Origin: Sneathiella sedimenti
GTDB taxonomy: Bacteria > Pseudomonadota > Alphaproteobacteria > Sneathiellales > Sneathiellaceae
Length of the DNA: 64,000 nucleotides
Direction of reading: 5' to 3'
Assembly: GCF_017313765.1 (NCBI RefSeq)
Contig: NZ_JAFLNC010000003.1
Span: 1-64,000 of the forward strand
The notes beneath the pieces were generated by a model. It made no database searches, had not been told where the DNA came from, and saw nothing but the letters and a program-made list of their open reading frames with translations. The stretch's first letter is position 1; each line of letters starts with the position of its first letter. Shown here one piece after another: positions 1 through 64,000 of this stretch. Both the position numbers and the translations under genes were made by a program.

Positions 1-42
1 ACAGATGTTCCCGCCGGCGATTGAGGCAAAAAACAAAATTAA

Positions 43-119
<77 letters not shown>

Positions 120-345
120 AAACGTCATAATCCTCATAAACCACATGTTAATATTAGTACCGCAACGCTGACCGACTCGCGGTATATATTCTTGTGAGGA
201 AAGGGGCTCTTCATCGTTACAAAAAATTACATTATACAACTATAGACGTACAAGGCGGCGAAGTATGCCGCGTCGCCTGGGATCATCACCCGCGCTAAGA
301 CAGCAGAAAAGAATTTAAGCCTATGTTTCTAGTAGCGCGTTGCCG

Positions 346-2076
346 CTATTGCATCTCATCAATGATAACGCACCAATAAATTCCGCCATTAAGATATCCC
401 GCCATATCGCAATCAAACTGATTTCTTTCATGGCTAATTTCCGTCTTTAACCCTCTATCGGCTAATAGTCGTGTCCAGACTGCGAGACCGTCCTGGGTCG
501 ACGTCGATTGGAAATCCCGATAGGCCGGAGGATCATAGAACATTAGGAGTTTTACTTCCGGGAACAGAGATATTTTTTCAATCATCTCTGTTCGGGCATA
601 CAAGAGCCTGCTCTCACGGACGGCGCCGAGACCGCTCGCTAATATGCACCCCAAGAAGGACAGAAGCGCGACAAAGGCAAGAACGCGGGCAGCGAAGTCC
701 CACTTTTTCGCGTGGTTCAGTTTTATAAATGCGGCAATGAATAGGATGGCGCTCAGCCATGTGAAAGGAACATATCGGGCCCACCAGGATTCCGGGAAGA
801 ACATGGAAGCGAGGATCATCAGAGCGCCAAATAGGGCCAAGCCGTCCTCTGCACGGGTTGAAATAGCTCTGCTATGTTTTCGATGAGCGAGACGGCGGAT
901 GGTGAAGGCCGCGATAGCGGCAAGTAATGCCAGGCTGAAGAAAGGGCCAAAACCGCCACGGCGGGTATCAAACCTGAGATACTTGAACTCTGATAATTGA
1001 AATGTTCCCGGGATTTTGAGCTCGATAGGAGCATCAATCGGCCATTCACTGTGATCGGTTTGGGCGAAGATACCATAGACAAACTTCATAGGGGCAGATA
1101 GCGGGATCACATTTTCGGGCTCATTTCCCTTCATGATTTTAGAGACTGAAGGATACAGAAGCTGCCCGTGATCCAGGATATTGGTAACATAGGGCTTAAA
1201 CCCGATGACAGTGACGCCGAGGATGAAAGTAAACGCGAACAAGAGTCCCTTTTTTCGTATCCATAAAAGGCCACGCTTCAAAAGATCTCTATCTGCCCGT
1301 TGAATTGTAAGTTCTGCCACAAAGCCGGCAAAGACGATTAACGGTGTGTAGTAAAGGGCCGCTGTCTTGGTGTTTACCATCAGAATAATGCAACAGAGGG
1401 CGCTGAGGCGGGCGAGGCGATTTTCGCGAAATGCATCTGAGAGAAGGAATAGCGCGAGCGCCACGCCAAACAAGTAAAGCGGGGCGTCAACATAATGGGT
1501 TAAGAGTTGTCCGATGACGACGGGGTTTGCGACAAGGATGCCACTAAATATCAAAGCGGCTATCCGGGGAAACCGAGGTATATTTTCTGCGCAGCTATCC
1601 AGGAAAAAGCCGTATGACAGAAGGGCCACGGCCGCCATCAAGCCCACGATCAAGGCCTGTCCCGACATCAGCAATCCTGTAAGGCTGACAATGTAAGATT
1701 GGAGTACCCAGTAGCCATTGGGGTAGGAATCCACCCAAATATTATTATGCGGGGAAAAGAATGGATTCCATCCTTCGCCAATATCCCATATGGCACTCAA
1801 ATGGTAGGCATATCCATCAAAGCCCGGGTCATAGAAAGGGATGGTTGCGAAAGCCCAGATCAAAGTTATTGCCGCAAACAGGGCTAGTGCAATGAGACTT
1901 TGTCCCAGGCTCTTTTTTCCGGCCATTGTTGTCACTATGCCGAGTGTAATTAGGAGCGCGAAACCAAAGAAGATAAGCGGGGTGTGAAAAGTTTCAGTGG
2001 CGAAGCGGCTAACTATGAGCAGGGTAGCAAGGAAAAGGAAGACCGTGGATGCGCCGATATTCGCAAATTTAGACAT
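346..2076 (-). CDS. GT-C-type membrane glycosyltransferase-like protein, family A copy 1
   Basis: A 576-residue polytopic protein with roughly 11-13 hydrophobic segments. It is the first of four paralogues here (2141, 8576 and 10463 start the others). Conserved blocks shared by all four are an acidic first-loop motif (GFDGYAYHL), NNIWVDSYPNGYW, THYVDAPLY, NTKTA(A)LYY, GYKPYVTN, FDTRRGGFGP and FPESWWARYVPF. The early acidic loop followed by many membrane spans is the usual GT-C layout, where a lipid-phosphate sugar is used on the periplasmic side. The exact family, donor and acceptor are not recognised. The C-terminus carries Cys556 and Cys569, conserved in spacing in every copy. The ATG start at 2076 has AAGGA 9 nt upstream. 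Copy 2 lies 64 bp upstream in the same direction. Confidence 0.8.
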   Translation of the reverse strand: MSKFANIGASTVFLFLATLLIVSRFATETFHTPLIFFGFALLITLGIVTTMAGKKSLGQSLIALALFAAITLIWAFATIPFYDPGFDGYAYHLSAIWDIGEGWNPFFSPHNNIWVDSYPNGYWVLQSYIVSLTGLLMSGQALIVGLMAAVALLSYGFFLDSCAENIPRFPRIAALIFSGILVANPVVIGQLLTHYVDAPLYLFGVALALFLLSDAFRENRLARLSALCCIILMVNTKTAALYYTPLIVFAGFVAELTIQRADRDLLKRGLLWIRKKGLLFAFTFILGVTVIGFKPYVTNILDHGQLLYPSVSKIMKGNEPENVIPLSAPMKFVYGIFAQTDHSEWPIDAPIELKIPGTFQLSEFKYLRFDTRRGGFGPFFSLALLAAIAAFTIRRLAHRKHSRAISTRAEDGLALFGALMILASMFFPESWWARYVPFTWLSAILFIAAFIKLNHAKKWDFAARVLAFVALLSFLGCILASGLGAVRESRLLYARTEMIEKISLFPEVKLLMFYDPPAYRDFQSTSTQDGLAVWTRLLADRGLKTEISHERNQFDCDMAGYLNGGIYWCVIIDEMQ

Positions 2077-2140
2077 ACGTGGTTTCCTTAAGACCGCATT
2101 TTTGAATTTGCGTCATGTTTGGGTTGTTCCAGTACGGTAT

Positions 2141-3877
2141 TTATTCATTTTGAGGTGCTTTCGCACACCACAATATGTTGCCATCAAAGAAGCCCGACAT
2201 CTCGCAATCATCCTTATGAAATTCGGAGGTCATTTTGCTTTCGATCCCGCGCTCACGGAGAAGCGTTGCCCAGGTTTTATCGGAGTAGGTGATCGCCGTC
2301 GACTGATGATCTTTGATAACCCTGGGATCATGGATGAGTGTAAGCTCGATAATTGGGTAGTTCTTCATATTCTCGATAACGGCAGTTCTTTGATAGGTAT
2401 GCCAGCTCTGCCGGAGCGAACCAAGGATAGCAGACGCAATATTGCCGAAAAAGCAAAGGGCGATAATGGACATTAGAATCGCCGATGTCAGGGAGCGCGT
2501 CTTTCTTTCTCCGAAAAAGAGAGTGGAGATGGTTACCAGCAATACACCGAGCCACGTAAAGGGAACATAACGCGCCCACCAGGACTCCGGAAAAAATACT
2601 GATGCCAGGATCAGTATTAAGGCAAATAAAGCCAGTACATCGCCTTTGCTGCGCTCTCGGTCGTCATCTCCGCGGGCACGCGTAAATCGCGTTAAAGCAT
2701 ACAGGGCAATTGCAAGGATAAGGGCAAGACTAAAAAAGGGGCCAAAGCCGCCCCGGCGCGTGTCAAAATCGAGAGCTTTGAACTCAGAGAGTTGGAAGGT
2801 GCCCGGGATTTTCAGGTGGACAGGCGCCGTGACCAATACAGGCCAGACGCTATCTTCTGTCCGTGAGAATATTCCATAGAAAAACTTTACCGGTATCGAC
2901 AATGATTCCAGATTGTTCGGGATGTTCGTTGCCATGATCTTATCAACGGAAGGATAGAGCAGTTCTCCATGATCCATGACATTGGTGACATAGGGTTTAT
3001 ACCCGATGATGGTGATGCCGATAACAAACGCCAGCCCGAAAGGAATTCCCCGACGTTTGATCCAGTTAAAAATAAACTGGACATGTGAAATCGCAACATT
3101 TTTCAATACCCATCCGGCCATAAAGCTGGCGAAGACGATCATCGGTACGTAATAGAGCGAAGCCGTTTTGGTGTTTACCATCAGGATAATGCAGCCGATA
3201 GCACTCCATCTTGCAAGTCGGTTGTCAGAATAAGTATCAGATAAAAGAAATAGCGCTAATGCACTTCCCAAGAGATAAAGCGATCCGTCGATATAGTGGG
3301 TCATTATCTGGGTTAGGACGACCGGGTTTGCGACAATAACGAGGGCGAACAAAAGTCCCCAGAACATCTTAAGCCGAGACAGTCGGTCTGAAATATGGTC
3401 CTGAAAGAACCCGTAGGCAAGCAATGCAACCGCCGCCGTCAATCCGACAGTGAGGGACTTTCCCGAGAGCAACAACCCGGTCGTGGAGACGAGGTATGAT
3501 TGCAGCACCCAATAGCCGCTCGGGTAGGAATCAACCCAGATATTGTCATGAGACGATAGGAACGGGCTCCAACCTCGAGCCAGATCCCAAATAGCCGTCA
3601 AATGATAGGAATGGCCGTCATGTCCGGCGTCGTACAGAAACTGGGTCGCGATCGCCCAAATCGCGATAACCACCCAAAAACTGACAACTGCCGTCAGTGC
3701 CATGAGCGATGTCTTGTGTCCTCCGACTATCCGGAAGATCACGAAAATCAAAAAAGTGGCAAGTCCCAAAAATATCGCCGGGTGAAGGGTATTGGTAACC
3801 GGGATTCTGCTAATAATTAACAGGATGGAAAGAAACAGAAAGATCGCGGAAGAACCAACATTTGCAAATCGCGTCAT
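2141..3877 (-). CDS. GT-C-type membrane glycosyltransferase-like protein, family A copy 2
   Basis: A 578-residue multi-spanning paralogue of the neighbouring copy, with the same ordered blocks: GHDGHSYHL in the first loop, NNIWVDSYPSGYW, THYIDGSLY, NTKTASLYY, GYKPYVTN, FDTRRGGFGP and FPESWWARYVPF. The two terminal cysteines are Cys558 and Cys571. It is probably cotranscribed with copy 1 (64 bp gap) from the AT-rich region 3878-4231, which it shares with the divergent family B genes. Catalysis by an acidic residue in the first periplasmic loop is inferred from the GT-C fold class and is not demonstrated. No SD of full strength is seen; AAAGGGA lies about 11 nt before the ATG. Confidence 0.8.
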   Translation of the reverse strand: MTRFANVGSSAIFLFLSILLIISRIPVTNTLHPAIFLGLATFLIFVIFRIVGGHKTSLMALTAVVSFWVVIAIWAIATQFLYDAGHDGHSYHLTAIWDLARGWSPFLSSHDNIWVDSYPSGYWVLQSYLVSTTGLLLSGKSLTVGLTAAVALLAYGFFQDHISDRLSRLKMFWGLLFALVIVANPVVLTQIMTHYIDGSLYLLGSALALFLLSDTYSDNRLARWSAIGCIILMVNTKTASLYYVPMIVFASFMAGWVLKNVAISHVQFIFNWIKRRGIPFGLAFVIGITIIGYKPYVTNVMDHGELLYPSVDKIMATNIPNNLESLSIPVKFFYGIFSRTEDSVWPVLVTAPVHLKIPGTFQLSEFKALDFDTRRGGFGPFFSLALILAIALYALTRFTRARGDDDRERSKGDVLALFALILILASVFFPESWWARYVPFTWLGVLLVTISTLFFGERKTRSLTSAILMSIIALCFFGNIASAILGSLRQSWHTYQRTAVIENMKNYPIIELTLIHDPRVIKDHQSTAITYSDKTWATLLRERGIESKMTSEFHKDDCEMSGFFDGNILWCAKAPQNE

Positions 3878-4231
3878 CTACAGAAAATCCCTTTTTCACC
3901 ATTTCGCCCGGCAAACATTCGATACCATAAACAAACTAATAAACCATTGCCAGTAATGACGAAGTTGGAAATAGGGGGTCGGCAACGCGACTGATGATTA
4001 AGAAGGATCTGAAATGCATCTTAATTTATTAATTAGAGACTACATTGGAGGTCTTTAGAGCGAAAATTTTGTTAAGTATTTGTTTTAAGATAAAAAAATT
4101 TATTATTTCTTTAATCTAATATTTGATGACTTGACCCTTTCCTGCCGATCATTAGTATGAGGGCACCACGCTCGACGGACACAATACGAAATTTCCTTGT
4201 CGTAGACGATTGAAGAAGGCCAGAGTTGTAA
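3878..4231. promoter_or_regulatory. AT-rich divergent control region between GT-C families
   Basis: A 354-bp stretch without a credible gene separates copy A2 (minus) from copy B1 (plus). It is markedly AT-rich between about 4020 and 4130, unlike the coding DNA on either side. A plausible sigma-70 promoter for the plus strand is TTGACC (4131-4136), 16 bp, TAGTAT (4153-4158). No convincing operator palindrome was found. This is the only large divergent control region inside the array, so it probably sets expression of both families. Confidence 0.45.
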
Positions 4232-5596
4232 ATGTCAGAGCTGAAGTCCCAGGAACGTGCATATAATCCAGCCAATTTGTTTATTTGGATGGTCGGTACA
4301 TTACTTGCCTTGGGCGCTATCTATGACGGCATCGACTATATTTGGGGTAAAGGCTGGGCGCTAGATGAGTTGCGCACCATAGTGCAGCTTGTCATCGTGG
4401 ACGATGACTCCTGGTGGCCAATGTATAATGCCGCGAAAGCCCGTCTTTTGAATGCAGGCGTCTATCAAACGGTATTCTTTGAAGAGAGGATGAAGTTCCA
4501 ATATCCGCCGCTAAGCATTCTGCCGTTCATCATTTTCATTAAGATTGGTATGAGCTGGGAGACGATCCGGGAGGTTATGAATGCCATTTCTTTTGCCTCC
4601 ATATTGCTTATGGTCGCAATTGTATATTCTTTGATAGTGATCCTGTTCAAAAGATTTCCTATTTCCGGGAAGTTTGACTGGAAGTATAAAATTCCGTTTT
4701 TTGTTATTTCTCTTATCGGAACGTTTAGCTTCGACGCAATAGTCAGGGCGCAGTACCTGGGCCAGATTCAGGTCATTTTGGATTTACTGGTGTGTCTTGC
4801 TTTTCTGCTACTTCTCTTGAACCAGAAATATTTTTCGGGAGCATGCCTTGCATTGGCGGCATTGGTCAAACCCCAGCTAATACTGCTGTTTCTATGGGCG
4901 TTGATCCGCAAGGAAAAGGAAATAATGATTGGGATGATCGCCGTCTTTGTTCCCGCGGGGGCCCTTTCTCTCTATGTCTTTGGTTTTAGTGAGCATGTCC
5001 AATACCTGGAAACTCTGTCCCTCATGGGTAAACATGGCGAAGCCTATTGGCCAAACCAGAGTATCAATGGTCTCCTGCATCGATTGTTAAGTGACGTTGA
5101 TGCATTGACCTTCCCGGTCAATTCCTATGCACCCTATAATCCGTTTATTTATGGCGCCACCATCGTGACGACCGTGATGTTAATTTTGCTGGGTCTGTTT
5201 TTCCGCCCGGAATCATCAAGCCGTGGCCTTTCGCAGGACAGGAAGCTCACAGGTTATTCGCTCGATATGGCCACGATGCTTTTGTTAGTGACAATGGCAT
5301 CGCCGATAGCATGGTATCACCATTATGGCATTGTATGGCCATTCTACGTTGCTGCTTTTGTCGTTTTGTGTTGCCTCCGTTCCATACGGCGGAGTTGGCA
5401 GACTATCGTGATTGGCAGTTTATTAAGTGCAAGCTTTCTGCTGCTATCAAATAGATTTCCCGCGCTGACGAGTGAAGCCTTTTCTGCACCTCCCATAAAT
5501 CTGTTGCTATCACATTATCTTTTTGGGGCATTTCTGTTTCTGGCGGCCTTGTTGATGCTGCGCCGTACTTTGGCGGGTGAATACCGTAACAACTGA
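4232..5596 (+). CDS. GT87/DUF2029-like membrane glycosyltransferase, family B copy 1
   Basis: A 454-residue polytopic protein resembling the DUF2029/GT87 group, which in actinobacteria contains polyprenyl-phosphate-mannose-dependent mannosyltransferases. Motifs supporting this are DDSWWPMY in the first loop, KFQYPPLSILPF, a GQIQV segment, ALVKPQ in a membrane helix, and YWPNQSINGLLHRLL. The NQS-x-x-G(L) element is typical of the family. ASPIAWYHHYG lies near the C-terminal third. It is the first of three tandem plus-strand copies with gaps of 93 and 100 bp. None of the three has a clear SD sequence, so translation may be modest or leader-driven. Donor and acceptor are unknown. Confidence 0.82.
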   Translation: MSELKSQERAYNPANLFIWMVGTLLALGAIYDGIDYIWGKGWALDELRTIVQLVIVDDDSWWPMYNAAKARLLNAGVYQTVFFEERMKFQYPPLSILPFIIFIKIGMSWETIREVMNAISFASILLMVAIVYSLIVILFKRFPISGKFDWKYKIPFFVISLIGTFSFDAIVRAQYLGQIQVILDLLVCLAFLLLLLNQKYFSGACLALAALVKPQLILLFLWALIRKEKEIMIGMIAVFVPAGALSLYVFGFSEHVQYLETLSLMGKHGEAYWPNQSINGLLHRLLSDVDALTFPVNSYAPYNPFIYGATIVTTVMLILLGLFFRPESSSRGLSQDRKLTGYSLDMATMLLLVTMASPIAWYHHYGIVWPFYVAAFVVLCCLRSIRRSWQTIVIGSLLSASFLLLSNRFPALTSEAFSAPPINLLLSHYLFGAFLFLAALLMLRRTLAGEYRNN

Positions 5597-5689
5597 ACAC
5601 GCGCAGTATGGTAAAGTGTTAATAAATTTACGTTAATAAATATGCAGATAGGTCAGACAGATATTACTAGAACCGAAAGTTTGTAGATT

Positions 5690-7081
5690 ATGTTTCGAGA
5701 AATAAATAAAGATCCTGCAAGTCTTTATATAATAACAATGGGCATCTTGATCTCGCTTTTTCTAGTAAACGGTTTTTTTGATTACGTCTGGGGCTTTGGT
5801 TATACATTTTATGAGTTAAAGGCCGTATTGTTCCAGGCCATGGAACAGGATGACTCATGGCTACCGATGTATGAAGCGGCCTATGCCAGACGGGAATTTC
5901 CAGAACAAGGTATCTACGAAGTCGTTTTCTTCGAGCAAGGCATAAAGTTTCAGTATCCGCCAATAAGCTTGCTTCCGTACATGCTCCTGATCAAGCTTGG
6001 CCTTGGTCTCGCATCCATCATCAAAATTTCCTATGCTGTTTCGTTCCTGGCGATGCTTGGGGTTGCATTCTGCGGATATAAAATAGTTGTCCTACTTCTG
6101 GATAAATATGCGAACGAATATTTGATATCCAGACACGCTCATTTGGGCATCTTTCTTGTGTCATTGCTCGCCATATTTACATATCACCCGATTGTTATTG
6201 CCCAGTATCTCGGCCAGGTGCAGGTGATAATCGATCTGTTGATAAGCCTTGCCTTTCTGGCCTGGCTGAGCGAAAGAAAACATCTTGCGGGAATGGCGAT
6301 TGCGTTCGCGGCTTTAATAAAGCCGACTTTGGCTTTGGTGTTGCTCTGGGCGCTGATACGAAAAGAAACGGCCTGTTTTGTCGGGATGTTAGTCGTATTT
6401 ATTCCGGCCGGAATTATCTCTCTCGCCGTATTCGGATTTAACGAACATTTGGATTATCTCAAGGTGCTGTCATACATCGGCACTCACGGGGAGTCATTCT
6501 GGCCGAACCAGAGCATTAATGGTCTGCTTCACAGGCTTTTGGGGACAGCTAACCCTGGTGAATTTGATGCTTTTTCCTATTCGATGCACGACACATATGT
6601 TTATGCGGGCACTCTAATCTCTAGCGGCGCATTAATTTTGTTTGGATTGTTCTTTATCAAACCGAAGACCAACAACACCGTTGGTTCTGTACTTGACTTG
6701 GCAACGATGGTGCTCCTGGTGGTTATGGCCGCCCCTACGGCATGGACGCATCATTATGGTGTTTTGTGGCCGGCCTTTACGATGGCGATTATGATAGGGA
6801 TCATCCTCTTGCTGAATGGCCGAAGTCGTTACGCAAGGGCTGGCTTCATCTTGCTTTGCGTCGGCTATTTTCTCATATCGAATTATTTTACTTTTGCAGA
6901 CATTGAAGCCTTTTATGCGCCGCCGGTTAATTTAATTTTGTCTCATTTTCTGTATGGAGGCTTTATTACCTTATTCGCGCTCTTGCTACTTAGGTATGCC
7001 GCAGCTGGCGAATGGTCAGATTTAGAGGCCTCCGTTAAGGGCAAGGGTCTTCATAGTGCAAATTTTACGGAAGTGGAATAA
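5690..7081 (+). CDS. GT87/DUF2029-like membrane glycosyltransferase, family B copy 2
   Basis: A 463-residue paralogue of the flanking genes, with the same landmarks: DDSWLPMYEAA, KFQYPPISLLPY, GQVQVIIDLL, ALIKPTLAL, FWPNQSINGLLHRLL and APTAWTHHYG. It has a longer hydrophilic C-terminal tail of about 15 residues that is absent from copies 1 and 3. Many hydrophobic helices indicate an inner-membrane location with the acidic first loop facing the periplasm. The position inside a same-strand triplet supports cotranscription, although 93-100 bp gaps leave room for separate promoters. The role as a GT-C transferase is inferred from family resemblance. Confidence 0.8.
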   Translation: MFREINKDPASLYIITMGILISLFLVNGFFDYVWGFGYTFYELKAVLFQAMEQDDSWLPMYEAAYARREFPEQGIYEVVFFEQGIKFQYPPISLLPYMLLIKLGLGLASIIKISYAVSFLAMLGVAFCGYKIVVLLLDKYANEYLISRHAHLGIFLVSLLAIFTYHPIVIAQYLGQVQVIIDLLISLAFLAWLSERKHLAGMAIAFAALIKPTLALVLLWALIRKETACFVGMLVVFIPAGIISLAVFGFNEHLDYLKVLSYIGTHGESFWPNQSINGLLHRLLGTANPGEFDAFSYSMHDTYVYAGTLISSGALILFGLFFIKPKTNNTVGSVLDLATMVLLVVMAAPTAWTHHYGVLWPAFTMAIMIGIILLLNGRSRYARAGFILLCVGYFLISNYFTFADIEAFYAPPVNLILSHFLYGGFITLFALLLLRYAAAGEWSDLEASVKGKGLHSANFTEVE

Positions 7082-7181
7082 CTTGACCTCTTTTAGTCCA
7101 GTTGTAGTATTCAAACATCATCTGGAAATTCATATCAAGTTGACCAAATCATGCCGTAATCAGTCCGGATAGTTCATCTTT

Positions 7182-8540
7182 ATGTCCCAACGTCCCATTA
7201 AATCAGTTAATCCTGCCCTCCTTTTCATCTTGGTTGTCGGCGGGATAGTATTCCTTGGGATAGCTAAAGACGTGATAGATTATGTCCTTGGTGACACCTA
7301 TATTGCGACACTTACAAAGTCAGTCCTATTTCTTGATCTGATTTATTTTGATTCATGGTGGCCCATGACGGAGGCCGCGGTCGCGAAGCTCACCTTTCCG
7401 GATCAGGGGATCTATGAAAATGTTTTCTTCGAAAGACGTATAAAATTCCAGTATCCCCCAATCAGCATTCTGCCATTTTGGGTGGTTTACAAGTTTGATA
7501 TGAGTTGGGAGAGAGCGACAGAAATCGCAAATTTCGTGTCGTATTTATCTTTATTCGGTATCGTCATTTGCGGCTTTCAAACGATCATCGTAATCGCCAG
7601 GAAATATTATCTGGAATTTCAGGGATCTCCTGCTTTCCGCCTGGCCGCCTTTTTAATCGTTCTTATCGGTACTTTCAGCTTTTACCCGTTGATGTGGGGG
7701 CAGTTTATTGGCCAGGTTCAGGTCTTTATAGACTTGCTGATCAGTATTGCCTTTGTGGCATGGCTCATGGGAAGGAAGTACTTCTCGGGCATGATGATTG
7801 CGCTTGCCGCATTAATTAAGCCACAGTTCGCGCTCCTCCTTCTCTGGGCCTTATTTCGAAAAGAGAAGCACTTCTTGATAGGGCTGATGATTGTTTTCAT
7901 ACCTGCGGGGATCGTATCTCTCGCTCTATTCGGTTTTCAGGAACATGTGGATTACTTGAGGGCGCTTTCTCATATGGGCAAGCACGGGGAAGTGTATTGG
8001 CCAAATCAGAGCATCAACGGAGTACTGAACCGGTTATTGGTTGATGCGACGTCCTTGCAGTGGACATTGGAATCTTTCGCACCCTATAACCTGATCGTGC
8101 ATATCGGGACTATCGTCTCTACAGTTGTCTTTATCGCTGTGGGGTTATTCTATAAGCGGGAAACGGATGCGATCGCAGGAAGCGGGCCAACTATGGGCTC
8201 TGCTTTGGACCTCGCAACGATGCTTTTGGTTTGCACCATCGCATCACCAGTGGCATGGATCCACCATTACGGAATCTTGTTGCCCATTTTTCTTACCGCC
8301 TTTTTGACGGCCATTCACTCTATTTCGACGGAAGCCCGACTGTCATCGCTCCTTAATCTTCTGCTTCTATGTACAAGCTATTTTCTGTTAGCGAATTACT
8401 ATACCCTTGCGGAGCAGGAAGCCTTCAGCGAGCCACCGATTAACTTGCTTCAATCCCTGCATTTTTACGGGGCGCTTTTGCTGTTGATTACGCTCTTTTT
8501 GTTGAGAATTGACGTGGCAAGGAAGGCGCCGCTCAAATAG
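7182..8540 (+). CDS. GT87/DUF2029-like membrane glycosyltransferase, family B copy 3
   Basis: A 452-residue paralogue with DSWWPMTEAA in the first loop, KFQYPPISILPF, GQVQVFIDLL, ALIKPQFALLLLWAL, YWPNQSINGVLNRLL and ASPVAWIHHYG. The first acidic pair seen as DD in copies 1 and 2 is FD here (IYFDSWW), so only one Asp of that pair is kept. The gene ends 35 bp before the convergent family A copy 3, with no clear terminator in between. The hydrophobic profile is the same as the other two copies. Specific sugar and acceptor cannot be deduced. Confidence 0.8.
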   Translation: MSQRPIKSVNPALLFILVVGGIVFLGIAKDVIDYVLGDTYIATLTKSVLFLDLIYFDSWWPMTEAAVAKLTFPDQGIYENVFFERRIKFQYPPISILPFWVVYKFDMSWERATEIANFVSYLSLFGIVICGFQTIIVIARKYYLEFQGSPAFRLAAFLIVLIGTFSFYPLMWGQFIGQVQVFIDLLISIAFVAWLMGRKYFSGMMIALAALIKPQFALLLLWALFRKEKHFLIGLMIVFIPAGIVSLALFGFQEHVDYLRALSHMGKHGEVYWPNQSINGVLNRLLVDATSLQWTLESFAPYNLIVHIGTIVSTVVFIAVGLFYKRETDAIAGSGPTMGSALDLATMLLVCTIASPVAWIHHYGILLPIFLTAFLTAIHSISTEARLSSLLNLLLLCTSYFLLANYYTLAEQEAFSEPPINLLQSLHFYGALLLLITLFLLRIDVARKAPLK

Positions 8541-8575
8541 CTGTCGCCAATTCAGAGAAGTGAACCCTCGCGAAC

Positions 8576-10357
8576 TCAGTTTGGCTGTTTATTCGGTACC
8601 CTTGGGACGCACCAGAGTACATGCGCTTCCAGCCAGCCCAATTTCTCGCAGTATTCCTTCTCTCTAAATGGTATTTCCGTGCCGACGATACGGACGTGCA
8701 CACCGTTCTCGCGGAGCACCCGCGCCCAAACATTTGCCGCATCGGAAATTTGCTGGGACTGAAAGTCCCGCGTAATACGTATATCTTTTTCGATATATAT
8801 TTCAATGACGGGAGAGTCCTTCACGGCTTCAACGGCGTGAGTGGCTATTTGTACCCGCAGGCTTTGCTTCAGCGCCCCGCCTGCACCGGCCGCAACGCAT
8901 AGAAGAAATGACAGCATAGCAAGTCCCTGCAGAACCCGCGTTAATATCAGGAATTTTCCGTGCCCTGCCAGGAAAAGGGAGGCAACGGCGAAAAGGACGG
9001 CGCTAAGCCAGGTAAAGGGGACATAACGGGCCCACCAGGATTCCGGAAAAAACATGGAAATCAGGAGGAGCGCAAGAGCGAGTGTCGCCAGACTGTCCCC
9101 CTTGCGTGCCATTGCATAAGGCCCACTTGAAAGGCTTGCTATTCTGCAGAGCGCATAGGCGAGAATGGAGCTTAGCAGGGCCAGGCTGAACATGGGCCCG
9201 AACCCACCCCGCCGCGTGTCAAACCGAAGAATTTTGAATTCATCGATCGAAAATGTTCCAGGAAATTTGAGATTGATCTGGGAGTCGAACGGGTAGGGCC
9301 ACAATGTCCTCCCGGTTTCGGCAAATATACCGTAGAAAAACCCGACAGGTGCTGAAACGCCATTAACATTATTCGGAATATTATAGCTCATGATTTCCGT
9401 AACGGATGGATAGAGCAGTGCCAGATGATCTTGGAGATTGGTCACATAGGGTTTGTACCCGAGAACGATAATCGCAACAAAATACACGAACGCATATATG
9501 AGGCCTCGGGAAATGATCCATCGCACAGCACGTGGCAGGCAATTTCTAATACCTCCGTTCGCGACCAGGTCGGCCAGAAACCCCCCAATCACAATAAGGG
9601 GTACATAGTACAGATTGGCTGTTTTCGTATTGATCAGTAAGATGATGCAGCTGAGCACGCCCCACCTGGCAAGCTTATTGGGACTGCATGCATCTATCAT
9701 CAGAAAGAACACCAGACCGCAGCCAAGCAAGTAGAGCGGCGCGTCTGTGTAATGTGTCATGACTTGCGTCAGGACGATGGGGTTCCCGATGACAAGGCAG
9801 GCCAGGAATAGCGAGGTAAGTCTCTTGAACTTGGAGACATGATCCGCGCAATGCTCCAGGAAAAACCCGTAGGAAAGTATCGTGACGGTAACCATGAGCC
9901 CCGATAGTAGGGACTGACCGGATAGGATGAGCCCGGTTGTTGCGACGATATAGGATTGCAGCGCCCAATATCCGTTCGGATAGGAATCAATCCAGATATT
10001 GTTATGTGGGGTCGCAAGAGGGTTCCACCCTTCCGCCAAATCCCATATCGCCGTCAAGTGATAGGCATATTCATCATCGCCGGGTGAATAGAGCGGTGAT
10101 GTCGCATATGCCCAGAACAGAAGAAATATAGAAAAGCCGGTGATTGAGATCAGTGCCGTTCTTGACGCCCTTGGCCCGTCAACAAAATAAACCAGCAAAA
10201 TTGTCAGTATGACGGCAACCCCCAGATCCACATAGGGGGGAAGCATTGTGGCAATTGTAATACGGTTGACAATTAGCAGAAGCGCCAAAAAAATGAATAC
10301 TGAAGAGGCACTGACAATAGATAAACGTGTTTGCAAGCTATGACGATCGTGCTGCAA
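8576..10357 (-). CDS. GT-C-type membrane glycosyltransferase-like protein, family A copy 3
   Basis: The longest family A member at 593 residues. It keeps GDDEYAYHL, NNIWIDSYPNGYW, THYTDAPLY, NTKTANLYY, GYKPYVTN, FDTRRGGFGP and FPESWWARYVPF, plus terminal Cys570 and Cys583. The first-loop motif is GDDEYAYHL instead of GxDGxxYHL, the largest departure at the presumed active loop. The start is uncertain: TTG at 10357 has AGGGGG upstream, whereas TTG at 10336 would line up better with the N-termini of the paralogues but has no SD. Copy 4 lies 105 bp upstream on the same strand. Confidence 0.78.
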   Translation of the reverse strand: MQHDRHSLQTRLSIVSASSVFIFLALLLIVNRITIATMLPPYVDLGVAVILTILLVYFVDGPRASRTALISITGFSIFLLFWAYATSPLYSPGDDEYAYHLTAIWDLAEGWNPLATPHNNIWIDSYPNGYWALQSYIVATTGLILSGQSLLSGLMVTVTILSYGFFLEHCADHVSKFKRLTSLFLACLVIGNPIVLTQVMTHYTDAPLYLLGCGLVFFLMIDACSPNKLARWGVLSCIILLINTKTANLYYVPLIVIGGFLADLVANGGIRNCLPRAVRWIISRGLIYAFVYFVAIIVLGYKPYVTNLQDHLALLYPSVTEIMSYNIPNNVNGVSAPVGFFYGIFAETGRTLWPYPFDSQINLKFPGTFSIDEFKILRFDTRRGGFGPMFSLALLSSILAYALCRIASLSSGPYAMARKGDSLATLALALLLISMFFPESWWARYVPFTWLSAVLFAVASLFLAGHGKFLILTRVLQGLAMLSFLLCVAAGAGGALKQSLRVQIATHAVEAVKDSPVIEIYIEKDIRITRDFQSQQISDAANVWARVLRENGVHVRIVGTEIPFREKEYCEKLGWLEAHVLWCVPRVPNKQPN

Positions 10358-10462
10358 TTTCTGGCCCCCTCGGCTGCAACTTTTTGGAATTTAGCGTAAT
10401 GAAAATTGTCGTGACTGTCGCATTGTCACAAAATAGGGATTGGATGTCATCTTTGGCAATAA

Positions 10463-12202
10463 CTATTCCCCAGGATTTTTCGGAATACACCAGAGGACAG
10501 CACCAAAAAAATATCCTGATTGAACACATGTCGTTTCGTCAAATTCCTCCGTAATCCTGGTGTTGACACCCTCCCTTTCGAGGATTTCTGCATAGACTGT
10601 CGCCGCATCGGATTGTGATTTAGACTGGTAGTCAAAGAAAACGCGAACTTCCTTGATAAGCGTAAGCTCAACAACTGGCGCGGTCCTCATTTGTTCAATC
10701 GGGGCAAATCGTTGATATGTCTGTATATGTTGGCGGGCCGCGCCTAACGCCGCGGACAACATACAGCCCAGTAAGGCGACGATGGTAATCGCCATGGCAG
10801 CCTGCGTAAAAATTCTACTTTTACCGGTCAATTCAATCTGCAGAGTGGAAACTGCAAGAAATGCCGGGGTCAACCATAGAAACGGTACATATCTGGCCCA
10901 CCATGGTTCAGGGAAAAGGACAGTAATGACGAGGAGAATAATCCCGAAAAGCGCAATCCCGCCGCTCTCCCGTCGAGACATGGTAATTTCTTGACGGAAC
11001 ACGGCAATGCGGCTTACTGCGAAAGAAAGTAATGAAGTCAAAAGGGCCAGGCTAAACAGCGGCCCGAAGCCGCCTCGTCGGGTATCAAAATCGGGTGCCT
11101 TAAACTCCGCTAATGTGAAAGTACCAGGTATTTTTACATTTATGGGCGCTTCCACAGGAATGCCGTAACGATTGTGTTCTGTTCGTGCGAGGAGCCCGAC
11201 CAGAAACTTTTGCGGGCCAGGCATTGGATCCTGTACATTTAATGGCGTGTTTTTATTCATTATGTCCGCGGACGGGGGATATAATAAATCGTTGTGATCC
11301 AGAATATTGGTGACATATGGCTTGTAACCGATCACCAGAATGGCGAAGATCCCTGCCAATCCGTAGTAAATTCCTCTCTTGCCTGTCCAGTGAACAACCT
11401 CTCGTAACCAACCGGAAGACCCCCGCAGGACGAACAGCTCCATAAGAAAGCCGCCAAAAATGATAAGCGGTGTGAAATAGAGTGCGCTGGTTTTGATATT
11501 GATGAGGAGAATGAGGCAGGCAATGGCACCGATCCACGCAATGCGGCCCTTCCCTATGGCATCCGACATCAAGAAGAATATAAGCGAGGCACCAACCACA
11601 TATAACGGTGCATCCACATAATGCGTTTGTATCTGGGTCAAAAGGATGGGGTTGGCAACCACAACGGCCGCGAATAGAACAGACGTCCAAATCCTGAAAC
11701 GCGGCAAAGCGGGCGATATTTTCTCGTAGAAAAATGCGAAGGATTGTAATCCCAGCACCAACATCAGCGCAATCAGCAGGGACTGGCCGGCCATCGGTAA
11801 GCCCGTTATGGACACAAGATACGATTGCAATGCCCAATAACCCGAGGGGTAGGAATCCACCCATATGTTATTGTTTGGCGTGAGAAAGGGATGCCAGCCG
11901 TTCGCCAGATCCCAGATTGCGGTTAAGTGGTAGACATAGCCGTCATGGCCTGCCGGATAGAATGGTTGTGTTCCATAAGACCAGGCAGCTAGGATTACAA
12001 AAAATACTGCAATCGAAAAAAAAGCGGTAATAAACGATTTTCGTCCCGCGAGACCCGCCATGAGGATAAGGGTGATGGCAAGAGCAACGCCAACCTGGAA
12101 GAGAGGGGACAAAGCGCCGTAAAAATCAGCCCTACCAATTGTGAGAAGAACAACAAGAAAGGTAAAAATAGAGGCAGATGCCGAATTGACGTTTTTCATC
12201 AT
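10463..12202 (-). CDS. GT-C-type membrane glycosyltransferase-like protein, family A copy 4
   Basis: A 579-residue polytopic paralogue with GHDGYVYHL, NNIWVDSYPSGYW, THYVDAPLY, NIKTSALYF, GYKPYVTN, FDTRRGGFGP and FPEPWWARYVPF. The last block has Pro where the other copies have Ser. Terminal Cys559 and Cys572 are kept. The two ATG codons at 12202 and 12199 are equally possible starts. It closes the array on the right; the next gene is an unrelated exporter about 160 bp away. The function is presumed to be periplasmic transfer of a sugar from a lipid-phosphate donor. Confidence 0.78.
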   Translation of the reverse strand: MMKNVNSASASIFTFLVVLLTIGRADFYGALSPLFQVGVALAITLILMAGLAGRKSFITAFFSIAVFFVILAAWSYGTQPFYPAGHDGYVYHLTAIWDLANGWHPFLTPNNNIWVDSYPSGYWALQSYLVSITGLPMAGQSLLIALMLVLGLQSFAFFYEKISPALPRFRIWTSVLFAAVVVANPILLTQIQTHYVDAPLYVVGASLIFFLMSDAIGKGRIAWIGAIACLILLINIKTSALYFTPLIIFGGFLMELFVLRGSSGWLREVVHWTGKRGIYYGLAGIFAILVIGYKPYVTNILDHNDLLYPPSADIMNKNTPLNVQDPMPGPQKFLVGLLARTEHNRYGIPVEAPINVKIPGTFTLAEFKAPDFDTRRGGFGPLFSLALLTSLLSFAVSRIAVFRQEITMSRRESGGIALFGIILLVITVLFPEPWWARYVPFLWLTPAFLAVSTLQIELTGKSRIFTQAAMAITIVALLGCMLSAALGAARQHIQTYQRFAPIEQMRTAPVVELTLIKEVRVFFDYQSKSQSDAATVYAEILEREGVNTRITEEFDETTCVQSGYFFGAVLWCIPKNPGE

Positions 12203-12364
12203 TTACGACGTTCTCGCTTAATTCCGTGCTTTAATAAGTTTTGGCAGTAGCTGCATTGCCTAAAAAGGCCCGGTTTCTAGCTGCCACACTCAATCCGGTC
12301 TATGCTGCGTAGCACAAATCCTCCAAGGAAACCAATTTTCGCATTATTTAGTTAACAAAAGCAT

Positions 12365-13288
12365 TCAATCATCTGTGGCATTTAGCGAGTTTGCTGAAGT
12401 AGCGTCTGCATCTTCCTTGCGCCACAGCGAAATAACAAGACCGGTGATTACCAGCGCCGCTCCGATCAAATCCTGAACTGATAGGGGTTGTGCGATAAAC
12501 AGGGCGCCGAGGATCGAAGCTGTGATCGGGCTAAGGCCTAAGAATACCGTTACATTGGAAGGCGGAATATAGGCGAGGGCGAAAAGCCAGCAGAAATAGC
12601 CCACTGCGCTGGAGAAACCGATAAAAGACAAGATGATCCATGTCATCGTCGAAAAGCCAGGAACGGCATCGATCATGCCTTCCATAACGGCGAGCCCAAA
12701 TAGGAAAACAACCGCACATCCCATTGCCATGGTGCTGATTTGTAATGTCGGGTAGCGGGGCATGTAAGCACCATAGAGGACGGAGCAGAGCGCCCCTAAA
12801 AAGGCGCTCAAGAGCGCCGCTCCGATACCAACCCATCCCATTGACCCGATATCTTGTACGAACGCTGTTGCGCCTACGGCAAATCCAACACCAACAATTG
12901 TCAGCACAATTCCGGTAAGTTTGCGGTAAGTAAATTGCTCGCGTCCGAGCATAATTGCCAAGGCCATCGTGAGAAGGGGCAGACTTGCGAAGATGAGGAC
13001 AGCGAGACCCACGGCAATATAAATAACGGAAAAATTCAGTAGTATGATGAGGATTGCGAACTGGAAAATTCCGAAGAGCAGGATCAACACGAAATCCCGC
13101 GGCGACACCGGGGTCCATCGAATGCGAACTGCAAACGGAAGTAAAAGCAGGACACCGATCAGGTAACGACAAAAGGCAATTGTAACCGGACCGATCTCAC
13201 TGACAATTGATCCGGTCGCTACCGTAGCGGCCCCCACAACAAGACCACTCATGGCGGCGGCCGTCAAAGCCAGGTTGGTGCGGTTCAT
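12365..13288 (-). CDS. EamA/DMT-family transporter
   Basis: A 307-residue protein with about ten hydrophobic helices in two homologous halves, the standard layout of the drug/metabolite transporter superfamily with two EamA repeats. The second half contains the recognisable GLSPITASILGALF helix and ends in a short charged cytoplasmic tail. It overlaps the 3' end of the MarR-GNAT gene by 4 bp (ATGA), so the two are translationally coupled and probably share the operator at 14219-14246. Export of an amino acid or drug-like compound is likely. The substrate is not determinable. Confidence 0.9.
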   Translation of the reverse strand: MNRTNLALTAAAMSGLVVGAATVATGSIVSEIGPVTIAFCRYLIGVLLLLPFAVRIRWTPVSPRDFVLILLFGIFQFAILIILLNFSVIYIAVGLAVLIFASLPLLTMALAIMLGREQFTYRKLTGIVLTIVGVGFAVGATAFVQDIGSMGWVGIGAALLSAFLGALCSVLYGAYMPRYPTLQISTMAMGCAVVFLFGLAVMEGMIDAVPGFSTMTWIILSFIGFSSAVGYFCWLFALAYIPPSNVTVFLGLSPITASILGALFIAQPLSVQDLIGAALVITGLVISLWRKEDADATSANSLNATDD

Positions 13289-14208
13289 AAGATTAAGTCC
13301 CAGGTCTGCCCAACGAGATCCTGCCCAAAGCTATGGTGTGGCTCCTCGTCAATCAGCTTAAACCCGGCCTCTTCATATAGATGGATTGCCGCATAGAGGG
13401 TGCTGTTGGTCCAGAGGGTCACCTTTACATAATTTTTGCGGCGGGCGAAGCGAATGCATTCGTCAACCAGCTTGCGGCCAACACCGAGACCTCGTGCCGT
13501 CGGCTCGACATAAAGCAGGCGCAACTGGGCGGTTGACAAGTCTTTCTTAACCAGAGAAACGGAGCCGAGAATGACGTCGTTTCGCTCGGCGATCCAGCAA
13601 TGCTCGAATTCTGGGTCGTAGTTTGTCAGAAAATCCTCTCCGACTTTCGCAACCAGTGCTTCAAAACTGCTGTCGAATCCGTACTCTTGCGCATAAAGAG
13701 CGCCATGACGATGAATTACCCAGCCGATATCGCCGGGACGATGACTACGGATAATAACCGGGTCTGTTATTTCCTCGGCAGGGGCAAGTGTAGATGAAAT
13801 GAGGTTCATCGCTTCAATCAGCCGGATTTGCTCGGCATCGGAGAGCAGAGTGAGTATGGCCGCGACCTCATCTTGAGACGCCTTTATGAAGGGAGTGAAA
13901 TCGCGTCGCCCTTCTTCCGTGAAAATGAGGACTCGCTGTCGTCCGTCTCTCGCGCTTTTCGCTGTTTTCAGTAATCCTTCAGACTTGAATTTTTTGAGGA
14001 TACGGCTGAGATAGGCAGGATCTAGTGAGAGACTTTTTACGAGATCGCCGGCGGTCAGGTTATCACCGGAATAGAGTTCGTAGAGCACGCGCATTTCCGT
14101 GAGGGAAAAGCGGCTATTCAACAGCCCCTCGTTAAGGGCGCCAACATGCTTTGTATAGAATCTGTTGAATTTTCTAACAGCATTGATGCGCTTTTCAGAG
14201 ACGGCCAT
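13285..14208 (-). CDS. MarR-type regulator fused to GNAT acetyltransferase
   Basis: A 307-residue two-domain protein. Residues about 1-145 form a MarR winged helix (LTAGDLVKSLSLDPAYLSRILKKF is the recognition region). Residues about 150-307 form a GNAT domain with the acetyl-CoA loop LYVEPTARGLGVGRKLVDE. Such fusions are a known bacterial family. They probably sense or modify a small molecule and control a linked transporter. The gene overlaps the downstream EamA exporter by 4 bp. The start is fixed by GGGAGG just before the ATG. A perfect palindrome (14219-14246) abuts this SD, pointing to autorepression. Confidence 0.9.
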   Translation of the reverse strand: MAVSEKRINAVRKFNRFYTKHVGALNEGLLNSRFSLTEMRVLYELYSGDNLTAGDLVKSLSLDPAYLSRILKKFKSEGLLKTAKSARDGRQRVLIFTEEGRRDFTPFIKASQDEVAAILTLLSDAEQIRLIEAMNLISSTLAPAEEITDPVIIRSHRPGDIGWVIHRHGALYAQEYGFDSSFEALVAKVGEDFLTNYDPEFEHCWIAERNDVILGSVSLVKKDLSTAQLRLLYVEPTARGLGVGRKLVDECIRFARRKNYVKVTLWTNSTLYAAIHLYEEAGFKLIDEEPHHSFGQDLVGQTWDLIL

Positions 14209-14218
14209 TATTCCTCCC

Positions 14219-14246
14219 TATTTCGTTGTAATATGACAACGAAATA
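14219..14246. promoter_or_regulatory. palindromic operator of the MarR-GNAT gene
   Basis: Two perfect 11-bp arms, TATTTCGTTGT and ACAACGAAATA, are separated by AATATG. The site lies 11-38 bp upstream of the MarR-GNAT start and touches its SD. MarR dimers usually bind such palindromes and repress their own operon, which here includes the exporter. Direct regulation is inferred. Confidence 0.75.
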
Positions 14247-14277
14247 ATGGATTTTGTCAAATAAATTGGAGGGCGCG

Positions 14278-15174
14278 CTAGTCTGCTAATATGAACGGCG
14301 TTAAACTTTCGCGAAATTCTGCAATAAATTCCTGCATCAAAAGAGATCGCGGATGAAATTTTGGATAGAGAATATCAAGGCGGAAGGGGAGTTGGGGCTC
14401 GAAGGTTCTTGTCACCAAACCGCGACCGACATATTCCGTTGCGTCAATCGAACTAACCACTGCGATGCCGACTTCCTGCTCGGCGAGCAAGCAAGCCGTC
14501 GCAAACTGACGCACCTCGACGCGATGGTTAAGGACGGCGCCGGACGCATCAAATGCGGCTTTGACGGCGTGATAGAAGCGGTTCTGGCGATCCTGAATGA
14601 TCATCGGCAATCCATCAAGATCATTCGGCGTGATGACCTGCTGGCTGGCGAGAGGATGGCGACTTGAGAGGGCGCAGACCGTCCGGATATTGACAGACTC
14701 ATGATTGACAGCGCTATGGCCCTCAAATTCATCGGCAATGCCGATGTCATACTGCTGAGCAGCGATCCATTCGCGGACCCTCGCGGAACTTCGGGTTTGA
14801 ATAGACATCGTAACATCTGGTCGATCCGCGAGGAATTCAGCCACGACACGCGGCAGGAGAGAGGTAGCGAACCCTGGAAGACAGGCTATGCGCAGATGGC
14901 CGGCCTTTTGGTTGCGGATATCCGCGGCAAGCTGCGTGACATGATCGAGATTGGTAATTGCCCGGTCGACTTCGCTATATAAAAACTCGGCTTCGGACGT
15001 AGGATGCAACCGCCCTTGACGTCGATCGAAAAGAGGTATTTTGAGGGATTTCTCAAGACTGGCAATAAGTCGGCTAACTGCCGGCTGCGAGATATTAAGC
15101 ATCTTGGCGGCGGAGGTCACCCCACCCGCTATCATGACGGCTCTGAACGCTTCCAATTGCCTTAACCGATTCAT
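14278..15174 (-). CDS. LysR-family transcriptional regulator
   Basis: A 298-residue LysR protein. The N-terminal winged helix (residues about 1-60) has MNRLRQLEAFRAVMIAGGVT and AAKMLNISQPAVSRLIASLE, and the effector-binding domain follows from about 90. It is transcribed divergently from ugpBAEC across a 246-bp gap that holds a LysR-type box (15203-15221). It could therefore regulate itself and possibly the transporter. That would be unusual, since ugp operons are classically PhoB-controlled. No diagnostic effector can be read from the sequence. The start ATG at 15174 gives the normal N-terminus of the family. Confidence 0.92.
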   Translation of the reverse strand: MNRLRQLEAFRAVMIAGGVTSAAKMLNISQPAVSRLIASLEKSLKIPLFDRRQGRLHPTSEAEFLYSEVDRAITNLDHVTQLAADIRNQKAGHLRIACLPGFATSLLPRVVAEFLADRPDVTMSIQTRSSARVREWIAAQQYDIGIADEFEGHSAVNHESVNIRTVCALSSRHPLASQQVITPNDLDGLPMIIQDRQNRFYHAVKAAFDASGAVLNHRVEVRQFATACLLAEQEVGIAVVSSIDATEYVGRGLVTRTFEPQLPFRLDILYPKFHPRSLLMQEFIAEFRESLTPFILAD

Positions 15175-15202
15175 GCCAATTTTCCCTGAAAATCACCCAA
15201 TC

Positions 15203-15221
15203 CCATAACACTGTATTATGG
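15203..15221. promoter_or_regulatory. LysR-type box candidate
   Basis: An interrupted palindrome CCATAA-N7-TTATGG, which contains ATAA-N7-TTAT of the T-N11-A type bound by LysR regulators. It lies 29 bp upstream of the LysR start, a normal place for autoregulation. Assigned from the motif only. Confidence 0.5.
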
Positions 15222-15283
15222 AGTTATTCGCATAGATTATCACTAACCACGTAAATTGTGGAATCTCGAATTAGTTTGTGCGG

Positions 15284-15326
15284 CTGTCATTAAACCGTAA
15301 TTGAAGGTCGGGCAAATACCTATACT
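15284..15326 (+). promoter_or_regulatory. Pho-box-like repeat and -10 upstream of ugpB
   Basis: Two 11-nt direct repeats, CTGTCATTAAA (15284-15294) and CCGTAATTGAA (15295-15305), match the PhoB half-site CTGTCAT-N4. The first is perfect and the second matches 5 of 7. A TATACT -10 candidate follows at 15321-15326, and ugpB begins at 15421. The spacing to the -10 is longer than in E. coli phoA. PhoB control of ugp operons is established in E. coli and rhizobia; here it is inferred from the motif and location. Confidence 0.6.
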
Positions 15327-15420
15327 CTGTTAGGAGGGGACGGGTTGCCTCCTGCTGAAAGAAATCAGATTCGGGCATCGCATACCGTGATGTTTTATAA
15401 ACAACCTATAGGGAAACATT

Positions 15421-16737
15421 ATGGCTATATTCAAAAAACTAGTTCTACCGGCGGCCCTGGCTGCCTTTATGAGCGGAACCGGTGTCGCTTCGGCGGTTAC
15501 CGAAATCCAGTGGTGGCACGCCATGGGCGGCACCAACGGCGAACGGGTTAACAAGATTGCGGAAGATTTCAACGCTACGCAATCGGACTTTAAAGTCGTC
15601 CCGACATTCAAGGGTAATTATACGGAAACGATGACGGCGGCAATCGCAGCATTCCGCGCGAAAAAACAGCCCCATATCGTTCAGGTTTTTGAAGTTGGTA
15701 CCGCGACCATGATGGCAGCCAAAGGCGCTATCTATCCAGTTGAACAAATGATGAAAGATACCGGCGAGCCTTTTGACAAGTCCGATTATCTGCCTGCTGT
15801 GATCAGCTACTATCAGACGTCCGAGGGTGAACTGCTCTCGATGCCGTTTAACAGCTCCACGCCTGTTATGTGGTATAACAAGGACGCGCTTGATAAGGCC
15901 GGCGTTTCCAAAGTTCCCGAAACCTGGCCGGAAGTGAAGGAAGCTTCGGAGAAGCTTGTCGCTGCCGGATATAAATGCGGGTTTTCATTTGGTTGGCAGT
16001 CCTGGGTTATGGTCGAGAATTTCAGCGCCTGGCACAATATCCCGATGGGTACGGAAGAAAACGGATTCAAGAGCACGAAAACCACTTTTGAATTTAATAA
16101 CGATATCGTCAAAACCCATATCAAGAACCTGCAGGACTGGGAAACCGGTAACCTGTTTGTCTACGGTGGACGCCGTGGGGACAGCCTGCCGATGTTCACG
16201 AACGGTGAATGTGGTATGTGGATGAATTCCTCCGCATATTATGGCTCCATAAAAAGTCAGGCCAAGTTCAACTTCGGCCAGACTATGCTGCCGTACTATC
16301 CGAATGTAATCGACAAGCCGCAGAACTCGATCATCGGTGGGGCCACACTTTGGGTGCTCCGCGGGAAAGCAGATGATGACTATAATGGTGTTGCAAAGTT
16401 TATGACCTATCTGTCCTCTCCCGAAGTGCAGGCTTGGTGGCATCAGGAAACAGGATATGTTCCGATCACGACTGCTGCCTATGAACTCTCTAAGAAGCAG
16501 GGATTTTATGAGGAAAATCCGGGTACGGACATAGCGATTAAGCAGCTTAGCCTGAATACACCGACACCAAACTCTCGGGGTATCCGGTTCGGTAACTTTG
16601 TCCAGATCCGCGACATCATCAATGAAGAAATGGAAGCAATCTGGAACAAGAGCAAGACACCGGAGCAGGGCATGGATGATGCCGTCAAGCGTGGCGATGC
16701 TCTCTTGCGTAAGTTTGAAGAAGCAAACGGATCATAA
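15421..16737 (+). CDS. ugpB: sn-glycerol-3-phosphate ABC transporter, substrate-binding protein UgpB
   Basis: A 438-residue periplasmic binding protein with a Sec signal peptide (hydrophobic stretch about 7-20, cleavage near ASA-VTE). It follows the E. coli UgpB pattern closely: WWHAMGG, FKGNYTETM, QVFEVGTATMMA, FNSSTPVMWYNKDAL, GWQSWVMVENFSAW, NSIIGGATLWVL, WHQETGYVPIT and RFGNFVQIR. It captures glycerol-3-phosphate or its diesters for import by UgpAE with the UgpC ATPase, giving both carbon and phosphorus. It is the first gene of the four-gene operon. The upstream region holds a Pho-box-like repeat. Confidence 0.95.
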   Translation: MAIFKKLVLPAALAAFMSGTGVASAVTEIQWWHAMGGTNGERVNKIAEDFNATQSDFKVVPTFKGNYTETMTAAIAAFRAKKQPHIVQVFEVGTATMMAAKGAIYPVEQMMKDTGEPFDKSDYLPAVISYYQTSEGELLSMPFNSSTPVMWYNKDALDKAGVSKVPETWPEVKEASEKLVAAGYKCGFSFGWQSWVMVENFSAWHNIPMGTEENGFKSTKTTFEFNNDIVKTHIKNLQDWETGNLFVYGGRRGDSLPMFTNGECGMWMNSSAYYGSIKSQAKFNFGQTMLPYYPNVIDKPQNSIIGGATLWVLRGKADDDYNGVAKFMTYLSSPEVQAWWHQETGYVPITTAAYELSKKQGFYEENPGTDIAIKQLSLNTPTPNSRGIRFGNFVQIRDIINEEMEAIWNKSKTPEQGMDDAVKRGDALLRKFEEANGS

Positions 16738-16809
16738 CGTTTGATTTTCCGATGTTAGCCGTCGCGGTGCAATAGTGCTGCGGCGGCGCATCCCGAGAGG
16801 TTGCAGGTT

Positions 16810-17691
16810 ATGTTGAAGAATGTTCACTTCGGGCCATCCGTGTTGCCCTTTCTTCTAGTATTTCCGCAGATCGTGGTCACACTTGTTTTCTTCATCTGGC
16901 CCGCCAGCCAGGCACTCTATCAGTCGTTACTGTTGGAAGACGCGTTCGGGCTGAAAACCGAGTTTGTCTGGTTCAAGAATTTCGAAGAACTCATTCACGA
17001 TCCGCTCTACTGGAGTTCTTTCGAGATCACGGTGGTCTTTTCGTTTCTCGTTGCCTTTCTCTCCATGTCCTTCGCGTTGGTACTCGCTATTTTTGCCGAT
17101 CGCGTGATCAAGGGTTCCGGTGCCTACAGGACGCTTCTGATCTGGCCCTATGCGGTTGCACCGGTAACTGCTGGTGCTCTTTGGGTCTTTATGTTTAACC
17201 CGACGCTTGGCATTATCAGCTATGCCTTGTCCGCCCTCGGGTATGAATGGAATCACCAATTGAACGGCGGGGAGGCGATGGCATTGGTCGTCATGGCGTC
17301 GGCATGGAAGCAAGTCGCCTATAATTTCCTTTTCTTCCTCGCGGGTCTGCAATCCATTCCGAAATCACTGATTGAGGCGGCGGCAATTGATGGTGCCGGT
17401 CCGCTGCGCCGAACATTTGATATTATCCTGCCCCTTTTGTCCCCGACGACGTTCTTCCTGCTTGTTATCAACATCGTTTACGCCTTTTTTGAAACATTCG
17501 GCGTTATCCATGTTGTGACGGCTGGCGGTCCGGCCGGGGCAACAAATATCCTGGTCTATAAGGTCTTTAACGATGGTTTCGTCGGCCTCGATCTTGGCGG
17601 TTCAGCGGCTCAATCGGTAATCCTGATGATTATTGTGATTGGCCTGACGGTTATCCAGTTTAAGTATGTTGAGAAGAGGGTGGCCTACTGA
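16810..17691 (+). CDS. ugpA: sn-glycerol-3-phosphate ABC transporter permease UgpA
   Basis: A 293-residue permease with six membrane helices. The cytoplasmic coupling motif [20 protein letters not shown] is the EAA loop of MalF-type permeases. The ATG at 16810 was preferred to the TTG at 16801 because GAGAGG at 16794-16799 is then properly spaced. It pairs with UgpE to form the channel. The stop codon overlaps the ugpE start by one base (TGATG), indicating coupled translation. Confidence 0.93.
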
Positions 17692-18539
17692 TGGTTGAGA
17701 ACAGACCGCTACTAACAATTTTCTCCCATATCATGCTGCTCTTCGGCGTGGCTGTTATTGCGCTGCCTATCTGGATTATGTTTGTCGCGGCCAGCCATCC
17801 AGAAATCAGGATGACGCAAGTTCCCCTGCCAATGCTGCCCGGAGGATATTTTTTCGAGAATCTCGATATTGCCCTGAACCGGGGAATGAGCGGGATGGAC
17901 GGGAATGGCGTCGCCTATATGATGCTGAACAGTCTGATCATGGCGATGATGATAGCGGTCGGCAAGATCGCGATTTCCCTGTTATCGGCCTTTGCCATTG
18001 TCTATTTCCGCTTTCCGTTCCGCATGTTTTTCTTCTGGATGATTTTTGTCACGCTGATGCTGCCCGTTGAGGTCCGGATTCTGCCTACATATGAGGTTGT
18101 CGCCAATCTGGGTATGCTAGACTCCTACTGGGGTCTGTCCATCCCGTTGATAGCCTCGGCGACCGCGACCTTCATGTTTCGTCAGGTGTTTTTGACCATT
18201 CCCGACGAGATGCTGGAGGCGGCGCGGATTGACGGAGCAGGACCCATGCGGTTTTTCTGGGACATACTGATCCCGATGTCGCGGACCAATATAGCAGCCC
18301 TCTTTGTGATCCTCTTTATCTATGGCTGGAACCAATATCTCTGGCCGCTCCTGATCACATCCGAGCCTGGCATGTATACGGTGGTAATGGGGATCAAGCA
18401 GATGCTGGAAGCGGCGGAACAGGTGCCGCAATGGAATGTTATCATGATGACCGCGTTGCTTGCGATGCTGCCGCCGATCTTTGTGGTTATTTTTATGCAA
18501 AGTCTCTTCGTCAAGGGGCTGACGGAAACCGAAAAATAA
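17691..18539 (+). CDS. ugpE: sn-glycerol-3-phosphate ABC transporter permease UgpE
   Basis: A 282-residue MalG-type permease with six helices. The EAA loop reads EAARIDGAGPMRFFWDILIP, followed by the conserved YGWNQYLWPLLIT segment typical of UgpE. It overlaps ugpA by one base and is followed after 17 bp by ugpC. It forms the second half of the inner-membrane channel. Confidence 0.93.
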   Translation: MVENRPLLTIFSHIMLLFGVAVIALPIWIMFVAASHPEIRMTQVPLPMLPGGYFFENLDIALNRGMSGMDGNGVAYMMLNSLIMAMMIAVGKIAISLLSAFAIVYFRFPFRMFFFWMIFVTLMLPVEVRILPTYEVVANLGMLDSYWGLSIPLIASATATFMFRQVFLTIPDEMLEAARIDGAGPMRFFWDILIPMSRTNIAALFVILFIYGWNQYLWPLLITSEPGMYTVVMGIKQMLEAAEQVPQWNVIMMTALLAMLPPIFVVIFMQSLFVKGLTETEK

Positions 18540-18556
18540 ACTGGGAAAATTAGACG

Positions 18557-19642
18557 ATGGCAAGGGTGGTTCTAGAGGGTATTCGCAAAACCTATCCGAA
18601 TGGATTTAAGGCAATCCACGGCGTAGATGTTGCAATTGAAGAGGGGGAGTTTCTCGTCCTGGTCGGTCCGTCGGGCTGCGGTAAGTCCACCCTGCTGCGG
18701 ATGATCGCGGGGCTGGAATCAATTACTGAGGGGCGATTAAGCATCGGTGATCGCGACGTCAATAATCTGGAACCGTCGGAGCGGAATATCGCGATGGTGT
18801 TCCAGAATTACGCGCTTTATCCGCATATGAGCGTCTATAAGAACATGGCCTATGGCCTCAAGATCATGGGGTTGCCAAAGGCGGAGATTGAAGAACGTGT
18901 CAAGAAAGCCGCAACCATCCTTGAACTGACAGACGAGCAGCTGATACGCAAGCCCCGGCAATTGAGTGGCGGTCAGCGACAGCGTGTTGCCATGGGGCGC
19001 GCCATTGTACGTGAACCGAGTGTATTTCTCTTCGATGAACCGCTTTCCAACCTGGATGCAAAACTTCGGGTGCAGATGCGTCTGGAAATAAAGACCCTTC
19101 AGGCAAATCTTGGCATTACCAGTATCTATGTGACGCATGACCAGGTTGAAGCCATGACGCTGGGCCATCGTTTGATGGTGCTGAATGCCGGCAATGTCGA
19201 GCAGTTGGGGACGCCGATCGAACTTTATCAACGTCCGGAGTCTCTGTTTGTTGCTGGCTTTATCGGTTCTCCTGCGATGAATTTTGCGGAAGCCCGGATT
19301 GATGCGGCGGGAAAGACGATCACTATTTCCGGTCAGGAGGCATTGCCGCTCGGAGACGGAGGAATGGCTGAACATGGCGGAAAAGATGTGATCCTTGGTG
19401 TCCGGCCAGAACATTTGGAACTGGTCGCTGGCGCGCCTGATGCTGTTCCAATGACAGTAACAATGGTTGAACAGCTTGGCGCGGACACGCTGGTTCACGG
19501 TCATTTCGGTGAAAGCAAGTCCGACCTGACGGTTAGACTGGAGGGAATCCGACATATCAAAGGCGGGGAAGTCTTGCCGATCCGCGTATCACCGGATCAC
19601 CTGCATGTGTTTGATCCGAAAACCGAGCGGCGGCTCTCTTAA
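18557..19642 (+). CDS. ugpC: sn-glycerol-3-phosphate ABC transporter ATPase UgpC
   Basis: A 361-residue ATPase of the MalK/UgpC class. Walker A is GPSGCGKST (about 36-44), the signature is [14 protein letters not shown] (about 135-148), Walker B is [12 protein letters not shown], and the switch His lies in [11 protein letters not shown]-terminal regulatory TOBE-type domain occupies about 240-361. It drives import through UgpAE. The operon appears to end here; the next gene is 139 bp away and of another class. No hairpin terminator was seen after the stop. Confidence 0.95.
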
Positions 19643-19781
19643 ATTTACCCAACCAAACTTAATGTATCGTCGGGACAAACGGCGGCATGTTGGATATGCT
19701 GTTTGCGGATATAGGTGCGAAGCCTCTGTCGCAAGTCGTGGTTTTGCGCCTGTGTATGAGTCAAAATAAGGAAAAATAACA

Positions 19782-20573
19782 ATGGCAGGGATAGCTTCGA
19801 ACGGAAATACAATGGGGGCACTACGGAATCTTGAAGGCAAGGTTGCCTGGATCACGGGAGCGGGAACGGGAATAGGTCAAGCGGGCGCCGTCTGTCTGGC
19901 GCGTGCGGGCATGGAGGTTGTGTTATCTGGCCGGCGTAAGGAGAAGCTGGCAGACACAGAGGCGATGATCCGGGCTGTTGGCAAGGAGCCTGTGATCGAG
20001 GAACTCGATGTGGCTGACGCGGATCAGGTTGCGGCAGTGGCCGACCGGATTGAGAAGCGTTTTTCCCGCCTCGACGTTGCCGTGTTAAGTGCCGGAATAA
20101 ATGTCAAGAAACGGAGCTGGAGTGAGGTCGATACGGAGGGATGGGATTCCGTCGTCGATATTGATCTGAATGGCGCCTTTTATTGCTGTAGTTCCATCCT
20201 GCCGATCATGCGTCGGCAGAAAGAAGGACTAATTATCAATGTCTCTTCCTGGGCAGGCGTACGGGTATCGAAAATGACCGGACCGGCGTATACGGCGGCG
20301 AAACATGGTATGGTTGCCATGAGCGAGAGCATTAACATGGAAGAGGCGATCAACGGAATTCGTTCTTGCGCACTTTGCCCGGGCGAAGTGGCGACGCCAA
20401 TCCTGGACAATCGGCCTGTTAAGGTTACGGATGATGAAAAAGCCGTGATGTTACAGGGGGAGGACCTGGGTGAGACAATCCTGTTCCTGGCGCAACTTGA
20501 TAAGCGCGTCTGCGTTAATCAGTTAGTGATCAGCCCGACGGCAAACCGGATGTATACAGCGGGAATAACCTAA
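19782..20573 (+). CDS. short-chain dehydrogenase/reductase
   Basis: A 263-residue classical SDR. The NAD(P)-binding motif TGAGTGIG is near residue 26. NVSSWAG carries the catalytic Ser, and YTAAK carries the catalytic Tyr and Lys. The 15 residues before the Rossmann strand may be an N-terminal extension or an over-long start; ATG at 19812 is an alternative. It is on the ugp strand but 139 bp away, so membership of that operon is uncertain. It converges on the photolyase with a 4-bp overlap. The substrate is unknown. Confidence 0.88.
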   Translation: MAGIASNGNTMGALRNLEGKVAWITGAGTGIGQAGAVCLARAGMEVVLSGRRKEKLADTEAMIRAVGKEPVIEELDVADADQVAAVADRIEKRFSRLDVAVLSAGINVKKRSWSEVDTEGWDSVVDIDLNGAFYCCSSILPIMRRQKEGLIINVSSWAGVRVSKMTGPAYTAAKHGMVAMSESINMEEAINGIRSCALCPGEVATPILDNRPVKVTDDEKAVMLQGEDLGETILFLAQLDKRVCVNQLVISPTANRMYTAGIT

Positions 20574-22039
20574 GAAGTCTCTGTTGCTCGATCAGCTGAT
20601 TTTAGTGCGGCATAGGCATCTAGCGCGCGTTGGCGCGAGATTTTAAGATCAACAATCGGGTGCGGATAGGTCTCGCCTAACGTGACATTGGCTTCCTTCA
20701 ATACCGTTTGCGGTGCGTCCCAGGGATTGAACAGCCATTTGTCAGGGAGAGCCGCGAGTTCGGGAACATATTTCCTGGTATAGTCGCCTTGCGGGTCAAA
20801 GCGTGTCCCTTGGGTTGCCGGATTGAAAATTCTAAAAAAGGGTGCGGCATCGGCGCCGCAGCCGGCGACCCATTGCCAGCTCGCGCTGTTATTTGCGAGG
20901 TCCGCATCAATCAGGCAGTCCCAGAACCAGCGCGCCCCCTCTCTCCAGTCGATCATCAGGTTTTTCACAAGGAACGATGCGGCGACCATGCGCACCCGGT
21001 TATGCATAAAGCCGGTCTGCCAAAGTTCCCGCATCCCGGCATCGACAATCGGGATACCCGTTTGTCCCTTCTGCCATGCCTGAAGGTCAGCGGGGTCCTT
21101 GCGCCAGGAAAAGGAGTCAAACTTCTCTTGCAGATTTTTATGCGGCAATTCAGGAGAAAAATAGAGCAAGCTGTGTGAAAATTCCCGCCAGACAAGCTCC
21201 ATCCGGAATTGACGAAGATCTTCTTCACATTGCACAGACTGCTCTCGGAAGGGGAGCGCATATGAAACCTGGCGTGGCGATATTTCACCAAAATGCAGAT
21301 GAGGTGAGAGGTAAGAGCAATTCTCTGCCGCCGGATAGTTCCGGCCTTTATTATAGCCCTCAAGACCATTGTCCAGAAAATGATGCAATCTGTCCTGCGC
21401 GCCTTTCTCGCCGGGCTTCCAAACTGTCGGCTTTTTCAAATCCCAGTTAGAGGGAAGGAGCCCAAGGTCGGAAATCGCGGCGGTACTTTCTATCGTATCA
21501 CCATCGAAGAACATGATTTTTTCGGGAGATGAAAGCGGTTTTTCCGGCACCGGCCTTTCGAGATATCCTTTGCGAAAATAAGGGGTAAATACCCGGTAGG
21601 GCGTGCCATCCGCCTTGCGGACATCCCATGGTTCCCGTAACAAGGAGCCATTCATGGAAATTGCTTCTATGCCGGACTGCTTTAACTCTGCCAATATTTT
21701 CTTGTCCCGTTGAACGCGCCAGGGCTCATAGCAACGGTTCCATGTGACGGTTCGAGCACCCGTTTCCTGCGCAAGTTTCGGAAGAATTTCAGCCGCATCG
21801 CCGCAATAGACCCGGAGCTTGCCACCAAGGCTGCTATTGAGCGCGTTCAGGGAATGGTGGAGCCACCATCGGCTGGCGCCGCCCATCCGATAGTTGCCCG
21901 CATTTTTATCGTCCAGAATGTAAATAGGGAGAAGTCTGCCAGCTGCTACGGCCGCCGATAAAGCAGGATTGTCAGACAAGCGCAAATCCTGCCGAAACCA
22001 GTGAATTGCAAGGGCGTTATTTGAATGGTGAGCTGTCAC
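20570..22039 (-). CDS. phrB: deoxyribodipyrimidine photolyase
   Basis: A 489-residue class I CPD photolyase. The N-terminal antenna domain starts with IHWFRQDLRLSDNPAL. The FAD domain shows PIVDAGMRELWQTGFMHNR, the segment ending in DLANNSASWQWVAGCGAD, and FRIFNPATQGTRFDPQGDY, the conserved signatures of cyclobutane-dimer photolyases. It repairs UV-induced pyrimidine dimers using blue light. The start is a GTG without a good SD. It lies downstream of agt on the same strand, separated by a large imperfect hairpin at 22055-22131, so it may not be read with plcP-agt. Confidence 0.94.
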   Translation of the reverse strand: MTAHHSNNALAIHWFRQDLRLSDNPALSAAVAAGRLLPIYILDDKNAGNYRMGGASRWWLHHSLNALNSSLGGKLRVYCGDAAEILPKLAQETGARTVTWNRCYEPWRVQRDKKILAELKQSGIEAISMNGSLLREPWDVRKADGTPYRVFTPYFRKGYLERPVPEKPLSSPEKIMFFDGDTIESTAAISDLGLLPSNWDLKKPTVWKPGEKGAQDRLHHFLDNGLEGYNKGRNYPAAENCSYLSPHLHFGEISPRQVSYALPFREQSVQCEEDLRQFRMELVWREFSHSLLYFSPELPHKNLQEKFDSFSWRKDPADLQAWQKGQTGIPIVDAGMRELWQTGFMHNRVRMVAASFLVKNLMIDWREGARWFWDCLIDADLANNSASWQWVAGCGADAAPFFRIFNPATQGTRFDPQGDYTRKYVPELAALPDKWLFNPWDAPQTVLKEANVTLGETYPHPIVDLKISRQRALDAYAALKSADRATETS

Positions 22040-22054
22040 GGGGTGGAAAACTTT

Positions 22055-22131
22055 GGTTAATGTTAGGATGATCTTTCACATATTGGTACGGGGCCCGGCA
22101 GGCTCCGGATCACCAATTGTGAACATTAACC
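22055..22131. repeat. long imperfect inverted repeat between agt and phrB
   Basis: Outer arms are GGTTAATG (22055-22062) and CATTAACC (22124-22131). Middle arms are TTCACATATTGGT (22075-22087) and ACCAATTGTGAA (22112-22123). An inner stem forms from GGGGCC and GGCTCC with one G-T pair. One side has an 11-nt bulge. It may be an attenuating or terminating hairpin for plcP-agt transcripts, or a small mobile repeat; there is no U-tract to prove the former. Confidence 0.55.
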
Positions 22132-22141
22132 TAATAATTTT

Positions 22142-23200
22142 CTATTGGGCGACTTCTTCTGTTTCCTGATGGGATTTAGGCACAAGAAGGTCCTTTCTGG
22201 TGTCCGTAAAAATCACCAGATTATTCTTGAACTGATTTGCGCTCGTTGCCCAGGAGTAACCCAAGGCATACTCACGACATGTCGCCGGATCGATGTCCAA
22301 CGCTTCAATCGCCGCTTTCTTAAGGTCTTCATCAAGGATACCCACGGGGTGATCCCCGATAACGTCAAGTGGCCCGGTAACGGGATAGGCGGCAACGGGC
22401 ACACCGCAGGCAAGTGCCTCCAGCAGCACAAGGCCAAATGTATCCGTCCGGCTCGGGAATACAAATACATCGGCAGCGGCGTATATTTCTGCGAGGTCGT
22501 TCCCCTCTTTCATTCCGAGGAAGGCGGCCAGCGGATATTTTTTCTCCAGATCCTTTCGTTGCGGGCCATCGCCAACTACTACCTTGGTGCCCGGTAGATC
22601 GAGCCTTAAGAATTTCTCGATATTTTTTTCGACGGCAACACGGCCAACATACAGAAATATGGGACGTTTTTGAGTGAGGGCATCCTTTTCTCTTGGATGA
22701 AAAAGCTCGGTGTCTATTCCTCGGGTCCAGCGCTGGATGCGCTGGAAGCCTCTGCTCTCAAGGTCGGTTTGAAGGCTTGGTGTCGCCACCATGATGGCGC
22801 GGGAAGGCCGATGAAACCAGCGTAACCCCGCATAGCCCCATGAAATGGGAAGACGGATGCGGGCATGTACATATTCCGCAAAACGCGTGTGGAAAGCGGT
22901 GGTGAAGGGGATATTGTTCTTAAGGCAGTAGCGACGGGCCGCGAAGCCAAGTGGCCCTTCTGTCGCGATATGGACGGCATCCGGCGGTGTATCCGTGAAA
23001 ATCTTGCGGATTTTCCGCGCCGCGAAAAGGGACAGCCGAATTTCGGGATAGGTCGGGCAGGGTACGGAGAAAAAAAGCTCCGGCGTCACCATGATGACGT
23101 CGTCGCCCAGGCCCGTCAAATAGTCCCTCAGGTTCGAGAGCGTCCGAACAACCCCATTGATTTGAGGATGCCAGGCATCGGTAACGAGGACGAGTCGCAT
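22142..23200 (-). CDS. agt: GT4 glycosyltransferase, probable diacylglycerol glycosyltransferase Agt
   Basis: A 352-residue GT-B glycosyltransferase of family 4. The N-terminus reads VTDAWHPQINGVVRTLSNL, and the nucleotide-sugar site has DVFVFPSRTDTFGLVLLEA with the E-x7-E motif. It overlaps the metallophosphoesterase gene by 73 nt, and AAGGA 8 nt before the ATG fixes the start. In phosphate-starved Alphaproteobacteria, Agt glycosylates the diacylglycerol released by PlcP to make phosphorus-free glycolipids. The same pairing and a Pho-box-like repeat upstream support that role. Sugar specificity (glucose or glucuronate) is not readable. It could also be another lipid or polyol GT4 enzyme. Confidence 0.8.
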   Translation of the reverse strand: MRLVLVTDAWHPQINGVVRTLSNLRDYLTGLGDDVIMVTPELFFSVPCPTYPEIRLSLFAARKIRKIFTDTPPDAVHIATEGPLGFAARRYCLKNNIPFTTAFHTRFAEYVHARIRLPISWGYAGLRWFHRPSRAIMVATPSLQTDLESRGFQRIQRWTRGIDTELFHPREKDALTQKRPIFLYVGRVAVEKNIEKFLRLDLPGTKVVVGDGPQRKDLEKKYPLAAFLGMKEGNDLAEIYAAADVFVFPSRTDTFGLVLLEALACGVPVAAYPVTGPLDVIGDHPVGILDEDLKKAAIEALDIDPATCREYALGYSWATSANQFKNNLVIFTDTRKDLLVPKSHQETEEVAQ

Positions 23201-23985
23201 GATTTGTTTCCTTGTATGTCGGAGAGGGAAGCAACCGCGCCCATCCAGTGAATGAGTTCAAGACGGCCGTCGAAATGTTCGACAAGAGCCGAGCAGCTTT
23301 CCACCCAGTCCCCGTCATTGCAGTAAGTGACGCCGTTGATCTCGCGAATTTCGGGGTGATGGATATGGCCGCAGATAACGCCGTCAACACCTCGGTCCAG
23401 CGCTACGTCGGCGAGGGCGTTTTCAAAGTCCGCGATAAATTTGACGGCATTCTTCACCTTCAGTTTCAAGTAGGCTGAGAGGGACCAGTAAGGATATCCC
23501 AGCCGTTGACGAATGATGTTGAGCGTGTCATTGAGTTTGAGGCATAGGCCATAACTCCAGTCCCCAAGATAGGCAAGCCAGCGAGCGTATTTGACCACGA
23601 CGTCAAATTCATCGCCATGCAGAACAAGGAATTTTCGGCCGTCCGCGGTCTTGTGAACGGTTTCATGCACGACCTGAATGGAGCCAAAATCGTGATCAAC
23701 ATAGTTCCGGGCGAATTCATCGTGATTGCCGGGAATGAAAACCACCCTGGTTCCCTGTCGCGCTTTCCGTAATATTTTCTGTACGACGTCATTATGAGCC
23801 TGTGGCCAATACCAGCCTTGCTGCAAGCTCCATCCATCGATGATATCGCCGACAAGGTAGAGGTTCTCGCTTTTGGTGCTTCGCAGGAAATCCAGCAGGA
23901 ACTCAGCCTTGCATCCGGGAGTGCCCAAATGTATGTCAGATATCCATATGGACCGATATTTATGGCTTATTGCACGGGCATCCAT
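23128..23985 (-). CDS. plcP: metallophosphoesterase, probable phospholipase C PlcP
   Basis: A 285-residue calcineurin-like phosphoesterase of the UDP-2,3-diacylglucosamine hydrolase-like group. The metal-binding series is complete: ISDIHLG, GDIIDGW, GNHDEF, LHGDEFD and CGHIHH. Rhizobial and marine PlcP proteins of this size and type remove the phosphate-containing head group from phospholipids under phosphorus limitation, releasing diacylglycerol. Annotation pipelines often call it LpxH-like, but the tight pairing with agt favours PlcP. The last 24 codons overlap agt. Two opposed Pho-box-like repeats lie between this gene and the divergent diacylglycerol kinase. Confidence 0.8.
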   Translation of the reverse strand: MDARAISHKYRSIWISDIHLGTPGCKAEFLLDFLRSTKSENLYLVGDIIDGWSLQQGWYWPQAHNDVVQKILRKARQGTRVVFIPGNHDEFARNYVDHDFGSIQVVHETVHKTADGRKFLVLHGDEFDVVVKYARWLAYLGDWSYGLCLKLNDTLNIIRQRLGYPYWSLSAYLKLKVKNAVKFIADFENALADVALDRGVDGVICGHIHHPEIREINGVTYCNDGDWVESCSALVEHFDGRLELIHWMGAVASLSDIQGNKSCDSSSLPMPGILKSMGLFGRSRT

Positions 23986-24004
23986 TACGCATGACTCTGC
24001 TGGC

Positions 24005-24026
24005 TTGTCATCAAATGGTCATTAAA
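24005..24026 (+). promoter_or_regulatory. Pho-box-like repeat reading toward the diacylglycerol kinase gene
   Basis: Two 11-nt direct repeats, TTGTCATCAAA and TGGTCATTAAA, agree with PhoB half-sites of the form CTGTCAT-N4 (6 of 7 and 5 of 7). They read toward the gene at 24130. They also sit only 20 bp from the plcP start, so they are unlikely to be an activating site for plcP itself. Confidence 0.6.
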
Positions 24027-24070
24027 AGTTTTAAATGACGAAACAATCTTATGGACAATGTCTATGTGTT

Positions 24071-24092
24071 CTGCGGGTCAGTTTGATGACTG
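24071..24092 (-). promoter_or_regulatory. Pho-box-like repeat reading toward plcP
   Basis: On the minus strand, CAGTCATCAAA (24092-24082) is followed by CTGACCC (24081-24075). The 11-nt periodicity of PhoB sites is kept; matches are 6 of 7 and about 4 of 7, so this is the weaker of the two boxes here. The position about 90-107 bp before the plcP start suits an activated promoter. Confidence 0.42.
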
Positions 24093-24129
24093 CTTGGTTA
24101 TGTTTTTGTTGCGATAGAAAGTCAGTCAC

Positions 24130-25023
24130 ATGACTCCAGCGAATAGGCGCCTGGTAATTATTCACAACCCAACTTCCGGGATGCGAAACAAAAGCAGATT
24201 TTCAAAGGCACTGTTGCGATTAGCAGAAACCCGGTGCGAGGTTGAAATTCTGAAAACCAGCGGTCCTGGCCATGCAACATTCCTTACACAGGAACTGATC
24301 AGCAGGAATGAACCTGACCTTGTTCTTGTTGCGGCCGGTGGAGACGGTACTGTCTCGGAGATATTGAACGGGCTTACAGGAGGCGCGCTGCCCCTCGGTG
24401 TTATCCCTCTCGGAACGGCGAATGTACTCGCGCGTGAGCTCGGAATTGGCGTGTCGATAGATAAGGCGGTGGAGACCCTGGTGCACGCGGATCCTGTGCC
24501 GGCCTATACGGCCGTCGCAAATGATAAACGGTTCTTGCTGATGCTCGGGGCTGGCTATGACTCCCTTGCGGTTGCGGCCCTGAATTCAAATCAGAAAAAG
24601 CGTTTTGGCGCCATTGCCTATGTTGTCGCGGCGGTGCGAGCGATATCCGGATTTCAGGATATGAAGCTCGATATCAAGATAAATGGTACGCATTACAGTG
24701 CCGGAACTGTCGTCATTTCAAAGGCGAAATACTACGGGGGTCCTTTTATTATCGCGCCCGATGGCGGATTAGATAAACCACGGCTCGATGTTCTTATATT
24801 TAAAGGATCGGGCATTGTGAATGCCTTGCGTTATGGTGTGGCCCTGCTCCTAAACCGGATTTCCCGCTTGCCCGATGTTGAAACACTGGTGACAGACATG
24901 CCAATATTGCTGACAGCGTCAAGGGAGTTTCCCTGCCAGTGTGACGGTGATGGCGGTCTTGTTACGCCGGTGAAAGTTTCCCTGGATCCAAAGCCGCTGA
25001 TGATACTTCGGGCGGCAGTCTAG
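24130..25023 (+). CDS. diacylglycerol kinase family lipid kinase (YegS/BmrU type)
   Basis: A 297-residue soluble lipid kinase. The N-terminal domain shows VIIHNPTSG, AAGGDGTVSEILNGL and VIPLGTANVLARELG, the DAGKc signature. The C-terminal beta-rich domain ends normally. It is predicted to phosphorylate diacylglycerol to phosphatidate. It is divergent from plcP-agt over 144 bp containing Pho-box-like repeats, so it may recycle diacylglycerol made by PlcP, or act on the product lipid. The stop codon interlocks with that of the convergent GT39-like gene in a CTAG palindrome. Confidence 0.88.
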   Translation: MTPANRRLVIIHNPTSGMRNKSRFSKALLRLAETRCEVEILKTSGPGHATFLTQELISRNEPDLVLVAAGGDGTVSEILNGLTGGALPLGVIPLGTANVLARELGIGVSIDKAVETLVHADPVPAYTAVANDKRFLLMLGAGYDSLAVAALNSNQKKRFGAIAYVVAAVRAISGFQDMKLDIKINGTHYSAGTVVISKAKYYGGPFIIAPDGGLDKPRLDVLIFKGSGIVNALRYGVALLLNRISRLPDVETLVTDMPILLTASREFPCQCDGDGGLVTPVKVSLDPKPLMILRAAV

Positions 25024-26612
25024 TTGCGATCAAAACGTTCTACGCGAATATTGTCCCAAACTTGTTCCTCCGCAGGGGTAAACTGCTCCCCCAAAGTCCT
25101 TCTTGTTACGCCTTTCGGATCAAATAGGGCAGGTTGCCGTGTCACCAGAAAAACGCGATCCTTGCCGTCAACTAGGTCCCGGATAACTTGTGCATCTTCT
25201 GCGCGAACCCCCGGAACTGCGGGAAATCCGTCTGGGTAGAAGTTTGAATATTTGACGGCCGGATATTTCGCCGGAACGCTCTTAATTCGCTCCGCCAAAT
25301 CCGGATCGAAAATATAGAGACTGGACGGGAGATAAAGGTCATTTGGCATCAGAAGGACGACATCATTTCCACGGGTTTGGGTTGCAAGGCTCGCCATAAT
25401 TTCGTCCCAGGGTTCTTTCTCGCCTGAACGCAACATAGCCACAAGCCCGACGAGTAGAACTGCAACATAGAAAATCTTGATGATGTTTCGAAGCAGCCTG
25501 CTTCTCAAGAACTCAATCGCTAGAGACAGCAGCATAAAATAGGGGATAAGGCCCGGCAGCAAGGTGCGCTCCAGGAAAATGTTCGGGCCCAGTAACGAAA
25601 TAGCGAAGGAGACGACGGGGACGGCAAAACAACTTAGCAGGAAGAAGCAGGCAAGTGAATATGCCTTCCGGCGGATGATCTGATAAAGACCAAATAGAAC
25701 AAGCGCAACCGATAATAGGGCCGTTGCCAGACCAAGTACAAGCCGACCGGTATGAATGATCGTGTAGGGTCCAAAGGCCGTATCGATAAGCTTGTCGGTA
25801 TACCCAAAGCCGAAAATCCGCCGCATGATCTGAGTAAAGCTCGTGATTGTGGGTTCGGCGACCCAGCTGGAAGCTTCCCAATGGATTACTTGTCTTGCTA
25901 TCTGAATGATCAGCGGGGTAGAAAGCGCAAGCACAAGAACAAAGCAAAGCAGAAGTTTCAGGAGAAAACCTCTTCTGAATTTTAGCTCGAGGGCCCAATG
26001 CGCAGCCAGGGACAAGAACAATACCGCCGTAAAAATACCACCCAGATGGTGGGACCAGTTGGTCAGAAGCGTGCCAACAGCAAAAATTGCCCACCCCTTC
26101 AGCGTTGACCTGTCATCGTCCGAGAAAATTGAAACCAGTCCTAATATTGCCAGGGAATATGTCAGGAAAAGCAGAATATAGGGCCGGGCTTCAATCGAAT
26201 ACCACACGAGAACCGGACTAAAGCAGATCAGGACACTGTTAAAAAGCGCCGCGCCATTTCCTTCTGTTTGGAGATACGAAGCGGTATTTTTTGTTGAAAA
26301 ATAGGAGCAAACAACCAGTAAAAAGCTAAGGATAATAGAGAGGGACCGGTGCCATAATCCCGTATCGTCTGCTTCAATCAGACCCCAAAGCTTTACAAGG
26401 CTATAGTAGAGCGGCGGATGCGCCTCTACTTCCGGGAGCCAGAACCAGATCTCGCGAAATGACAATTTAGCAAACCAGGCGGTGTAGCCTTCGTCCAGCC
26501 AATAGGGAAGAGCTCCTTCATGAATGATTTTTATGGACAGCGATATAACGATGACGACAGCCAGAAAGCCATAGTGCCAAAACTGTTTCGCCTGCCCGCC
26601 CTGATCGTGCAA
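25020..26612 (-). CDS. GT39/PMT_2-type membrane glycosyltransferase
   Basis: A 530-residue polytopic protein. The first periplasmic loop reads LPYWLDEGYTAWFAK followed by EVEAHPPLYYSLVKLWG, the D/E-bearing loop and APPLYY-type element of the ArnT/PMT_2 group. Many membrane helices follow, and a hydrophilic C-terminal domain of about 130 residues lies after residue 400. Such enzymes move a sugar from a polyprenyl-phosphate carrier to lipid, glycan or protein. The start is TTG at 26612 with GGAG 9 nt upstream. It converges on the lipid kinase with a 4-bp overlap. It is divergent from the HAD-UbiA gene, which could make its donor. Confidence 0.85.
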   Translation of the reverse strand: MHDQGGQAKQFWHYGFLAVVIVISLSIKIIHEGALPYWLDEGYTAWFAKLSFREIWFWLPEVEAHPPLYYSLVKLWGLIEADDTGLWHRSLSIILSFLLVVCSYFSTKNTASYLQTEGNGAALFNSVLICFSPVLVWYSIEARPYILLFLTYSLAILGLVSIFSDDDRSTLKGWAIFAVGTLLTNWSHHLGGIFTAVLFLSLAAHWALELKFRRGFLLKLLLCFVLVLALSTPLIIQIARQVIHWEASSWVAEPTITSFTQIMRRIFGFGYTDKLIDTAFGPYTIIHTGRLVLGLATALLSVALVLFGLYQIIRRKAYSLACFFLLSCFAVPVVSFAISLLGPNIFLERTLLPGLIPYFMLLSLAIEFLRSRLLRNIIKIFYVAVLLVGLVAMLRSGEKEPWDEIMASLATQTRGNDVVLLMPNDLYLPSSLYIFDPDLAERIKSVPAKYPAVKYSNFYPDGFPAVPGVRAEDAQVIRDLVDGKDRVFLVTRQPALFDPKGVTRRTLGEQFTPAEEQVWDNIRVERFDRN

Positions 26613-26854
26613 ACTTTCTACTCCGGTTCATTTCAACGTAAAAATGTCACGCCAATTAGCGTTAACAGACTATAATTTGATTAATGCTGGTCCGCATCCC
26701 TGTTTATTCTAGAATTAGGGAAAAGAAAGCTAAAATTAACGTTTATTCGATACACACTGGGTTTCAATTACGAAAGATACGGTTGCTGAACTAGAGGGAT
26801 GTTAATATACCGGACTGTTCATGACAATCTGGGGAATATGAAGGTGAGAATTCG

Positions 26855-28291
26855 TTGTTTGAGAACGTGAAATATGTTGTCGTGGACTTGGACGGTACTT
26901 TGGTTCGCACGGACTTATTCGTGGAATCACTGCTGCGATACCTTAAAGGTAATCCATTCAAGATTTTCCGTCTAGTTCTCTGGCTGCTAAAGGGGCGCGC
27001 CTATGCCAAGGAAAAGATTGCTCACCTAATCAAAATAGATGCCGAATATCTCCCTTATGAAGAGGCATTAATCGCCTATTTGAAACAACTGAAAATTCAG
27101 GGTAAGGAAATTATCCTCGCGACGGCAAGCCATCGAGACTACGCCAATCAGGTGGCGGAGCATCTGGGGATTTTTGACAGGGTCATGGCGACGGAGGGTA
27201 ACTATAACCTGAAGGGTTCCAACAAGCTCGCTGCTATCAAGGAATTGATTGGCGATGAGGAATTCGCCTATGCCGGGGACAGTGCGGTAGACGCGCCAAT
27301 ATGGCGGGCGGCCGCGGCGAATATCATGGTGAACGCCCCCGCTCAGTATGTTGCGGAGGCAGAACAGAACGGTAAGCTGGTCTGGCAGACAAAATCCGAG
27401 TCGTCCACCCTGAAGGCCTTCGTGAAGGAAATGCGACCGCATCAATATGCCAAGAATGTCCTTATATTTGTGCCGCTGGTAACGTCGCACGAATATTCGG
27501 ATTTCATACATCTGTTTTTGGCCCTGCTCGCCTTTGTCTGTTTCAGCTTCTGTGCATCCGGTGTTTATTTCCTGAATGACCTTCTTGATTTGCAGGAAGA
27601 CCGCCGGCATCGGAGCAAAAGATACCGGCCGATTGCGTCAGGAGCGCTTCCACTGCCGCTGGGAGTAGCCGGCGCAGTCGGATTCCCGATATTGGCTTTC
27701 GTGCTTTCATTGGCCTTTTTGCCCGTCGCATTTGTCGGCGTTCTGCTCGTTTATTTTGCGATCACGAATGCCTATTCCTTCTTGCTGAAACGGATCACGA
27801 CGGTCGATGTCATGACGCTTGCGATCCTATATACATTGCGGGTGGTTGCTGGGGCGGCTGCTACAGATGTGGAGTTATCCTCATGGCTGATCGCGTTTTC
27901 GGTCTTTATTTTCGTCAGCCTAGCCTTCATGAAACGATATATCGAGGTTGCGGCCCTGGCCGAAAATGACAGCAAGGTTCGCGGTCGCGGATACTCCTCG
28001 GATGACCGTGAAACCATGTTTGGCCTTGGCATCACGAACTTTACAGCGGCGGTGGTTATTCTCGCGCTGTATATCAACAGCCCGTTTGTATTGAGTTCAT
28101 ATGCCAGCCCGGAGGTTCTCTGGCTTTTATGTTTGGTTGTGCTGTTTTGGGGTAATCATATCTGGGTCTGTGCGCGTCGGGGTGAAATTCCGGATGATCC
28201 GGTTGTTTTCGCCATAAAGGACCGGGCAAGCCAGCTTGTCGGGGTCAGTTTTGTTGTGGTTCTGTTTCTCGCAAAATATATTACTTTTTGA
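26855..28291 (+). CDS. HAD-UbiA fusion, polyprenyl-phosphate phosphoribosyltransferase-like
   Basis: A 478-residue fusion. Residues about 1-195 are a HAD phosphatase (VVVDLDGTLVRTD, then AYAGDSAVDAPIW). Residues about 200-478 are an integral UbiA prenyltransferase with NDLLDLQEDRRHRSKRYRPI and AYSFLLKRITTVDVM. The UbiA motifs match the decaprenyl-phosphate 5-phosphoribosyltransferase type (mycobacterial Rv3806c). A fused HAD could remove the 5-phosphate, giving polyprenyl-phosphoryl ribose in one protein. No DprE1/DprE2 epimerase lies nearby, so ribose or arabinose remains open. The start is TTG at 26855, supported by AAGGTGAG 7 nt upstream. An SMR-type gene follows after 47 bp. Confidence 0.85.
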   Translation: MFENVKYVVVDLDGTLVRTDLFVESLLRYLKGNPFKIFRLVLWLLKGRAYAKEKIAHLIKIDAEYLPYEEALIAYLKQLKIQGKEIILATASHRDYANQVAEHLGIFDRVMATEGNYNLKGSNKLAAIKELIGDEEFAYAGDSAVDAPIWRAAAANIMVNAPAQYVAEAEQNGKLVWQTKSESSTLKAFVKEMRPHQYAKNVLIFVPLVTSHEYSDFIHLFLALLAFVCFSFCASGVYFLNDLLDLQEDRRHRSKRYRPIASGALPLPLGVAGAVGFPILAFVLSLAFLPVAFVGVLLVYFAITNAYSFLLKRITTVDVMTLAILYTLRVVAGAAATDVELSSWLIAFSVFIFVSLAFMKRYIEVAALAENDSKVRGRGYSSDDRETMFGLGITNFTAAVVILALYINSPFVLSSYASPEVLWLLCLVVLFWGNHIWVCARRGEIPDDPVVFAIKDRASQLVGVSFVVVLFLAKYITF

Positions 28292-28338
28292 TTTTACCCG
28301 CCGCGTCGCAAGTGATGTGCAAATAGGAGGCTCATAAA

Positions 28339-28713
28339 ATGTCATTCCTTGTTCTCAGCTTGATCCTGCTGACGGTTTTTGCGTCCGCCTGTGCGCAGCT
28401 TGTCTTGAAGCTGGGGGTGGCGGATCAGAAAATGCAGGCGGCGATGCAGTCCGGAATTTATGATTCTGCCTTGGCAGCCCTATTCTCACCGTTCATCTGG
28501 TTTGGCTTGATTATTTATGCGTTGAGTGTCGTGCTTTGGCTCTGGGTCCTGTCGAAAGTCGACCTGAGTGTTGCATACCCTTTTGTCGGCATCGGCTTTG
28601 TGGTCACTATGCTGTTCGGGATTCTGTTGTTGAACGAAAATGTCACGCCGATGCGGATTATCGGGACAATCCTGATTGTTGGCGGATGCGTGCTTGTCGG
28701 ACGGTCGGCATAG
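28339..28713 (+). CDS. SMR/EamA-type small membrane transporter, flippase candidate
   Basis: A 124-residue protein with four membrane helices, in the small multidrug resistance/EamA fold and close in layout to ArnE/ArnF. Typical features are the first helix with a polar patch, WVLSKVDLSVAYPFVGIGFV, and the last helix IIGTILIVGGCVLVG. AGGAGG (28326-28331) precedes the ATG. It follows the HAD-UbiA gene on the same strand by 47 bp. By analogy with ArnE/F it could flip a polyprenyl-phosphate sugar for the GT-C enzymes. Drug export cannot be excluded. Confidence 0.82.
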   Translation: MSFLVLSLILLTVFASACAQLVLKLGVADQKMQAAMQSGIYDSALAALFSPFIWFGLIIYALSVVLWLWVLSKVDLSVAYPFVGIGFVVTMLFGILLLNENVTPMRIIGTILIVGGCVLVGRSA

Positions 28714-28722
28714 ATAGGAATT

Positions 28723-28787
28723 AACGCAAAAACCCGCTTCGGTGACTGGAATTAAGTCAGGTAGCCGTCGAAGCGAATTTTTGCGTT
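28723..28787. terminator. bidirectional hairpin between flippase gene and cysK
   Basis: Arms AACGCAAAAACCCGCTTCG (28723-28741) and CGAAGCGAATTTTTGCGTT (28769-28787) pair in 17 of 19 positions around a 27-nt loop. A run of A on one side and T on the other gives a U-tract in either direction. It lies exactly between two convergent genes. Confidence 0.7.
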
Positions 28788-28795
28788 ACTTGAAT

Positions 28796-29887
28796 TTATG
28801 CAGGCATATGGAAGCCCGGCGTTGAGAGGGAGAGAGCGATTTCCTCGTCCGTCATGTCCTCGACGATATTTTCGAAGAGCGGTGAAGACAGGTAACGTTC
28901 ACCAGTATCGGGCAGCATGCAGAGAATAACCGATCCCGGCGCCGCCTTTTCGGCAATCCTCATGGCAACTGCGAAAGTTGACCCGCCCGATATGCCTGTG
29001 AAGATCCCTTCCTTCTGGGCTAGTTTCTGGGACCATTCGATGCCTTCCGCACCTGCAATTGGAATGAGTTCGTCATAATATCCCTGATCCAGGGATTCCT
29101 GCAGAACCAGCGGGATAAAATCCGGTGTCCAGCCCTGGATTGGGTGGGGTTCGAAGGATTTATGGCCTTCACTCGGCGATCCGCTTGCATCGCGTTCCTG
29201 GGCAACGCCACTGCCAACCAGCTGTGCATTGGCCGGTTCCGTCAGGATAATCTTGGTCTCCGGACGTTCCCTCTTAAGGACGCGGGAGACGCCTGTCATC
29301 GTGCCACCCGTCCCGTATCCGCTGACCCAGTAGTCAAGACGATGTCCTTTGAAATCGGCTATAATCTCCCGAGCAGTTGTATTTTCATGGATCAATGCGT
29401 TGTCCGATGTTTCAAACTGACGCGCAAGAAACCATCCGTTGGCCTCGGCAAGTTCCTTCGCCTTTTGATACATACCGAAACCTTTTGCCGCCCTTGGAGT
29501 AAGCACTACTTTTGCGCCAAGAAAACGCATGAGTTTGCGCCGTTCGATCGAAAAGCTGTCCGCCATGGTAACGACGAGGGGATATCCCTTGGCGGCGCAG
29601 ACCATGGCAAGTCCAATGCCAGTATTGCCACTGGTGGCTTCAATAACAGTCTGGCCCGGCTTCAAGTCCCCGCGCTTTTCCGCCTGTTCAATTATAGAAA
29701 TCGCAAGCCGGTCTTTCACAGAGGCCGCCGGATTGAAAAATTCCGCCTTCACATATATTTCGACACCAGCAGGCGCCAGTCGGTTAACGCGGATACTGGG
29801 CGTGTTACCGATGGTGTCGACGATTGAGTCAAATAGATGCCCAATTCCGTCCGTGGTACGTGGGTCACCCTTAGAATTCTGTTCCAT
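28796..29887 (-). CDS. cysK: cysteine synthase (O-acetylserine sulfhydrylase)
   Basis: A 363-residue fold-type II PLP enzyme. NPAASVKDRLA carries the PLP lysine, ATSGNTGIGLA is the substrate loop, GYGTGGTMTGV binds the phosphate, and GISGGSTFAVA follows. It makes cysteine from O-acetylserine and sulfide in the cytoplasm. It differs from the classic CysK in an N-terminal extension of about 20 residues and a C-terminal tail (DMTDEEIALSL). A related cystathionine beta-synthase-like or thiosulfate-using role is possible. The gene stands alone, with a bidirectional hairpin at its 3' end and a long upstream gap. Confidence 0.88.
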   Translation of the reverse strand: MEQNSKGDPRTTDGIGHLFDSIVDTIGNTPSIRVNRLAPAGVEIYVKAEFFNPAASVKDRLAISIIEQAEKRGDLKPGQTVIEATSGNTGIGLAMVCAAKGYPLVVTMADSFSIERRKLMRFLGAKVVLTPRAAKGFGMYQKAKELAEANGWFLARQFETSDNALIHENTTAREIIADFKGHRLDYWVSGYGTGGTMTGVSRVLKRERPETKIILTEPANAQLVGSGVAQERDASGSPSEGHKSFEPHPIQGWTPDFIPLVLQESLDQGYYDELIPIAGAEGIEWSQKLAQKEGIFTGISGGSTFAVAMRIAEKAAPGSVILCMLPDTGERYLSSPLFENIVEDMTDEEIALSLSTPGFHMPA

Positions 29888-30379
29888 GTTTCACTCCCGA
29901 TTTATTGTGCCCGGCTCTTGGTCGCCTAGCAGTTAATGAAGAACTGATGATGTCTTAAAGGCAGTCTGACGATAATCATGTTGTATAAACAAATCTAACG
30001 CAATCTACGACGGGAGAATATGACAACATTTTTGTTGTATTCGCGCGGTGCAGCATTCGATAACTTCGAGTTTTAGGCTTGCTGTATCATATGTGCAGAT
30101 TTAATCGTTTGAAGATACATAAAATTGTTACGTGTTAAGTAATCGTGGGAGTCTATATTTTTTAAAATAAAGTAAAAGTAATTAAATAGACAATTTTATT
30201 TAATAGGTGTTTATAAATTGGTTTATATTGCAAATGCGAACAAAAAAATACGACTTTTGTTAAAATGTTTTATTGACGCTTGGCAAAACGCTTGCCTATA
30301 CTTTTAATACTGCCGTATTCGTCCAATAAGTAATGCGGTGTGAAAAACTAAAAAAATCGGACAATAGTGGGAGGCTATC
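29888..30379. promoter_or_regulatory. long gap upstream of cysK and livH, with livH promoter
   Basis: A 492-bp region, very AT-rich from about 30110 to 30260. The livH promoter is likely TTGACG (30273-30278), 18 bp, TATACT (30297-30302). A short inverted repeat, ACAACA-TTTT-TGTTGT, lies at 30023-30038. An 18-codon ORF (30020-30076) has GGGAG just before its ATG; coding is doubtful. No RNA gene was recognised. Confidence 0.5.
30273..30302 (+). promoter_or_regulatory. sigma-70-like promoter of the liv operon
   Basis: TTGACG and TATACT are separated by 18 bp. The start of livH is about 78 bp downstream. The -35 matches 5 of 6 and the -10 matches 5 of 6 consensus bases. It is the best promoter in the gap and points at the operon. 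Confidence 0.6.
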
Positions 30380-31273
30380 CTGTTTGAATTTTTTCAGTTA
30401 GTCATCGGGGGCGTGTCTATCGGGTGTATCTATGCCTTGGTCGCTCTCGGTTTCGTGTTGATCTATAAGGCGACGGAGGTTGTCAATTTCGCGCAGGGCG
30501 AGTTGATGATGCTCGGTGCTTTTCTTGCCTATACCTTTATATCTATACTTGGATGGAACTACTGGGCTGGAGCCGCCGCTGCGATCTTCTGTATGTTCTT
30601 CGTTGGCAACTTCGTCGACCGAATATTTCTCCGGCCGGTGCTGGGGCAGCCACAATTTTCCATTGTCATGGTAACCATTGGATTTGGGTACATGGCACGC
30701 AGTGCAGCCGGTATGGTTCCGGGGTGGGGAACCGAAACCTACGCGATTTCCACGCCGTTTTCCAGTGAAGGTATGAGCCTGGTTCCGGAATCGGTTGGCT
30801 CTCTTGTGATATCGCAAACGGATCTGTCCGTTATTATCGCGACTATTATACTCTGTGCTGTTCTTTACGCCTTTTTCACTCACACCCGACTGGGTGTTGC
30901 CATGCAGGCATCGTCGCAAAACCAGCTCGCCGCCTACTATATGGGGATTCCGGTCAAGGCCGTTTTCTCGATGATATGGGGTATCAGTGCGGCAGTGGCC
31001 GCCGCCGCGGGCATCCTTCTCGCGCCGACCACATTGATTGATACCAGTATGGGCTTCATCGGGCTAAAAGCCTTTCCGGCAGCGGTGCTCGGCGGATTCG
31101 GCTCGATCCCCGGCGCGGTTGTCGGGGGGCTGATTATCGGCATTATCGAAACTCTCGCGGGCTTTTACCTGCCGCCCGGATTCAAGAATGTTGCCGCCTA
31201 TGTTGTATTGCTCGTTGTGTTGGTTGTCCGGCCGCAAGGGCTGTTCGGTCAGAAAACCGGAAAGAGGGTGTAG
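30380..31273 (+). CDS. livH: branched-chain-amino-acid-type ABC permease LivH, probable CTG start
   Basis: A 297-residue permease with about eight helices. IGCIYALVALGFVLIYKATE and VVNFAQGELMMLGAF are signature LivH sequence. The GTG at 30413 has no SD and would remove the start of the first helix. In the same frame CTG at 30380 lies 5 nt after GGGAGG (30369-30374), giving FEFFQLVIGGVSIG as the N-terminus, as in LivH proteins. The frame is closed by TAG at 30365, so CTG is the best start. LivH forms the inner-membrane channel with LivM. It heads a livHMGF-acyl-CoA synthetase-binding protein operon. Confidence 0.9.
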   Translation: MFEFFQLVIGGVSIGCIYALVALGFVLIYKATEVVNFAQGELMMLGAFLAYTFISILGWNYWAGAAAAIFCMFFVGNFVDRIFLRPVLGQPQFSIVMVTIGFGYMARSAAGMVPGWGTETYAISTPFSSEGMSLVPESVGSLVISQTDLSVIIATIILCAVLYAFFTHTRLGVAMQASSQNQLAAYYMGIPVKAVFSMIWGISAAVAAAAGILLAPTTLIDTSMGFIGLKAFPAAVLGGFGSIPGAVVGGLIIGIIETLAGFYLPPGFKNVAAYVVLLVVLVVRPQGLFGQKTGKRV

Positions 31274-31275
31274 CA

Positions 31276-32385
31276 ATGCGGTTTCTTTTTAAAACGGATT
31301 ATGACCAGGATATTCGAATTGCGAAACATTCAGGATATTACTGGTCCTACGGGCTGCTGCTACTGATCGTCTTCGCGGCTCCCTTCTTTCTGGAGGGATA
31401 CTACATCGGCCAGATGACGCAGCTTTACATAATTGCCATGGCGGGTGTCGGGTTGATGCTGCTGGCGGGGTATACCGGGTTGGTCAGCCTTGGCCATGCC
31501 GCCTTTTTTGGCATCGGTGCCTATACGGAAGCCGTCCTGACAAGTAATGGGGTGCCACTACCCTTTATGGATGAGCCGGTTGTCTTCCCGTTTTTCCTTT
31601 CCATGCCTCTCGCGGCTATTTTTGCAGCGCTGGCAGGCGTGGCAATTGGCGTCCCTGTTCTTAGGCTGACGGGTATTTATCTGGCTATTGCGACCTTTGC
31701 CTTCGCCCTTGTGATTGAGGAGATTCTATCTCGCTGGGAAAGTGTCACTAACGGCTATACGGGTCTGTTGGTTGAATCTCTATATGTTGGAGATTTGGAG
31801 CTGACGGACGGCGCACCCTTCTATTTTCTTTGCCTCGGGCTGCTCATTGTGGTGCTGCTGATGTCGATCAATCTCCTGCGTTCTCCAACCGGCCGGGCAA
31901 TGATGGCTATACGTGACTCCGAGATTTCCGCGCAAAGCATGGGAGTCAATCTGGCACGTGTGAAGACAACGGCCTTCGCGTTGAGTGCAGGGGTGACTGG
32001 CCTCGCGGGGGCTCTTTTCGCCCACAAGCTGGGATTTCTGTCACCTGAGAGTTTCACGGTGTTCCAGTCTCTGGAACTGCTGGTGCTGGTCGTCGTTGGA
32101 GGCATCGGGTCGCTTCATGGTGCGATATTCGGTGCCATTTTCGTTCTGGCCTTGCCCCAGGGTCTGGCCATCCTGAAAGATTATCTCCCAACTTCAATTG
32201 CGGAGACACCGGGAATGGAGCCCTTTATTTTCGGCCTGATCCTGGTGCTGGTCATTATATTTGAACCCTATGGCATTTATGGCCGCTGGCTGAAGATAAA
32301 GCATTATTTCCAGATGTTCCCTGTCTACAAGAAAGCCACCTTCAAGCGCCAGAAAGCCTATATGAAGTCGGAACGGTTGAAATGA
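31276..32385 (+). CDS. livM: branched-chain-amino-acid-type ABC permease LivM
   Basis: A 369-residue permease. GLMLLAGYTGLVSLGHAAFF and GIGAYTEAVL are the LivM signature, and AIRDSEISAQSMGVNLARVK is the conserved cytoplasmic loop. The charged tail after residue 335 is longer than in E. coli LivM. It starts 3 bp after livH stops and overlaps livG by 4 bp (ATGA). It is the second half of the channel. Confidence 0.93.
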   Translation: MRFLFKTDYDQDIRIAKHSGYYWSYGLLLLIVFAAPFFLEGYYIGQMTQLYIIAMAGVGLMLLAGYTGLVSLGHAAFFGIGAYTEAVLTSNGVPLPFMDEPVVFPFFLSMPLAAIFAALAGVAIGVPVLRLTGIYLAIATFAFALVIEEILSRWESVTNGYTGLLVESLYVGDLELTDGAPFYFLCLGLLIVVLLMSINLLRSPTGRAMMAIRDSEISAQSMGVNLARVKTTAFALSAGVTGLAGALFAHKLGFLSPESFTVFQSLELLVLVVVGGIGSLHGAIFGAIFVLALPQGLAILKDYLPTSIAETPGMEPFIFGLILVLVIIFEPYGIYGRWLKIKHYFQMFPVYKKATFKRQKAYMKSERLK

Positions 32386-33140
32386 GCTTTTTCAAGGCGG
32401 AAAATCTGGCAATTTATTTCGGCGGCGTTAAGGCGGTCGATGGCGTCAATTTCGAGATCAATCAGGGCGAATGCTTTACCATTATCGGACCGAATGGCGC
32501 CGGTAAGACCACCATATTTAACCTGATTAGCCGGATTTATGATTCTACCGAGGGAACGATGACATTTGACGGTCAGGACATTACCAAGGTTCCGCCGCAC
32601 GCCATCGCCAGCCTGGGAATAGCCCGGACTTTCCAGAATATCGAGCTATTTGAACATGCGAGTGTATTGCAGAATTTGCTGGTTGGGCGCCATTGTCACT
32701 CGAAGACGCGTTTGCTGTCTGAGCTAGCCTTTTTGCCATCGGTTCGGAAAGCGGAAGTCGCGCACCGGGAAAAGGTGGAAGAGATAATTGATTTTCTAGA
32801 TTTGCAGCATTACCGGGAAAGCCTGATCATGAACCTGCCGTATGGTGTGCGCAAGGTGGTGGAGCTTGGCCGGGCGCTATGCACCGAGCCTAGATTGATA
32901 TTACTGGATGAACCTTCTTCTGGCCTCAATGTCGAGGAAACACAGGATATGTCGTTCTGGATAGACGATATCAAAAAGGACCTCGGAATAACGGTGCTGA
33001 TGGTCGAGCATGATATGGGGCTGGTATCGGAAGTCTCCGATCAGGTTCTGGTCCTTAATTACGGGCGGATGCTGGCTTTCGGATCTCCTCAGGATGTGCA
33101 GAACGATCCGGAAGTCATCAAGGCGTATCTGGGAGAGTAA
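32382..33140 (+). CDS. livG: Liv-type ABC transporter ATPase LivG
   Basis: A 252-residue ATPase. Walker A is GPNGAGKTT, the signature is the LivG variant LPYGVRKVVELGRAL, Walker B is LILLDEPSSGLN, and the His switch is VEHDM. It powers import together with LivF. It overlaps livM by 4 bp and is followed by livF after 2 bp, so the four genes are tightly coupled. Confidence 0.94.
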   Translation: MSFFKAENLAIYFGGVKAVDGVNFEINQGECFTIIGPNGAGKTTIFNLISRIYDSTEGTMTFDGQDITKVPPHAIASLGIARTFQNIELFEHASVLQNLLVGRHCHSKTRLLSELAFLPSVRKAEVAHREKVEEIIDFLDLQHYRESLIMNLPYGVRKVVELGRALCTEPRLILLDEPSSGLNVEETQDMSFWIDDIKKDLGITVLMVEHDMGLVSEVSDQVLVLNYGRMLAFGSPQDVQNDPEVIKAYLGE

Positions 33141-33142
33141 AG

Positions 33143-33916
33143 ATGAGTGATGCGATCCTGAAAGTCCGGAATATCGAAACCTATTATGGGCCGATCATGG
33201 CAATTCGTGGAATTTCGCTTGATGTACGTGACGGACAAATTGCCACGGTCTTGGGCGCGAATGGAGCGGGGAAAACGACGATCCTGAAAACCATCAGCGG
33301 TATCATGGATCCGCAAAAGGGGATTGTGGAGTTCGACGGACAGGAAATCCAGAAGCGCGACCCGGACTGGGTGATGCGTCAGGGGATCAGCCATGTTCCG
33401 GAAGGGCGGGAAGTATTCCCGTTTCTAACCGTCCAGGACAATTTGATGATGGGGGCCTATACCCGAAAAGACAGGGATGCGATCGCCAAGGATGTCGAGT
33501 TGGTACACAGCTACTTCCCGATCTTGAAAGAACGGGCGGAGCAGCCGGCAGGTCAGCTTTCTGGGGGCGAGCAGCAAATGCTCTCGATCAGTCGGGCGTT
33601 GATGGCGCGGCCCAAGTTGATGCTGCTGGATGAACCCAGCCTCGGTCTTAGTCCGCGCCTTGTAAAAGAAATCTTCACGATCATCAAGCGGCTGAATGTA
33701 GAGCAGGGAATGACAATGCTGCTGGTCGAGCAGAACGCCAATATTGCCCTCCATACAGCGGATTTTGGCTATGTTCTGGAGGTGGGCCGCATTGTGATGG
33801 AGGATACGACCGATAATCTTCTGCAAAAGGAGGATATCCGGGAATTCTATCTCGGGATACAGGACCACGGCGTCCGTGGAAAACGCCGTTGGAAAAAGCG
33901 AAAAACCTGGCGATAG
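33143..33916 (+). CDS. livF: Liv-type ABC transporter ATPase LivF
   Basis: A 257-residue ATPase. Walker A is GANGAGKTT, the signature is LSGGEQQMLSISRAL, and Walker B is LMLLDEPSLGLS. The C-terminus carries an unusual run of about 15 mostly basic residues (KRRWKKRKTWR) beyond the normal LivF end. It may bind membrane or RNA, or may simply be readthrough extension. The next gene begins 23 bp later. Confidence 0.94.
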   Translation: MSDAILKVRNIETYYGPIMAIRGISLDVRDGQIATVLGANGAGKTTILKTISGIMDPQKGIVEFDGQEIQKRDPDWVMRQGISHVPEGREVFPFLTVQDNLMMGAYTRKDRDAIAKDVELVHSYFPILKERAEQPAGQLSGGEQQMLSISRALMARPKLMLLDEPSLGLSPRLVKEIFTIIKRLNVEQGMTMLLVEQNANIALHTADFGYVLEVGRIVMEDTTDNLLQKEDIREFYLGIQDHGVRGKRRWKKRKTWR

Positions 33917-33939
33917 ATAGCCTGAGGCTGGAGGGAAAT

Positions 33940-35772
33940 ATGAACGCATTGAGTTACCCACCTACGGTCATCGATGGCGCCACGACGACCTGTCAACTCT
34001 TCTGGAAGCGTGTCAAGCAACATGACAAGAAGGTTGCGATGCGTGAAAAGGATTTTGGCATCTGGCAAAGCATCACCTGGTCTGACTATGGGGAAAGGGC
34101 GCGCGATTGTGGACTGGGAATGGTGGCGCTTGGCCTTAAACGTGGCGAGACGGTCTCGATCTTAAGCGAGAACAACCCTGAATGGCTCTATCTGGACATG
34201 GGAACGCTGGGGGTTGGCGGGGTGAGTAACGGCGTCTATACGACGGATAGCTCGAAACAGGTGGAATATCTTTGCCAGGATTCACGCACACGGATTTTTA
34301 TCGCGGAGAATGAGGAGCAACTTGATAAAATTCTGGAAGTGCGCGCGCGGCTGCCAGAGCTTATGAAAATCATTGTCCTCGATATGGAAGGCCTGCGCGA
34401 CTTCAAGGACGACATGGTCATCAGCATTGATGAGCTTTATCTGCTTGGCCGGGAATATCATGAGAAGCACCCGAATTTCTGGGAGGAACAGATCAATCTC
34501 TCCAAGCCGGAGGATCTGGCAATTCTGATCTATACCTCCGGAACGACAGGACCGCCGAAGGGGGCGATGATTTCGCATCGAAACCTGATGTTCCAAATCG
34601 CGAATTTGACACCGATTATTGACTATGGTCCGGAGGATGAGCAGCTTTCCTTTCTTCCCCTCTGCCATGTGGCTGAGCGCTCCTTTAGCGTATTCCTGCC
34701 ACTCTTTGCCGGTTCCGTGATCAATTTTGTCGAGGGATCGGACACGGTCCCTGAAAATATCCGCGAAGTGTCGCCAACTGTCTTCTTTGCGGTCCCGCGT
34801 ATCTGGGAAAAATTCTACTCTGCGATCACTCTTCAATTGAAAGAAGCGACGGCATTGCAACAGCTCGCCTATAAGCTAGCGATTGAAACCGGCTTTGCGA
34901 TTGCGGAAAAGAAATTAAACGGCGAAGCCCCAAGCAAGCTGGAAGAGTTGAAATTCTGGCTGGCGGACCATTTGGTTCTTAAAAATATAAAGCGCCTGCT
35001 TGGGCTTGATCGCGCGCATTATCTCGGGTCAGGCGCCGCCCCAATTTCTCCGGACCTGATTAAGTGGTATTGGGCACTCGGTCTTAGCATGTATGAGGTG
35101 TACGGGCAGACGGAGAATACCGGCGTGGCGACGACCAATCTGCCGGATCAGCTCAAGCTTGGGACGGTGGGGGTAGCCGCACCGGATACCCAGGTGCGCA
35201 TTTCCGAAGAAGGGGAGATACTACTGAAAGGTCCGCATGTTTTTCTCGGCTACCTAAATCAGCCGGTGAAAACCGCAGAAACGGTGACCGATGGCTGGCT
35301 GCATACAGGCGATGTCGGGTATGTCGATAACAACGGATTTGTTAAAATCACCGACCGGATGAAAGATATTATCATTACTGCCGGCGGTAAAAACATCACA
35401 CCGTCGGAAATTGAAAATCAATTGAAGTTCAGTCCCTATATCTCGGATGCAGTTGTTATCGGGGACAAGCGGAAATACCTGACCTGCCTGATTATGATCG
35501 ATCATGAGAATGTGGAAAAATATGCGCAGGATCTCGATGTGCCTTTCACGAATTTTCAAAGCCTTTGCAAAACCAGAGAGGTATTGGATCTGATCCGAGA
35601 GGAAGTCGAAAAGGTGAACAAGAATTTTGCACAGGTCGAGACCATAAAGGATTTCCGGTTGATTGAAGAAGTCCTGACCGCAGAGGACGATGAATTGACG
35701 CCGACCATGAAGCTGAAGCGGTCCTTCGTAAATCAGAAATATAAAGGACTGATCGATACAATGTATGCTTGA
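33940..35772 (+). CDS. AMP-dependent acyl-CoA synthetase within the liv operon
   Basis: A 610-residue ANL-family enzyme of the long-chain-acyl-CoA synthetase type. The P-loop is YTSGTTGPPKGAMISHRN, YEVYGQTEN is the A5 region, WLHTGDVGYVD binds ribose, and ITAGGKNITPSEIE is the hinge; a C-terminal domain follows. It converts a carboxylic acid, ATP and CoA into acyl-CoA. ATG at 33940 is chosen over TTG at 33889 because GGAGGG lies 4 nt upstream and the TTG would overlap livF. Lying between livF and the binding protein, it suggests that the transporter imports a carboxylate that is then CoA-activated. Confidence 0.92.
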   Translation: MNALSYPPTVIDGATTTCQLFWKRVKQHDKKVAMREKDFGIWQSITWSDYGERARDCGLGMVALGLKRGETVSILSENNPEWLYLDMGTLGVGGVSNGVYTTDSSKQVEYLCQDSRTRIFIAENEEQLDKILEVRARLPELMKIIVLDMEGLRDFKDDMVISIDELYLLGREYHEKHPNFWEEQINLSKPEDLAILIYTSGTTGPPKGAMISHRNLMFQIANLTPIIDYGPEDEQLSFLPLCHVAERSFSVFLPLFAGSVINFVEGSDTVPENIREVSPTVFFAVPRIWEKFYSAITLQLKEATALQQLAYKLAIETGFAIAEKKLNGEAPSKLEELKFWLADHLVLKNIKRLLGLDRAHYLGSGAAPISPDLIKWYWALGLSMYEVYGQTENTGVATTNLPDQLKLGTVGVAAPDTQVRISEEGEILLKGPHVFLGYLNQPVKTAETVTDGWLHTGDVGYVDNNGFVKITDRMKDIIITAGGKNITPSEIENQLKFSPYISDAVVIGDKRKYLTCLIMIDHENVEKYAQDLDVPFTNFQSLCKTREVLDLIREEVEKVNKNFAQVETIKDFRLIEEVLTAEDDELTPTMKLKRSFVNQKYKGLIDTMYA

Positions 35773-35842
35773 TTGGGAGTTTCGATAAATTAGAAAAATA
35801 GGGTATTATGTCGTTATCAGGGAAAAATTTGGGAGAATAACC

Positions 35843-37036
35843 ATGAAACGTAGAAGCTTTTTAAAAGTCTCTTTGGGAGCGGTCGCGACGATTGCGGCGG
35901 TATTTGCCGGATCGATTGGAATCGCAACAGCCGATCAGGGTATTTACGACGATAAAATTGTTTTAGGGTCGCACCAACCGCTTTCCGGACCTGTTGCTCT
36001 TTGGGGCGTTCCGGTTACTAATGGCATGCGAATGGCTGTCGATCAAATTAATGAAAAAGGCGGTGTTAATGGCCGTATGATTGAACTCATTGTCGAGGAT
36101 TCCGCGTATCAGCAGAACAAGGCTGCGCAGGCAGGTGACAAGTTGCTCAAAAAGGACAAGGTTTTTGCTCTTGTTGGCGCGTTGGGGACGCCAACCAACA
36201 TGGTAACCATGCCACGCGCGCTGAAGATGGGCGTGTTGAATGTGTTTCCTGTTACGGCAGCAAACGAAATGTTCGAGCCGTATCACAAGTTAAAGTTTGG
36301 CGGTTTTACACCGTATAGCGACCAGATGCAGGCTGCGGTGAAATATTTTGTCGACAATAAGGGCATCAAAAAAATCGGCGTTCTGTACCAGGATGATGAT
36401 TTTGGGAAGAATGTGCTGCATGGGTGTGAAGATCAGGCCAAAGCCATGGGACTTCCGGAAGTTGTAAAAACCAACTTCAAGCGCGGAGCAAAGGACTTTT
36501 CCTCACAGATTGCGCAGCTTAAATCCGAAGGCGTTGAACTGGTTTGTCTCGGCACGATTATCGGCGAGACTATTGGTAGCATGGCGACCGCAAAGAAAAT
36601 CGGCTATGACCCGATTTTCGTCGTTAGTTCAGCCGGTTACGTTCCTGAAAATGTGACACTGGCGAAGGGTCTAACGGAAGGCCTCTATGGTACGGGACAA
36701 TCCCCAATTCCCTATTATGAGGATGCGACGCCAGAGGTAAAAGCATGGATGGATGACTACAAGGCGCGCTTCAGTGCAGATGCGGTTTTGCAGTCCATCG
36801 CCGGGTATGATGCCATGCAGGTTTTTGGCATGGCGCTTGAGAAGGCCGGCCGGGATATAACGGCAGAAAAGGTCGCAGAGGCGATCGAAAGCATCAAGGA
36901 TTATCAGAATATTTTTGGAGGGGCGCCATACAGCTTCTCTGCTGAAGATCATCTGGGACCGGATGCGCGCAACAGCGCAACCCTCTACCAGGTTGTTGGT
37001 GACAAATGGCAAAAGGTCAGTGCGATCAGCTATTAA
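35843..37036 (+). CDS. Liv-type substrate-binding protein with Tat signal
   Basis: A 397-residue type 1 periplasmic binding protein. The N-terminus KRRSFLKVSLGAVAT is a twin-arginine motif with a hydrophobic core, and cleavage is likely near ATA-DQG, so it is exported folded through Tat. The mature part shows IVLGSHQPLSGPVALWGVPV and GVLYQDDDFGKNV, as in the ABC transporter family near LivK. GGGAG precedes the ATG. It is the last gene of the operon, followed by a strong terminator. The ligand is probably not leucine, given the linked acyl-CoA synthetase. Confidence 0.92.
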   Translation: MKRRSFLKVSLGAVATIAAVFAGSIGIATADQGIYDDKIVLGSHQPLSGPVALWGVPVTNGMRMAVDQINEKGGVNGRMIELIVEDSAYQQNKAAQAGDKLLKKDKVFALVGALGTPTNMVTMPRALKMGVLNVFPVTAANEMFEPYHKLKFGGFTPYSDQMQAAVKYFVDNKGIKKIGVLYQDDDFGKNVLHGCEDQAKAMGLPEVVKTNFKRGAKDFSSQIAQLKSEGVELVCLGTIIGETIGSMATAKKIGYDPIFVVSSAGYVPENVTLAKGLTEGLYGTGQSPIPYYEDATPEVKAWMDDYKARFSADAVLQSIAGYDAMQVFGMALEKAGRDITAEKVAEAIESIKDYQNIFGGAPYSFSAEDHLGPDARNSATLYQVVGDKWQKVSAISY

Positions 37037-37057
37037 TACAATGTAGTGGGAGGGGGA

Positions 37058-37086
37058 AAACCCGGCTTTCGAGCCGGGTTTTTTTG
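37058..37086 (+). terminator. rho-independent terminator after the liv operon
   Basis: The stem AAACCCGGCT / AGCCGGGTTT closes on a TTCG tetraloop and is followed by a run of T. It also gives a usable U-tract in the minus direction, serving the convergent aminotransferase. Confidence 0.93.
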
Positions 37087-37096
37087 TCGCTTGAAG

Positions 37097-38023
37097 CTAT
37101 GATTGCGTATTCTGCGCGACAAGGTCCCGATAGAGATCTTGAAGGCGTGCGGTTATTGGTCCGATCCCGTCATTCGATCCGATTTTTTTACCGTCAATCA
37201 GCGAAACGGGCGTTTGGGCGCCGAACGTTCCGGTCAAGAAAGCTTCATCAGCACCATAAGCTTCCACAAGCGAATAGTTTTTCTCGAAAACAGGGATGTC
37301 ATTAGCCCGGCAAAGATCGATCACTTTCTGACGGGTTACCCCGTTCATGCAATAGTCTCCCGTAGAGGTCCAAACTTCCCCTTTTCGGACAATGAAAAAA
37401 TTACAGGCGTTTGTGGTGTTGACGAAGCCGTGCGGGTCCAGCATCAGTCCTTCATCTGCTCCCGCCTGTTCGGCCTGAAGGCAGGCAATCACGCAGTTTA
37501 GCTTGGAGTGGGAGTTATATTTTGCGTCCTGCGACATTGGCAGGCCACGCACCTGGGGGACAGTCGCCAGCGAAATTCCTTTGGCCTGGAGATGCTTCGC
37601 TGGCTTCGAATGCTCCATTATAATGACAATGGTCGGGCCGGATATAGAGAGATTTGGATGCTGGAAGGGCTTGGATTTGACACCGCGCGTGATCATCAGG
37701 CGACAGTGGACATCATGAGTCATTCCATTGGCCGCGGCAGTCTTGGTGAGAGCATCCAGTATGCCATCCCGGTCCATGCCGATATCTAGCGAGATCGCTT
37801 TGCAGCTGTCAAACAGCCTGTCCATATGTTCATCGAAGAATGCCCATTTTCCATTGTAAAGACGCATCCCTTCCCACATTCCGTCACCCAGCATGAACCC
37901 GGAATCATATACCGATATCCTGGCTTCCTCTCGCGGAACAATCTCGCCGTTCACATAAATCTTAATATTGCGGTTGCGGACGTCTTCCTCCGCATCATGT
38001 GTGGTTTGATTGGTTTCATTCAT
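37097..38023 (-). CDS. class IV PLP aminotransferase (BCAT / D-amino-acid transaminase type)
   Basis: A 308-residue fold-type IV aminotransferase. IYVNGEIVPREEARISVYD begins the fold, GDGMWEGMRLYNG is the N-terminal active-site loop, QDAKYNSHSKLN probably carries the PLP lysine, and GADEGLMLD follows. At the place where most family members have VxEGxxxN, with Glu near the pyridine nitrogen of PLP, this protein reads VNTTNACNFF. Branched-chain, D-amino-acid or amine transamination cannot be separated. It is divergent from the amidoligase pair across about 280 bp, which hints at amino-acid-derived chemistry. Confidence 0.88.
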   Translation of the reverse strand: MNETNQTTHDAEEDVRNRNIKIYVNGEIVPREEARISVYDSGFMLGDGMWEGMRLYNGKWAFFDEHMDRLFDSCKAISLDIGMDRDGILDALTKTAAANGMTHDVHCRLMITRGVKSKPFQHPNLSISGPTIVIIMEHSKPAKHLQAKGISLATVPQVRGLPMSQDAKYNSHSKLNCVIACLQAEQAGADEGLMLDPHGFVNTTNACNFFIVRKGEVWTSTGDYCMNGVTRQKVIDLCRANDIPVFEKNYSLVEAYGADEAFLTGTFGAQTPVSLIDGKKIGSNDGIGPITARLQDLYRDLVAQNTQS

Positions 38024-38301
38024 ATTCGGTTACCTGGGCAGTTTTTTTGAGAATACGCTGGTTAATAAAGACATATACCGTCACACTATATCCTTCGTAT
38101 TCTTTTAAAAAGGATAGATTGGTGGCTATAACGGCTCCCTTCTATCCAGGACAAATAATTTCCGGTTTTCTGACTTGTACGGAGGTATCGCATCATTATT
38201 TGTAAGTACATGAAATCTCTACGATCCGAAGCAAGCTTTCTGATGGAGGTGTTTTGTGCGGATGCGCCATTTCACTCCTGGATCAGATAAGGTGGACACG
38301 C

Positions 38302-39324
38302 ATGACAGCCTCCTCTCCCTTAACTAAAGCACCTCCACTTACCGAAAATATGGCCGGTGATATACGTCGTGTCGGGGTTGAAATCGAATTTTCCGGTCTG
38401 GATCCAGCAGGTGCCGCCCAGCTCGTGGCGGAAATCTTTGGAGGCCGGGTTGAGGGACGAAAGTCAGCCTTTGTATTTGATGTCGAGGAAACGCGATGGG
38501 GAAAGTTTACGGTTGAACTGGACACCCAATATGTCCATCCAGAAAAAGATCTTGGTGACCTTATTGAGGAAACCGACCTGCCGCTTAATCAGAATGCTGT
38601 CAATCTGGGGCGTGAGCTTGACACAGTTTTTCGGGGGGTTGTTGGCAAAGTTTCGTCAATCGCGGTCCCGACTGAAATTGTGTCACCGCCCATACCCTGG
38701 AACGAACTGGATCAACTGACCCCTCTAGTGAAGGCCCTGCGGGAAAAAGGCGCGGAAGGAACGGACGATAATTTCATTTACGCCTTTGGTGTCCATCTGA
38801 ATCCGGAGGTTGCCGCCGAAGACGTGGATTACATTCTGCGACATCTGCGGGCCTATGCGCTGCTATCCGATTGGTTGAGAGCCCGTATAAAAGTTGATAC
38901 GACACGGCGATTGCTTCCGCATGTGGATCCTTTCCCGCGAGAATATGTTCGCATGATCCTGGCGGCGGATTATTCCCCAGACCTTGACGCGCTGATCACG
39001 GACTTTGCTCGTTTGAACCCGACACGTAACCGCGAGCTGGATATGTTCCCGCTTTTCAAGTTTCTCGCGCCGGAAATAGTTGTGCGCTATGCTGATGATA
39101 TCCTAATAAAAGAACGGCCCACTTTTCATTATCGGCTGCCGAATACGCATCTCTCCGATCCCGGCTGGGATATTGTAGAAGAGTGGAACCGATGGTTCGT
39201 TGTAGAGAAGCTGGCGGCCGATGAAAAGGCGCTGGAGCGCTTGTCGGATCGCTATCTTGCCAAGCCGTCCAACTTTATTGGGCAGTGGATACGGGATATT
39301 GGCGACTGGATTGAAACATTATGA
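38302..39324 (+). CDS. amidoligase family protein
   Basis: A 340-residue protein resembling the amidoligase family with a glutamine-synthetase/COOH-NH2 ligase fold (PF12224 type). RRVGVEIEFSGLDP at the N-terminus is the characteristic metal/ATP-binding strand, and FTVELDTQYVHPEKDLG follows. It likely joins a carboxylate and an amine using ATP. ATG at 38302 has AAGGTGG 6 nt upstream; the frame is open back to GTG 38254 but that start lacks an SD. It overlaps the next gene by 4 bp (ATGA). Known members occur with glutamine-amidotransferase-like hydrolases, as here; products are unknown. Confidence 0.82.
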   Translation: MTASSPLTKAPPLTENMAGDIRRVGVEIEFSGLDPAGAAQLVAEIFGGRVEGRKSAFVFDVEETRWGKFTVELDTQYVHPEKDLGDLIEETDLPLNQNAVNLGRELDTVFRGVVGKVSSIAVPTEIVSPPIPWNELDQLTPLVKALREKGAEGTDDNFIYAFGVHLNPEVAAEDVDYILRHLRAYALLSDWLRARIKVDTTRRLLPHVDPFPREYVRMILAADYSPDLDALITDFARLNPTRNRELDMFPLFKFLAPEIVVRYADDILIKERPTFHYRLPNTHLSDPGWDIVEEWNRWFVVEKLAADEKALERLSDRYLAKPSNFIGQWIRDIGDWIETL

Positions 39325-39995
39325 AGCCAATAGTCGGTGTTACTGTCTCTCGCTATAAAAGCCGGATTGCACGAGCCTTTGATTGGTTCGCGGTCTGGCG
39401 GGCAGGCGGTAAATGCGTCTTCCTGGAACCAGGTTCTACACATCCTCGAGAGAAGCTTGATGCGCTGATCATTGGGGGTGGCGATGACATCGGTGCAGAA
39501 CTCTATCATTCTGAAATCACCTTGGATGTGCGGATAGATCCCGAGCGTGATGTGCTGGAGCTGGAGCTACTCGCCTATGCGGAAGAAGCAGGGCTTCCTG
39601 TTCTGGGTATTTGTCGTGGTGCGCAGATGATGAACGTTTTTTACGGCGGTACTCTGTACAGCGATATTCGAGGCATGCCCCGCGATAAAACGAATATTCG
39701 GACCATTCTTGCGCGGAAAATTGTCACCCTGAATGAAGGGTCGTCAATACATGAAATCATCGGCAAAGATACGATCCGGGTCAATAGTTTGCATCATCAG
39801 GCAGTCGATAAAGTGGGAGAGGGCATAATCGTTTCCGGATGTGATCGCGGAAAGTTCGTTCAGGCGCTTGAACGCAAAGACAGGGAATTCTTTATCGGCG
39901 TCCAGTGGCATCCAGAATTTCTGGTTTTTGATGCCCATCAGGTTGAGCTATTTCGATCCCTGATCAATGCCGCGAAGCGTCGATTAAAAAAATAA
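39321..39995 (+). CDS. class I glutamine amidotransferase-like hydrolase (peptidase C26, PuuD-like)
   Basis: A 224-residue protein with the nucleophile elbow LGICRGAQMMNV (Cys near residue 99), and VQWHPEF carrying the catalytic His. This matches gamma-glutamyl-gamma-aminobutyrate hydrolase-like proteins (PuuD). It is translationally coupled to the amidoligase by a 4-bp overlap. The pair may add and trim a gamma-glutamyl or other amide, or the hydrolase may supply ammonia to the ligase. Confidence 0.88.
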   Translation: MKPIVGVTVSRYKSRIARAFDWFAVWRAGGKCVFLEPGSTHPREKLDALIIGGGDDIGAELYHSEITLDVRIDPERDVLELELLAYAEEAGLPVLGICRGAQMMNVFYGGTLYSDIRGMPRDKTNIRTILARKIVTLNEGSSIHEIIGKDTIRVNSLHHQAVDKVGEGIIVSGCDRGKFVQALERKDREFFIGVQWHPEFLVFDAHQVELFRSLINAAKRRLKK

Positions 39996-40017
39996 CCGGA
40001 CAACTGCCTTCTTGTCG

Positions 40018-40851
40018 TCAATGCGAGAAAATCACCGGGACAACCATATTCTCCAGAATGTATTTTGTAGCGCCGCCAAAAATAAATTCGCGGCTGCGGG
40101 AATGCCCATACCCTCCGATAACAAGTAAATCACCGCGATTTTCAATCGTTTCCTCAAGTAACTGTTCCCCAATCGATGCGTTGCCTTTCGAACTGTTGGT
40201 CACAGTTACTGTTACCCCATGACGCGAAAGCGTCTCGGCGAGTTCGCGACCGAACACTGAATCTTGTTTGTTTTCCCTATCGACAGAAAGCAGTCTTACC
40301 TCTTTTGCGTTTTGCAAGAACGGGAGTGCGTCGAAGGCGGCACGTGTTGCTTCCCGTGCGCCATTCCAGGCCAAAGTAACATTATCACCTATATTCTTTA
40401 CCTGCTTCTCGTAGGGAATGACCAGAATCGGTCGACCGCTTCCCATCAGCACGGCTACCGGCACTTCGGCCGAGTAGTCGGTTTCTGTCACATCGTTTGG
40501 TTGACCCAGAATAACTAAATCAACGGTTCTGGCGAGGGCGACCATAACTGGGGCTATTTTCGGTTCCTGTGAATGCAGGGTTCGCCATTCTGCAGATATC
40601 CCGCTTCCGCTAACTTCGCTGTTAAAAATTTCTTCAATCTGTTTAGCTGCCTCCAGATGGTACTGTCGTTGCGATGACAGAAAATCGGCGGGCACCTCCA
40701 TAGATATGGCTGGGTTTATCCATATTTTCGGGACAACATAGACGCCGATCAAATGGGCCGTATGGTCTCTTGTCACCTGGGCCGCAGCTGACACGAGGTC
40801 CTTGGCGCGCTGTTCACTGCTGAAGTAGGCTAGAATTGTTTTGTAGGGCAT
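40018..40851 (-). CDS. tandem-domain universal stress protein
   Basis: A 277-residue protein with two UspA domains. The C-terminal one keeps the ATP-binding motif GGYGHSRSREFIFGGATKYI (G-x2-G-x9-G(A)T form). The N-terminal domain has lost it (VILGQPNDVTE). The protein is cytoplasmic, and the family supports survival under starvation, oxygen limitation or envelope stress. AAGGA lies 8 nt before the ATG. The 470-bp upstream region holds a perfect FNR/FixK-type site, so oxygen-responsive expression is plausible. Confidence 0.9.
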   Translation of the reverse strand: MPYKTILAYFSSEQRAKDLVSAAAQVTRDHTAHLIGVYVVPKIWINPAISMEVPADFLSSQRQYHLEAAKQIEEIFNSEVSGSGISAEWRTLHSQEPKIAPVMVALARTVDLVILGQPNDVTETDYSAEVPVAVLMGSGRPILVIPYEKQVKNIGDNVTLAWNGAREATRAAFDALPFLQNAKEVRLLSVDRENKQDSVFGRELAETLSRHGVTVTVTNSSKGNASIGEQLLEETIENRGDLLVIGGYGHSRSREFIFGGATKYILENMVVPVIFSH

Positions 40852-41321
40852 CGTTTTTTCCTTCCCTAAAAATAGAGAAATACTCGTTCCCCTTTAAGAT
40901 CTTTTGTTTTCGCCTTTTGGTGTGAGCTGTACCGAGCAACAGCGCAGTTTTTCCAAATGCTGGCTTTATTCTTTCAGCATTCACTTCACCAGAAAGGGGA
41001 ATCTTCCGCACGAACTTGCCGTAAGGGTGCTCGATATCGGGATAATTCTCGTCATTTGCTCCTCAAAAGGCTGGGAGCATGGTCTCCTTATTTACAGAGA
41101 ATTTCTTCTGAGTCATGAATTTTAGTGGAGTAAGCATTCATTTTGCCTCTGTTCAATCATCCTACTCCATGTAAAGATTATATAATTGATATGAATCAAT
41201 TCTTTTGCGGAATCTCGATCGGCGATAGAATGATCTTAAATAATCAGGGTGACCTATTCTGCCGATAACCTGGCTAGAGGGCGCTTATTAGAACAAGGCG
41301 GACAACCGCTGGGAGGTAGAT
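40852..41321. other. gap with structured segment and FNR-type box
   Basis: No convincing gene is present. At 40913-40997 nested inverted repeats occur: CCTTTTGGTG with CACCAGAAAGG outside, and AATGCTG (40956-40962) with CAGCATT (40975-40981) inside. This could be a structured leader of the universal stress gene or a small RNA. A perfect FNR/FixK palindrome is at 41186-41199. A -10-like TAGAAT lies at 41226-41231 for the plus strand, and TAGGAT (41164-41159) for the minus strand. Confidence 0.5.
41186..41199. promoter_or_regulatory. FNR/FixK-type anaerobox
   Basis: TTGAT-ATGA-ATCAA, a perfect match to the TTGAT-N4-ATCAA consensus of FNR, FnrL and FixK. Minus-strand TAGGAT at 41164-41159 would put the start point about 41 bp from the centre, the class II distance, with a leader of about 300 nt to the universal stress gene. 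Control of the plus-strand monooxygenase is also possible. Confidence 0.75.
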
Positions 41322-42539
41322 ATGCGAGTAATATTGATCGGCTGTGGAATCGCGGGGGCCGCTCTGTCCCTCACTCTGCAAAGGGCGGGAATTTCCCATT
41401 TAGTGCTGGAGCAGGCATCGGAGCTTTCCGAAGTTGGCGCGGGCCTGCAGCAAAGCCCAAACAGCATTCGGGTTCTTGAATATCTGGGATTGAAGGATGA
41501 ACTGGCGCGCATTGGCGTACCGCCGGCCGCACATCTGTTTAAGGACTACAAGACTGGCGAAGTATATCTCAAGACGCCGTTGATGCCGAAAGTCGAGGAA
41601 TTCTTCGGAGCACCCTATTACCATGTCCATCGGGCCGACTTGCTCGACATCATGGTGAAGGCGATGGATCCGCAGAATATCAGGCTGAACACAAAAGTCG
41701 TCGATGTTAAGGAAAATGCGCAAGGAGTTGAAGTCCACTTAAGTGATGGAACGGTGGAAAAGGGCGACGTTCTGATCGGATCAGACGGTCTGCATTCCAT
41801 GGTCCGCGAAAAATTCTTTACGCCTGAAAAACCGCGGCCGTCCGGCTGCGTCGCCTGGCGCGGGCTGGTTCCGGTTGAAGTGGCGCGGAACCTCGGGTTC
41901 GAACAGAATTCATACGTCTGGATGGGGCCGCATCGTTCCGCGGTTCTCTACTATGTCTGTGGGGGCGATCTTTTTAACTGGGTGGGGATTGGTCCATATA
42001 ACGAGAATGCGAAAGAATCCTGGTCTCAGACGGGCTCACGCGACGCGGCTCTCAAGGAATATGAGGGCTGGAATGAACAAATTCGCGAGCTGATTGCAGG
42101 GACGGAAAGTCTTTTCATGACCAATATGATTGATCGCGAGCCGCTGGATCGCTGGGTCACGGATCGAGTCGCTCTGATGGGTGATGCCGCCCATGCGATG
42201 ATGCCCTATCATGCACAAGGAGCTGGTCAGAGTATTGAGGATGCCTGGGTGCTTGGTCGGTCACTTGAGATGGCGGAGGGCGATATTCCTGCCGCGCTTA
42301 AGAAGTATGAAAAACTGCGACTCGATCGGGCTAACCGGGTCTTGCTGCAATCCCGGGCGGCAGAAAACCTGTTCCATATGAGCGATCCGGAAGAAGTATC
42401 TCGCCGGAATGCCCGCTTCGCGCGTCACCAGCAGGAAGATCAGGACGGCTTTCCTGTCGGACAACGGTGGCTGTACTCCTATGATGCGGAAAAGGCAGTT
42501 ATGGGGACGGACGATGAGTGGCGAAAGCTTTCCTGGTAG
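41322..42539 (+). CDS. FAD-dependent monooxygenase, salicylate hydroxylase-like
   Basis: A 405-residue class A flavoprotein hydroxylase. GCGIAGAALSLTLQRAG binds the FAD ADP moiety, DVLIGSDGLHS is the DG motif, and VALMGDAAHAMMPYHAQGAG is the GD motif. Such enzymes hydroxylate or decarboxylatively hydroxylate aromatic rings using NAD(P)H and oxygen. GGGAGGT lies just before the ATG. The next gene, 93 bp on, is another oxygenase. The natural aromatic substrate is unknown. Confidence 0.9.
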   Translation: MRVILIGCGIAGAALSLTLQRAGISHLVLEQASELSEVGAGLQQSPNSIRVLEYLGLKDELARIGVPPAAHLFKDYKTGEVYLKTPLMPKVEEFFGAPYYHVHRADLLDIMVKAMDPQNIRLNTKVVDVKENAQGVEVHLSDGTVEKGDVLIGSDGLHSMVREKFFTPEKPRPSGCVAWRGLVPVEVARNLGFEQNSYVWMGPHRSAVLYYVCGGDLFNWVGIGPYNENAKESWSQTGSRDAALKEYEGWNEQIRELIAGTESLFMTNMIDREPLDRWVTDRVALMGDAAHAMMPYHAQGAGQSIEDAWVLGRSLEMAEGDIPAALKKYEKLRLDRANRVLLQSRAAENLFHMSDPEEVSRRNARFARHQQEDQDGFPVGQRWLYSYDAEKAVMGTDDEWRKLSW

Positions 42540-42632
42540 GCGAGTTGGTACTCAGCAAACGACATCGAAGAAACGGTATGGTGTCCCCAAATCAGCCTGG
42601 TTCGCCTGATATAATGCAAGAAGGGAAAAATA

Positions 42633-43796
42633 ATGAATAATGCACAACCCGCAAACACTATAACCGCCGCTGACCATGCGAGTTTAATGGAGCAGTACAC
42701 CCGCGAGGGCGAAGCGCGTGCCTACGCACTCGGCAATCGTGGACCCATCAGGTTGGGGCCGGATGGAAAGCTGGCCAGGGAAATCCTCGATGCCTATCGG
42801 GAACATGGATTCTATGTTTTTGAAGATGTCGTGGATGGCACGGAATTACGTGAGCTCCGGGAGGATGTCGATCATGTTCTGTCGCGGGCTCCCGTCGAGC
42901 CAGAAGCGGAACTCGACGCGGCCGGTCTGCCGGCGCTGGGGCCGGAGTTTGCGCGCTATCCCTATCGATTTGCAAAACCCCTTAGCGACCCGCTTGGTGG
43001 AACGTCCAAGAACAAGGGGCGGCACCCTGTCAAGATGCTCAACCCGACGCCGGGCGAAGATGCACCGAACTGGACGATCGAGCTGTTGACAGGTAATTTG
43101 CAACTGATGGACTCCTGCTTGCGGCTATATGGGCATCCCGGATTGCTCGCCGTGGCGGAGGCTATTAACGGCTCTGATTTCGTACCCTATAACGAAGTGG
43201 TCTTTATAAAAGAGCCCGGACTCGGGCCGTCGGTCGCCTGGCATCAAGACGGAACAACCCACTGGGATGCGCCAGATTGGGAACAAGATGCACATGGTTT
43301 CAATTTCATGACCCAACTCTATCCCAGCACACCCGCGAACTGTGTCTGGGTACTGCCGGGCAGCCACAAAGTGGGCAAAGCCGATATTCCCGGACTGGTA
43401 AGCGAAAGTGGCTCGGAACGGCTGAATGCGGCAGTGCCGCTTGTCTGTAAGGCCGGGGAGGTTTTCGCCGTTAATCGACAGCTGGTGCATGGTTCTTTTG
43501 CGAACTCGTCACCGGATCGGAGGGTGACCATTAACGCGGGCTTTTTCCCGCGCCATCGCGTTCTTGATATTACGACAAGCCAGCTCGACGGGCGCATGGA
43601 AACCTATGATGCAGAGCGTATCCATGCGCGCAGCCGGATCATCGCCCTTGGGATCGATGCGCGTCAGCAACGGTTTCCGGATGAACCAAGATTTGTCTAT
43701 CAACCTCTCGCCGGCGAAGAGGAGGAAAATCGCTGGAACGAGGAAAATCGCGAAAAACTCCTCAAAAATTACAACCTGAAAGATATCTACATTTGA
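42633..43796 (+). CDS. phytanoyl-CoA dioxygenase (PhyH) family protein
   Basis: A 387-residue Fe(II)/2-oxoglutarate-dependent oxygenase. The iron ligands are visible as WHQDGTTHW (HxD) and the distal His in RQLVHGSFANSS, and a co-substrate Arg is probably in SPDRRVTINAG. The fold is cytoplasmic. It lies 93 bp behind the flavin monooxygenase on the same strand, which could reflect one catabolic or biosynthetic route. AAGGG precedes the ATG. Family members hydroxylate lipids, osmolytes, phosphonates or halogenated intermediates, so the substrate stays open. Confidence 0.88.
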   Translation: MNNAQPANTITAADHASLMEQYTREGEARAYALGNRGPIRLGPDGKLAREILDAYREHGFYVFEDVVDGTELRELREDVDHVLSRAPVEPEAELDAAGLPALGPEFARYPYRFAKPLSDPLGGTSKNKGRHPVKMLNPTPGEDAPNWTIELLTGNLQLMDSCLRLYGHPGLLAVAEAINGSDFVPYNEVVFIKEPGLGPSVAWHQDGTTHWDAPDWEQDAHGFNFMTQLYPSTPANCVWVLPGSHKVGKADIPGLVSESGSERLNAAVPLVCKAGEVFAVNRQLVHGSFANSSPDRRVTINAGFFPRHRVLDITTSQLDGRMETYDAERIHARSRIIALGIDARQQRFPDEPRFVYQPLAGEEEENRWNEENREKLLKNYNLKDIYI

Positions 43797-43877
43797 CGTT
43801 AACGATTTAGGTCGTAAACTTGCGGCAGCGCACACTCATCATTGAATGAAGCGTGCCTGCCGAGGGAGTAATGCGAC

Positions 43878-44444
43878 ATGATTGCCTTATCGATAGTCAT
43901 TGGCCTTATCGCCGTCGTCATTCTGTATATCATTGTGGCGTACAACGGGTTTGTCACCCTGCGAGAGAAAATCAACGAAGCCTGGAGCGGAATCGAAGTT
44001 CAGATGAAGCTTCGATACAACCTCATTCCCAATCTGATCGAGACCGTCAAAGGCTACGCCAAGCATGAAGCGGGCACATTCGAGGCCGTTACCCGGGCGC
44101 GAAACGATGCCATGTCCAACCATGGTTCCCCTGCAGAGCAGGCACAATCGGAAAATATGCTGTCCGGGGTGTTGAAATCCCTGTTCGCTCTGGCAGAAGA
44201 TTATCCCGAACTCAAGGCCAATGAGAATTTTCAGAGTCTTCAAGACCAACTCGCGGATGTAGAGGACAAGATACAGTCTGCCCGGCGTTACTATAATGGC
44301 GTCGTGCGGGACAATAATATCAAGGTTGATCAATTTCCCAGTAATCTCGTTGCGACGGCCTTTCACTTTGTCAAAGCGGAATTTTTCGAGTTGGCCGAAG
44401 ATGAGCAGGCTGCCCGCAAGCCGGTCGATGTCAGCTTCGACTAA
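43878..44444 (+). CDS. lemA: LemA family protein
   Basis: A 188-residue protein with one N-terminal membrane anchor (about 2-22) followed by a helical domain. NGFVTLREKINEAWSGIEVQ and LKLRYNLIPNL-like sequence with NLIETVKGYAKHE are typical of LemA. The role of the family is unclear but is often tied to envelope quality control. It is followed 19 bp later by a DUF2207 membrane protein, a common partner. Confidence 0.93.
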   Translation: MIALSIVIGLIAVVILYIIVAYNGFVTLREKINEAWSGIEVQMKLRYNLIPNLIETVKGYAKHEAGTFEAVTRARNDAMSNHGSPAEQAQSENMLSGVLKSLFALAEDYPELKANENFQSLQDQLADVEDKIQSARRYYNGVVRDNNIKVDQFPSNLVATAFHFVKAEFFELAEDEQAARKPVDVSFD

Positions 44445-44463
44445 CCGATTCATCCCTGATCCG

Positions 44464-46407
44464 ATGACCTTTCCAACACCAAAGTCTGGATTTCCGGCCT
44501 TTGCCCTATTTGGGCTTTTTCTTCTGATTGCCCTGATTTCTCCGTCTGTATCCCTTGCGGAAGAACTCATCAAAGAATTTAGAAGCGACCTTTGGATCCA
44601 CGGTGACGCGAGCCTGATGGTGCGGGAGCAGATCACGGTCATAAGTGAGGGGAGGCAGATCAGGCGCGGAATTTATCGTGATTTCCCGACAGATTATAAG
44701 GATTCACAGGGCAATCAGTACCGGGTTGGCTTTGAGGTCGAAGAAGTCACTCGCGATGGGCGGCCGGAACCCTTCCTTACCGAGCGATTATCTAACGGCG
44801 TGCGTGTCTACATCGGGAACAAGGATGTCCTCATTCCGCCCGGACAACACAGCTATACGATCACCTATAAAACCACGCGTCAGATCGGGTACTTTGACGA
44901 AATAGACGAGCTTTACTGGAACGTGACGGGAAATGGGTGGGCATTTACCATCGAAAAAGCAAGCGCGCGTGTGCATCTGCCGGCAGGGGCTCGCGTACAG
45001 GGTTTTATTGCCTATACCGGATATCAGGGAGATAGAGGCAACGCATTCGGAACCCGCGATTATGCAGATGGCATGGAATTCTTTACAACAAAGCCACTGC
45101 ACCCCCAGGAAGGATTGACCATTGCTGTTTCCTGGCCGAGCGGTTTTGTTGCCAGACCAACTGGCACGGAGAAGCTGAGCTATCTTCTCAGTGATAATAA
45201 TGCCCTCTTTATCGGTATTATTGGTCTGCTGGTTCTTAACACTTATTACCTCCTTGTCTGGTGGCGTGTCGGGCGGGATCCGGCCGCGGGCACCATCATC
45301 CCGTTTTTTGAACCGCCACAAGGTTATTCCCCCGCCGCAATGCGGTATATCCGGAATATGGGGTTCGATAACAAGGTCTTCTCGGCCGCGATACTGAGCA
45401 TGGCGGTAAAGGGGTACTTGACGATCGAGGAAGATAGTTTCGGGACATATACCCTGAAGCGGACCGGCGAAAAGGCTCCGCTCTCGATGGGAGAAAAGGC
45501 GGTTGCACAGCGGCTCTTTTCCAGTGTGCGGGATCAGATTGAGCTCAAACAGAAAAATCACTCAACCTTGCAGAGCGCTCGAGACGGACTGAAAGAATGG
45601 CTGCGGACTGAGTTTGAGAAAACCTATTTTAACAATAACCGGCAGTATTTTCTGCCGGGCGTCGGGCTTTCAATTTTTATCATCTTACTGATGATTATCT
45701 GGGCGCCCGATCCAGGAACCGCCGCCTTTATTTCCATCTGGCTTGCGGGATGGACGGCTGGCGTTTACTTCATCCTGCGCCGTGGATATCGGGCAGTGCT
45801 GGATTTTATAAATGGGAGAAATCCCTTTTCCGGTGTTGGAGCAATTATTTTATCCATCATGGCCATCCCTTTTCTCGGCGGAGAGGCCGTGGGGCTGATG
45901 TTTCTGGTTGAGGCAACTTCGCCGGCGGCAACAGTTCTTTTTCTGCTGATACAGGTCGTGAATCTCGTTTTCTACCATTTACTGAAAGCCCCAACATTGC
46001 TGGGGCGGCAAATGCTGGACAGATTTGCGGGATTTGCGGATTTCCTGAGCGTTACCGAAAAAGACCGCATGAATTTCTTCAATCCACCCGACCGCACGCC
46101 GGAGCTTTTTGAAAAGTTTCTCCCCTTTGCAGTAGCGTTGGACGTTGAAAACGCCTGGGCCGAACAATTCTCGAACAGTTTCGCAAATGCGCATGAAGGC
46201 CCATGGAAGGGGCAGGGATATCGTCCAACCTGGTATCAAGGGCGACATTTCAATCCAGCAGATCTTGGCGGGTTTTCCACCTCCCTCGGGCGTGGATTCA
46301 CAAGTGCCATTTCCTCCGCTGCGACAGCGCCGGGCAGTTCCAGCGGTTCGTCCGGCGGCGGTTCATCTGGCGGCGGCGGTGGTGGCGGCGGAGGAGGGGG
46401 CTGGTAA
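44464..46407 (+). CDS. DUF2207 membrane protein with glycine-rich tail
   Basis: A 647-residue protein with a signal sequence (hydrophobic about 10-30, cleavage near SLA-EEL). The N-terminal exported domain has IRRGIYRDFPTDY, characteristic of DUF2207, and membrane helices follow near 265 and around 400-500. The end is an extreme glycine/serine tract with eleven consecutive glycines and a terminal Trp. ATG 44464 is chosen because it gives a normal signal peptide and lies just after lemA. Frames further upstream only read through lemA. The function is unknown, probably envelope maintenance with LemA. Confidence 0.88.
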   Translation: MTFPTPKSGFPAFALFGLFLLIALISPSVSLAEELIKEFRSDLWIHGDASLMVREQITVISEGRQIRRGIYRDFPTDYKDSQGNQYRVGFEVEEVTRDGRPEPFLTERLSNGVRVYIGNKDVLIPPGQHSYTITYKTTRQIGYFDEIDELYWNVTGNGWAFTIEKASARVHLPAGARVQGFIAYTGYQGDRGNAFGTRDYADGMEFFTTKPLHPQEGLTIAVSWPSGFVARPTGTEKLSYLLSDNNALFIGIIGLLVLNTYYLLVWWRVGRDPAAGTIIPFFEPPQGYSPAAMRYIRNMGFDNKVFSAAILSMAVKGYLTIEEDSFGTYTLKRTGEKAPLSMGEKAVAQRLFSSVRDQIELKQKNHSTLQSARDGLKEWLRTEFEKTYFNNNRQYFLPGVGLSIFIILLMIIWAPDPGTAAFISIWLAGWTAGVYFILRRGYRAVLDFINGRNPFSGVGAIILSIMAIPFLGGEAVGLMFLVEATSPAATVLFLLIQVVNLVFYHLLKAPTLLGRQMLDRFAGFADFLSVTEKDRMNFFNPPDRTPELFEKFLPFAVALDVENAWAEQFSNSFANAHEGPWKGQGYRPTWYQGRHFNPADLGGFSTSLGRGFTSAISSAATAPGSSSGSSGGGSSGGGGGGGGGGGW

Positions 46408-46483
46408 ATAAATTTACTGTCTCCCGGCTTGTTCGAGTGAACTTCTCATCTTAGGATTGGATAACTTTGAACGGGAGTCGCCG

Positions 46484-47350
46484 ATGAAATACACACCGCA
46501 AAACCAAACGCCGGCCGATGCGGAAAGTCGCAAGGCCATCAAGCCGGTGATTGTCTACCCTGTCAACACTCTGCCACTCCCAGATGTCGGGATTTACGCC
46601 GATGCTCGGTCTCACCTGGAGCAGATAGATCAGATTATTGTGGCGCCGCGAGATGCAGAGTGTTTCCGGGTTCCGGCAGGGCATTTCTTTCGCATTGTCA
46701 GTACCGAGGGGCCGCAGGTTGGCGACCTTAACCTCTGGAACGCGGCAGATGTAAATGAACGGTTCTTTAGCGGCAAGACGCGCGCGCTACATGGCACACA
46801 TGTCAGCGTTGGCGACAGGCTGTGGAGCAACTTGCCCTATATGAGACCCATGACGACCATCACTCATGATACGCTTGACTGGTACGGCTGGGACGCGGAT
46901 GGGGGCGGTATTCACGATGTGATCGGCACGCGCTGTGATCCCTACACCAATGTGATGCTGGGCGGCGGAGAATATCATTATTGCTGTCATTCCAATCTCA
47001 TTCGTGCTTTTGCGACGGCACAAAATATCTCCTATGATGAGGCTGAACCGTTCGTTCATGACGTCTTGAACGTGTTTATGTGCACCGGGTTCACACGGGA
47101 TACTCATCAGTATTTTATGAAAGCGAGCCCGGTTCGCCCCGGCGACTTTCTGGAATTTTTCGCAGAGATCGATCTTTTGGGCGCCCTTTCGACCTGTCCC
47201 GGGGGGGATTGCAGCACCGGACATTCCAGCGATGACGCGGCCTGTTATCCGTTGAAGGTCGAAATATTCAGACCTACAAAAGGTCTGCCCGCAGACTGGA
47301 AGCCGGCCGAGCGATCCCGATATTCACGCCTTCACGGCAACAAGCAATAA
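46484..47350 (+). CDS. DUF1989 / urea-carboxylase-associated family protein
   Basis: A 288-residue soluble protein with the DUF1989 signature: GDLNLWNA, FSGKTRALHG, RCDPYTNVML, YHYCCHSNL and a Cys pair in STCPGGDCS. Some members of this family form carboxyguanidine deiminase with a guanidine carboxylase, but no such carboxylase is nearby, so the substrate is uncertain. Several Cys/His could bind a metal. ATG at 46484 has GGAG 5 nt upstream and is preferred to TTG 46457. Confidence 0.88.
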   Translation: MKYTPQNQTPADAESRKAIKPVIVYPVNTLPLPDVGIYADARSHLEQIDQIIVAPRDAECFRVPAGHFFRIVSTEGPQVGDLNLWNAADVNERFFSGKTRALHGTHVSVGDRLWSNLPYMRPMTTITHDTLDWYGWDADGGGIHDVIGTRCDPYTNVMLGGGEYHYCCHSNLIRAFATAQNISYDEAEPFVHDVLNVFMCTGFTRDTHQYFMKASPVRPGDFLEFFAEIDLLGALSTCPGGDCSTGHSSDDAACYPLKVEIFRPTKGLPADWKPAERSRYSRLHGNKQ

Positions 47351-47364
47351 GATCATTTGTGAGG

Positions 47365-48501
47365 TCATCTACCTCCTGCCTGATGAATAAATGCCTTACC
47401 GATTTTTGTCAGGCGGGCAAGATGGGCGCTTTTGGCGATGGTTAGGGATTTCGAGATATCACGGTACAAGTAGCGGATGTAGGGTTTGTCCGGCGTGGAT
47501 ATTTTCTCAAGTAGGGGGTCAAATGCTTGGGCGCAATTCTGGCACTGCTGATGAAATCCAAGCTGCAATTCCAGAAGCGGCTGAAGATCATCTCCCGCTG
47601 CGTCTGCCATAGCCGCGAGACGTGCCGCAATAACATCAAGGGCCTGGAGTTTCGTTGCGATTGCGCCAATTTCCACGGCCAGTTCGTCGGGTGCTTCTTC
47701 TGCGATATCCGAGAGAAGACAAGACATTGATCCGACCTGACCCCCAGCGCCCGCGGCATCCTCTATCGCGCGCATACGCAGTGACGTTTGATTGAATGCG
47801 TCTCCTTCCGCACCCAACAGGTTGGCAACGGGAACCCGGCAATTCTCGAGAGCAATGCCGCCGTGTGGGCAAGGATGCAAAAAGTCTATTTTGATACCTT
47901 CCGTGCGACGAAAGCCGGGGCTGTCAGCAGGAACGAGAATGGCGCTAAACGCCTTCCTGCCTTCCGTTTCGCTGGTAATTGCGAGGACGATGAACTGGTC
48001 GGCAATAGGCCCGTTCGTCAGGAATGCTTTCTCCCCATTGAGGACGAATTCATTGCCGTCCCGCCGCGCTGATGTTTTTAGATGCTTTGGATGAGCACCT
48101 GCGCCAGGCTCGGAAATGGCAACGGATAGTGTTGTTTTTCCGGCAACAAGAAATGGCAGCAACTGTTGTTGTATGGGGGAGGGAACATCAACCGCTATAT
48201 GGAGTTTGGACATCAGCCAATGGGCCATGAAAACCATTGTCGTGCCCGGGACGCCGCCCACCTGATTGAGGGTCTTCGCGGCGACTGAAAGGAGCGTGTA
48301 GTCCGCACCAAGCCCGCCATATTCTTCTGGCAAGGAGAGACCCGCGATGCCTGAGGACCCAAATTCCTGCCATAGGTCCTGCGGAAAGACGTCAGAGGCG
48401 ATCAATTCTTCTCGTCGGGGCCGGATATGAGTATTGGCAAATTCCCTGGTCTTCTGGATAATGTCCGTGCGTCGGATTTTTGCTGGGTTCACGTTACTCA
48501 T
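47365..48501 (-). CDS. acyl-CoA dehydrogenase-like flavoprotein
   Basis: A 378-residue protein with the three-part acyl-CoA dehydrogenase layout: N-terminal helices, a middle beta domain (VAISEPGAGAHPKHLKT and LNGEKAFLTNGPIADQFIV), and C-terminal helices. The usual C-terminal YEGTSQI catalytic element is absent. The alternative helix-G Glu position appears to be Arg by eye. It may therefore be a non-dehydrogenase relative (monooxygenase or desulfinase type) or use another base. The gene is monocistronic and converges on the DUF1989 gene. Confidence 0.85.
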   Translation of the reverse strand: MSNVNPAKIRRTDIIQKTREFANTHIRPRREELIASDVFPQDLWQEFGSSGIAGLSLPEEYGGLGADYTLLSVAAKTLNQVGGVPGTTMVFMAHWLMSKLHIAVDVPSPIQQQLLPFLVAGKTTLSVAISEPGAGAHPKHLKTSARRDGNEFVLNGEKAFLTNGPIADQFIVLAITSETEGRKAFSAILVPADSPGFRRTEGIKIDFLHPCPHGGIALENCRVPVANLLGAEGDAFNQTSLRMRAIEDAAGAGGQVGSMSCLLSDIAEEAPDELAVEIGAIATKLQALDVIAARLAAMADAAGDDLQPLLELQLGFHQQCQNCAQAFDPLLEKISTPDKPYIRYLYRDISKSLTIAKSAHLARLTKIGKAFIHQAGGR

Positions 48502-48700
48502 TCCTTATTTTTTGTTATTCTGATCAGTGAGCGTGCGGAAAAGATTATAGCATAACAGTGGTGAATGTTTCGATATCTTGCATTTCTGTTTTAGACCCTA
48601 TTCTATCGACAGCCTGACCGAAATTATAAGTAAATCGAAATTGCGATTAGCGTGGAGCCGACCGTATCGCGATAGATATAAAAAGAATGAGGAGAATATT

Positions 48701-49309
48701 GTGAAGCTTTACGACCTGCCCGCGTCCCCTAATGCCCGTCGCGTCCGTATCTTTATCGCGGAAAAGGGATTGGAAATTCCTAAAGAAGAAATCGACCTCT
48801 CCACCGGCTATCATACGAGCCCGGAGTATTTAAAGAAAAATATCCTCGGGAAAATGCCGGTGCTGGAGCTGGATGACGGGACAACAATCTCGGAAAGCCA
48901 TGCGATCTGTCTTTATCTGGAAGAGCTAAACCCTGAGCCGCCCCTGATGGGGCAGACCCCGTTGGAGCGGGCGCATGTTGAGATGTGGAACCGTCGCATG
49001 GAGCTGGAGCTGCTAAACCCGCTTATGGGCGCGTTCGTTCATGGTCATCCCATGTGGAAGGGTATTCGCGAACAGGTGCCCGAGTATGTACCGGTTTGTC
49101 AGGCGCATGCGACCCGCAGCCTGGACTGGCTGGAGACGTCTTTGCAAGGTCGGGAGTATATCGCGACGGATTCCTACAGCATTGCTGATATCACGGCACA
49201 ATGCGCGATCCTGATGGGGAAAGCAGTTGGTGTGCGTGCCTCGAGCGAACAGGTCAATATAAATGACTGGTGGACGCGGGTAACCAGTCGCCCGAGCGCG
49301 CGGGCGTGA
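48701..49309 (+). CDS. glutathione S-transferase family protein
   Basis: A 202-residue GST. The thioredoxin-like domain starts LYDLPASPNARRVRIFIAEK and continues to GKMPVLELDDGTTISESHAI, which binds glutathione. A C-terminal all-helical domain follows with YSIADITAQCAIL. GTG at 48701 is the start because TGAGGAG is 6 nt upstream and it begins the domain exactly. The frame remains open upstream to 48578, but that part is not conserved-looking. It probably conjugates or reduces electrophiles. Confidence 0.92.
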   Translation: MKLYDLPASPNARRVRIFIAEKGLEIPKEEIDLSTGYHTSPEYLKKNILGKMPVLELDDGTTISESHAICLYLEELNPEPPLMGQTPLERAHVEMWNRRMELELLNPLMGAFVHGHPMWKGIREQVPEYVPVCQAHATRSLDWLETSLQGREYIATDSYSIADITAQCAILMGKAVGVRASSEQVNINDWWTRVTSRPSARA

Positions 49310-49407
49310 TTACCCTACGAGGGCAAGCGAGGAAATCGATCGTTTTGCACCCGTGGCTATGTGCCGGGCTTGCCTTGTTAGAATGCCCATGTATATGACT
49401 TTAAGTC

Positions 49408-52272
49408 ATGCAGGAAAAATCGATGGCCACATCGGGAAAATCAGGCGTTCGTCGTAAATTCTTATGGAGTGGAGGTATTCTGCTCGTTGCGCTGCTTTTT
49501 GCGCTGTTCTTCCTGCGGACCACGGCACTGAAATATGCGGGTGAGTTGGTATTCGGATTTTACGGGTTTGACGAAGCTGTCTTGACCATAGATGCGGTCA
49601 ACGTTGATCAGATCACGATCGGAGAATTATCGCTTTCTGATCAAATCAAGCTTCGGGACGTTGATCTTTATTATAAGCCGTTTTCTGTTCTTCGCGGTGA
49701 AATTGATAAGGTGGAAATTGGGACCCTTTTTGTCGATATTTCCAATCCGGAAGAGGGGGCAATAAAGCGAATAATAAGCCTCGCAAATGAAGGCAGCGGA
49801 AATAGCGAGGCGGTGCAGACGCGTCAACTTCCGGCAATACACCTAAAAACGGGGCAGGTTTTTGCGACCAATGGGGACAGCTCCTTTCAGGCGGAGTTTA
49901 CGGCTGGCTTTACAGCCAATCAGATCCTGGACGCCAAGGGGACGGTCGAGGGCCAGGTCAAAACGGTCTCAGGCCCGATTGAATTGGAGAATATGGCGCT
50001 TTCGCTGCGCGCGGATATCGGGGTTCAATCGGCAACATTCGCGCTCAGTGAGGGGGTAATACGTCATGCGGGGCCCGAGCCGTACTGGGCCCCCCTTATG
50101 CTTATGGGCAAGGGAGAATTGGCTGCGGGAATATCCAGCCTGGAAATGTCCGTAAGAACAATGGATGGCCACCCCCTGATGGACCTGACAGGGAATTATG
50201 AGGTTGCCAACGCAACTGGTCGTGCCCAACTGCAAATTGAAGCGCTCCCCTTCCGTCGTGAGGGATTGCAACCTGCGGACCTTACACGTTACGCTGAAAG
50301 ACTCCCGCCCTTCGATGGGACGCTAAAGTTTGTGACGAACGCAGAGATAGCAGGGCCCGCCATCACCTATGCGGGCGATCTTGTCATAGAGGATATGGCA
50401 ATAGAAATTACCGACGGGCATATAGCCTCGTCGCGGTTTCCCCTTAAGTTTCAAGGGCAGTATCATCTGGAAGAGAATACGCAGGATGCGCAAATTACTT
50501 TACAGAAAACGGAGGTGTCAGGAGAGGTAGACGATCTGAAACTCGCTGCGAGTGACCTCACTGCAGAACTGAAAGTTCAAAATATTTTCGAGAAAATAGA
50601 ACTACAGCTACTTGGGGGCATGATTAGAGATACTGGCCGGTCGCCTGACTTTTTGCCGTTTAATTTTACGCTTTCCGGCGAAATGTCGTCATTGCAGGAA
50701 ATGTCGCTTCAGGGAGACGTTCGCAGCAGCGCCCAGAATTTGAAGGTCGACGTATCAGCGCAGTATCAGCTTGAGAGTGGCCAGGGGAAGCTAACCTTCC
50801 AGATGCCGGAAACGAAAATCGGAAAGGGTGGGGTGTCGCTTGCAGGCCTGTCCGCTCATTTAAAGGACATAGAAAACAGCCTTTCGGGGAACTTGTCGGC
50901 AAGCGGCGAAATAACTCGTGATGTCGAAGGCAACCTTATGGTCTCGTCGTTGTTTGCCGAGCTTCTAGAGGGTCGCTGGCAGGACACGGCGTTCGCGGCG
51001 GAAGGGATTGCTTTCAAGGTTTCCGGCGGCCAAAGTGAGAAAAAAACACTCTTTAAAGGCGTTGTTACCGGGGGGACTAAAAATGTTCGTCTGGATACCC
51101 AGAATATCGCAGTTTCGGATGTTGAGGCCAGTTTCGAGACAGGAATCACCGATCTTATACCCGCAAAAAATGGACGTATTGCCCTGTCCAGCCTGAGGTT
51201 AGTTCCGAAAGACGGCGCGCTTTTTAAGGAAACCCAGAAAGTCACGGGTGACGCGAGGCTGAGAAACGACAAAATTGACTTTTCACTCGCGCTGACATCG
51301 GATTTCCTTGGAAAGTACCTTCAACTGGAAGGCAGTCATTCATTGGAGCGCTCAACCGGGTCAGCTCGGGTTCTGGTCAACCCGCTATCTTTCACGGAAG
51401 GCGGACTGCAACCCGCAGATCTAATTGTCATTGAGACGGAGGTCACCGTAAAGGGCAAGATTGTCCCGGCGGGCGACGTAAGCTGGTCCGGCAAGGGAAT
51501 AAAATCATCTGCCGATGTCAGGCTTGAAGATATTTCGGTCAAGGCAGCAGGGGGGAATATTTCCGATATCAACGGGATGGTACATATTGATGAACTCAGC
51601 CCGTTCACCATCTCATCGCCCCAGGAGATTGTGGCGCGTACTGCATCTGCCGGCATCCCCCTCGAGAATCCCGTTCTACGATTCCGTGTCCTGACAAGAA
51701 ATGGTGCTCCCATTCTCTATATCGAGCGGTTGACCCTAGGGCTAGTGGGCGGCTCCGCCATAATTGAAGATGCCCTCATTGATACGGGTGCAGAGATCAA
51801 TCGGGTAGAGATTCAACTGACCCGTCTTGATCTTGAGCAGGTGATGGCGCTCAGCAATGTCGAGGAGCTTGTAGCAACGGGCCATGTCAGTGGAAAAATT
51901 CCCCTTGTTTTCGGCGGGACACGCCTCCTCGTCGAGGACGGGTTGTTGGCGGCGGATGGTCCGGGCGTGCTGAAAATGACGTCTGAAGCGGCACGGCAGG
52001 CGCTCGGCGCTGGAGGTGAGCAGGCGAAACTGCTTCTCGATGTGCTGGAGAATTTTCGCTATTCGGAGTTGTCAATACAGGTCACAAAGACGGAAAGCGG
52101 CGAAGATACAGTCAAATTGCACGCCGCGGGGAGCAATCCGGACGTTGAGAATGATCGTCCCGTGATCCTAAACATCAATCTGACAACCAGCCTGGACAAG
52201 ATATTTAATGCCATACTGAGTGGCTATCTCTTGTCGGAAAAAGCACTCCGTGCTACCGTTGATGGTCGATAA
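49408..52272 (+). CDS. ydbH: YdbH-type AsmA-like intermembrane lipid transport protein
   Basis: A 954-residue protein with one N-terminal membrane anchor (about 17-36) and a long periplasmic beta-rich body, the architecture of AsmA-like bridge proteins. The C-terminal part matches the YdbH domain (EVEIQLTRLDLEQVMALSNV-like segment, EELVATGHVSGKIPL, LAADGPGVLKM). It is followed by ynbE and ydbL. In E. coli this trio moves phospholipids to the outer membrane redundantly with TamB and YhdP. E. coli YdbH is about 880 residues, so this one is slightly longer. ATG 49423 is a possible alternative start. Confidence 0.9.
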   Translation: MQEKSMATSGKSGVRRKFLWSGGILLVALLFALFFLRTTALKYAGELVFGFYGFDEAVLTIDAVNVDQITIGELSLSDQIKLRDVDLYYKPFSVLRGEIDKVEIGTLFVDISNPEEGAIKRIISLANEGSGNSEAVQTRQLPAIHLKTGQVFATNGDSSFQAEFTAGFTANQILDAKGTVEGQVKTVSGPIELENMALSLRADIGVQSATFALSEGVIRHAGPEPYWAPLMLMGKGELAAGISSLEMSVRTMDGHPLMDLTGNYEVANATGRAQLQIEALPFRREGLQPADLTRYAERLPPFDGTLKFVTNAEIAGPAITYAGDLVIEDMAIEITDGHIASSRFPLKFQGQYHLEENTQDAQITLQKTEVSGEVDDLKLAASDLTAELKVQNIFEKIELQLLGGMIRDTGRSPDFLPFNFTLSGEMSSLQEMSLQGDVRSSAQNLKVDVSAQYQLESGQGKLTFQMPETKIGKGGVSLAGLSAHLKDIENSLSGNLSASGEITRDVEGNLMVSSLFAELLEGRWQDTAFAAEGIAFKVSGGQSEKKTLFKGVVTGGTKNVRLDTQNIAVSDVEASFETGITDLIPAKNGRIALSSLRLVPKDGALFKETQKVTGDARLRNDKIDFSLALTSDFLGKYLQLEGSHSLERSTGSARVLVNPLSFTEGGLQPADLIVIETEVTVKGKIVPAGDVSWSGKGIKSSADVRLEDISVKAAGGNISDINGMVHIDELSPFTISSPQEIVARTASAGIPLENPVLRFRVLTRNGAPILYIERLTLGLVGGSAIIEDALIDTGAEINRVEIQLTRLDLEQVMALSNVEELVATGHVSGKIPLVFGGTRLLVEDGLLAADGPGVLKMTSEAARQALGAGGEQAKLLLDVLENFRYSELSIQVTKTESGEDTVKLHAAGSNPDVENDRPVILNINLTTSLDKIFNAILSGYLLSEKALRATVDGR

Positions 52273-52291
52273 AATGACTGAAGGAATATCT

Positions 52292-52492
52292 GTGGGTAAA
52301 CATTCTCTTCTTGCGATGTCGATCGCGGCAGTGATCTTGTTCGCCGCAGTTTCCTGTACTCCTACAGTAAAGGTCGAAGCACCGGCTGAACCCATTACAA
52401 TCAATCTGAATATCAAGCTGGACGCAGAAGTGCGTCTCAAGATTGAAGAGCAGGCGAAGGACGATATTAATAAAAATCCGGGAATATTCTGA
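52292..52492 (+). CDS. ynbE: YnbE-type outer-membrane lipoprotein
   Basis: A 66-residue lipoprotein. A hydrophobic signal ends in a lipobox with Cys (FAAVSC). A short mature part follows with ITINLNIKLDAEVRLKIEE, matching YnbE. GTG at 52292 is preferred: GAAGGA lies 6 nt upstream and the signal is then of normal length. ATG 52274 is possible. YnbE is thought to stack in the outer-membrane leaflet and dock the YdbH tunnel. It lies between ydbH and ydbL. Confidence 0.88.
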   Translation: MGKHSLLAMSIAAVILFAAVSCTPTVKVEAPAEPITINLNIKLDAEVRLKIEEQAKDDINKNPGIF

Positions 52493-52493
52493 T

Positions 52494-52865
52494 ATGCGAT
52501 CTGTAATAAACAGCAGGAATTTCAGCCGCAGGAAGCTATTTCGCAAAGCATTGCTCTCTTGCGCCATTATTGCAAGCATGCCGCTTTGCGCGGCCCTGCC
52601 GGCTTGGGCTGACCAGCTTGACGACTTGCGGGCGTCTGGTGCAGTTGGAGAGGCCTTTGATGGATTTGCCCGTGCACGAGATGGATCGGCGCAGGGGTTC
52701 GTTGATAACCTGAATGAACAGCGGCGGGTTATCTATGTGAAACGCGCCAAGACCGAAAATGTGGGGGTTGAGCAGGTTGGGCGTGTCTATGCGGTGGAAA
52801 TCCTCAAGAAGGCCCCGGCAGGAACCTGGTTCCTGAGTGAAAGCGGGCAATGGACGCAGAAGTAG
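52494..52865 (+). CDS. ydbL: YdbL-type periplasmic protein
   Basis: A 123-residue exported protein. The signal region carries RRKLFRKALLSCAIIAS and cleavage is likely after AWA. The DUF1318/YdbL domain follows (LDDLRASGAVGEAFDGF, IYVKRAKTENVGVEQVGRVY). It starts one base after the ynbE stop. YdbL modulates YnbE assembly with YdbH in E. coli. It converges closely on the ATC-hydrolase-like gene. Confidence 0.9.
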   Translation: MRSVINSRNFSRRKLFRKALLSCAIIASMPLCAALPAWADQLDDLRASGAVGEAFDGFARARDGSAQGFVDNLNEQRRVIYVKRAKTENVGVEQVGRVYAVEILKKAPAGTWFLSESGQWTQK

Positions 52866-52868
52866 GCT

Positions 52869-53333
52869 CTATTCTTTCACCTTCCGAAAACGGAAGTCGC
52901 ACATACCATCACCTTTCATGCAGGTTTTTTCGCGCTTGAGTTCCAGGCCGAGACCTTCAGCGAGAGCAAAATCGCAATTACAGATCAAAAGTGGTCCAAG
53001 ATCGCGGGCGCCCATTTCTTCCATCATTTTTGTATAGGCGCATTTATGGACGTCGACATGGAACTCATCGTCGCTTCGTTTTAGCACGTCAAATTCGAAC
53101 TCAACACCAATGCCAAAAGACGCGAACTCGGCTTCCAGCTTCGGAATGGTCATCGGGTTATCGCGTGATCGAGTTTCAGATATTTGTCGGTTGGTGCTGT
53201 CCAGCGCCTGCCGTACTAGATGATGGGCTTTTTTCCGCCCGAGTTCCTTTTCCATTGCTCGAACCAGCGGAATTTGCGCTTCTACGGTGAGCTTGATGTG
53301 GTCGAAGGGAGTAATGTTGTTCTTATCTGTCAT
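52869..53333 (-). CDS. ATC-hydrolase family protein (L-2-amino-thiazoline-4-carboxylate hydrolase fold)
   Basis: A 154-residue cytoplasmic protein. The conserved core is a Cys in HKCAYTKMMEEMGARDLGPLL, ICNCDFALAEGLGLELKR, and GDGMCDFRFRK at the end, which are hallmark elements of the PF14196-type family named for thiazoline carboxylate hydrolysis in cysteine-producing Pseudomonas. Many genomes carry such proteins without that pathway. The conserved Cys residues may form a metal or catalytic site. It is convergent with ydbL across only 3 bp. Confidence 0.85.
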   Translation of the reverse strand: MTDKNNITPFDHIKLTVEAQIPLVRAMEKELGRKKAHHLVRQALDSTNRQISETRSRDNPMTIPKLEAEFASFGIGVEFEFDVLKRSDDEFHVDVHKCAYTKMMEEMGARDLGPLLICNCDFALAEGLGLELKREKTCMKGDGMCDFRFRKVKE

Positions 53334-53403
53334 CTGTCCTGTTCCCTCGGCGCCGACTTCCCGTCCGGTATTTCTACCGGGCGGGAATGAGGGGCGATGT
53401 TGT

Positions 53404-54288
53404 CTAGTTTGTGCCTTCCAAAGCTTCTATTTTATCCTGGGTCTTGTTTTCGAAGTCACTGGCGTCGTGCCGCTCGCGCAGCTGTTCCTCCAGAGGACCG
53501 GTCGCTCGGTTGACCATTCGACCACGACGAACCGCAGCCCGGTTGCCAACCTCCTCCGTCCAGCGATTGACATGCTTGTAAGAGCTTGCGTCAAGAAACT
53601 CCGCGGCTTCATAAACCTTGTTCATTACCAACGCGCCATACCAAGGCCAGATGGCCATATCGGCAATCGTATATTCATCGCCGCAAATAAATTTATTGTC
53701 CGCGAGCTGTCGATCCAGCACATCGAGTTGGCGTTTCACCTCCATGGCAAACCGGTCAATTGGATATTCGAACTTTTCCGGCGCGTAGGCATAAAAATGG
53801 CCAAAGCCGCCACCGAGATACGGGGCGCTACCTACCTGCCAGAATAGCCAGGAGAGGCATTCGGCTCGCTCGGCAGTTCCGGTCGGGATGAAGGCACCAA
53901 ATTTTTCGGCAAGATGCAACAGGATTGCCCCAGACTCAAATACCCGTATCGGCTTTTCGCCGCTATGATCCATCAAAGCTGGAATTTTGGAGTTTGGATT
54001 CACGTCTACAAAGCCGCTACCAAACTGGTCACCTTTTCCGATACTGATCAGCCAGGCATCATACTCCGCGCCAGAAATCCCTTTTGCCAGCAGTTCCTCT
54101 AACAGGATGGTGACTTTGACACCATTGGGCGTGCCAAGGGAATAAAGCTGCATCGGGTGTTTCCCAACCGGCAACTCCTTCTCGTGCGTTGCGCCAGCGA
54201 TGGGACGATTGGTGCTGGCAAAGCGGCCGCCGTTCTCCTTTTCCCATTTCCAGACTTTCGGTGGTACGTAGGCTGCTGTTTCATTCAT
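53404..54288 (-). CDS. yghU: YghU-type glutathione-dependent disulfide-bond oxidoreductase
   Basis: A 294-residue GST of the Nu class. The N-terminal extension (AAYVPPKVWKWEKENGGRFA) and ATHEKELPVGKHPMQLYSLG are typical of YghU. GTPNGVKVTILLEEL and NPNSKIPALMD follow, and PYLGGGFGHFYAYAPEKFEY is the signature of the helical domain. These enzymes have glutathione-dependent disulfide reductase activity. ATG at 54288 has GGAG 8 nt upstream and gives the usual N-terminus. Confidence 0.93.
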   Translation of the reverse strand: MNETAAYVPPKVWKWEKENGGRFASTNRPIAGATHEKELPVGKHPMQLYSLGTPNGVKVTILLEELLAKGISGAEYDAWLISIGKGDQFGSGFVDVNPNSKIPALMDHSGEKPIRVFESGAILLHLAEKFGAFIPTGTAERAECLSWLFWQVGSAPYLGGGFGHFYAYAPEKFEYPIDRFAMEVKRQLDVLDRQLADNKFICGDEYTIADMAIWPWYGALVMNKVYEAAEFLDASSYKHVNRWTEEVGNRAAVRRGRMVNRATGPLEEQLRERHDASDFENKTQDKIEALEGTN

Positions 54289-54475
54289 GTTCGAAACTCC
54301 GTTCACTCATCGCGTGATGCGATATGTGGTTCTTTCTTTATTTTGCGCCCCGTCGACATTCTGTACAAAACTTTCCAAATGTCCACAAACAGATTTGTGA
54401 TTTGCGGTGGCTATTACAGATACGGCCAATAAAAAGCAGGCACACTCAAGCAGTTTGCAGTCTAAGAATTGGCCG

Positions 54476-55696
54476 TTAAAAATGTTCTCTCTTGGCTATT
54501 TCAATGATTGCATTGATAAAACCTTGATGACTTCCAAGGCCTTCTTTGTGCACAAATTGCGGACTACCCCAAATATGGTTTGTTTCAAGGATTAGAGGGC
54601 CGTCATCGAGAATGAATATGTCATGTCCGAGAGAGAAAATCTCTGGAAAAGCTTCATGTACGGCAATCGCAAGAGATTGCATTTGATCGAAATATGGGAC
54701 CTCAAATCCTTCAAGGCGAATATTATTCGGTCCAAAAGTTTCGATACTTTCGGGAAGGATCGCGGTGGTTTTCCGGCTTCCGCGGAGGAGTTTCTTTGAG
54801 TTTAAATCTATTGGAGCGCCAATCGCTGAATGAGAGGCGTCAACCAGGCTGTCATTAATTCCAAGACGCAGCCGTGCAAGGAGAGGACGAATGGTTTCGC
54901 GGTCGCGAAAGGTAATTAAACGAACGCTTTGAACGCTGTCGGGATTGAACCTTGCCAGATCGGGGTGGCTTTTTAGCAGGGGTTGAAATATCAATTCCTC
55001 TTTGCAGTTTTCCATGAGAATTTTGTACATCTCAGACCAATCACCGTCGAAGCGTCCGCCCGTTGCGTAAGTCAGCGACCATGTGTCATCGTCATCACAG
55101 GATAAACGCCCAGCGCCATTGCCCTGCATGCCGTATCGGGGCTTAAAGAATAACCCTTCTGTTCTCGCAATCGGGCGGATCTTTTCCCCCAGATCTTTTT
55201 CTGGCAAAGGAGTTAGTAGGTTAAGGCGAGCGATAATGGGGGCTGTTCGCAACCCCTTCTTGGTGCATAATTCGGCAAACTGTATCTTGTCTTCTGTCAG
55301 GATTGTAGTTTTCTTTTGATTAAGAAAGAAGTTCAGGAAGCTGAACTGACGATAATCTATAAAAGACCCTGCCGCGGCATATTGCTCGGGCATAAATAGC
55401 GCGCAAATGTAATAGTCCCCTGGTTCCATGCGAAACATAGTTAGTAAGATCAGGCGCTCCAGAACTTGCCGAAAATAGCCCTTGCCAGATAATTTTCGTG
55501 CGCTGGTAACATCTTCCTTCGATGGAAAGAACACAGTCGGCAGGCGCCGCAGAAAAAAACTGAGGGAAAGCACTTTGTGAAAGAAGGTTTTGAATTTTCC
55601 CGTTCGTTCCGCCTTGACCGCGATACGCCGGATTTCTCTCATGCTGGCAGGATCCGCCTTACCATATCCAGGTTTCAATTGGTTCAAATGGGCCAG
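54476..55696 (-). CDS. ATP-grasp enzyme (sugar-transfer-associated type), probable CTG start
   Basis: A 406-residue ATP-grasp protein. FFKPRYGMQGNGAGRL carries the ATP-binding lysine and glycine-rich loop, EELIFQPLLKSHPDLA continues the fold, and the metal-binding end is DIFILDDGPLILETNHIWG. This resembles PF14397-type proteins and glutamate-ligase-like enzymes that form amide or ester bonds. No ATG or GTG exists at the N-terminus. TTG 55687 is 14 nt from the SD, whereas CTG 55696 lies 5 nt after AGGAGG and is preferred. It follows the A-T-TE gene with a short gap and is presumably cotranscribed. Confidence 0.82.
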   Translation of the reverse strand: MAHLNQLKPGYGKADPASMREIRRIAVKAERTGKFKTFFHKVLSLSFFLRRLPTVFFPSKEDVTSARKLSGKGYFRQVLERLILLTMFRMEPGDYYICALFMPEQYAAAGSFIDYRQFSFLNFFLNQKKTTILTEDKIQFAELCTKKGLRTAPIIARLNLLTPLPEKDLGEKIRPIARTEGLFFKPRYGMQGNGAGRLSCDDDDTWSLTYATGGRFDGDWSEMYKILMENCKEELIFQPLLKSHPDLARFNPDSVQSVRLITFRDRETIRPLLARLRLGINDSLVDASHSAIGAPIDLNSKKLLRGSRKTTAILPESIETFGPNNIRLEGFEVPYFDQMQSLAIAVHEAFPEIFSLGHDIFILDDGPLILETNHIWGSPQFVHKEGLGSHQGFINAIIEIAKREHF

Positions 55697-55715
55697 TTGT
55701 TCCTCCTGGTTTAAA

Positions 55716-58343
55716 TCAAGCCGACAATTTTTCTTCCTGAGCCTTGTTTAGGAAATATGAAAGCTTGCCGGCGAGTTCCTGTACGTTTGGTTCTTTCATT
55801 ATGGCAACATGCCCACCGGTAATTTCGCAAATATCCAGTCTTCCTTTTATCAAGTTCCGCCATTCATTGTGAACATCAGGGTGAAGAGAAACAGGAAGCT
55901 CCGTCCGAAAGAGAATAGCATCTCCCATGTAGGGAGTCGGACGAAATTTTCGAATATTCAGGGCATTGAGGTCCTGATTACTGACGGCAGTCGCAGTAGA
56001 TGTGTCAGATCCCGAAAGACTGCCGTTAGAAATGGCCATAAGTTTCAATTTTATCTGTCGTTTTACGCCTGAGGCGATGTTTTGCAATCGCGCAAATATG
56101 TAGCTTGGCTTTTCACGCAATGGCAATTGCGACCATACTCTATAATGCCGGGACAACCAGCTTAGCGGAGACACGTATCGATTGCCGCTTGGAAGATATG
56201 TATCGAGCAAAGCGAGAAAGGCAGTTTCCTCTCCGAGCGCCGCTATCTTTTGAGCAATCAAGAACGCGACAAGGCCGCCGAATGAATGCCCTCCGAGATA
56301 GTACGGACCCTGTGGTTGCACTTGGCGTATTTCATCCAAATAATAATCTGCCATTTCTTCAAGCGAAGAAAAGCGAGAAAAGTTCGCGTCTGAAGGCGTT
56401 TGCTGTATGCCGTAGAAAGGTTGATCAATATCGAGATACTTGGCGAATTCCCTATATCCAAGAACCTCACCGCCAATTGGATGTACAAAGAATAAGAGCG
56501 GACGGTTGCCGTTTGGCTTGATCGGCACGATGCAGGAGGAGGAAAGTCCCTCTTCAATAAGCTGAGCCATCTCGCGAATTGTTCCCGCTTCAAACAAGAC
56601 GTCTCTCGGGAGACGACGCCCCAGTACCTCTTCTATCCGTAAAAAAAGGTCTACCGCTTGAAGAGAATCCCCGCCCAGGGCAAAGAAGTTTTCATCGAGG
56701 CCAATATTTTTCTGTCCAAGCACATCCTGCCATATCTTCTGCATTTTATGCACATCTGCCGGCAGCTTTTCTTGTTTGTTGGCATCAATCGATACAACAG
56801 TGCCCGATATTGGGACCTGAAGTTGTTGATAAAGTTTTCGGCGTTGCGCTTTGCCTGTTGCCCCTTTTGGGATTTCATCGACGAAAATAATACGGGATGG
56901 AATCTTGTTGGGGATAAGATAGTCTTTCAAAAAATTCTTTAGATCAATTTCCGAAACAGTTTTATCCGCCTCTAAAACCACTGAAAGCGCGATATCCTCA
57001 CCCAAGGTATTGTGTGGCAGAGGGAAGGAGACGGCTTCGCGGACTGCCTCATGCTTCATTGCGGCCTGATCCACTTCGGTCGGGATTATTTTTACCCCGC
57101 CACGGTTGATCATTTCCTTGGTGCGGCCAGTAATAAACAGAAACCCATCCTCGTCCAGATAACCTTCGTCGCCGGTGTGATACCACCTCTTTGAAAAGGC
57201 TTCCCGGTTTGCCTCCGGGTTGTTTTCATAACCATCAAAGGCGGTTTCTCTTGTAACTGCAACTTCTCCTTTTTCCATTGCCGGAACCGGCTCTCCCGTC
57301 TCATCAACAACATAAACTCTACTTCTATCCGGTTGGCCGACACTTCCTTTTTTGCGGGGGGCTGGCGGAATCCCGGAGCAGGCCATGAAACTTGTCTCTG
57401 CAGAGCCGTAGGCCTCCACAACCGGCGTGTCAAAGATCGCTTCCAGCCTTTCCGCTATTTTTTGATCGAGGTGGCCCGTACCAGTTCGGAGCATGCGTAA
57501 CGACGGCTTTACCGCGTCTATTGCTTCTAGATAGTCACGTGCTTTTCTTTCGATAGAATGAAAAACGGTGTAGCCGCCGGCAATAACGGTTGGCTTGGCC
57601 TCGCCTAAGCAACGGAACAGCATTTCAACATCGTTATTCTTGATGGGAAAAAAGCTCGCGCCGGAAAAGAGGGTTGTCAGCAAGCCCGCGGCGAATCCAC
57701 CAGTATGAAACAAGGGCATGATATTAAGGACGCGGTCATGTCTCGCAAATTTCAGCATTTGCGCCATATTTGTTACTCGTGGGAGCACAATACGGTGGGG
57801 AAGTGGCACTGTTTTGCCATAGCTGGTGGTGCCCGACGTTGTAAAGACAACAAACAGGTCATCGGGCTGAATTGGGTCAGCGGTAGCTTCTGTTTGGCGG
57901 TCTACATTGCCTTTAAGCTGGATTTTTCCCGCAGACGCCGGATCTATATGTTCAATTTCGAAGATTGGAAGGCCTAGCTTTTCTGCAGCGTTTCGGGCCT
58001 GAGACGTGAGATCCTTCTCAATGGCGAGAGCGTTTATTTTCTTGTCCTGAAAGTGAAGGTAAAATTCGCCAGCGGACATTGCCGGATTGAAGGGTGCGAC
58101 AGTGGCGTTACAGGCGATCCCGATCAAAGAGGCCGCCATTTCCGGGCCGCCGGAGTGAACGACAGCTATCCGGTCATTACGACCAAATCCGCAAACGGCT
58201 AGTTCATTACGAAATTCCCTGACCAACTGATAGAGACTCTGGAAATTCAAAGGTGCCTGGCCAGGCCCAAGCAATGCGGGGGCAGTTGGCGTTTCTGCCG
58301 CCCAAAACTCGATGACATCAAGATATGTTCGAAATGAATTCAT
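55716..58343 (-). CDS. single-module A-T-TE synthetase (NRPS-like)
   Basis: An 875-residue protein. The adenylation domain (about 1-510) has TSGTTSYGKTVPLPHR (169-184), MPLFHTGG (209-216), AYGSAE (311-316), YHTGDEGYLDEDG and Lys498 in ATGK. The carrier domain (about 525-600) has the phosphopantetheine Ser560 in GGDSLQ. The thioesterase (about 610-875) has Ser687 in GHSFGG, Asp714, and a His in GGHVAIM. The A domain lacks the FDxS element that binds an alpha-amine and resembles oxalyl/acyl-CoA ligases, so a carboxylic or hydroxy acid is the likelier substrate. The ATP-grasp gene follows directly. Confidence 0.88.
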   Translation of the reverse strand: MNSFRTYLDVIEFWAAETPTAPALLGPGQAPLNFQSLYQLVREFRNELAVCGFGRNDRIAVVHSGGPEMAASLIGIACNATVAPFNPAMSAGEFYLHFQDKKINALAIEKDLTSQARNAAEKLGLPIFEIEHIDPASAGKIQLKGNVDRQTEATADPIQPDDLFVVFTTSGTTSYGKTVPLPHRIVLPRVTNMAQMLKFARHDRVLNIMPLFHTGGFAAGLLTTLFSGASFFPIKNNDVEMLFRCLGEAKPTVIAGGYTVFHSIERKARDYLEAIDAVKPSLRMLRTGTGHLDQKIAERLEAIFDTPVVEAYGSAETSFMACSGIPPAPRKKGSVGQPDRSRVYVVDETGEPVPAMEKGEVAVTRETAFDGYENNPEANREAFSKRWYHTGDEGYLDEDGFLFITGRTKEMINRGGVKIIPTEVDQAAMKHEAVREAVSFPLPHNTLGEDIALSVVLEADKTVSEIDLKNFLKDYLIPNKIPSRIIFVDEIPKGATGKAQRRKLYQQLQVPISGTVVSIDANKQEKLPADVHKMQKIWQDVLGQKNIGLDENFFALGGDSLQAVDLFLRIEEVLGRRLPRDVLFEAGTIREMAQLIEEGLSSSCIVPIKPNGNRPLLFFVHPIGGEVLGYREFAKYLDIDQPFYGIQQTPSDANFSRFSSLEEMADYYLDEIRQVQPQGPYYLGGHSFGGLVAFLIAQKIAALGEETAFLALLDTYLPSGNRYVSPLSWLSRHYRVWSQLPLREKPSYIFARLQNIASGVKRQIKLKLMAISNGSLSGSDTSTATAVSNQDLNALNIRKFRPTPYMGDAILFRTELPVSLHPDVHNEWRNLIKGRLDICEITGGHVAIMKEPNVQELAGKLSYFLNKAQEEKLSA

Positions 58344-58693
58344 AAATTTTTACTCGACTAACAATAAGGCCTTAATAAGGAGATAAGGCTAAAGTTTAGT
58401 AAAAATTATCTGCCGTTATTATCTTAGATTCGAATTTCGTGAGTTGTCTAATCACTGCATAGTTTTAAACGTACAAAGTAATACAATCATGAATTAGGGA
58501 TTTTATATTATTCGAATTTCCCGCACATAGTCCTTAAAACTGGGATTTCCATACTATTGAATAGTATCATGAAGACAGTTAAACATAAATTATTCATTCC
58601 GGTCACCCTGTTTTCATCGCTCATTTGCCTATGGATCGTGTTAGTAAAATTGATATTATAGACTGATAAAAAAGAAACCAGAAAGGTCGGGCC
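58344..58693. promoter_or_regulatory. AT-rich divergent region with palindrome
   Basis: A 350-bp gap between the A-T-TE gene and the haloacid dehalogenase. It is AT-rich. A palindrome, ATACTATTGAATAGTAT (58551-58567), with 7-bp arms and a 3-bp spacer could be an operator. No strong promoter or RNA gene is evident. Confidence 0.45.
58551..58567. promoter_or_regulatory. operator-like palindrome
   Basis: ATACTAT-TGA-ATAGTAT, perfect 7-bp arms. It lies 127 bp before the dehalogenase start and 208 bp before the A-T-TE start. The binding protein is unknown. Confidence 0.4.
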
Positions 58694-59416
58694 GTGCTCA
58701 TCTCAAATGTAAAAGTCCTGTGTTTCGACGTATTCGGAACCGTAACGGATTGGTATTCTTCCGTCACACAGGAAGGACAAAAATTATCTGACAGGACCGG
58801 CATTGCTGTTCCCTGGGGGGAGTTTGTTAGAAAATGGCGCATTGATGGTTACCTGAAAGCGCTCGGCGAGATCTCTTCGGGAAAAAGGGAGATCATTCCA
58901 ACTGCCCAAATCCATAAGGAGAAACTCCTCTCCCTGATCGATGAATATGGGATGAGCGGTCTCAGTGATGCGGATATAGACGACTTCAATCTCGTGTGGA
59001 ATCGACTGGATGTTTGGGATGACGCGGTTGAAGGCCTGTCATTGCTAAAGCAAAATTATATGATCCTACCTTTTTCCAACGGCGATTTTCGTTGTTTGCT
59101 GGACCTAAGCCGTCACAGTAACCTTCCGTGGGATGGAATCATCTCCGCCGACTTCTTCAAGAAGGTCAAGCCCGACCCCACGATTTACCATGATGCCGCC
59201 GCCCTTCTCCAATTACCGCCGGAGCAGATCATGATGGTGGCCTGTCACGCGCGGGACCTCGAGGGGGCGAAAAACGCCGGCTTCAAAACGGCCTATGTCA
59301 ATCGCCCCTTGGAGTTCGGTCCGGGCATCCCGCCAGAAGAAAAGCCTGTTCCTTTTGACTACGAGGCCGACAGCTTTATCGAACTGGCAGAAATATTACA
59401 AAAGGCATCTTCCTGA
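58694..59416 (+). CDS. haloacid dehalogenase, type II
   Basis: A 240-residue HAD-superfamily protein. The nucleophile Asp is in LCFDVFGTVTDW, motif II Ser/Asn in LPFSNGDFRCL, the Lys in FFKKVKPDPTIYHDAA, and motif IV is VACHARDLEGAKNAGF. VKPDP with CHARDL is characteristic of L-2-haloacid dehalogenases, which hydrolyse 2-haloacids to 2-hydroxyacids, though many relatives act as phosphatases. The start is GTG 58694. It converges on the unknown exported protein after 7 bp. Confidence 0.87.
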   Translation: MLISNVKVLCFDVFGTVTDWYSSVTQEGQKLSDRTGIAVPWGEFVRKWRIDGYLKALGEISSGKREIIPTAQIHKEKLLSLIDEYGMSGLSDADIDDFNLVWNRLDVWDDAVEGLSLLKQNYMILPFSNGDFRCLLDLSRHSNLPWDGIISADFFKKVKPDPTIYHDAAALLQLPPEQIMMVACHARDLEGAKNAGFKTAYVNRPLEFGPGIPPEEKPVPFDYEADSFIELAEILQKASS

Positions 59417-59423
59417 TGCTTCG

Positions 59424-61088
59424 TTAATCCAGATTGATATTTCCTTCCGGTATTTCGCTGCCTTGAATTCTTCCGCTGATGATCCATTGGTTGAGCGGTG
59501 TTCTATCTGCGCCTGAAGTATAGTATTTCAGTGTGGTGTAGAAGATGTAGAATTTATCCTCAACCGGCTCTGCGGTTGCGACCTGAAACTGGTCCCATTC
59601 GTAAAAATAAGTGGTTTCCGTTCCCGAAAGGGTCACGGTGCCGCTCAGGCTGACATCAATTTTGTCAAACTCGGCCTCGGTCGTTTTTTTGGATCGACGG
59701 ACTTTATCAGTATTGATAACCAGCCGCTTTATCTCTCCCACATAATCATATTTCGGATTCTTAAGTGTATTGAGTGCGATGTCGGTTAGGTCAGAATCGG
59801 TCGTAGCCGCTTTTGGCATTCGCACCAGTTCCAGCGCCCTTTTATGGTTGTTCTCATACTTGTTCGCGACGTCTTCAATACGGGCGAGCAGTGCAACTCG
59901 CTCCTCGTAATTGTCATGTTTTAGTAGCTGTGCGTATTCGGCGGCTTCGCTTACCAAGAGATGCTTTTTGGCAATTTCCTGTCTAATTTCATCCGCCCGC
60001 CCGGCGACGAGAAAATGCTGCATTTGCTGTTGCGGGTCTGTCGGGTCAAGATTGTCGTAGAACGCAAGATTCTCCGATTCAAACTGAACTGTATGTGTGA
60101 GGTTTGCAGTAAAGCTATGCACGCTGTTGTCGATATTGCTAACTACCTCACGAAGGTAGCGGTCAAACCTGTCGACATCCTGGAGGTCGTATGGAGCGCC
60201 CTGTTCGACGGTTGGTACATTATTCGGTAGATAGGCGCGCTGCTTGATCTCGGGAATAGGTTGAAAGATGGCAATCGCCTCGTTGCGGGTGGTTGCGAGA
60301 TCTTTCAACCATTGCACCAGTTGCCCCTTCTCGAACGGCTGCTGAGGAGTGGGCGGGATCTTCAGTTGACGAATATACTCGTTGATTTCCTTAAGTCGTG
60401 CCTGAACATCGCCAAGTGCCACGAGCTCCTTCGCGGCATGATCTTTTCCAAAAGCAACCATGTTTTGCAGGGCCTCGAGGGCGTTTGCCGCGGCAACAAC
60501 ATCCGGATCGTCCTCGAACTCCGAAAATTTACCAAGTGATCCTTGATACCTCCCAACAGCGGTTTCAATTTTTTCAACATATGCCGGATCCTGGAAAGGT
60601 ATTGGCCCCGCCTTATCTACGGTATCGGTTGCGCTCTCGATATCTCGCTTCAGCTTTTTCACCTGCACGCGCTGGTGAGAGATCATCTGCTTGGGCGGCG
60701 TATTCGGGGAAGTAGTCGACGCGGCCGCGGGAGAGGAAGCGTTGGTCGGCGCTGACGGAGTGGTTGTCGGCGCATTGGAAGTGGCACCCGATGGATTGAG
60801 CAGGCCATTCATATGTGTGACCAATGCATTATAGCGCTGGTCCGCCTCCTGCCAGGCAGGTTGGGAATGGTCCGGCGCCTTATCAAGCCGCTGACGGGTT
60901 ATTTTCAGAAGCTTCAGAACACGATTGACGTTGGTCTTTGATGCCGTTGTTTGGCCGGCGAACTGCTGCTCGTACTTTTCAATATCCGCAAGAGCAGCTG
61001 TTACATTCCTGTCGACATCGGCGAAGGCCGTTCCTGTTAGAATGAAAACAAACAGAAAACCAGCAAGGAGGAGCTTTTTCATGATCAT
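59424..61088 (-). CDS. exported protein of unknown function with Pro/Thr/Ser-rich linker
   Basis: A 554-residue protein not recognised. An N-terminal Sec signal ends near AFA-DVD. A helical, charged segment follows, then a low-complexity linker rich in Ala, Pro, Ser and Thr (about 100-130), then a long, mostly helical body that may form coiled coils. The C-terminal part contains a threonine-rich segment (VSLSGTVTLSGTETTYFYEW), probably beta. There is no lipobox and no later membrane helix, so it is likely periplasmic or secreted. The start may be ATG 61088 or 61082. A structured gap separates it from the AGCS gene upstream. Confidence 0.7.
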   Translation of the reverse strand: MIMKKLLLAGFLFVFILTGTAFADVDRNVTAALADIEKYEQQFAGQTTASKTNVNRVLKLLKITRQRLDKAPDHSQPAWQEADQRYNALVTHMNGLLNPSGATSNAPTTTPSAPTNASSPAAASTTSPNTPPKQMISHQRVQVKKLKRDIESATDTVDKAGPIPFQDPAYVEKIETAVGRYQGSLGKFSEFEDDPDVVAAANALEALQNMVAFGKDHAAKELVALGDVQARLKEINEYIRQLKIPPTPQQPFEKGQLVQWLKDLATTRNEAIAIFQPIPEIKQRAYLPNNVPTVEQGAPYDLQDVDRFDRYLREVVSNIDNSVHSFTANLTHTVQFESENLAFYDNLDPTDPQQQMQHFLVAGRADEIRQEIAKKHLLVSEAAEYAQLLKHDNYEERVALLARIEDVANKYENNHKRALELVRMPKAATTDSDLTDIALNTLKNPKYDYVGEIKRLVINTDKVRRSKKTTEAEFDKIDVSLSGTVTLSGTETTYFYEWDQFQVATAEPVEDKFYIFYTTLKYYTSGADRTPLNQWIISGRIQGSEIPEGNINLD

Positions 61089-61144
61089 TAAAACCACCAG
61101 TATTTGTGAAGAATGATAAAATTCTTTACGCGACTTTATGGTGC

Positions 61145-61215
61145 CTAGAGCGAAAAAATAGCATATTTGATCCTGGCGGACGAGCCTCGTCGTTACTCTT
61201 GGGGGAACGCTCTAG
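61145..61215. repeat. inverted repeat with internal hairpin
   Basis: Perfect 8-bp arms, CTAGAGCG (61145-61152) and CGCTCTAG (61208-61215), enclose a smaller stem GACGA-GCC-TCGTC. It lies between the unknown exported protein and the AGCS gene. It may be a small repeat family member or an RNA structure; no other copy was noticed in the window. Confidence 0.4.
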
Positions 61216-61248
61216 ATGGAAGGTTAGTAACTGCCTTTGGAATATGAA

Positions 61249-61274
61249 GGAGGCGCCTCGCAAAAAGCGCCTCC
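61249..61274 (-). terminator. hairpin after the AGCS symporter gene
   Basis: The stem GGAGGCGC / GCGCCTCC closes a 10-nt loop just beyond the stop codon of the symporter gene. The following T-run is short, so terminator strength is uncertain. Confidence 0.55.
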
Positions 61275-61282
61275 CTCCGGTA

Positions 61283-62830
61283 TCAGCCTTTAAACTTCTT
61301 GATTTCTCCGGAAGCAAGACGTTCACGATAGGAATGGAACTCCTGCTTCACCAACCTCATGAGGAAGTAGAGCGCGAAAATATTGACAACGGCCATCGCG
61401 AAAATTGCGGCGTCCGAAAAATCAATAACCGGGCCCAGGCTTGCTGCGGCGCCGATGATCACAAAGACGCAGAAAATCAGCTTGAAAATCAACTCCGTCG
61501 TTTTCCCTTCGCCGAACAGATACGTCCAGGCTTTCAGTCCGTAATAAGACCAGGAAATCATCGTCGAGAAAGCAAACAGGACCACTGCTATCGCCAGGAC
61601 ATAGGGGAACCAGCTTATTGCAGAGCCGAAGGCTGCGGAAGTCAAGGCAACTCCCGATGTTCCGCCGACGGTGGCAATCATCGATCCATCCAGGACGTAT
61701 TTTCCGGTTGCCGGATCGACAATGAGCTGGCCAGTGATGATGATGACCAGCGCTGTCATCGTACAGATAACGACCGTGTCGATGAACGGCTCCAGTAGGG
61801 AGACAACTCCTTCCGTTATCGGTTCTTTCGTTCGTACGGCCGAATGGGCGATTGCAGCCGAGCCAACACCCGCTTCGTTGGAGAAGGCGGCCCGCTTGAA
61901 TCCCTGAATGAGCGCGCCAACCAATCCACCAGCGACGCCAAGACCTGTAAAGGCACCTTCAAAAATCTGACCAAAGGCCCAGCCAATTTTGTCATAGTTA
62001 ACCAGAAGAATTATTATCGCGGCCGCCACATACAGGATGCCCATAAATGGTACGACCTTTTCCGTTACCCGTGCGATTGATTTCATGCCGCCGATAATTA
62101 CCGCAAAAACAATGACGGAGAATGCAATGCCGGTGATCCATCCGGGGTAGTCGCCGACAATCCCGGCAATCTGAGCATGTGCCTGGTTTGCTTGAAACAT
62201 ATTGCCGCCACCAAGTGCACCAAAGATACAGAAGATGGAAAAGAGAATGGCGAGAGGTTTGCCGCCCGGAATTCCAAGTTGCTTGAAACCTTTTGAAATA
62301 TAGTACATTGGCCCGCCGGAGACCGTGCCATCGTCATATTCATTCCGGAATTTTACGCCGAGCGTACATTCCGTAAATTTTGATGCCATACCAAGCAGGC
62401 CGGCCAGTATCATCCAGAATGTGGCGCCCGGTCCGCCTATGCCGACTGCGACTGCCACACCTGCAATGTTCCCAAGTCCGACCGTGCCAGAAAGAGCCGT
62501 TGCAAGCGCCTGAAAATGGCTGACTTCACCGGCATCTTCGGGATCCGAATAGTCGCCTTTCACCAAGCTGATCGCATGGCCGAAGAAGCGGAACTGGACA
62601 AAGCCGAAATAGAGTGTGAAAATTGACGCGGCGATAACCAGCCACATCACGATCCAGGGAAAGCTCGTGCCCGGAATGGGGGCGAAGATAAAGCTGACAA
62701 ACGGACCGGTAGCCGCCGCGAAGGCTTGATTGACTTGTTGGTCCAGGGTCATCGCCTCTTGGGCAAATGACGTGCCGGCCACGGCAATCGCCGCGATCTG
62801 AACGAGCAGTGCGATAAATAAGTTTCTCAT
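61283..62830 (-). CDS. AGCS-family sodium:alanine/glycine symporter
   Basis: A 515-residue transporter with about ten to eleven helices. The family signature is HFQALATALSGTVGLGNIAG with GGPGATFWM, and VSGGPMYYISKGFKQLG and FSNEAGVGSAAIAHSAV follow. An N-terminal signal-like segment ending in SFAQ precedes the core, as in other proteobacterial members. It imports small neutral amino acids with sodium. It starts 11 bp after the end of the UspA gene, so the two are probably cotranscribed. Confidence 0.93.
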   Translation of the reverse strand: MRNLFIALLVQIAAIAVAGTSFAQEAMTLDQQVNQAFAAATGPFVSFIFAPIPGTSFPWIVMWLVIAASIFTLYFGFVQFRFFGHAISLVKGDYSDPEDAGEVSHFQALATALSGTVGLGNIAGVAVAVGIGGPGATFWMILAGLLGMASKFTECTLGVKFRNEYDDGTVSGGPMYYISKGFKQLGIPGGKPLAILFSIFCIFGALGGGNMFQANQAHAQIAGIVGDYPGWITGIAFSVIVFAVIIGGMKSIARVTEKVVPFMGILYVAAAIIILLVNYDKIGWAFGQIFEGAFTGLGVAGGLVGALIQGFKRAAFSNEAGVGSAAIAHSAVRTKEPITEGVVSLLEPFIDTVVICTMTALVIIITGQLIVDPATGKYVLDGSMIATVGGTSGVALTSAAFGSAISWFPYVLAIAVVLFAFSTMISWSYYGLKAWTYLFGEGKTTELIFKLIFCVFVIIGAAASLGPVIDFSDAAIFAMAVVNIFALYFLMRLVKQEFHSYRERLASGEIKKFKG

Positions 62831-62841
62831 GACGACCCCCC

Positions 62842-63279
62842 TCAGCCAATCACAGTTACGGGTACATGTGCGCTCATCACCAGAGTAGATGTTGAACTCC
62901 CAAACAGGCGGTTAACCAGTCCTTGGCTGGAGGCGCGACCAACAATGATTTGTTCTGCATTTTCTTGCTTGGCAATAGCGTTCAGAATATCCGCGACATG
63001 ACCGTGGCGAACGAGTCCCCGCGCCTTGACGCCGGCCTCACTCAATTTTGCTAACGCCGGGTCAACGACGCGCGCCTTTGCCAGGGATATCTCTTCTTCG
63101 CGTCGCTTGTGGCGTTCCGCATTTTCTTCGGGTGTCTGAAAAGAATAGGGTGACCATTCAACAACATAGACGACCAGAAGCTCGCAATCCTTGATCAGGC
63201 CGGCCATTCGCTTGCCGTAGTCAAGAACACGTTCCCCCGACTCATGGCCGTCAAGACCAATTACCAGTTTAGTTGTCAT
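62842..63279 (-). CDS. universal stress protein UspA family
   Basis: A 145-residue single-domain protein. The first strand is KLVIGLDGHESGERVLDYGK, and the C-terminal ATP loop reads IIVGRASSQGLVNRLFGSST. The G-x2-G spacing of nucleotide-binding Usp proteins is altered (GRASSQG), so ATP binding is uncertain. ATG 63279 has GGAGGG 9 nt upstream and is preferred to the frame opening at 63321. It is the first gene of a pair with the AGCS symporter, which suggests regulation of amino-acid uptake under stress. Confidence 0.9.
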   Translation of the reverse strand: MTTKLVIGLDGHESGERVLDYGKRMAGLIKDCELLVVYVVEWSPYSFQTPEENAERHKRREEEISLAKARVVDPALAKLSEAGVKARGLVRHGHVADILNAIAKQENAEQIIVGRASSQGLVNRLFGSSTSTLVMSAHVPVTVIG

Positions 63280-63803
63280 CTTTACTGTCCCTCCTCTAAA
63301 ATTGCCGCTATTTGCAGACACCTACCAAGCGTATGTTGTGGCTGCGAAATATCGGGAGGGCAAAGAACCAAAACGAGAATACACCTATAACGATACAATT
63401 GCCCCTAGGGTATAATAGAATAAAATAATATAATTGGGGAGAAAACTTATTCTACCTGTGGAAATATTTTAAAAATAGGAAATTTCGGTGTGTCAAATAT
63501 TAGTCTGTTAGATGACGTATAGAAAATATGAAAATTTAGAAATTTATCTATAAAAAACCTAATTATTATAATGCTGAATAAGTATTATTTTCATGATTCT
63601 ATTCTGTAAATTGGCGTGCCATATAAGCAATAAAAATACTGATCTTTGTCGGAAGGTTTTGTTGTTCTCAACCAGCCATGCAAGGCGGTGTATTCGGGCT
63701 GTTGCCTTCATCCGCACGTTCTCTACTAAAAGACAGCGAGACGTTTTCTGTGATTTGAGCTAAGCTTTGTCGCCAATCAAGAAAAACAAAAAAGGATGTA
63801 GTC
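63280..63803. other. AT-rich gap without recognised gene
   Basis: About 520 bp, strongly AT-rich between 63400 and 63640. No ORF with an SD, tRNA or clear hairpin terminator was found. It must hold the promoters of the UspA-AGCS pair (minus) and the enoyl-CoA hydratase (plus). No Pho or FNR box was seen. Confidence 0.4.
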
Positions 63804-64000
63804 ATGGCCTATGAGCACATTAAATATGAAACAGAAGACGGCGTCGCGACAGTAACCCTGAACCGGCCGGATAAGCTGAATGCCTGGACCCGCACCATGG
63901 AGCGCGAAGTCCGCGACGCTATGGAAACGGCAGATGGCGACGATGCTGTTCGGGTAATTATTCTCACCGGAGAGGGGCGGGGTTTTTGCGCCGGCGCCGA
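63804..64000 (+). CDS. enoyl-CoA hydratase/isomerase, 5' part
   Basis: A partial gene running off the window; 65 residues are visible. [20 protein letters not shown] and [15 protein letters not shown] are the first signature and oxyanion-hole region of the crotonase superfamily. AAGGA precedes the ATG at 63804. It is likely involved in fatty- or aromatic-acid beta-oxidation. The C-terminal catalytic residues are outside the window. Confidence 0.92.

Follow-up and report, generated by a model that had tools for sequence, protein, structure and literature searches.

What do seven neighbouring genes for membrane proteins of only two families, here called A and B, do at one end of a Sneathiella contig, and with which sugars? 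Here we computed the gene structure, families, fold, conserved residues and donor-gene linkage of this array in a window of 64,000 nucleotides (the whole stretch of DNA that was analysed, which begins at the end of a contig of 488 kb), and we infer from them the donor sugar, the acceptor glycan and the division of labour between the enzymes. It is very probable that the seven products are enzymes adding sugars to a glycan of the cell surface, on the outer side of the inner membrane. According to a fuller explanation, to which we assign slightly better than even odds (a probability of about 0.52), the family A proteins are pentofuranosyl GT-C enzymes that are fed by a HAD-UbiA donor pathway, and the family B proteins work on the same glycan.

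The array (positions 346-12202) consists of seven intact genes in the order A-A / B-B-B / A-A, with no other gene in between. A1 (346..2076, 576 aa) and A2 (2141..3877, 578 aa) lie on the minus strand, followed on the plus strand by B1 (4232..5596, 454 aa), B2 (5690..7081, 463 aa) and B3 (7182..8540, 452 aa) and, again on the minus strand, by A3 (8576..10357, 593 aa) and A4 (10463..12202, 579 aa). The A genes are predicted to encode family-A GT-C glycosyltransferases, and the B genes GT87 glycosyltransferases. A3 starts with a TTG codon, as do its orthologues. An earlier note on this DNA had described this layout with none of the genes fused or broken, which is borne out by our ORF analysis, in which the seven genes contain neither internal stops nor fusions and the remaining ORFs of at least 100 aa all overlap them, and by the dN/dS values of 0.04-0.11 obtained for all seven genes against orthologues from a second species, which reflect purifying selection. 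The other A paralogues of the window share 43-49% identity with A1, and the other B paralogues 45-46% with B1; the whole genome contains exactly four A and three B genes, all of them in the array. No genes for an acceptor polysaccharide are present in the array, and a search of the literature on Sneathiella glycosyltransferases returned nothing relevant. The left border is a tRNA-fMet gene (43..119, plus strand), a landmark with no part in the function, which flanks the array in the Sneathiella genomes G001, G002 and G003 as well and probably closes an rRNA operon at which the assemblies break off. The right flank carries genes for an EamA transporter, a MarR-GNAT regulator, a LysR regulator and a sugar ABC transporter, all of which also occur in genomes without the array.

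Family A genes are present in eight of the 25 Sneathiella genomes, in three to six copies each. The full A-A/B-B-B/A-A order is found in the window genome (G000) and in two others (G003 and G019), while G015 has five A genes, one B and one A, G001 has three A genes and then one B, with a second B elsewhere, and G017 has a contiguous array of three A genes and no B. The expected co-occurrence of the two families thus holds in seven of the eight array genomes, the exception being G017, and does not extend beyond the genus, where no B gene was found beside the A homologues. In an rpoB tree a single clade unites the array genomes and G021. This genome was considered as a case of natural array loss, which is ruled out because its contig stops at the counterpart of position 17.7 kb of the window.

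The distribution of the paralogues bears on a reading raised in the earlier note, that of phase-like alternatives, which we take to include antigenic ones: the paralogues would be interchangeable, and the cell would use just one or a few of them at a time. It is true that several paralogues of each family sit together, in two orientations. However, the array contains neither tandem nor long inverted repeats and no invertible or recently copied segments, its only direct repeat family being a coding segment conserved among the four A genes, and purifying selection acts on every copy. Moreover, in a tree of family A every array position groups by itself across species, and not by genome. The A paralogues therefore predate these species, and such old, position-specific paralogues argue against both recent duplication and a phase-like use of the copies, a reading that we now regard as hardly credible.

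The assignment of family B as GT87-like holds well: the three B proteins score 65-78 bits against the Pfam GT87 profile, for which the cut-off is 25. The model of B3 (pLDDT 87.1) has the mannosyltransferase PimE as its best structural match (Foldseek E 6.8e-8; Z 23.9 over 347 residues), and PimE residues K195, Q163, W319, H321 and H322, which bind the donor phosphate or are required for activity, align with the invariant B3 residues K213, Q178, W359, H361 and H362. The GT-C identity of family B is thus supported by Pfam, by the structural match and by the donor-site residues. The differences are that PimE and B share 17% identity, and that the B genes are tandem paralogues in a Gram-negative genus.

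Family A had been described as unrecognised, and so it remains at the level of sequence: no credible match was obtained in Pfam, NCBIfam or the PDB sequences, even with a profile of 20 members. A weak match of A2 to TssN (E=0.0037, under the cut-off) was taken as chance. Comparison of the A and B profiles gave at most P=0.003 over 313 columns, and a sequence relation between the two families was rejected. The fold is more informative. An AlphaFold model of A2, built from 25 aligned members, reached a pLDDT of 81.8 and a pTM of 0.89, and its membrane core shows the GT-C_A arrangement. The best ten Foldseek matches are all GT-C proteins, with EmbB on top and with EmbC, ArnT, Pmt1/Pmt4 and oligosaccharyltransferase as the others, at probabilities of 0.97-1.00 and E-values of only 5e-3 to 5e-2. 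A second aligner gave Z scores of 13.9 for ArnT, 13.8 for Pmt4, 13.7 for AftD and 12.3 for AftA, although, as the tool itself states, helical proteins may score this high by chance; the 50 entries it listed comprise only GT-C enzymes and PIGU, which is GT-C-like. The match to the aminoarabinose transferase ArnT, the best one for A by this measure, covers 390 residues including the C-terminal domain and spans model residues 58-577. On the other hand, ArnT and A share 8% identity, no sequence relation between them was found, and the nearby donor genes do not belong to the Ara4N pathway, save for that of an ArnE/F-like flippase.

The conserved residues point in the same direction as the fold. In an alignment of 20 diverse A members, some at 18-27% identity, D87, Y91, H92, K237, R436 and P439 are invariant. 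In GT-C_A enzymes an essential Asp lies at the tip of the first juxtamembrane helix (PMC12041299), and in the A2 model D87, present in 20 of 20 members, is placed just ahead of a short helix (91-100) that itself follows a long transmembrane helix, in a region where the local pLDDT (residues 83-89) is low. Furthermore, the Asp-x3-Tyr spacing of D87/Y91 equals that of D58/Y62 in PimE and of D31/Y35 in the GT136 enzyme ORF12, and R436-Y437 of A resembles R349-Y350 of ORF12; this likeness to GT136 is one of published residue motifs. Based on the modelled fold and the invariant catalytic-type Asp, family A is very likely a GT-C family, apparently a GT-C_A family missing from Pfam and NCBIfam. The earlier view that both families belong to the GT-C superfamily is thus supported by the A2 model and the invariant Asp for A and by Pfam and PimE for B.

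It could be argued that family A is no glycosyltransferase but a transporter, a polymerase, a ligase or a GT-C-like scaffold, given that it has no sequence match to any known transferase and that the PIGU subunit combines a GT-C fold with a lack of transferase activity. We consider this very unlikely, because the structures that match A are GT-C structures, and because neither the catalytic-type Asp nor its Tyr varies among the aligned members, as would be the case in an active enzyme. As for a transporter fold, set beforehand as the finding that would count against a GT-C assignment, no transporter is among the structure entries listed for A, and judging by its model family A is not a transporter.

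Which sugars might these enzymes use? About 15 kb from the array, with unrelated genes between, lies a gene for a HAD-UbiA fusion protein (26855..28291, plus strand), which we predict to be a polyprenyl-phosphoribofuranose synthase with its own phosphatase and, thus, the maker of the donor. It scores 591 bits against NCBIfam NF006088 (cut-off 351), the next models being those of decaprenyl-phosphate phosphoribosyltransferase (DPPRS), and it matches the M. tuberculosis DPPRS in the PDB with E=4.7e-27. Its motifs DLDGT at 11, NDLLDLQED (NDxxDxxxD) at 241 and RYIE (RxxE) at 361 are spaced similarly to the residues D18, N247-D255 and R366-E369 tested by Kelly et al. 2024 (PMC11127046), who showed that a protein of the HAD-UbiA type uses PRPP to make polyprenyl-phosphate-ribofuranose, the sugar of which is then added to an exported polysaccharide by means of a flippase and a GT-C enzyme. 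Directly downstream of the synthase gene is a gene for a small membrane protein of the SMR / ArnE-F-like type (28339..28713, plus strand), the predicted flippase for the lipid-linked sugar, which is present also in G015, G017, G021 and G022. On the other side, the synthase gene adjoins a gene for a membrane protein of 530 aa (25020..26612, minus strand). No family match was found for this protein, and profile comparison with family A gave nothing; we suspect it to be a further GT-C candidate from its motif DEGYTAW and its place. The account given in the earlier note did not include these linked sugar-donor genes.

The tie between the array and the synthase is one of genomic association. The synthase is present in all eight array genomes and in two of the 17 other Sneathiella genomes (G021 and G022), and where a single contig covers both, array and synthase are 7-15 kb apart. 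With the array genomes all in one clade, the co-occurrence within the genus amounts to little more than a single event and is not strong on its own, and the overlap of eight in ten is therefore not counted as independent evidence. Concerning the identity of the pentofuranose, DprE1 was found in none of the 25 Sneathiella genomes at E <= 1e-20. Arabinofuranose was therefore set aside, and ribofuranose is the default sugar for Sneathiella.

A different possibility is that the array enzymes take hexoses (glucose, mannose or galactose) from polyprenyl-phosphate, in the manner of O-antigen modification of the Gtr type, and are unrelated to the HAD-UbiA pathway, which would serve the 530-aa protein. 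PimE, the closest solved relative of B, takes polyprenyl-phosphate-mannose, and an AglJ-like GT2 (a lipid-hexose synthase) is encoded elsewhere in the genome, with a score of 211 bits for TIGR04182 that is below the cut-off of 325. In addition, the synthase already adjoins a candidate transferase of its own, and G022 has synthase and flippase genes adjoining a gene for another large membrane protein, without the array. These observations are countered by G017, which lacks both the 530-aa protein and B, yet keeps the synthase, the flippase and three A genes, leaving A as the transferase of the locus, and by the finding that genes for DPPRS-like UbiA proteins adjoin family-A homologues in two lineages outside the genus. 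Altogether we see the hexose reading as possible but rather unlikely for the array as a whole; for family B, the donor may be the same as that of A or a hexose provided by the AglJ-like GT2.

The lineages outside the genus deserve separate mention. Family A is rare: it was found in nine of the 385 sampled genomes of its class, and sampling at the level of the phylum yielded no genome outside the class and one further match only, which was already in the set. Distant A homologues are present in seven alphaproteobacterial genomes other than Sneathiella. In one of these (G285) the A homologue adjoins a UbiA protein that scores above the cut-off for decaprenyl-phosphate phosphoribosyltransferase; next come a flippase-like protein, DprE1 (412 bits, its best family) and a DprE2-like reductase, which together make up the gene set for polyprenyl-phosphate-arabinofuranose. 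In a further genus, three genomes have their A homologues within ~3 kb of genes for DPPRS-like UbiA proteins. For three of the seven genomes no donor gene was found in the stretches read around the homologues. A UbiA neighbour in two of about five lineages is most unlikely to have arisen by chance, which we roughly estimate at 1 in 10,000 (assuming a 10-kb target and a 3-Mb genome).

The preferred reading, that of pentofuranosyl transferases fed by the HAD-UbiA pathway, can be outlined as follows. On the periplasmic side of the inner membrane, the seven GT-C glycosyltransferases would take their sugars from polyprenyl-phosphate carriers; family A would be a new pentofuranosyl GT-C family that expanded in this Sneathiella clade; the C-terminal periplasmic domain of each A paralogue would determine which linkage it makes, a different one for each; and the GT87 enzymes would work on the same glycan, using the same lipid donor or a hexose one. 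The role of the C-terminal domain is suggested by its pattern of conservation. Residues 505-578 share 81% identity within a position (between species) and 32% between positions (within a genome), while the corresponding values for the membrane helices 446-504 are 63% and 29%. These values suggest that each A copy has its own acceptor, and the domain, which has two conserved cysteines, is presumably periplasmic and sets the acceptor or the linkage of each copy. The proposal in the earlier note that a glycan is decorated at several positions fits such position-specific orthologues and class-specific C-terminal domains.

The array may work in the manner of a three-component pentofuranose system, with many transferases in place of one. 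In the system of Citrobacter youngae O1/O2, these components are the synthase ORF15, the flippase ORF14 and the GT136 enzyme ORF12 (Kelly et al. 2024, PMC11127046). The Sneathiella HAD-UbiA synthase, with its HAD phosphatase, has the same domain order and key catalytic residues, the flippase gene adjoins that of the synthase, and the GT-C enzymes carry the Asp-x3-Tyr motif. However, the Sneathiella flippase is SMR/ArnE-F-like whereas that of C. youngae is a MATE protein, there are seven or eight transferases instead of one, and the array lies some 15 kb off, with no O-antigen genes adjacent. Kelly et al. 2024 (PMC11127046) mention systems with several GT-C enzymes, the significance of which was left open there. 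The mycobacterial arabinan machinery (DPPRS, DprE1/E2, Rv3789, EmbA-C and AftA-D) shares with this locus the polyprenyl-phosphate-pentofuranose logic and the use of many GT-C enzymes per polymer, and Foldseek ranks EmbB first for A. On the other hand, the distant A homologue of G285 was the only one found with a DprE1 neighbour, the Sneathiella synthase carries its own HAD phosphatase, and A is about half the length of an Emb protein.

New here is the observation that a predicted pentofuranose donor synthase accompanies the array in all eight array genomes, and a rare family now has a testable donor. We tentatively propose, as a possibility that we rate below even odds, that family A represents a new GT-C family of pentofuranosyl transferases, and that this clade turned a three-component system with one transferase into an array for a multiply branched surface polymer rich in pentofuranose. 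Such an array would be the Gram-negative equivalent of the mycobacterial arabinan machinery, with each linkage set by the C-terminal domain. If the link to pentofuranose is true, the array would be the most transferase-rich version of a three-component system known to us. With its constant catalytic face and its position-specific C-terminal domain, family A would provide a natural set for studying acceptor choice by GT-C enzymes.

The array of seven GT-C glycosyltransferase genes directly adjoins a tRNA-fMet gene in four genomes. In the window, this tRNA gene lies at 43-119, in the very first stretch of the contig, and an rRNA operon probably has its 3' end here.

A solitary family B (GT87) gene is located on contig C12 of the S. 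chungangensis-like genome G001 (L149:3431-4822), distant from the array, and a family A homologue is present outside the genus, in G148 (L113:4053-5816), where two stops break the frame, reflecting either a pseudogene or a sequence error.

Elsewhere in the window, a MarR domain is fused to a GNAT acetyltransferase domain (13285-14208), and the position of this fusion beside an EamA transporter is conserved genus-wide. Further along the window, the gene of a sugar-transfer-associated ATP-grasp protein (54476-55687; PF14397) adjoins that of an NRPS-type AMP-ligase/carrier/thioesterase protein (55716-58343); it is possible that this pair constitutes a small peptide or acyl-conjugate pathway.

On contig C1 of the same S. 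sedimenti genome, an AglJ-like GT2 (L168, near 1005041) scored 211 bits, which is under the cut-off. Ahead of it lies a membrane frame of 474 aa that carries a GRVDHH motif, and a small membrane ORF comes some way after it; these genes look like a separate set for lipid-hexose transfer.

In the Sneathiella genome G022, which lacks the array, HAD-UbiA, the predicted polyprenyl-phosphoribofuranose synthase, and its flippase are immediately followed by a 705-aa membrane protein (L147:7004-9121). This protein, which gave no family match, is possibly another type of transferase that uses the same donor core.
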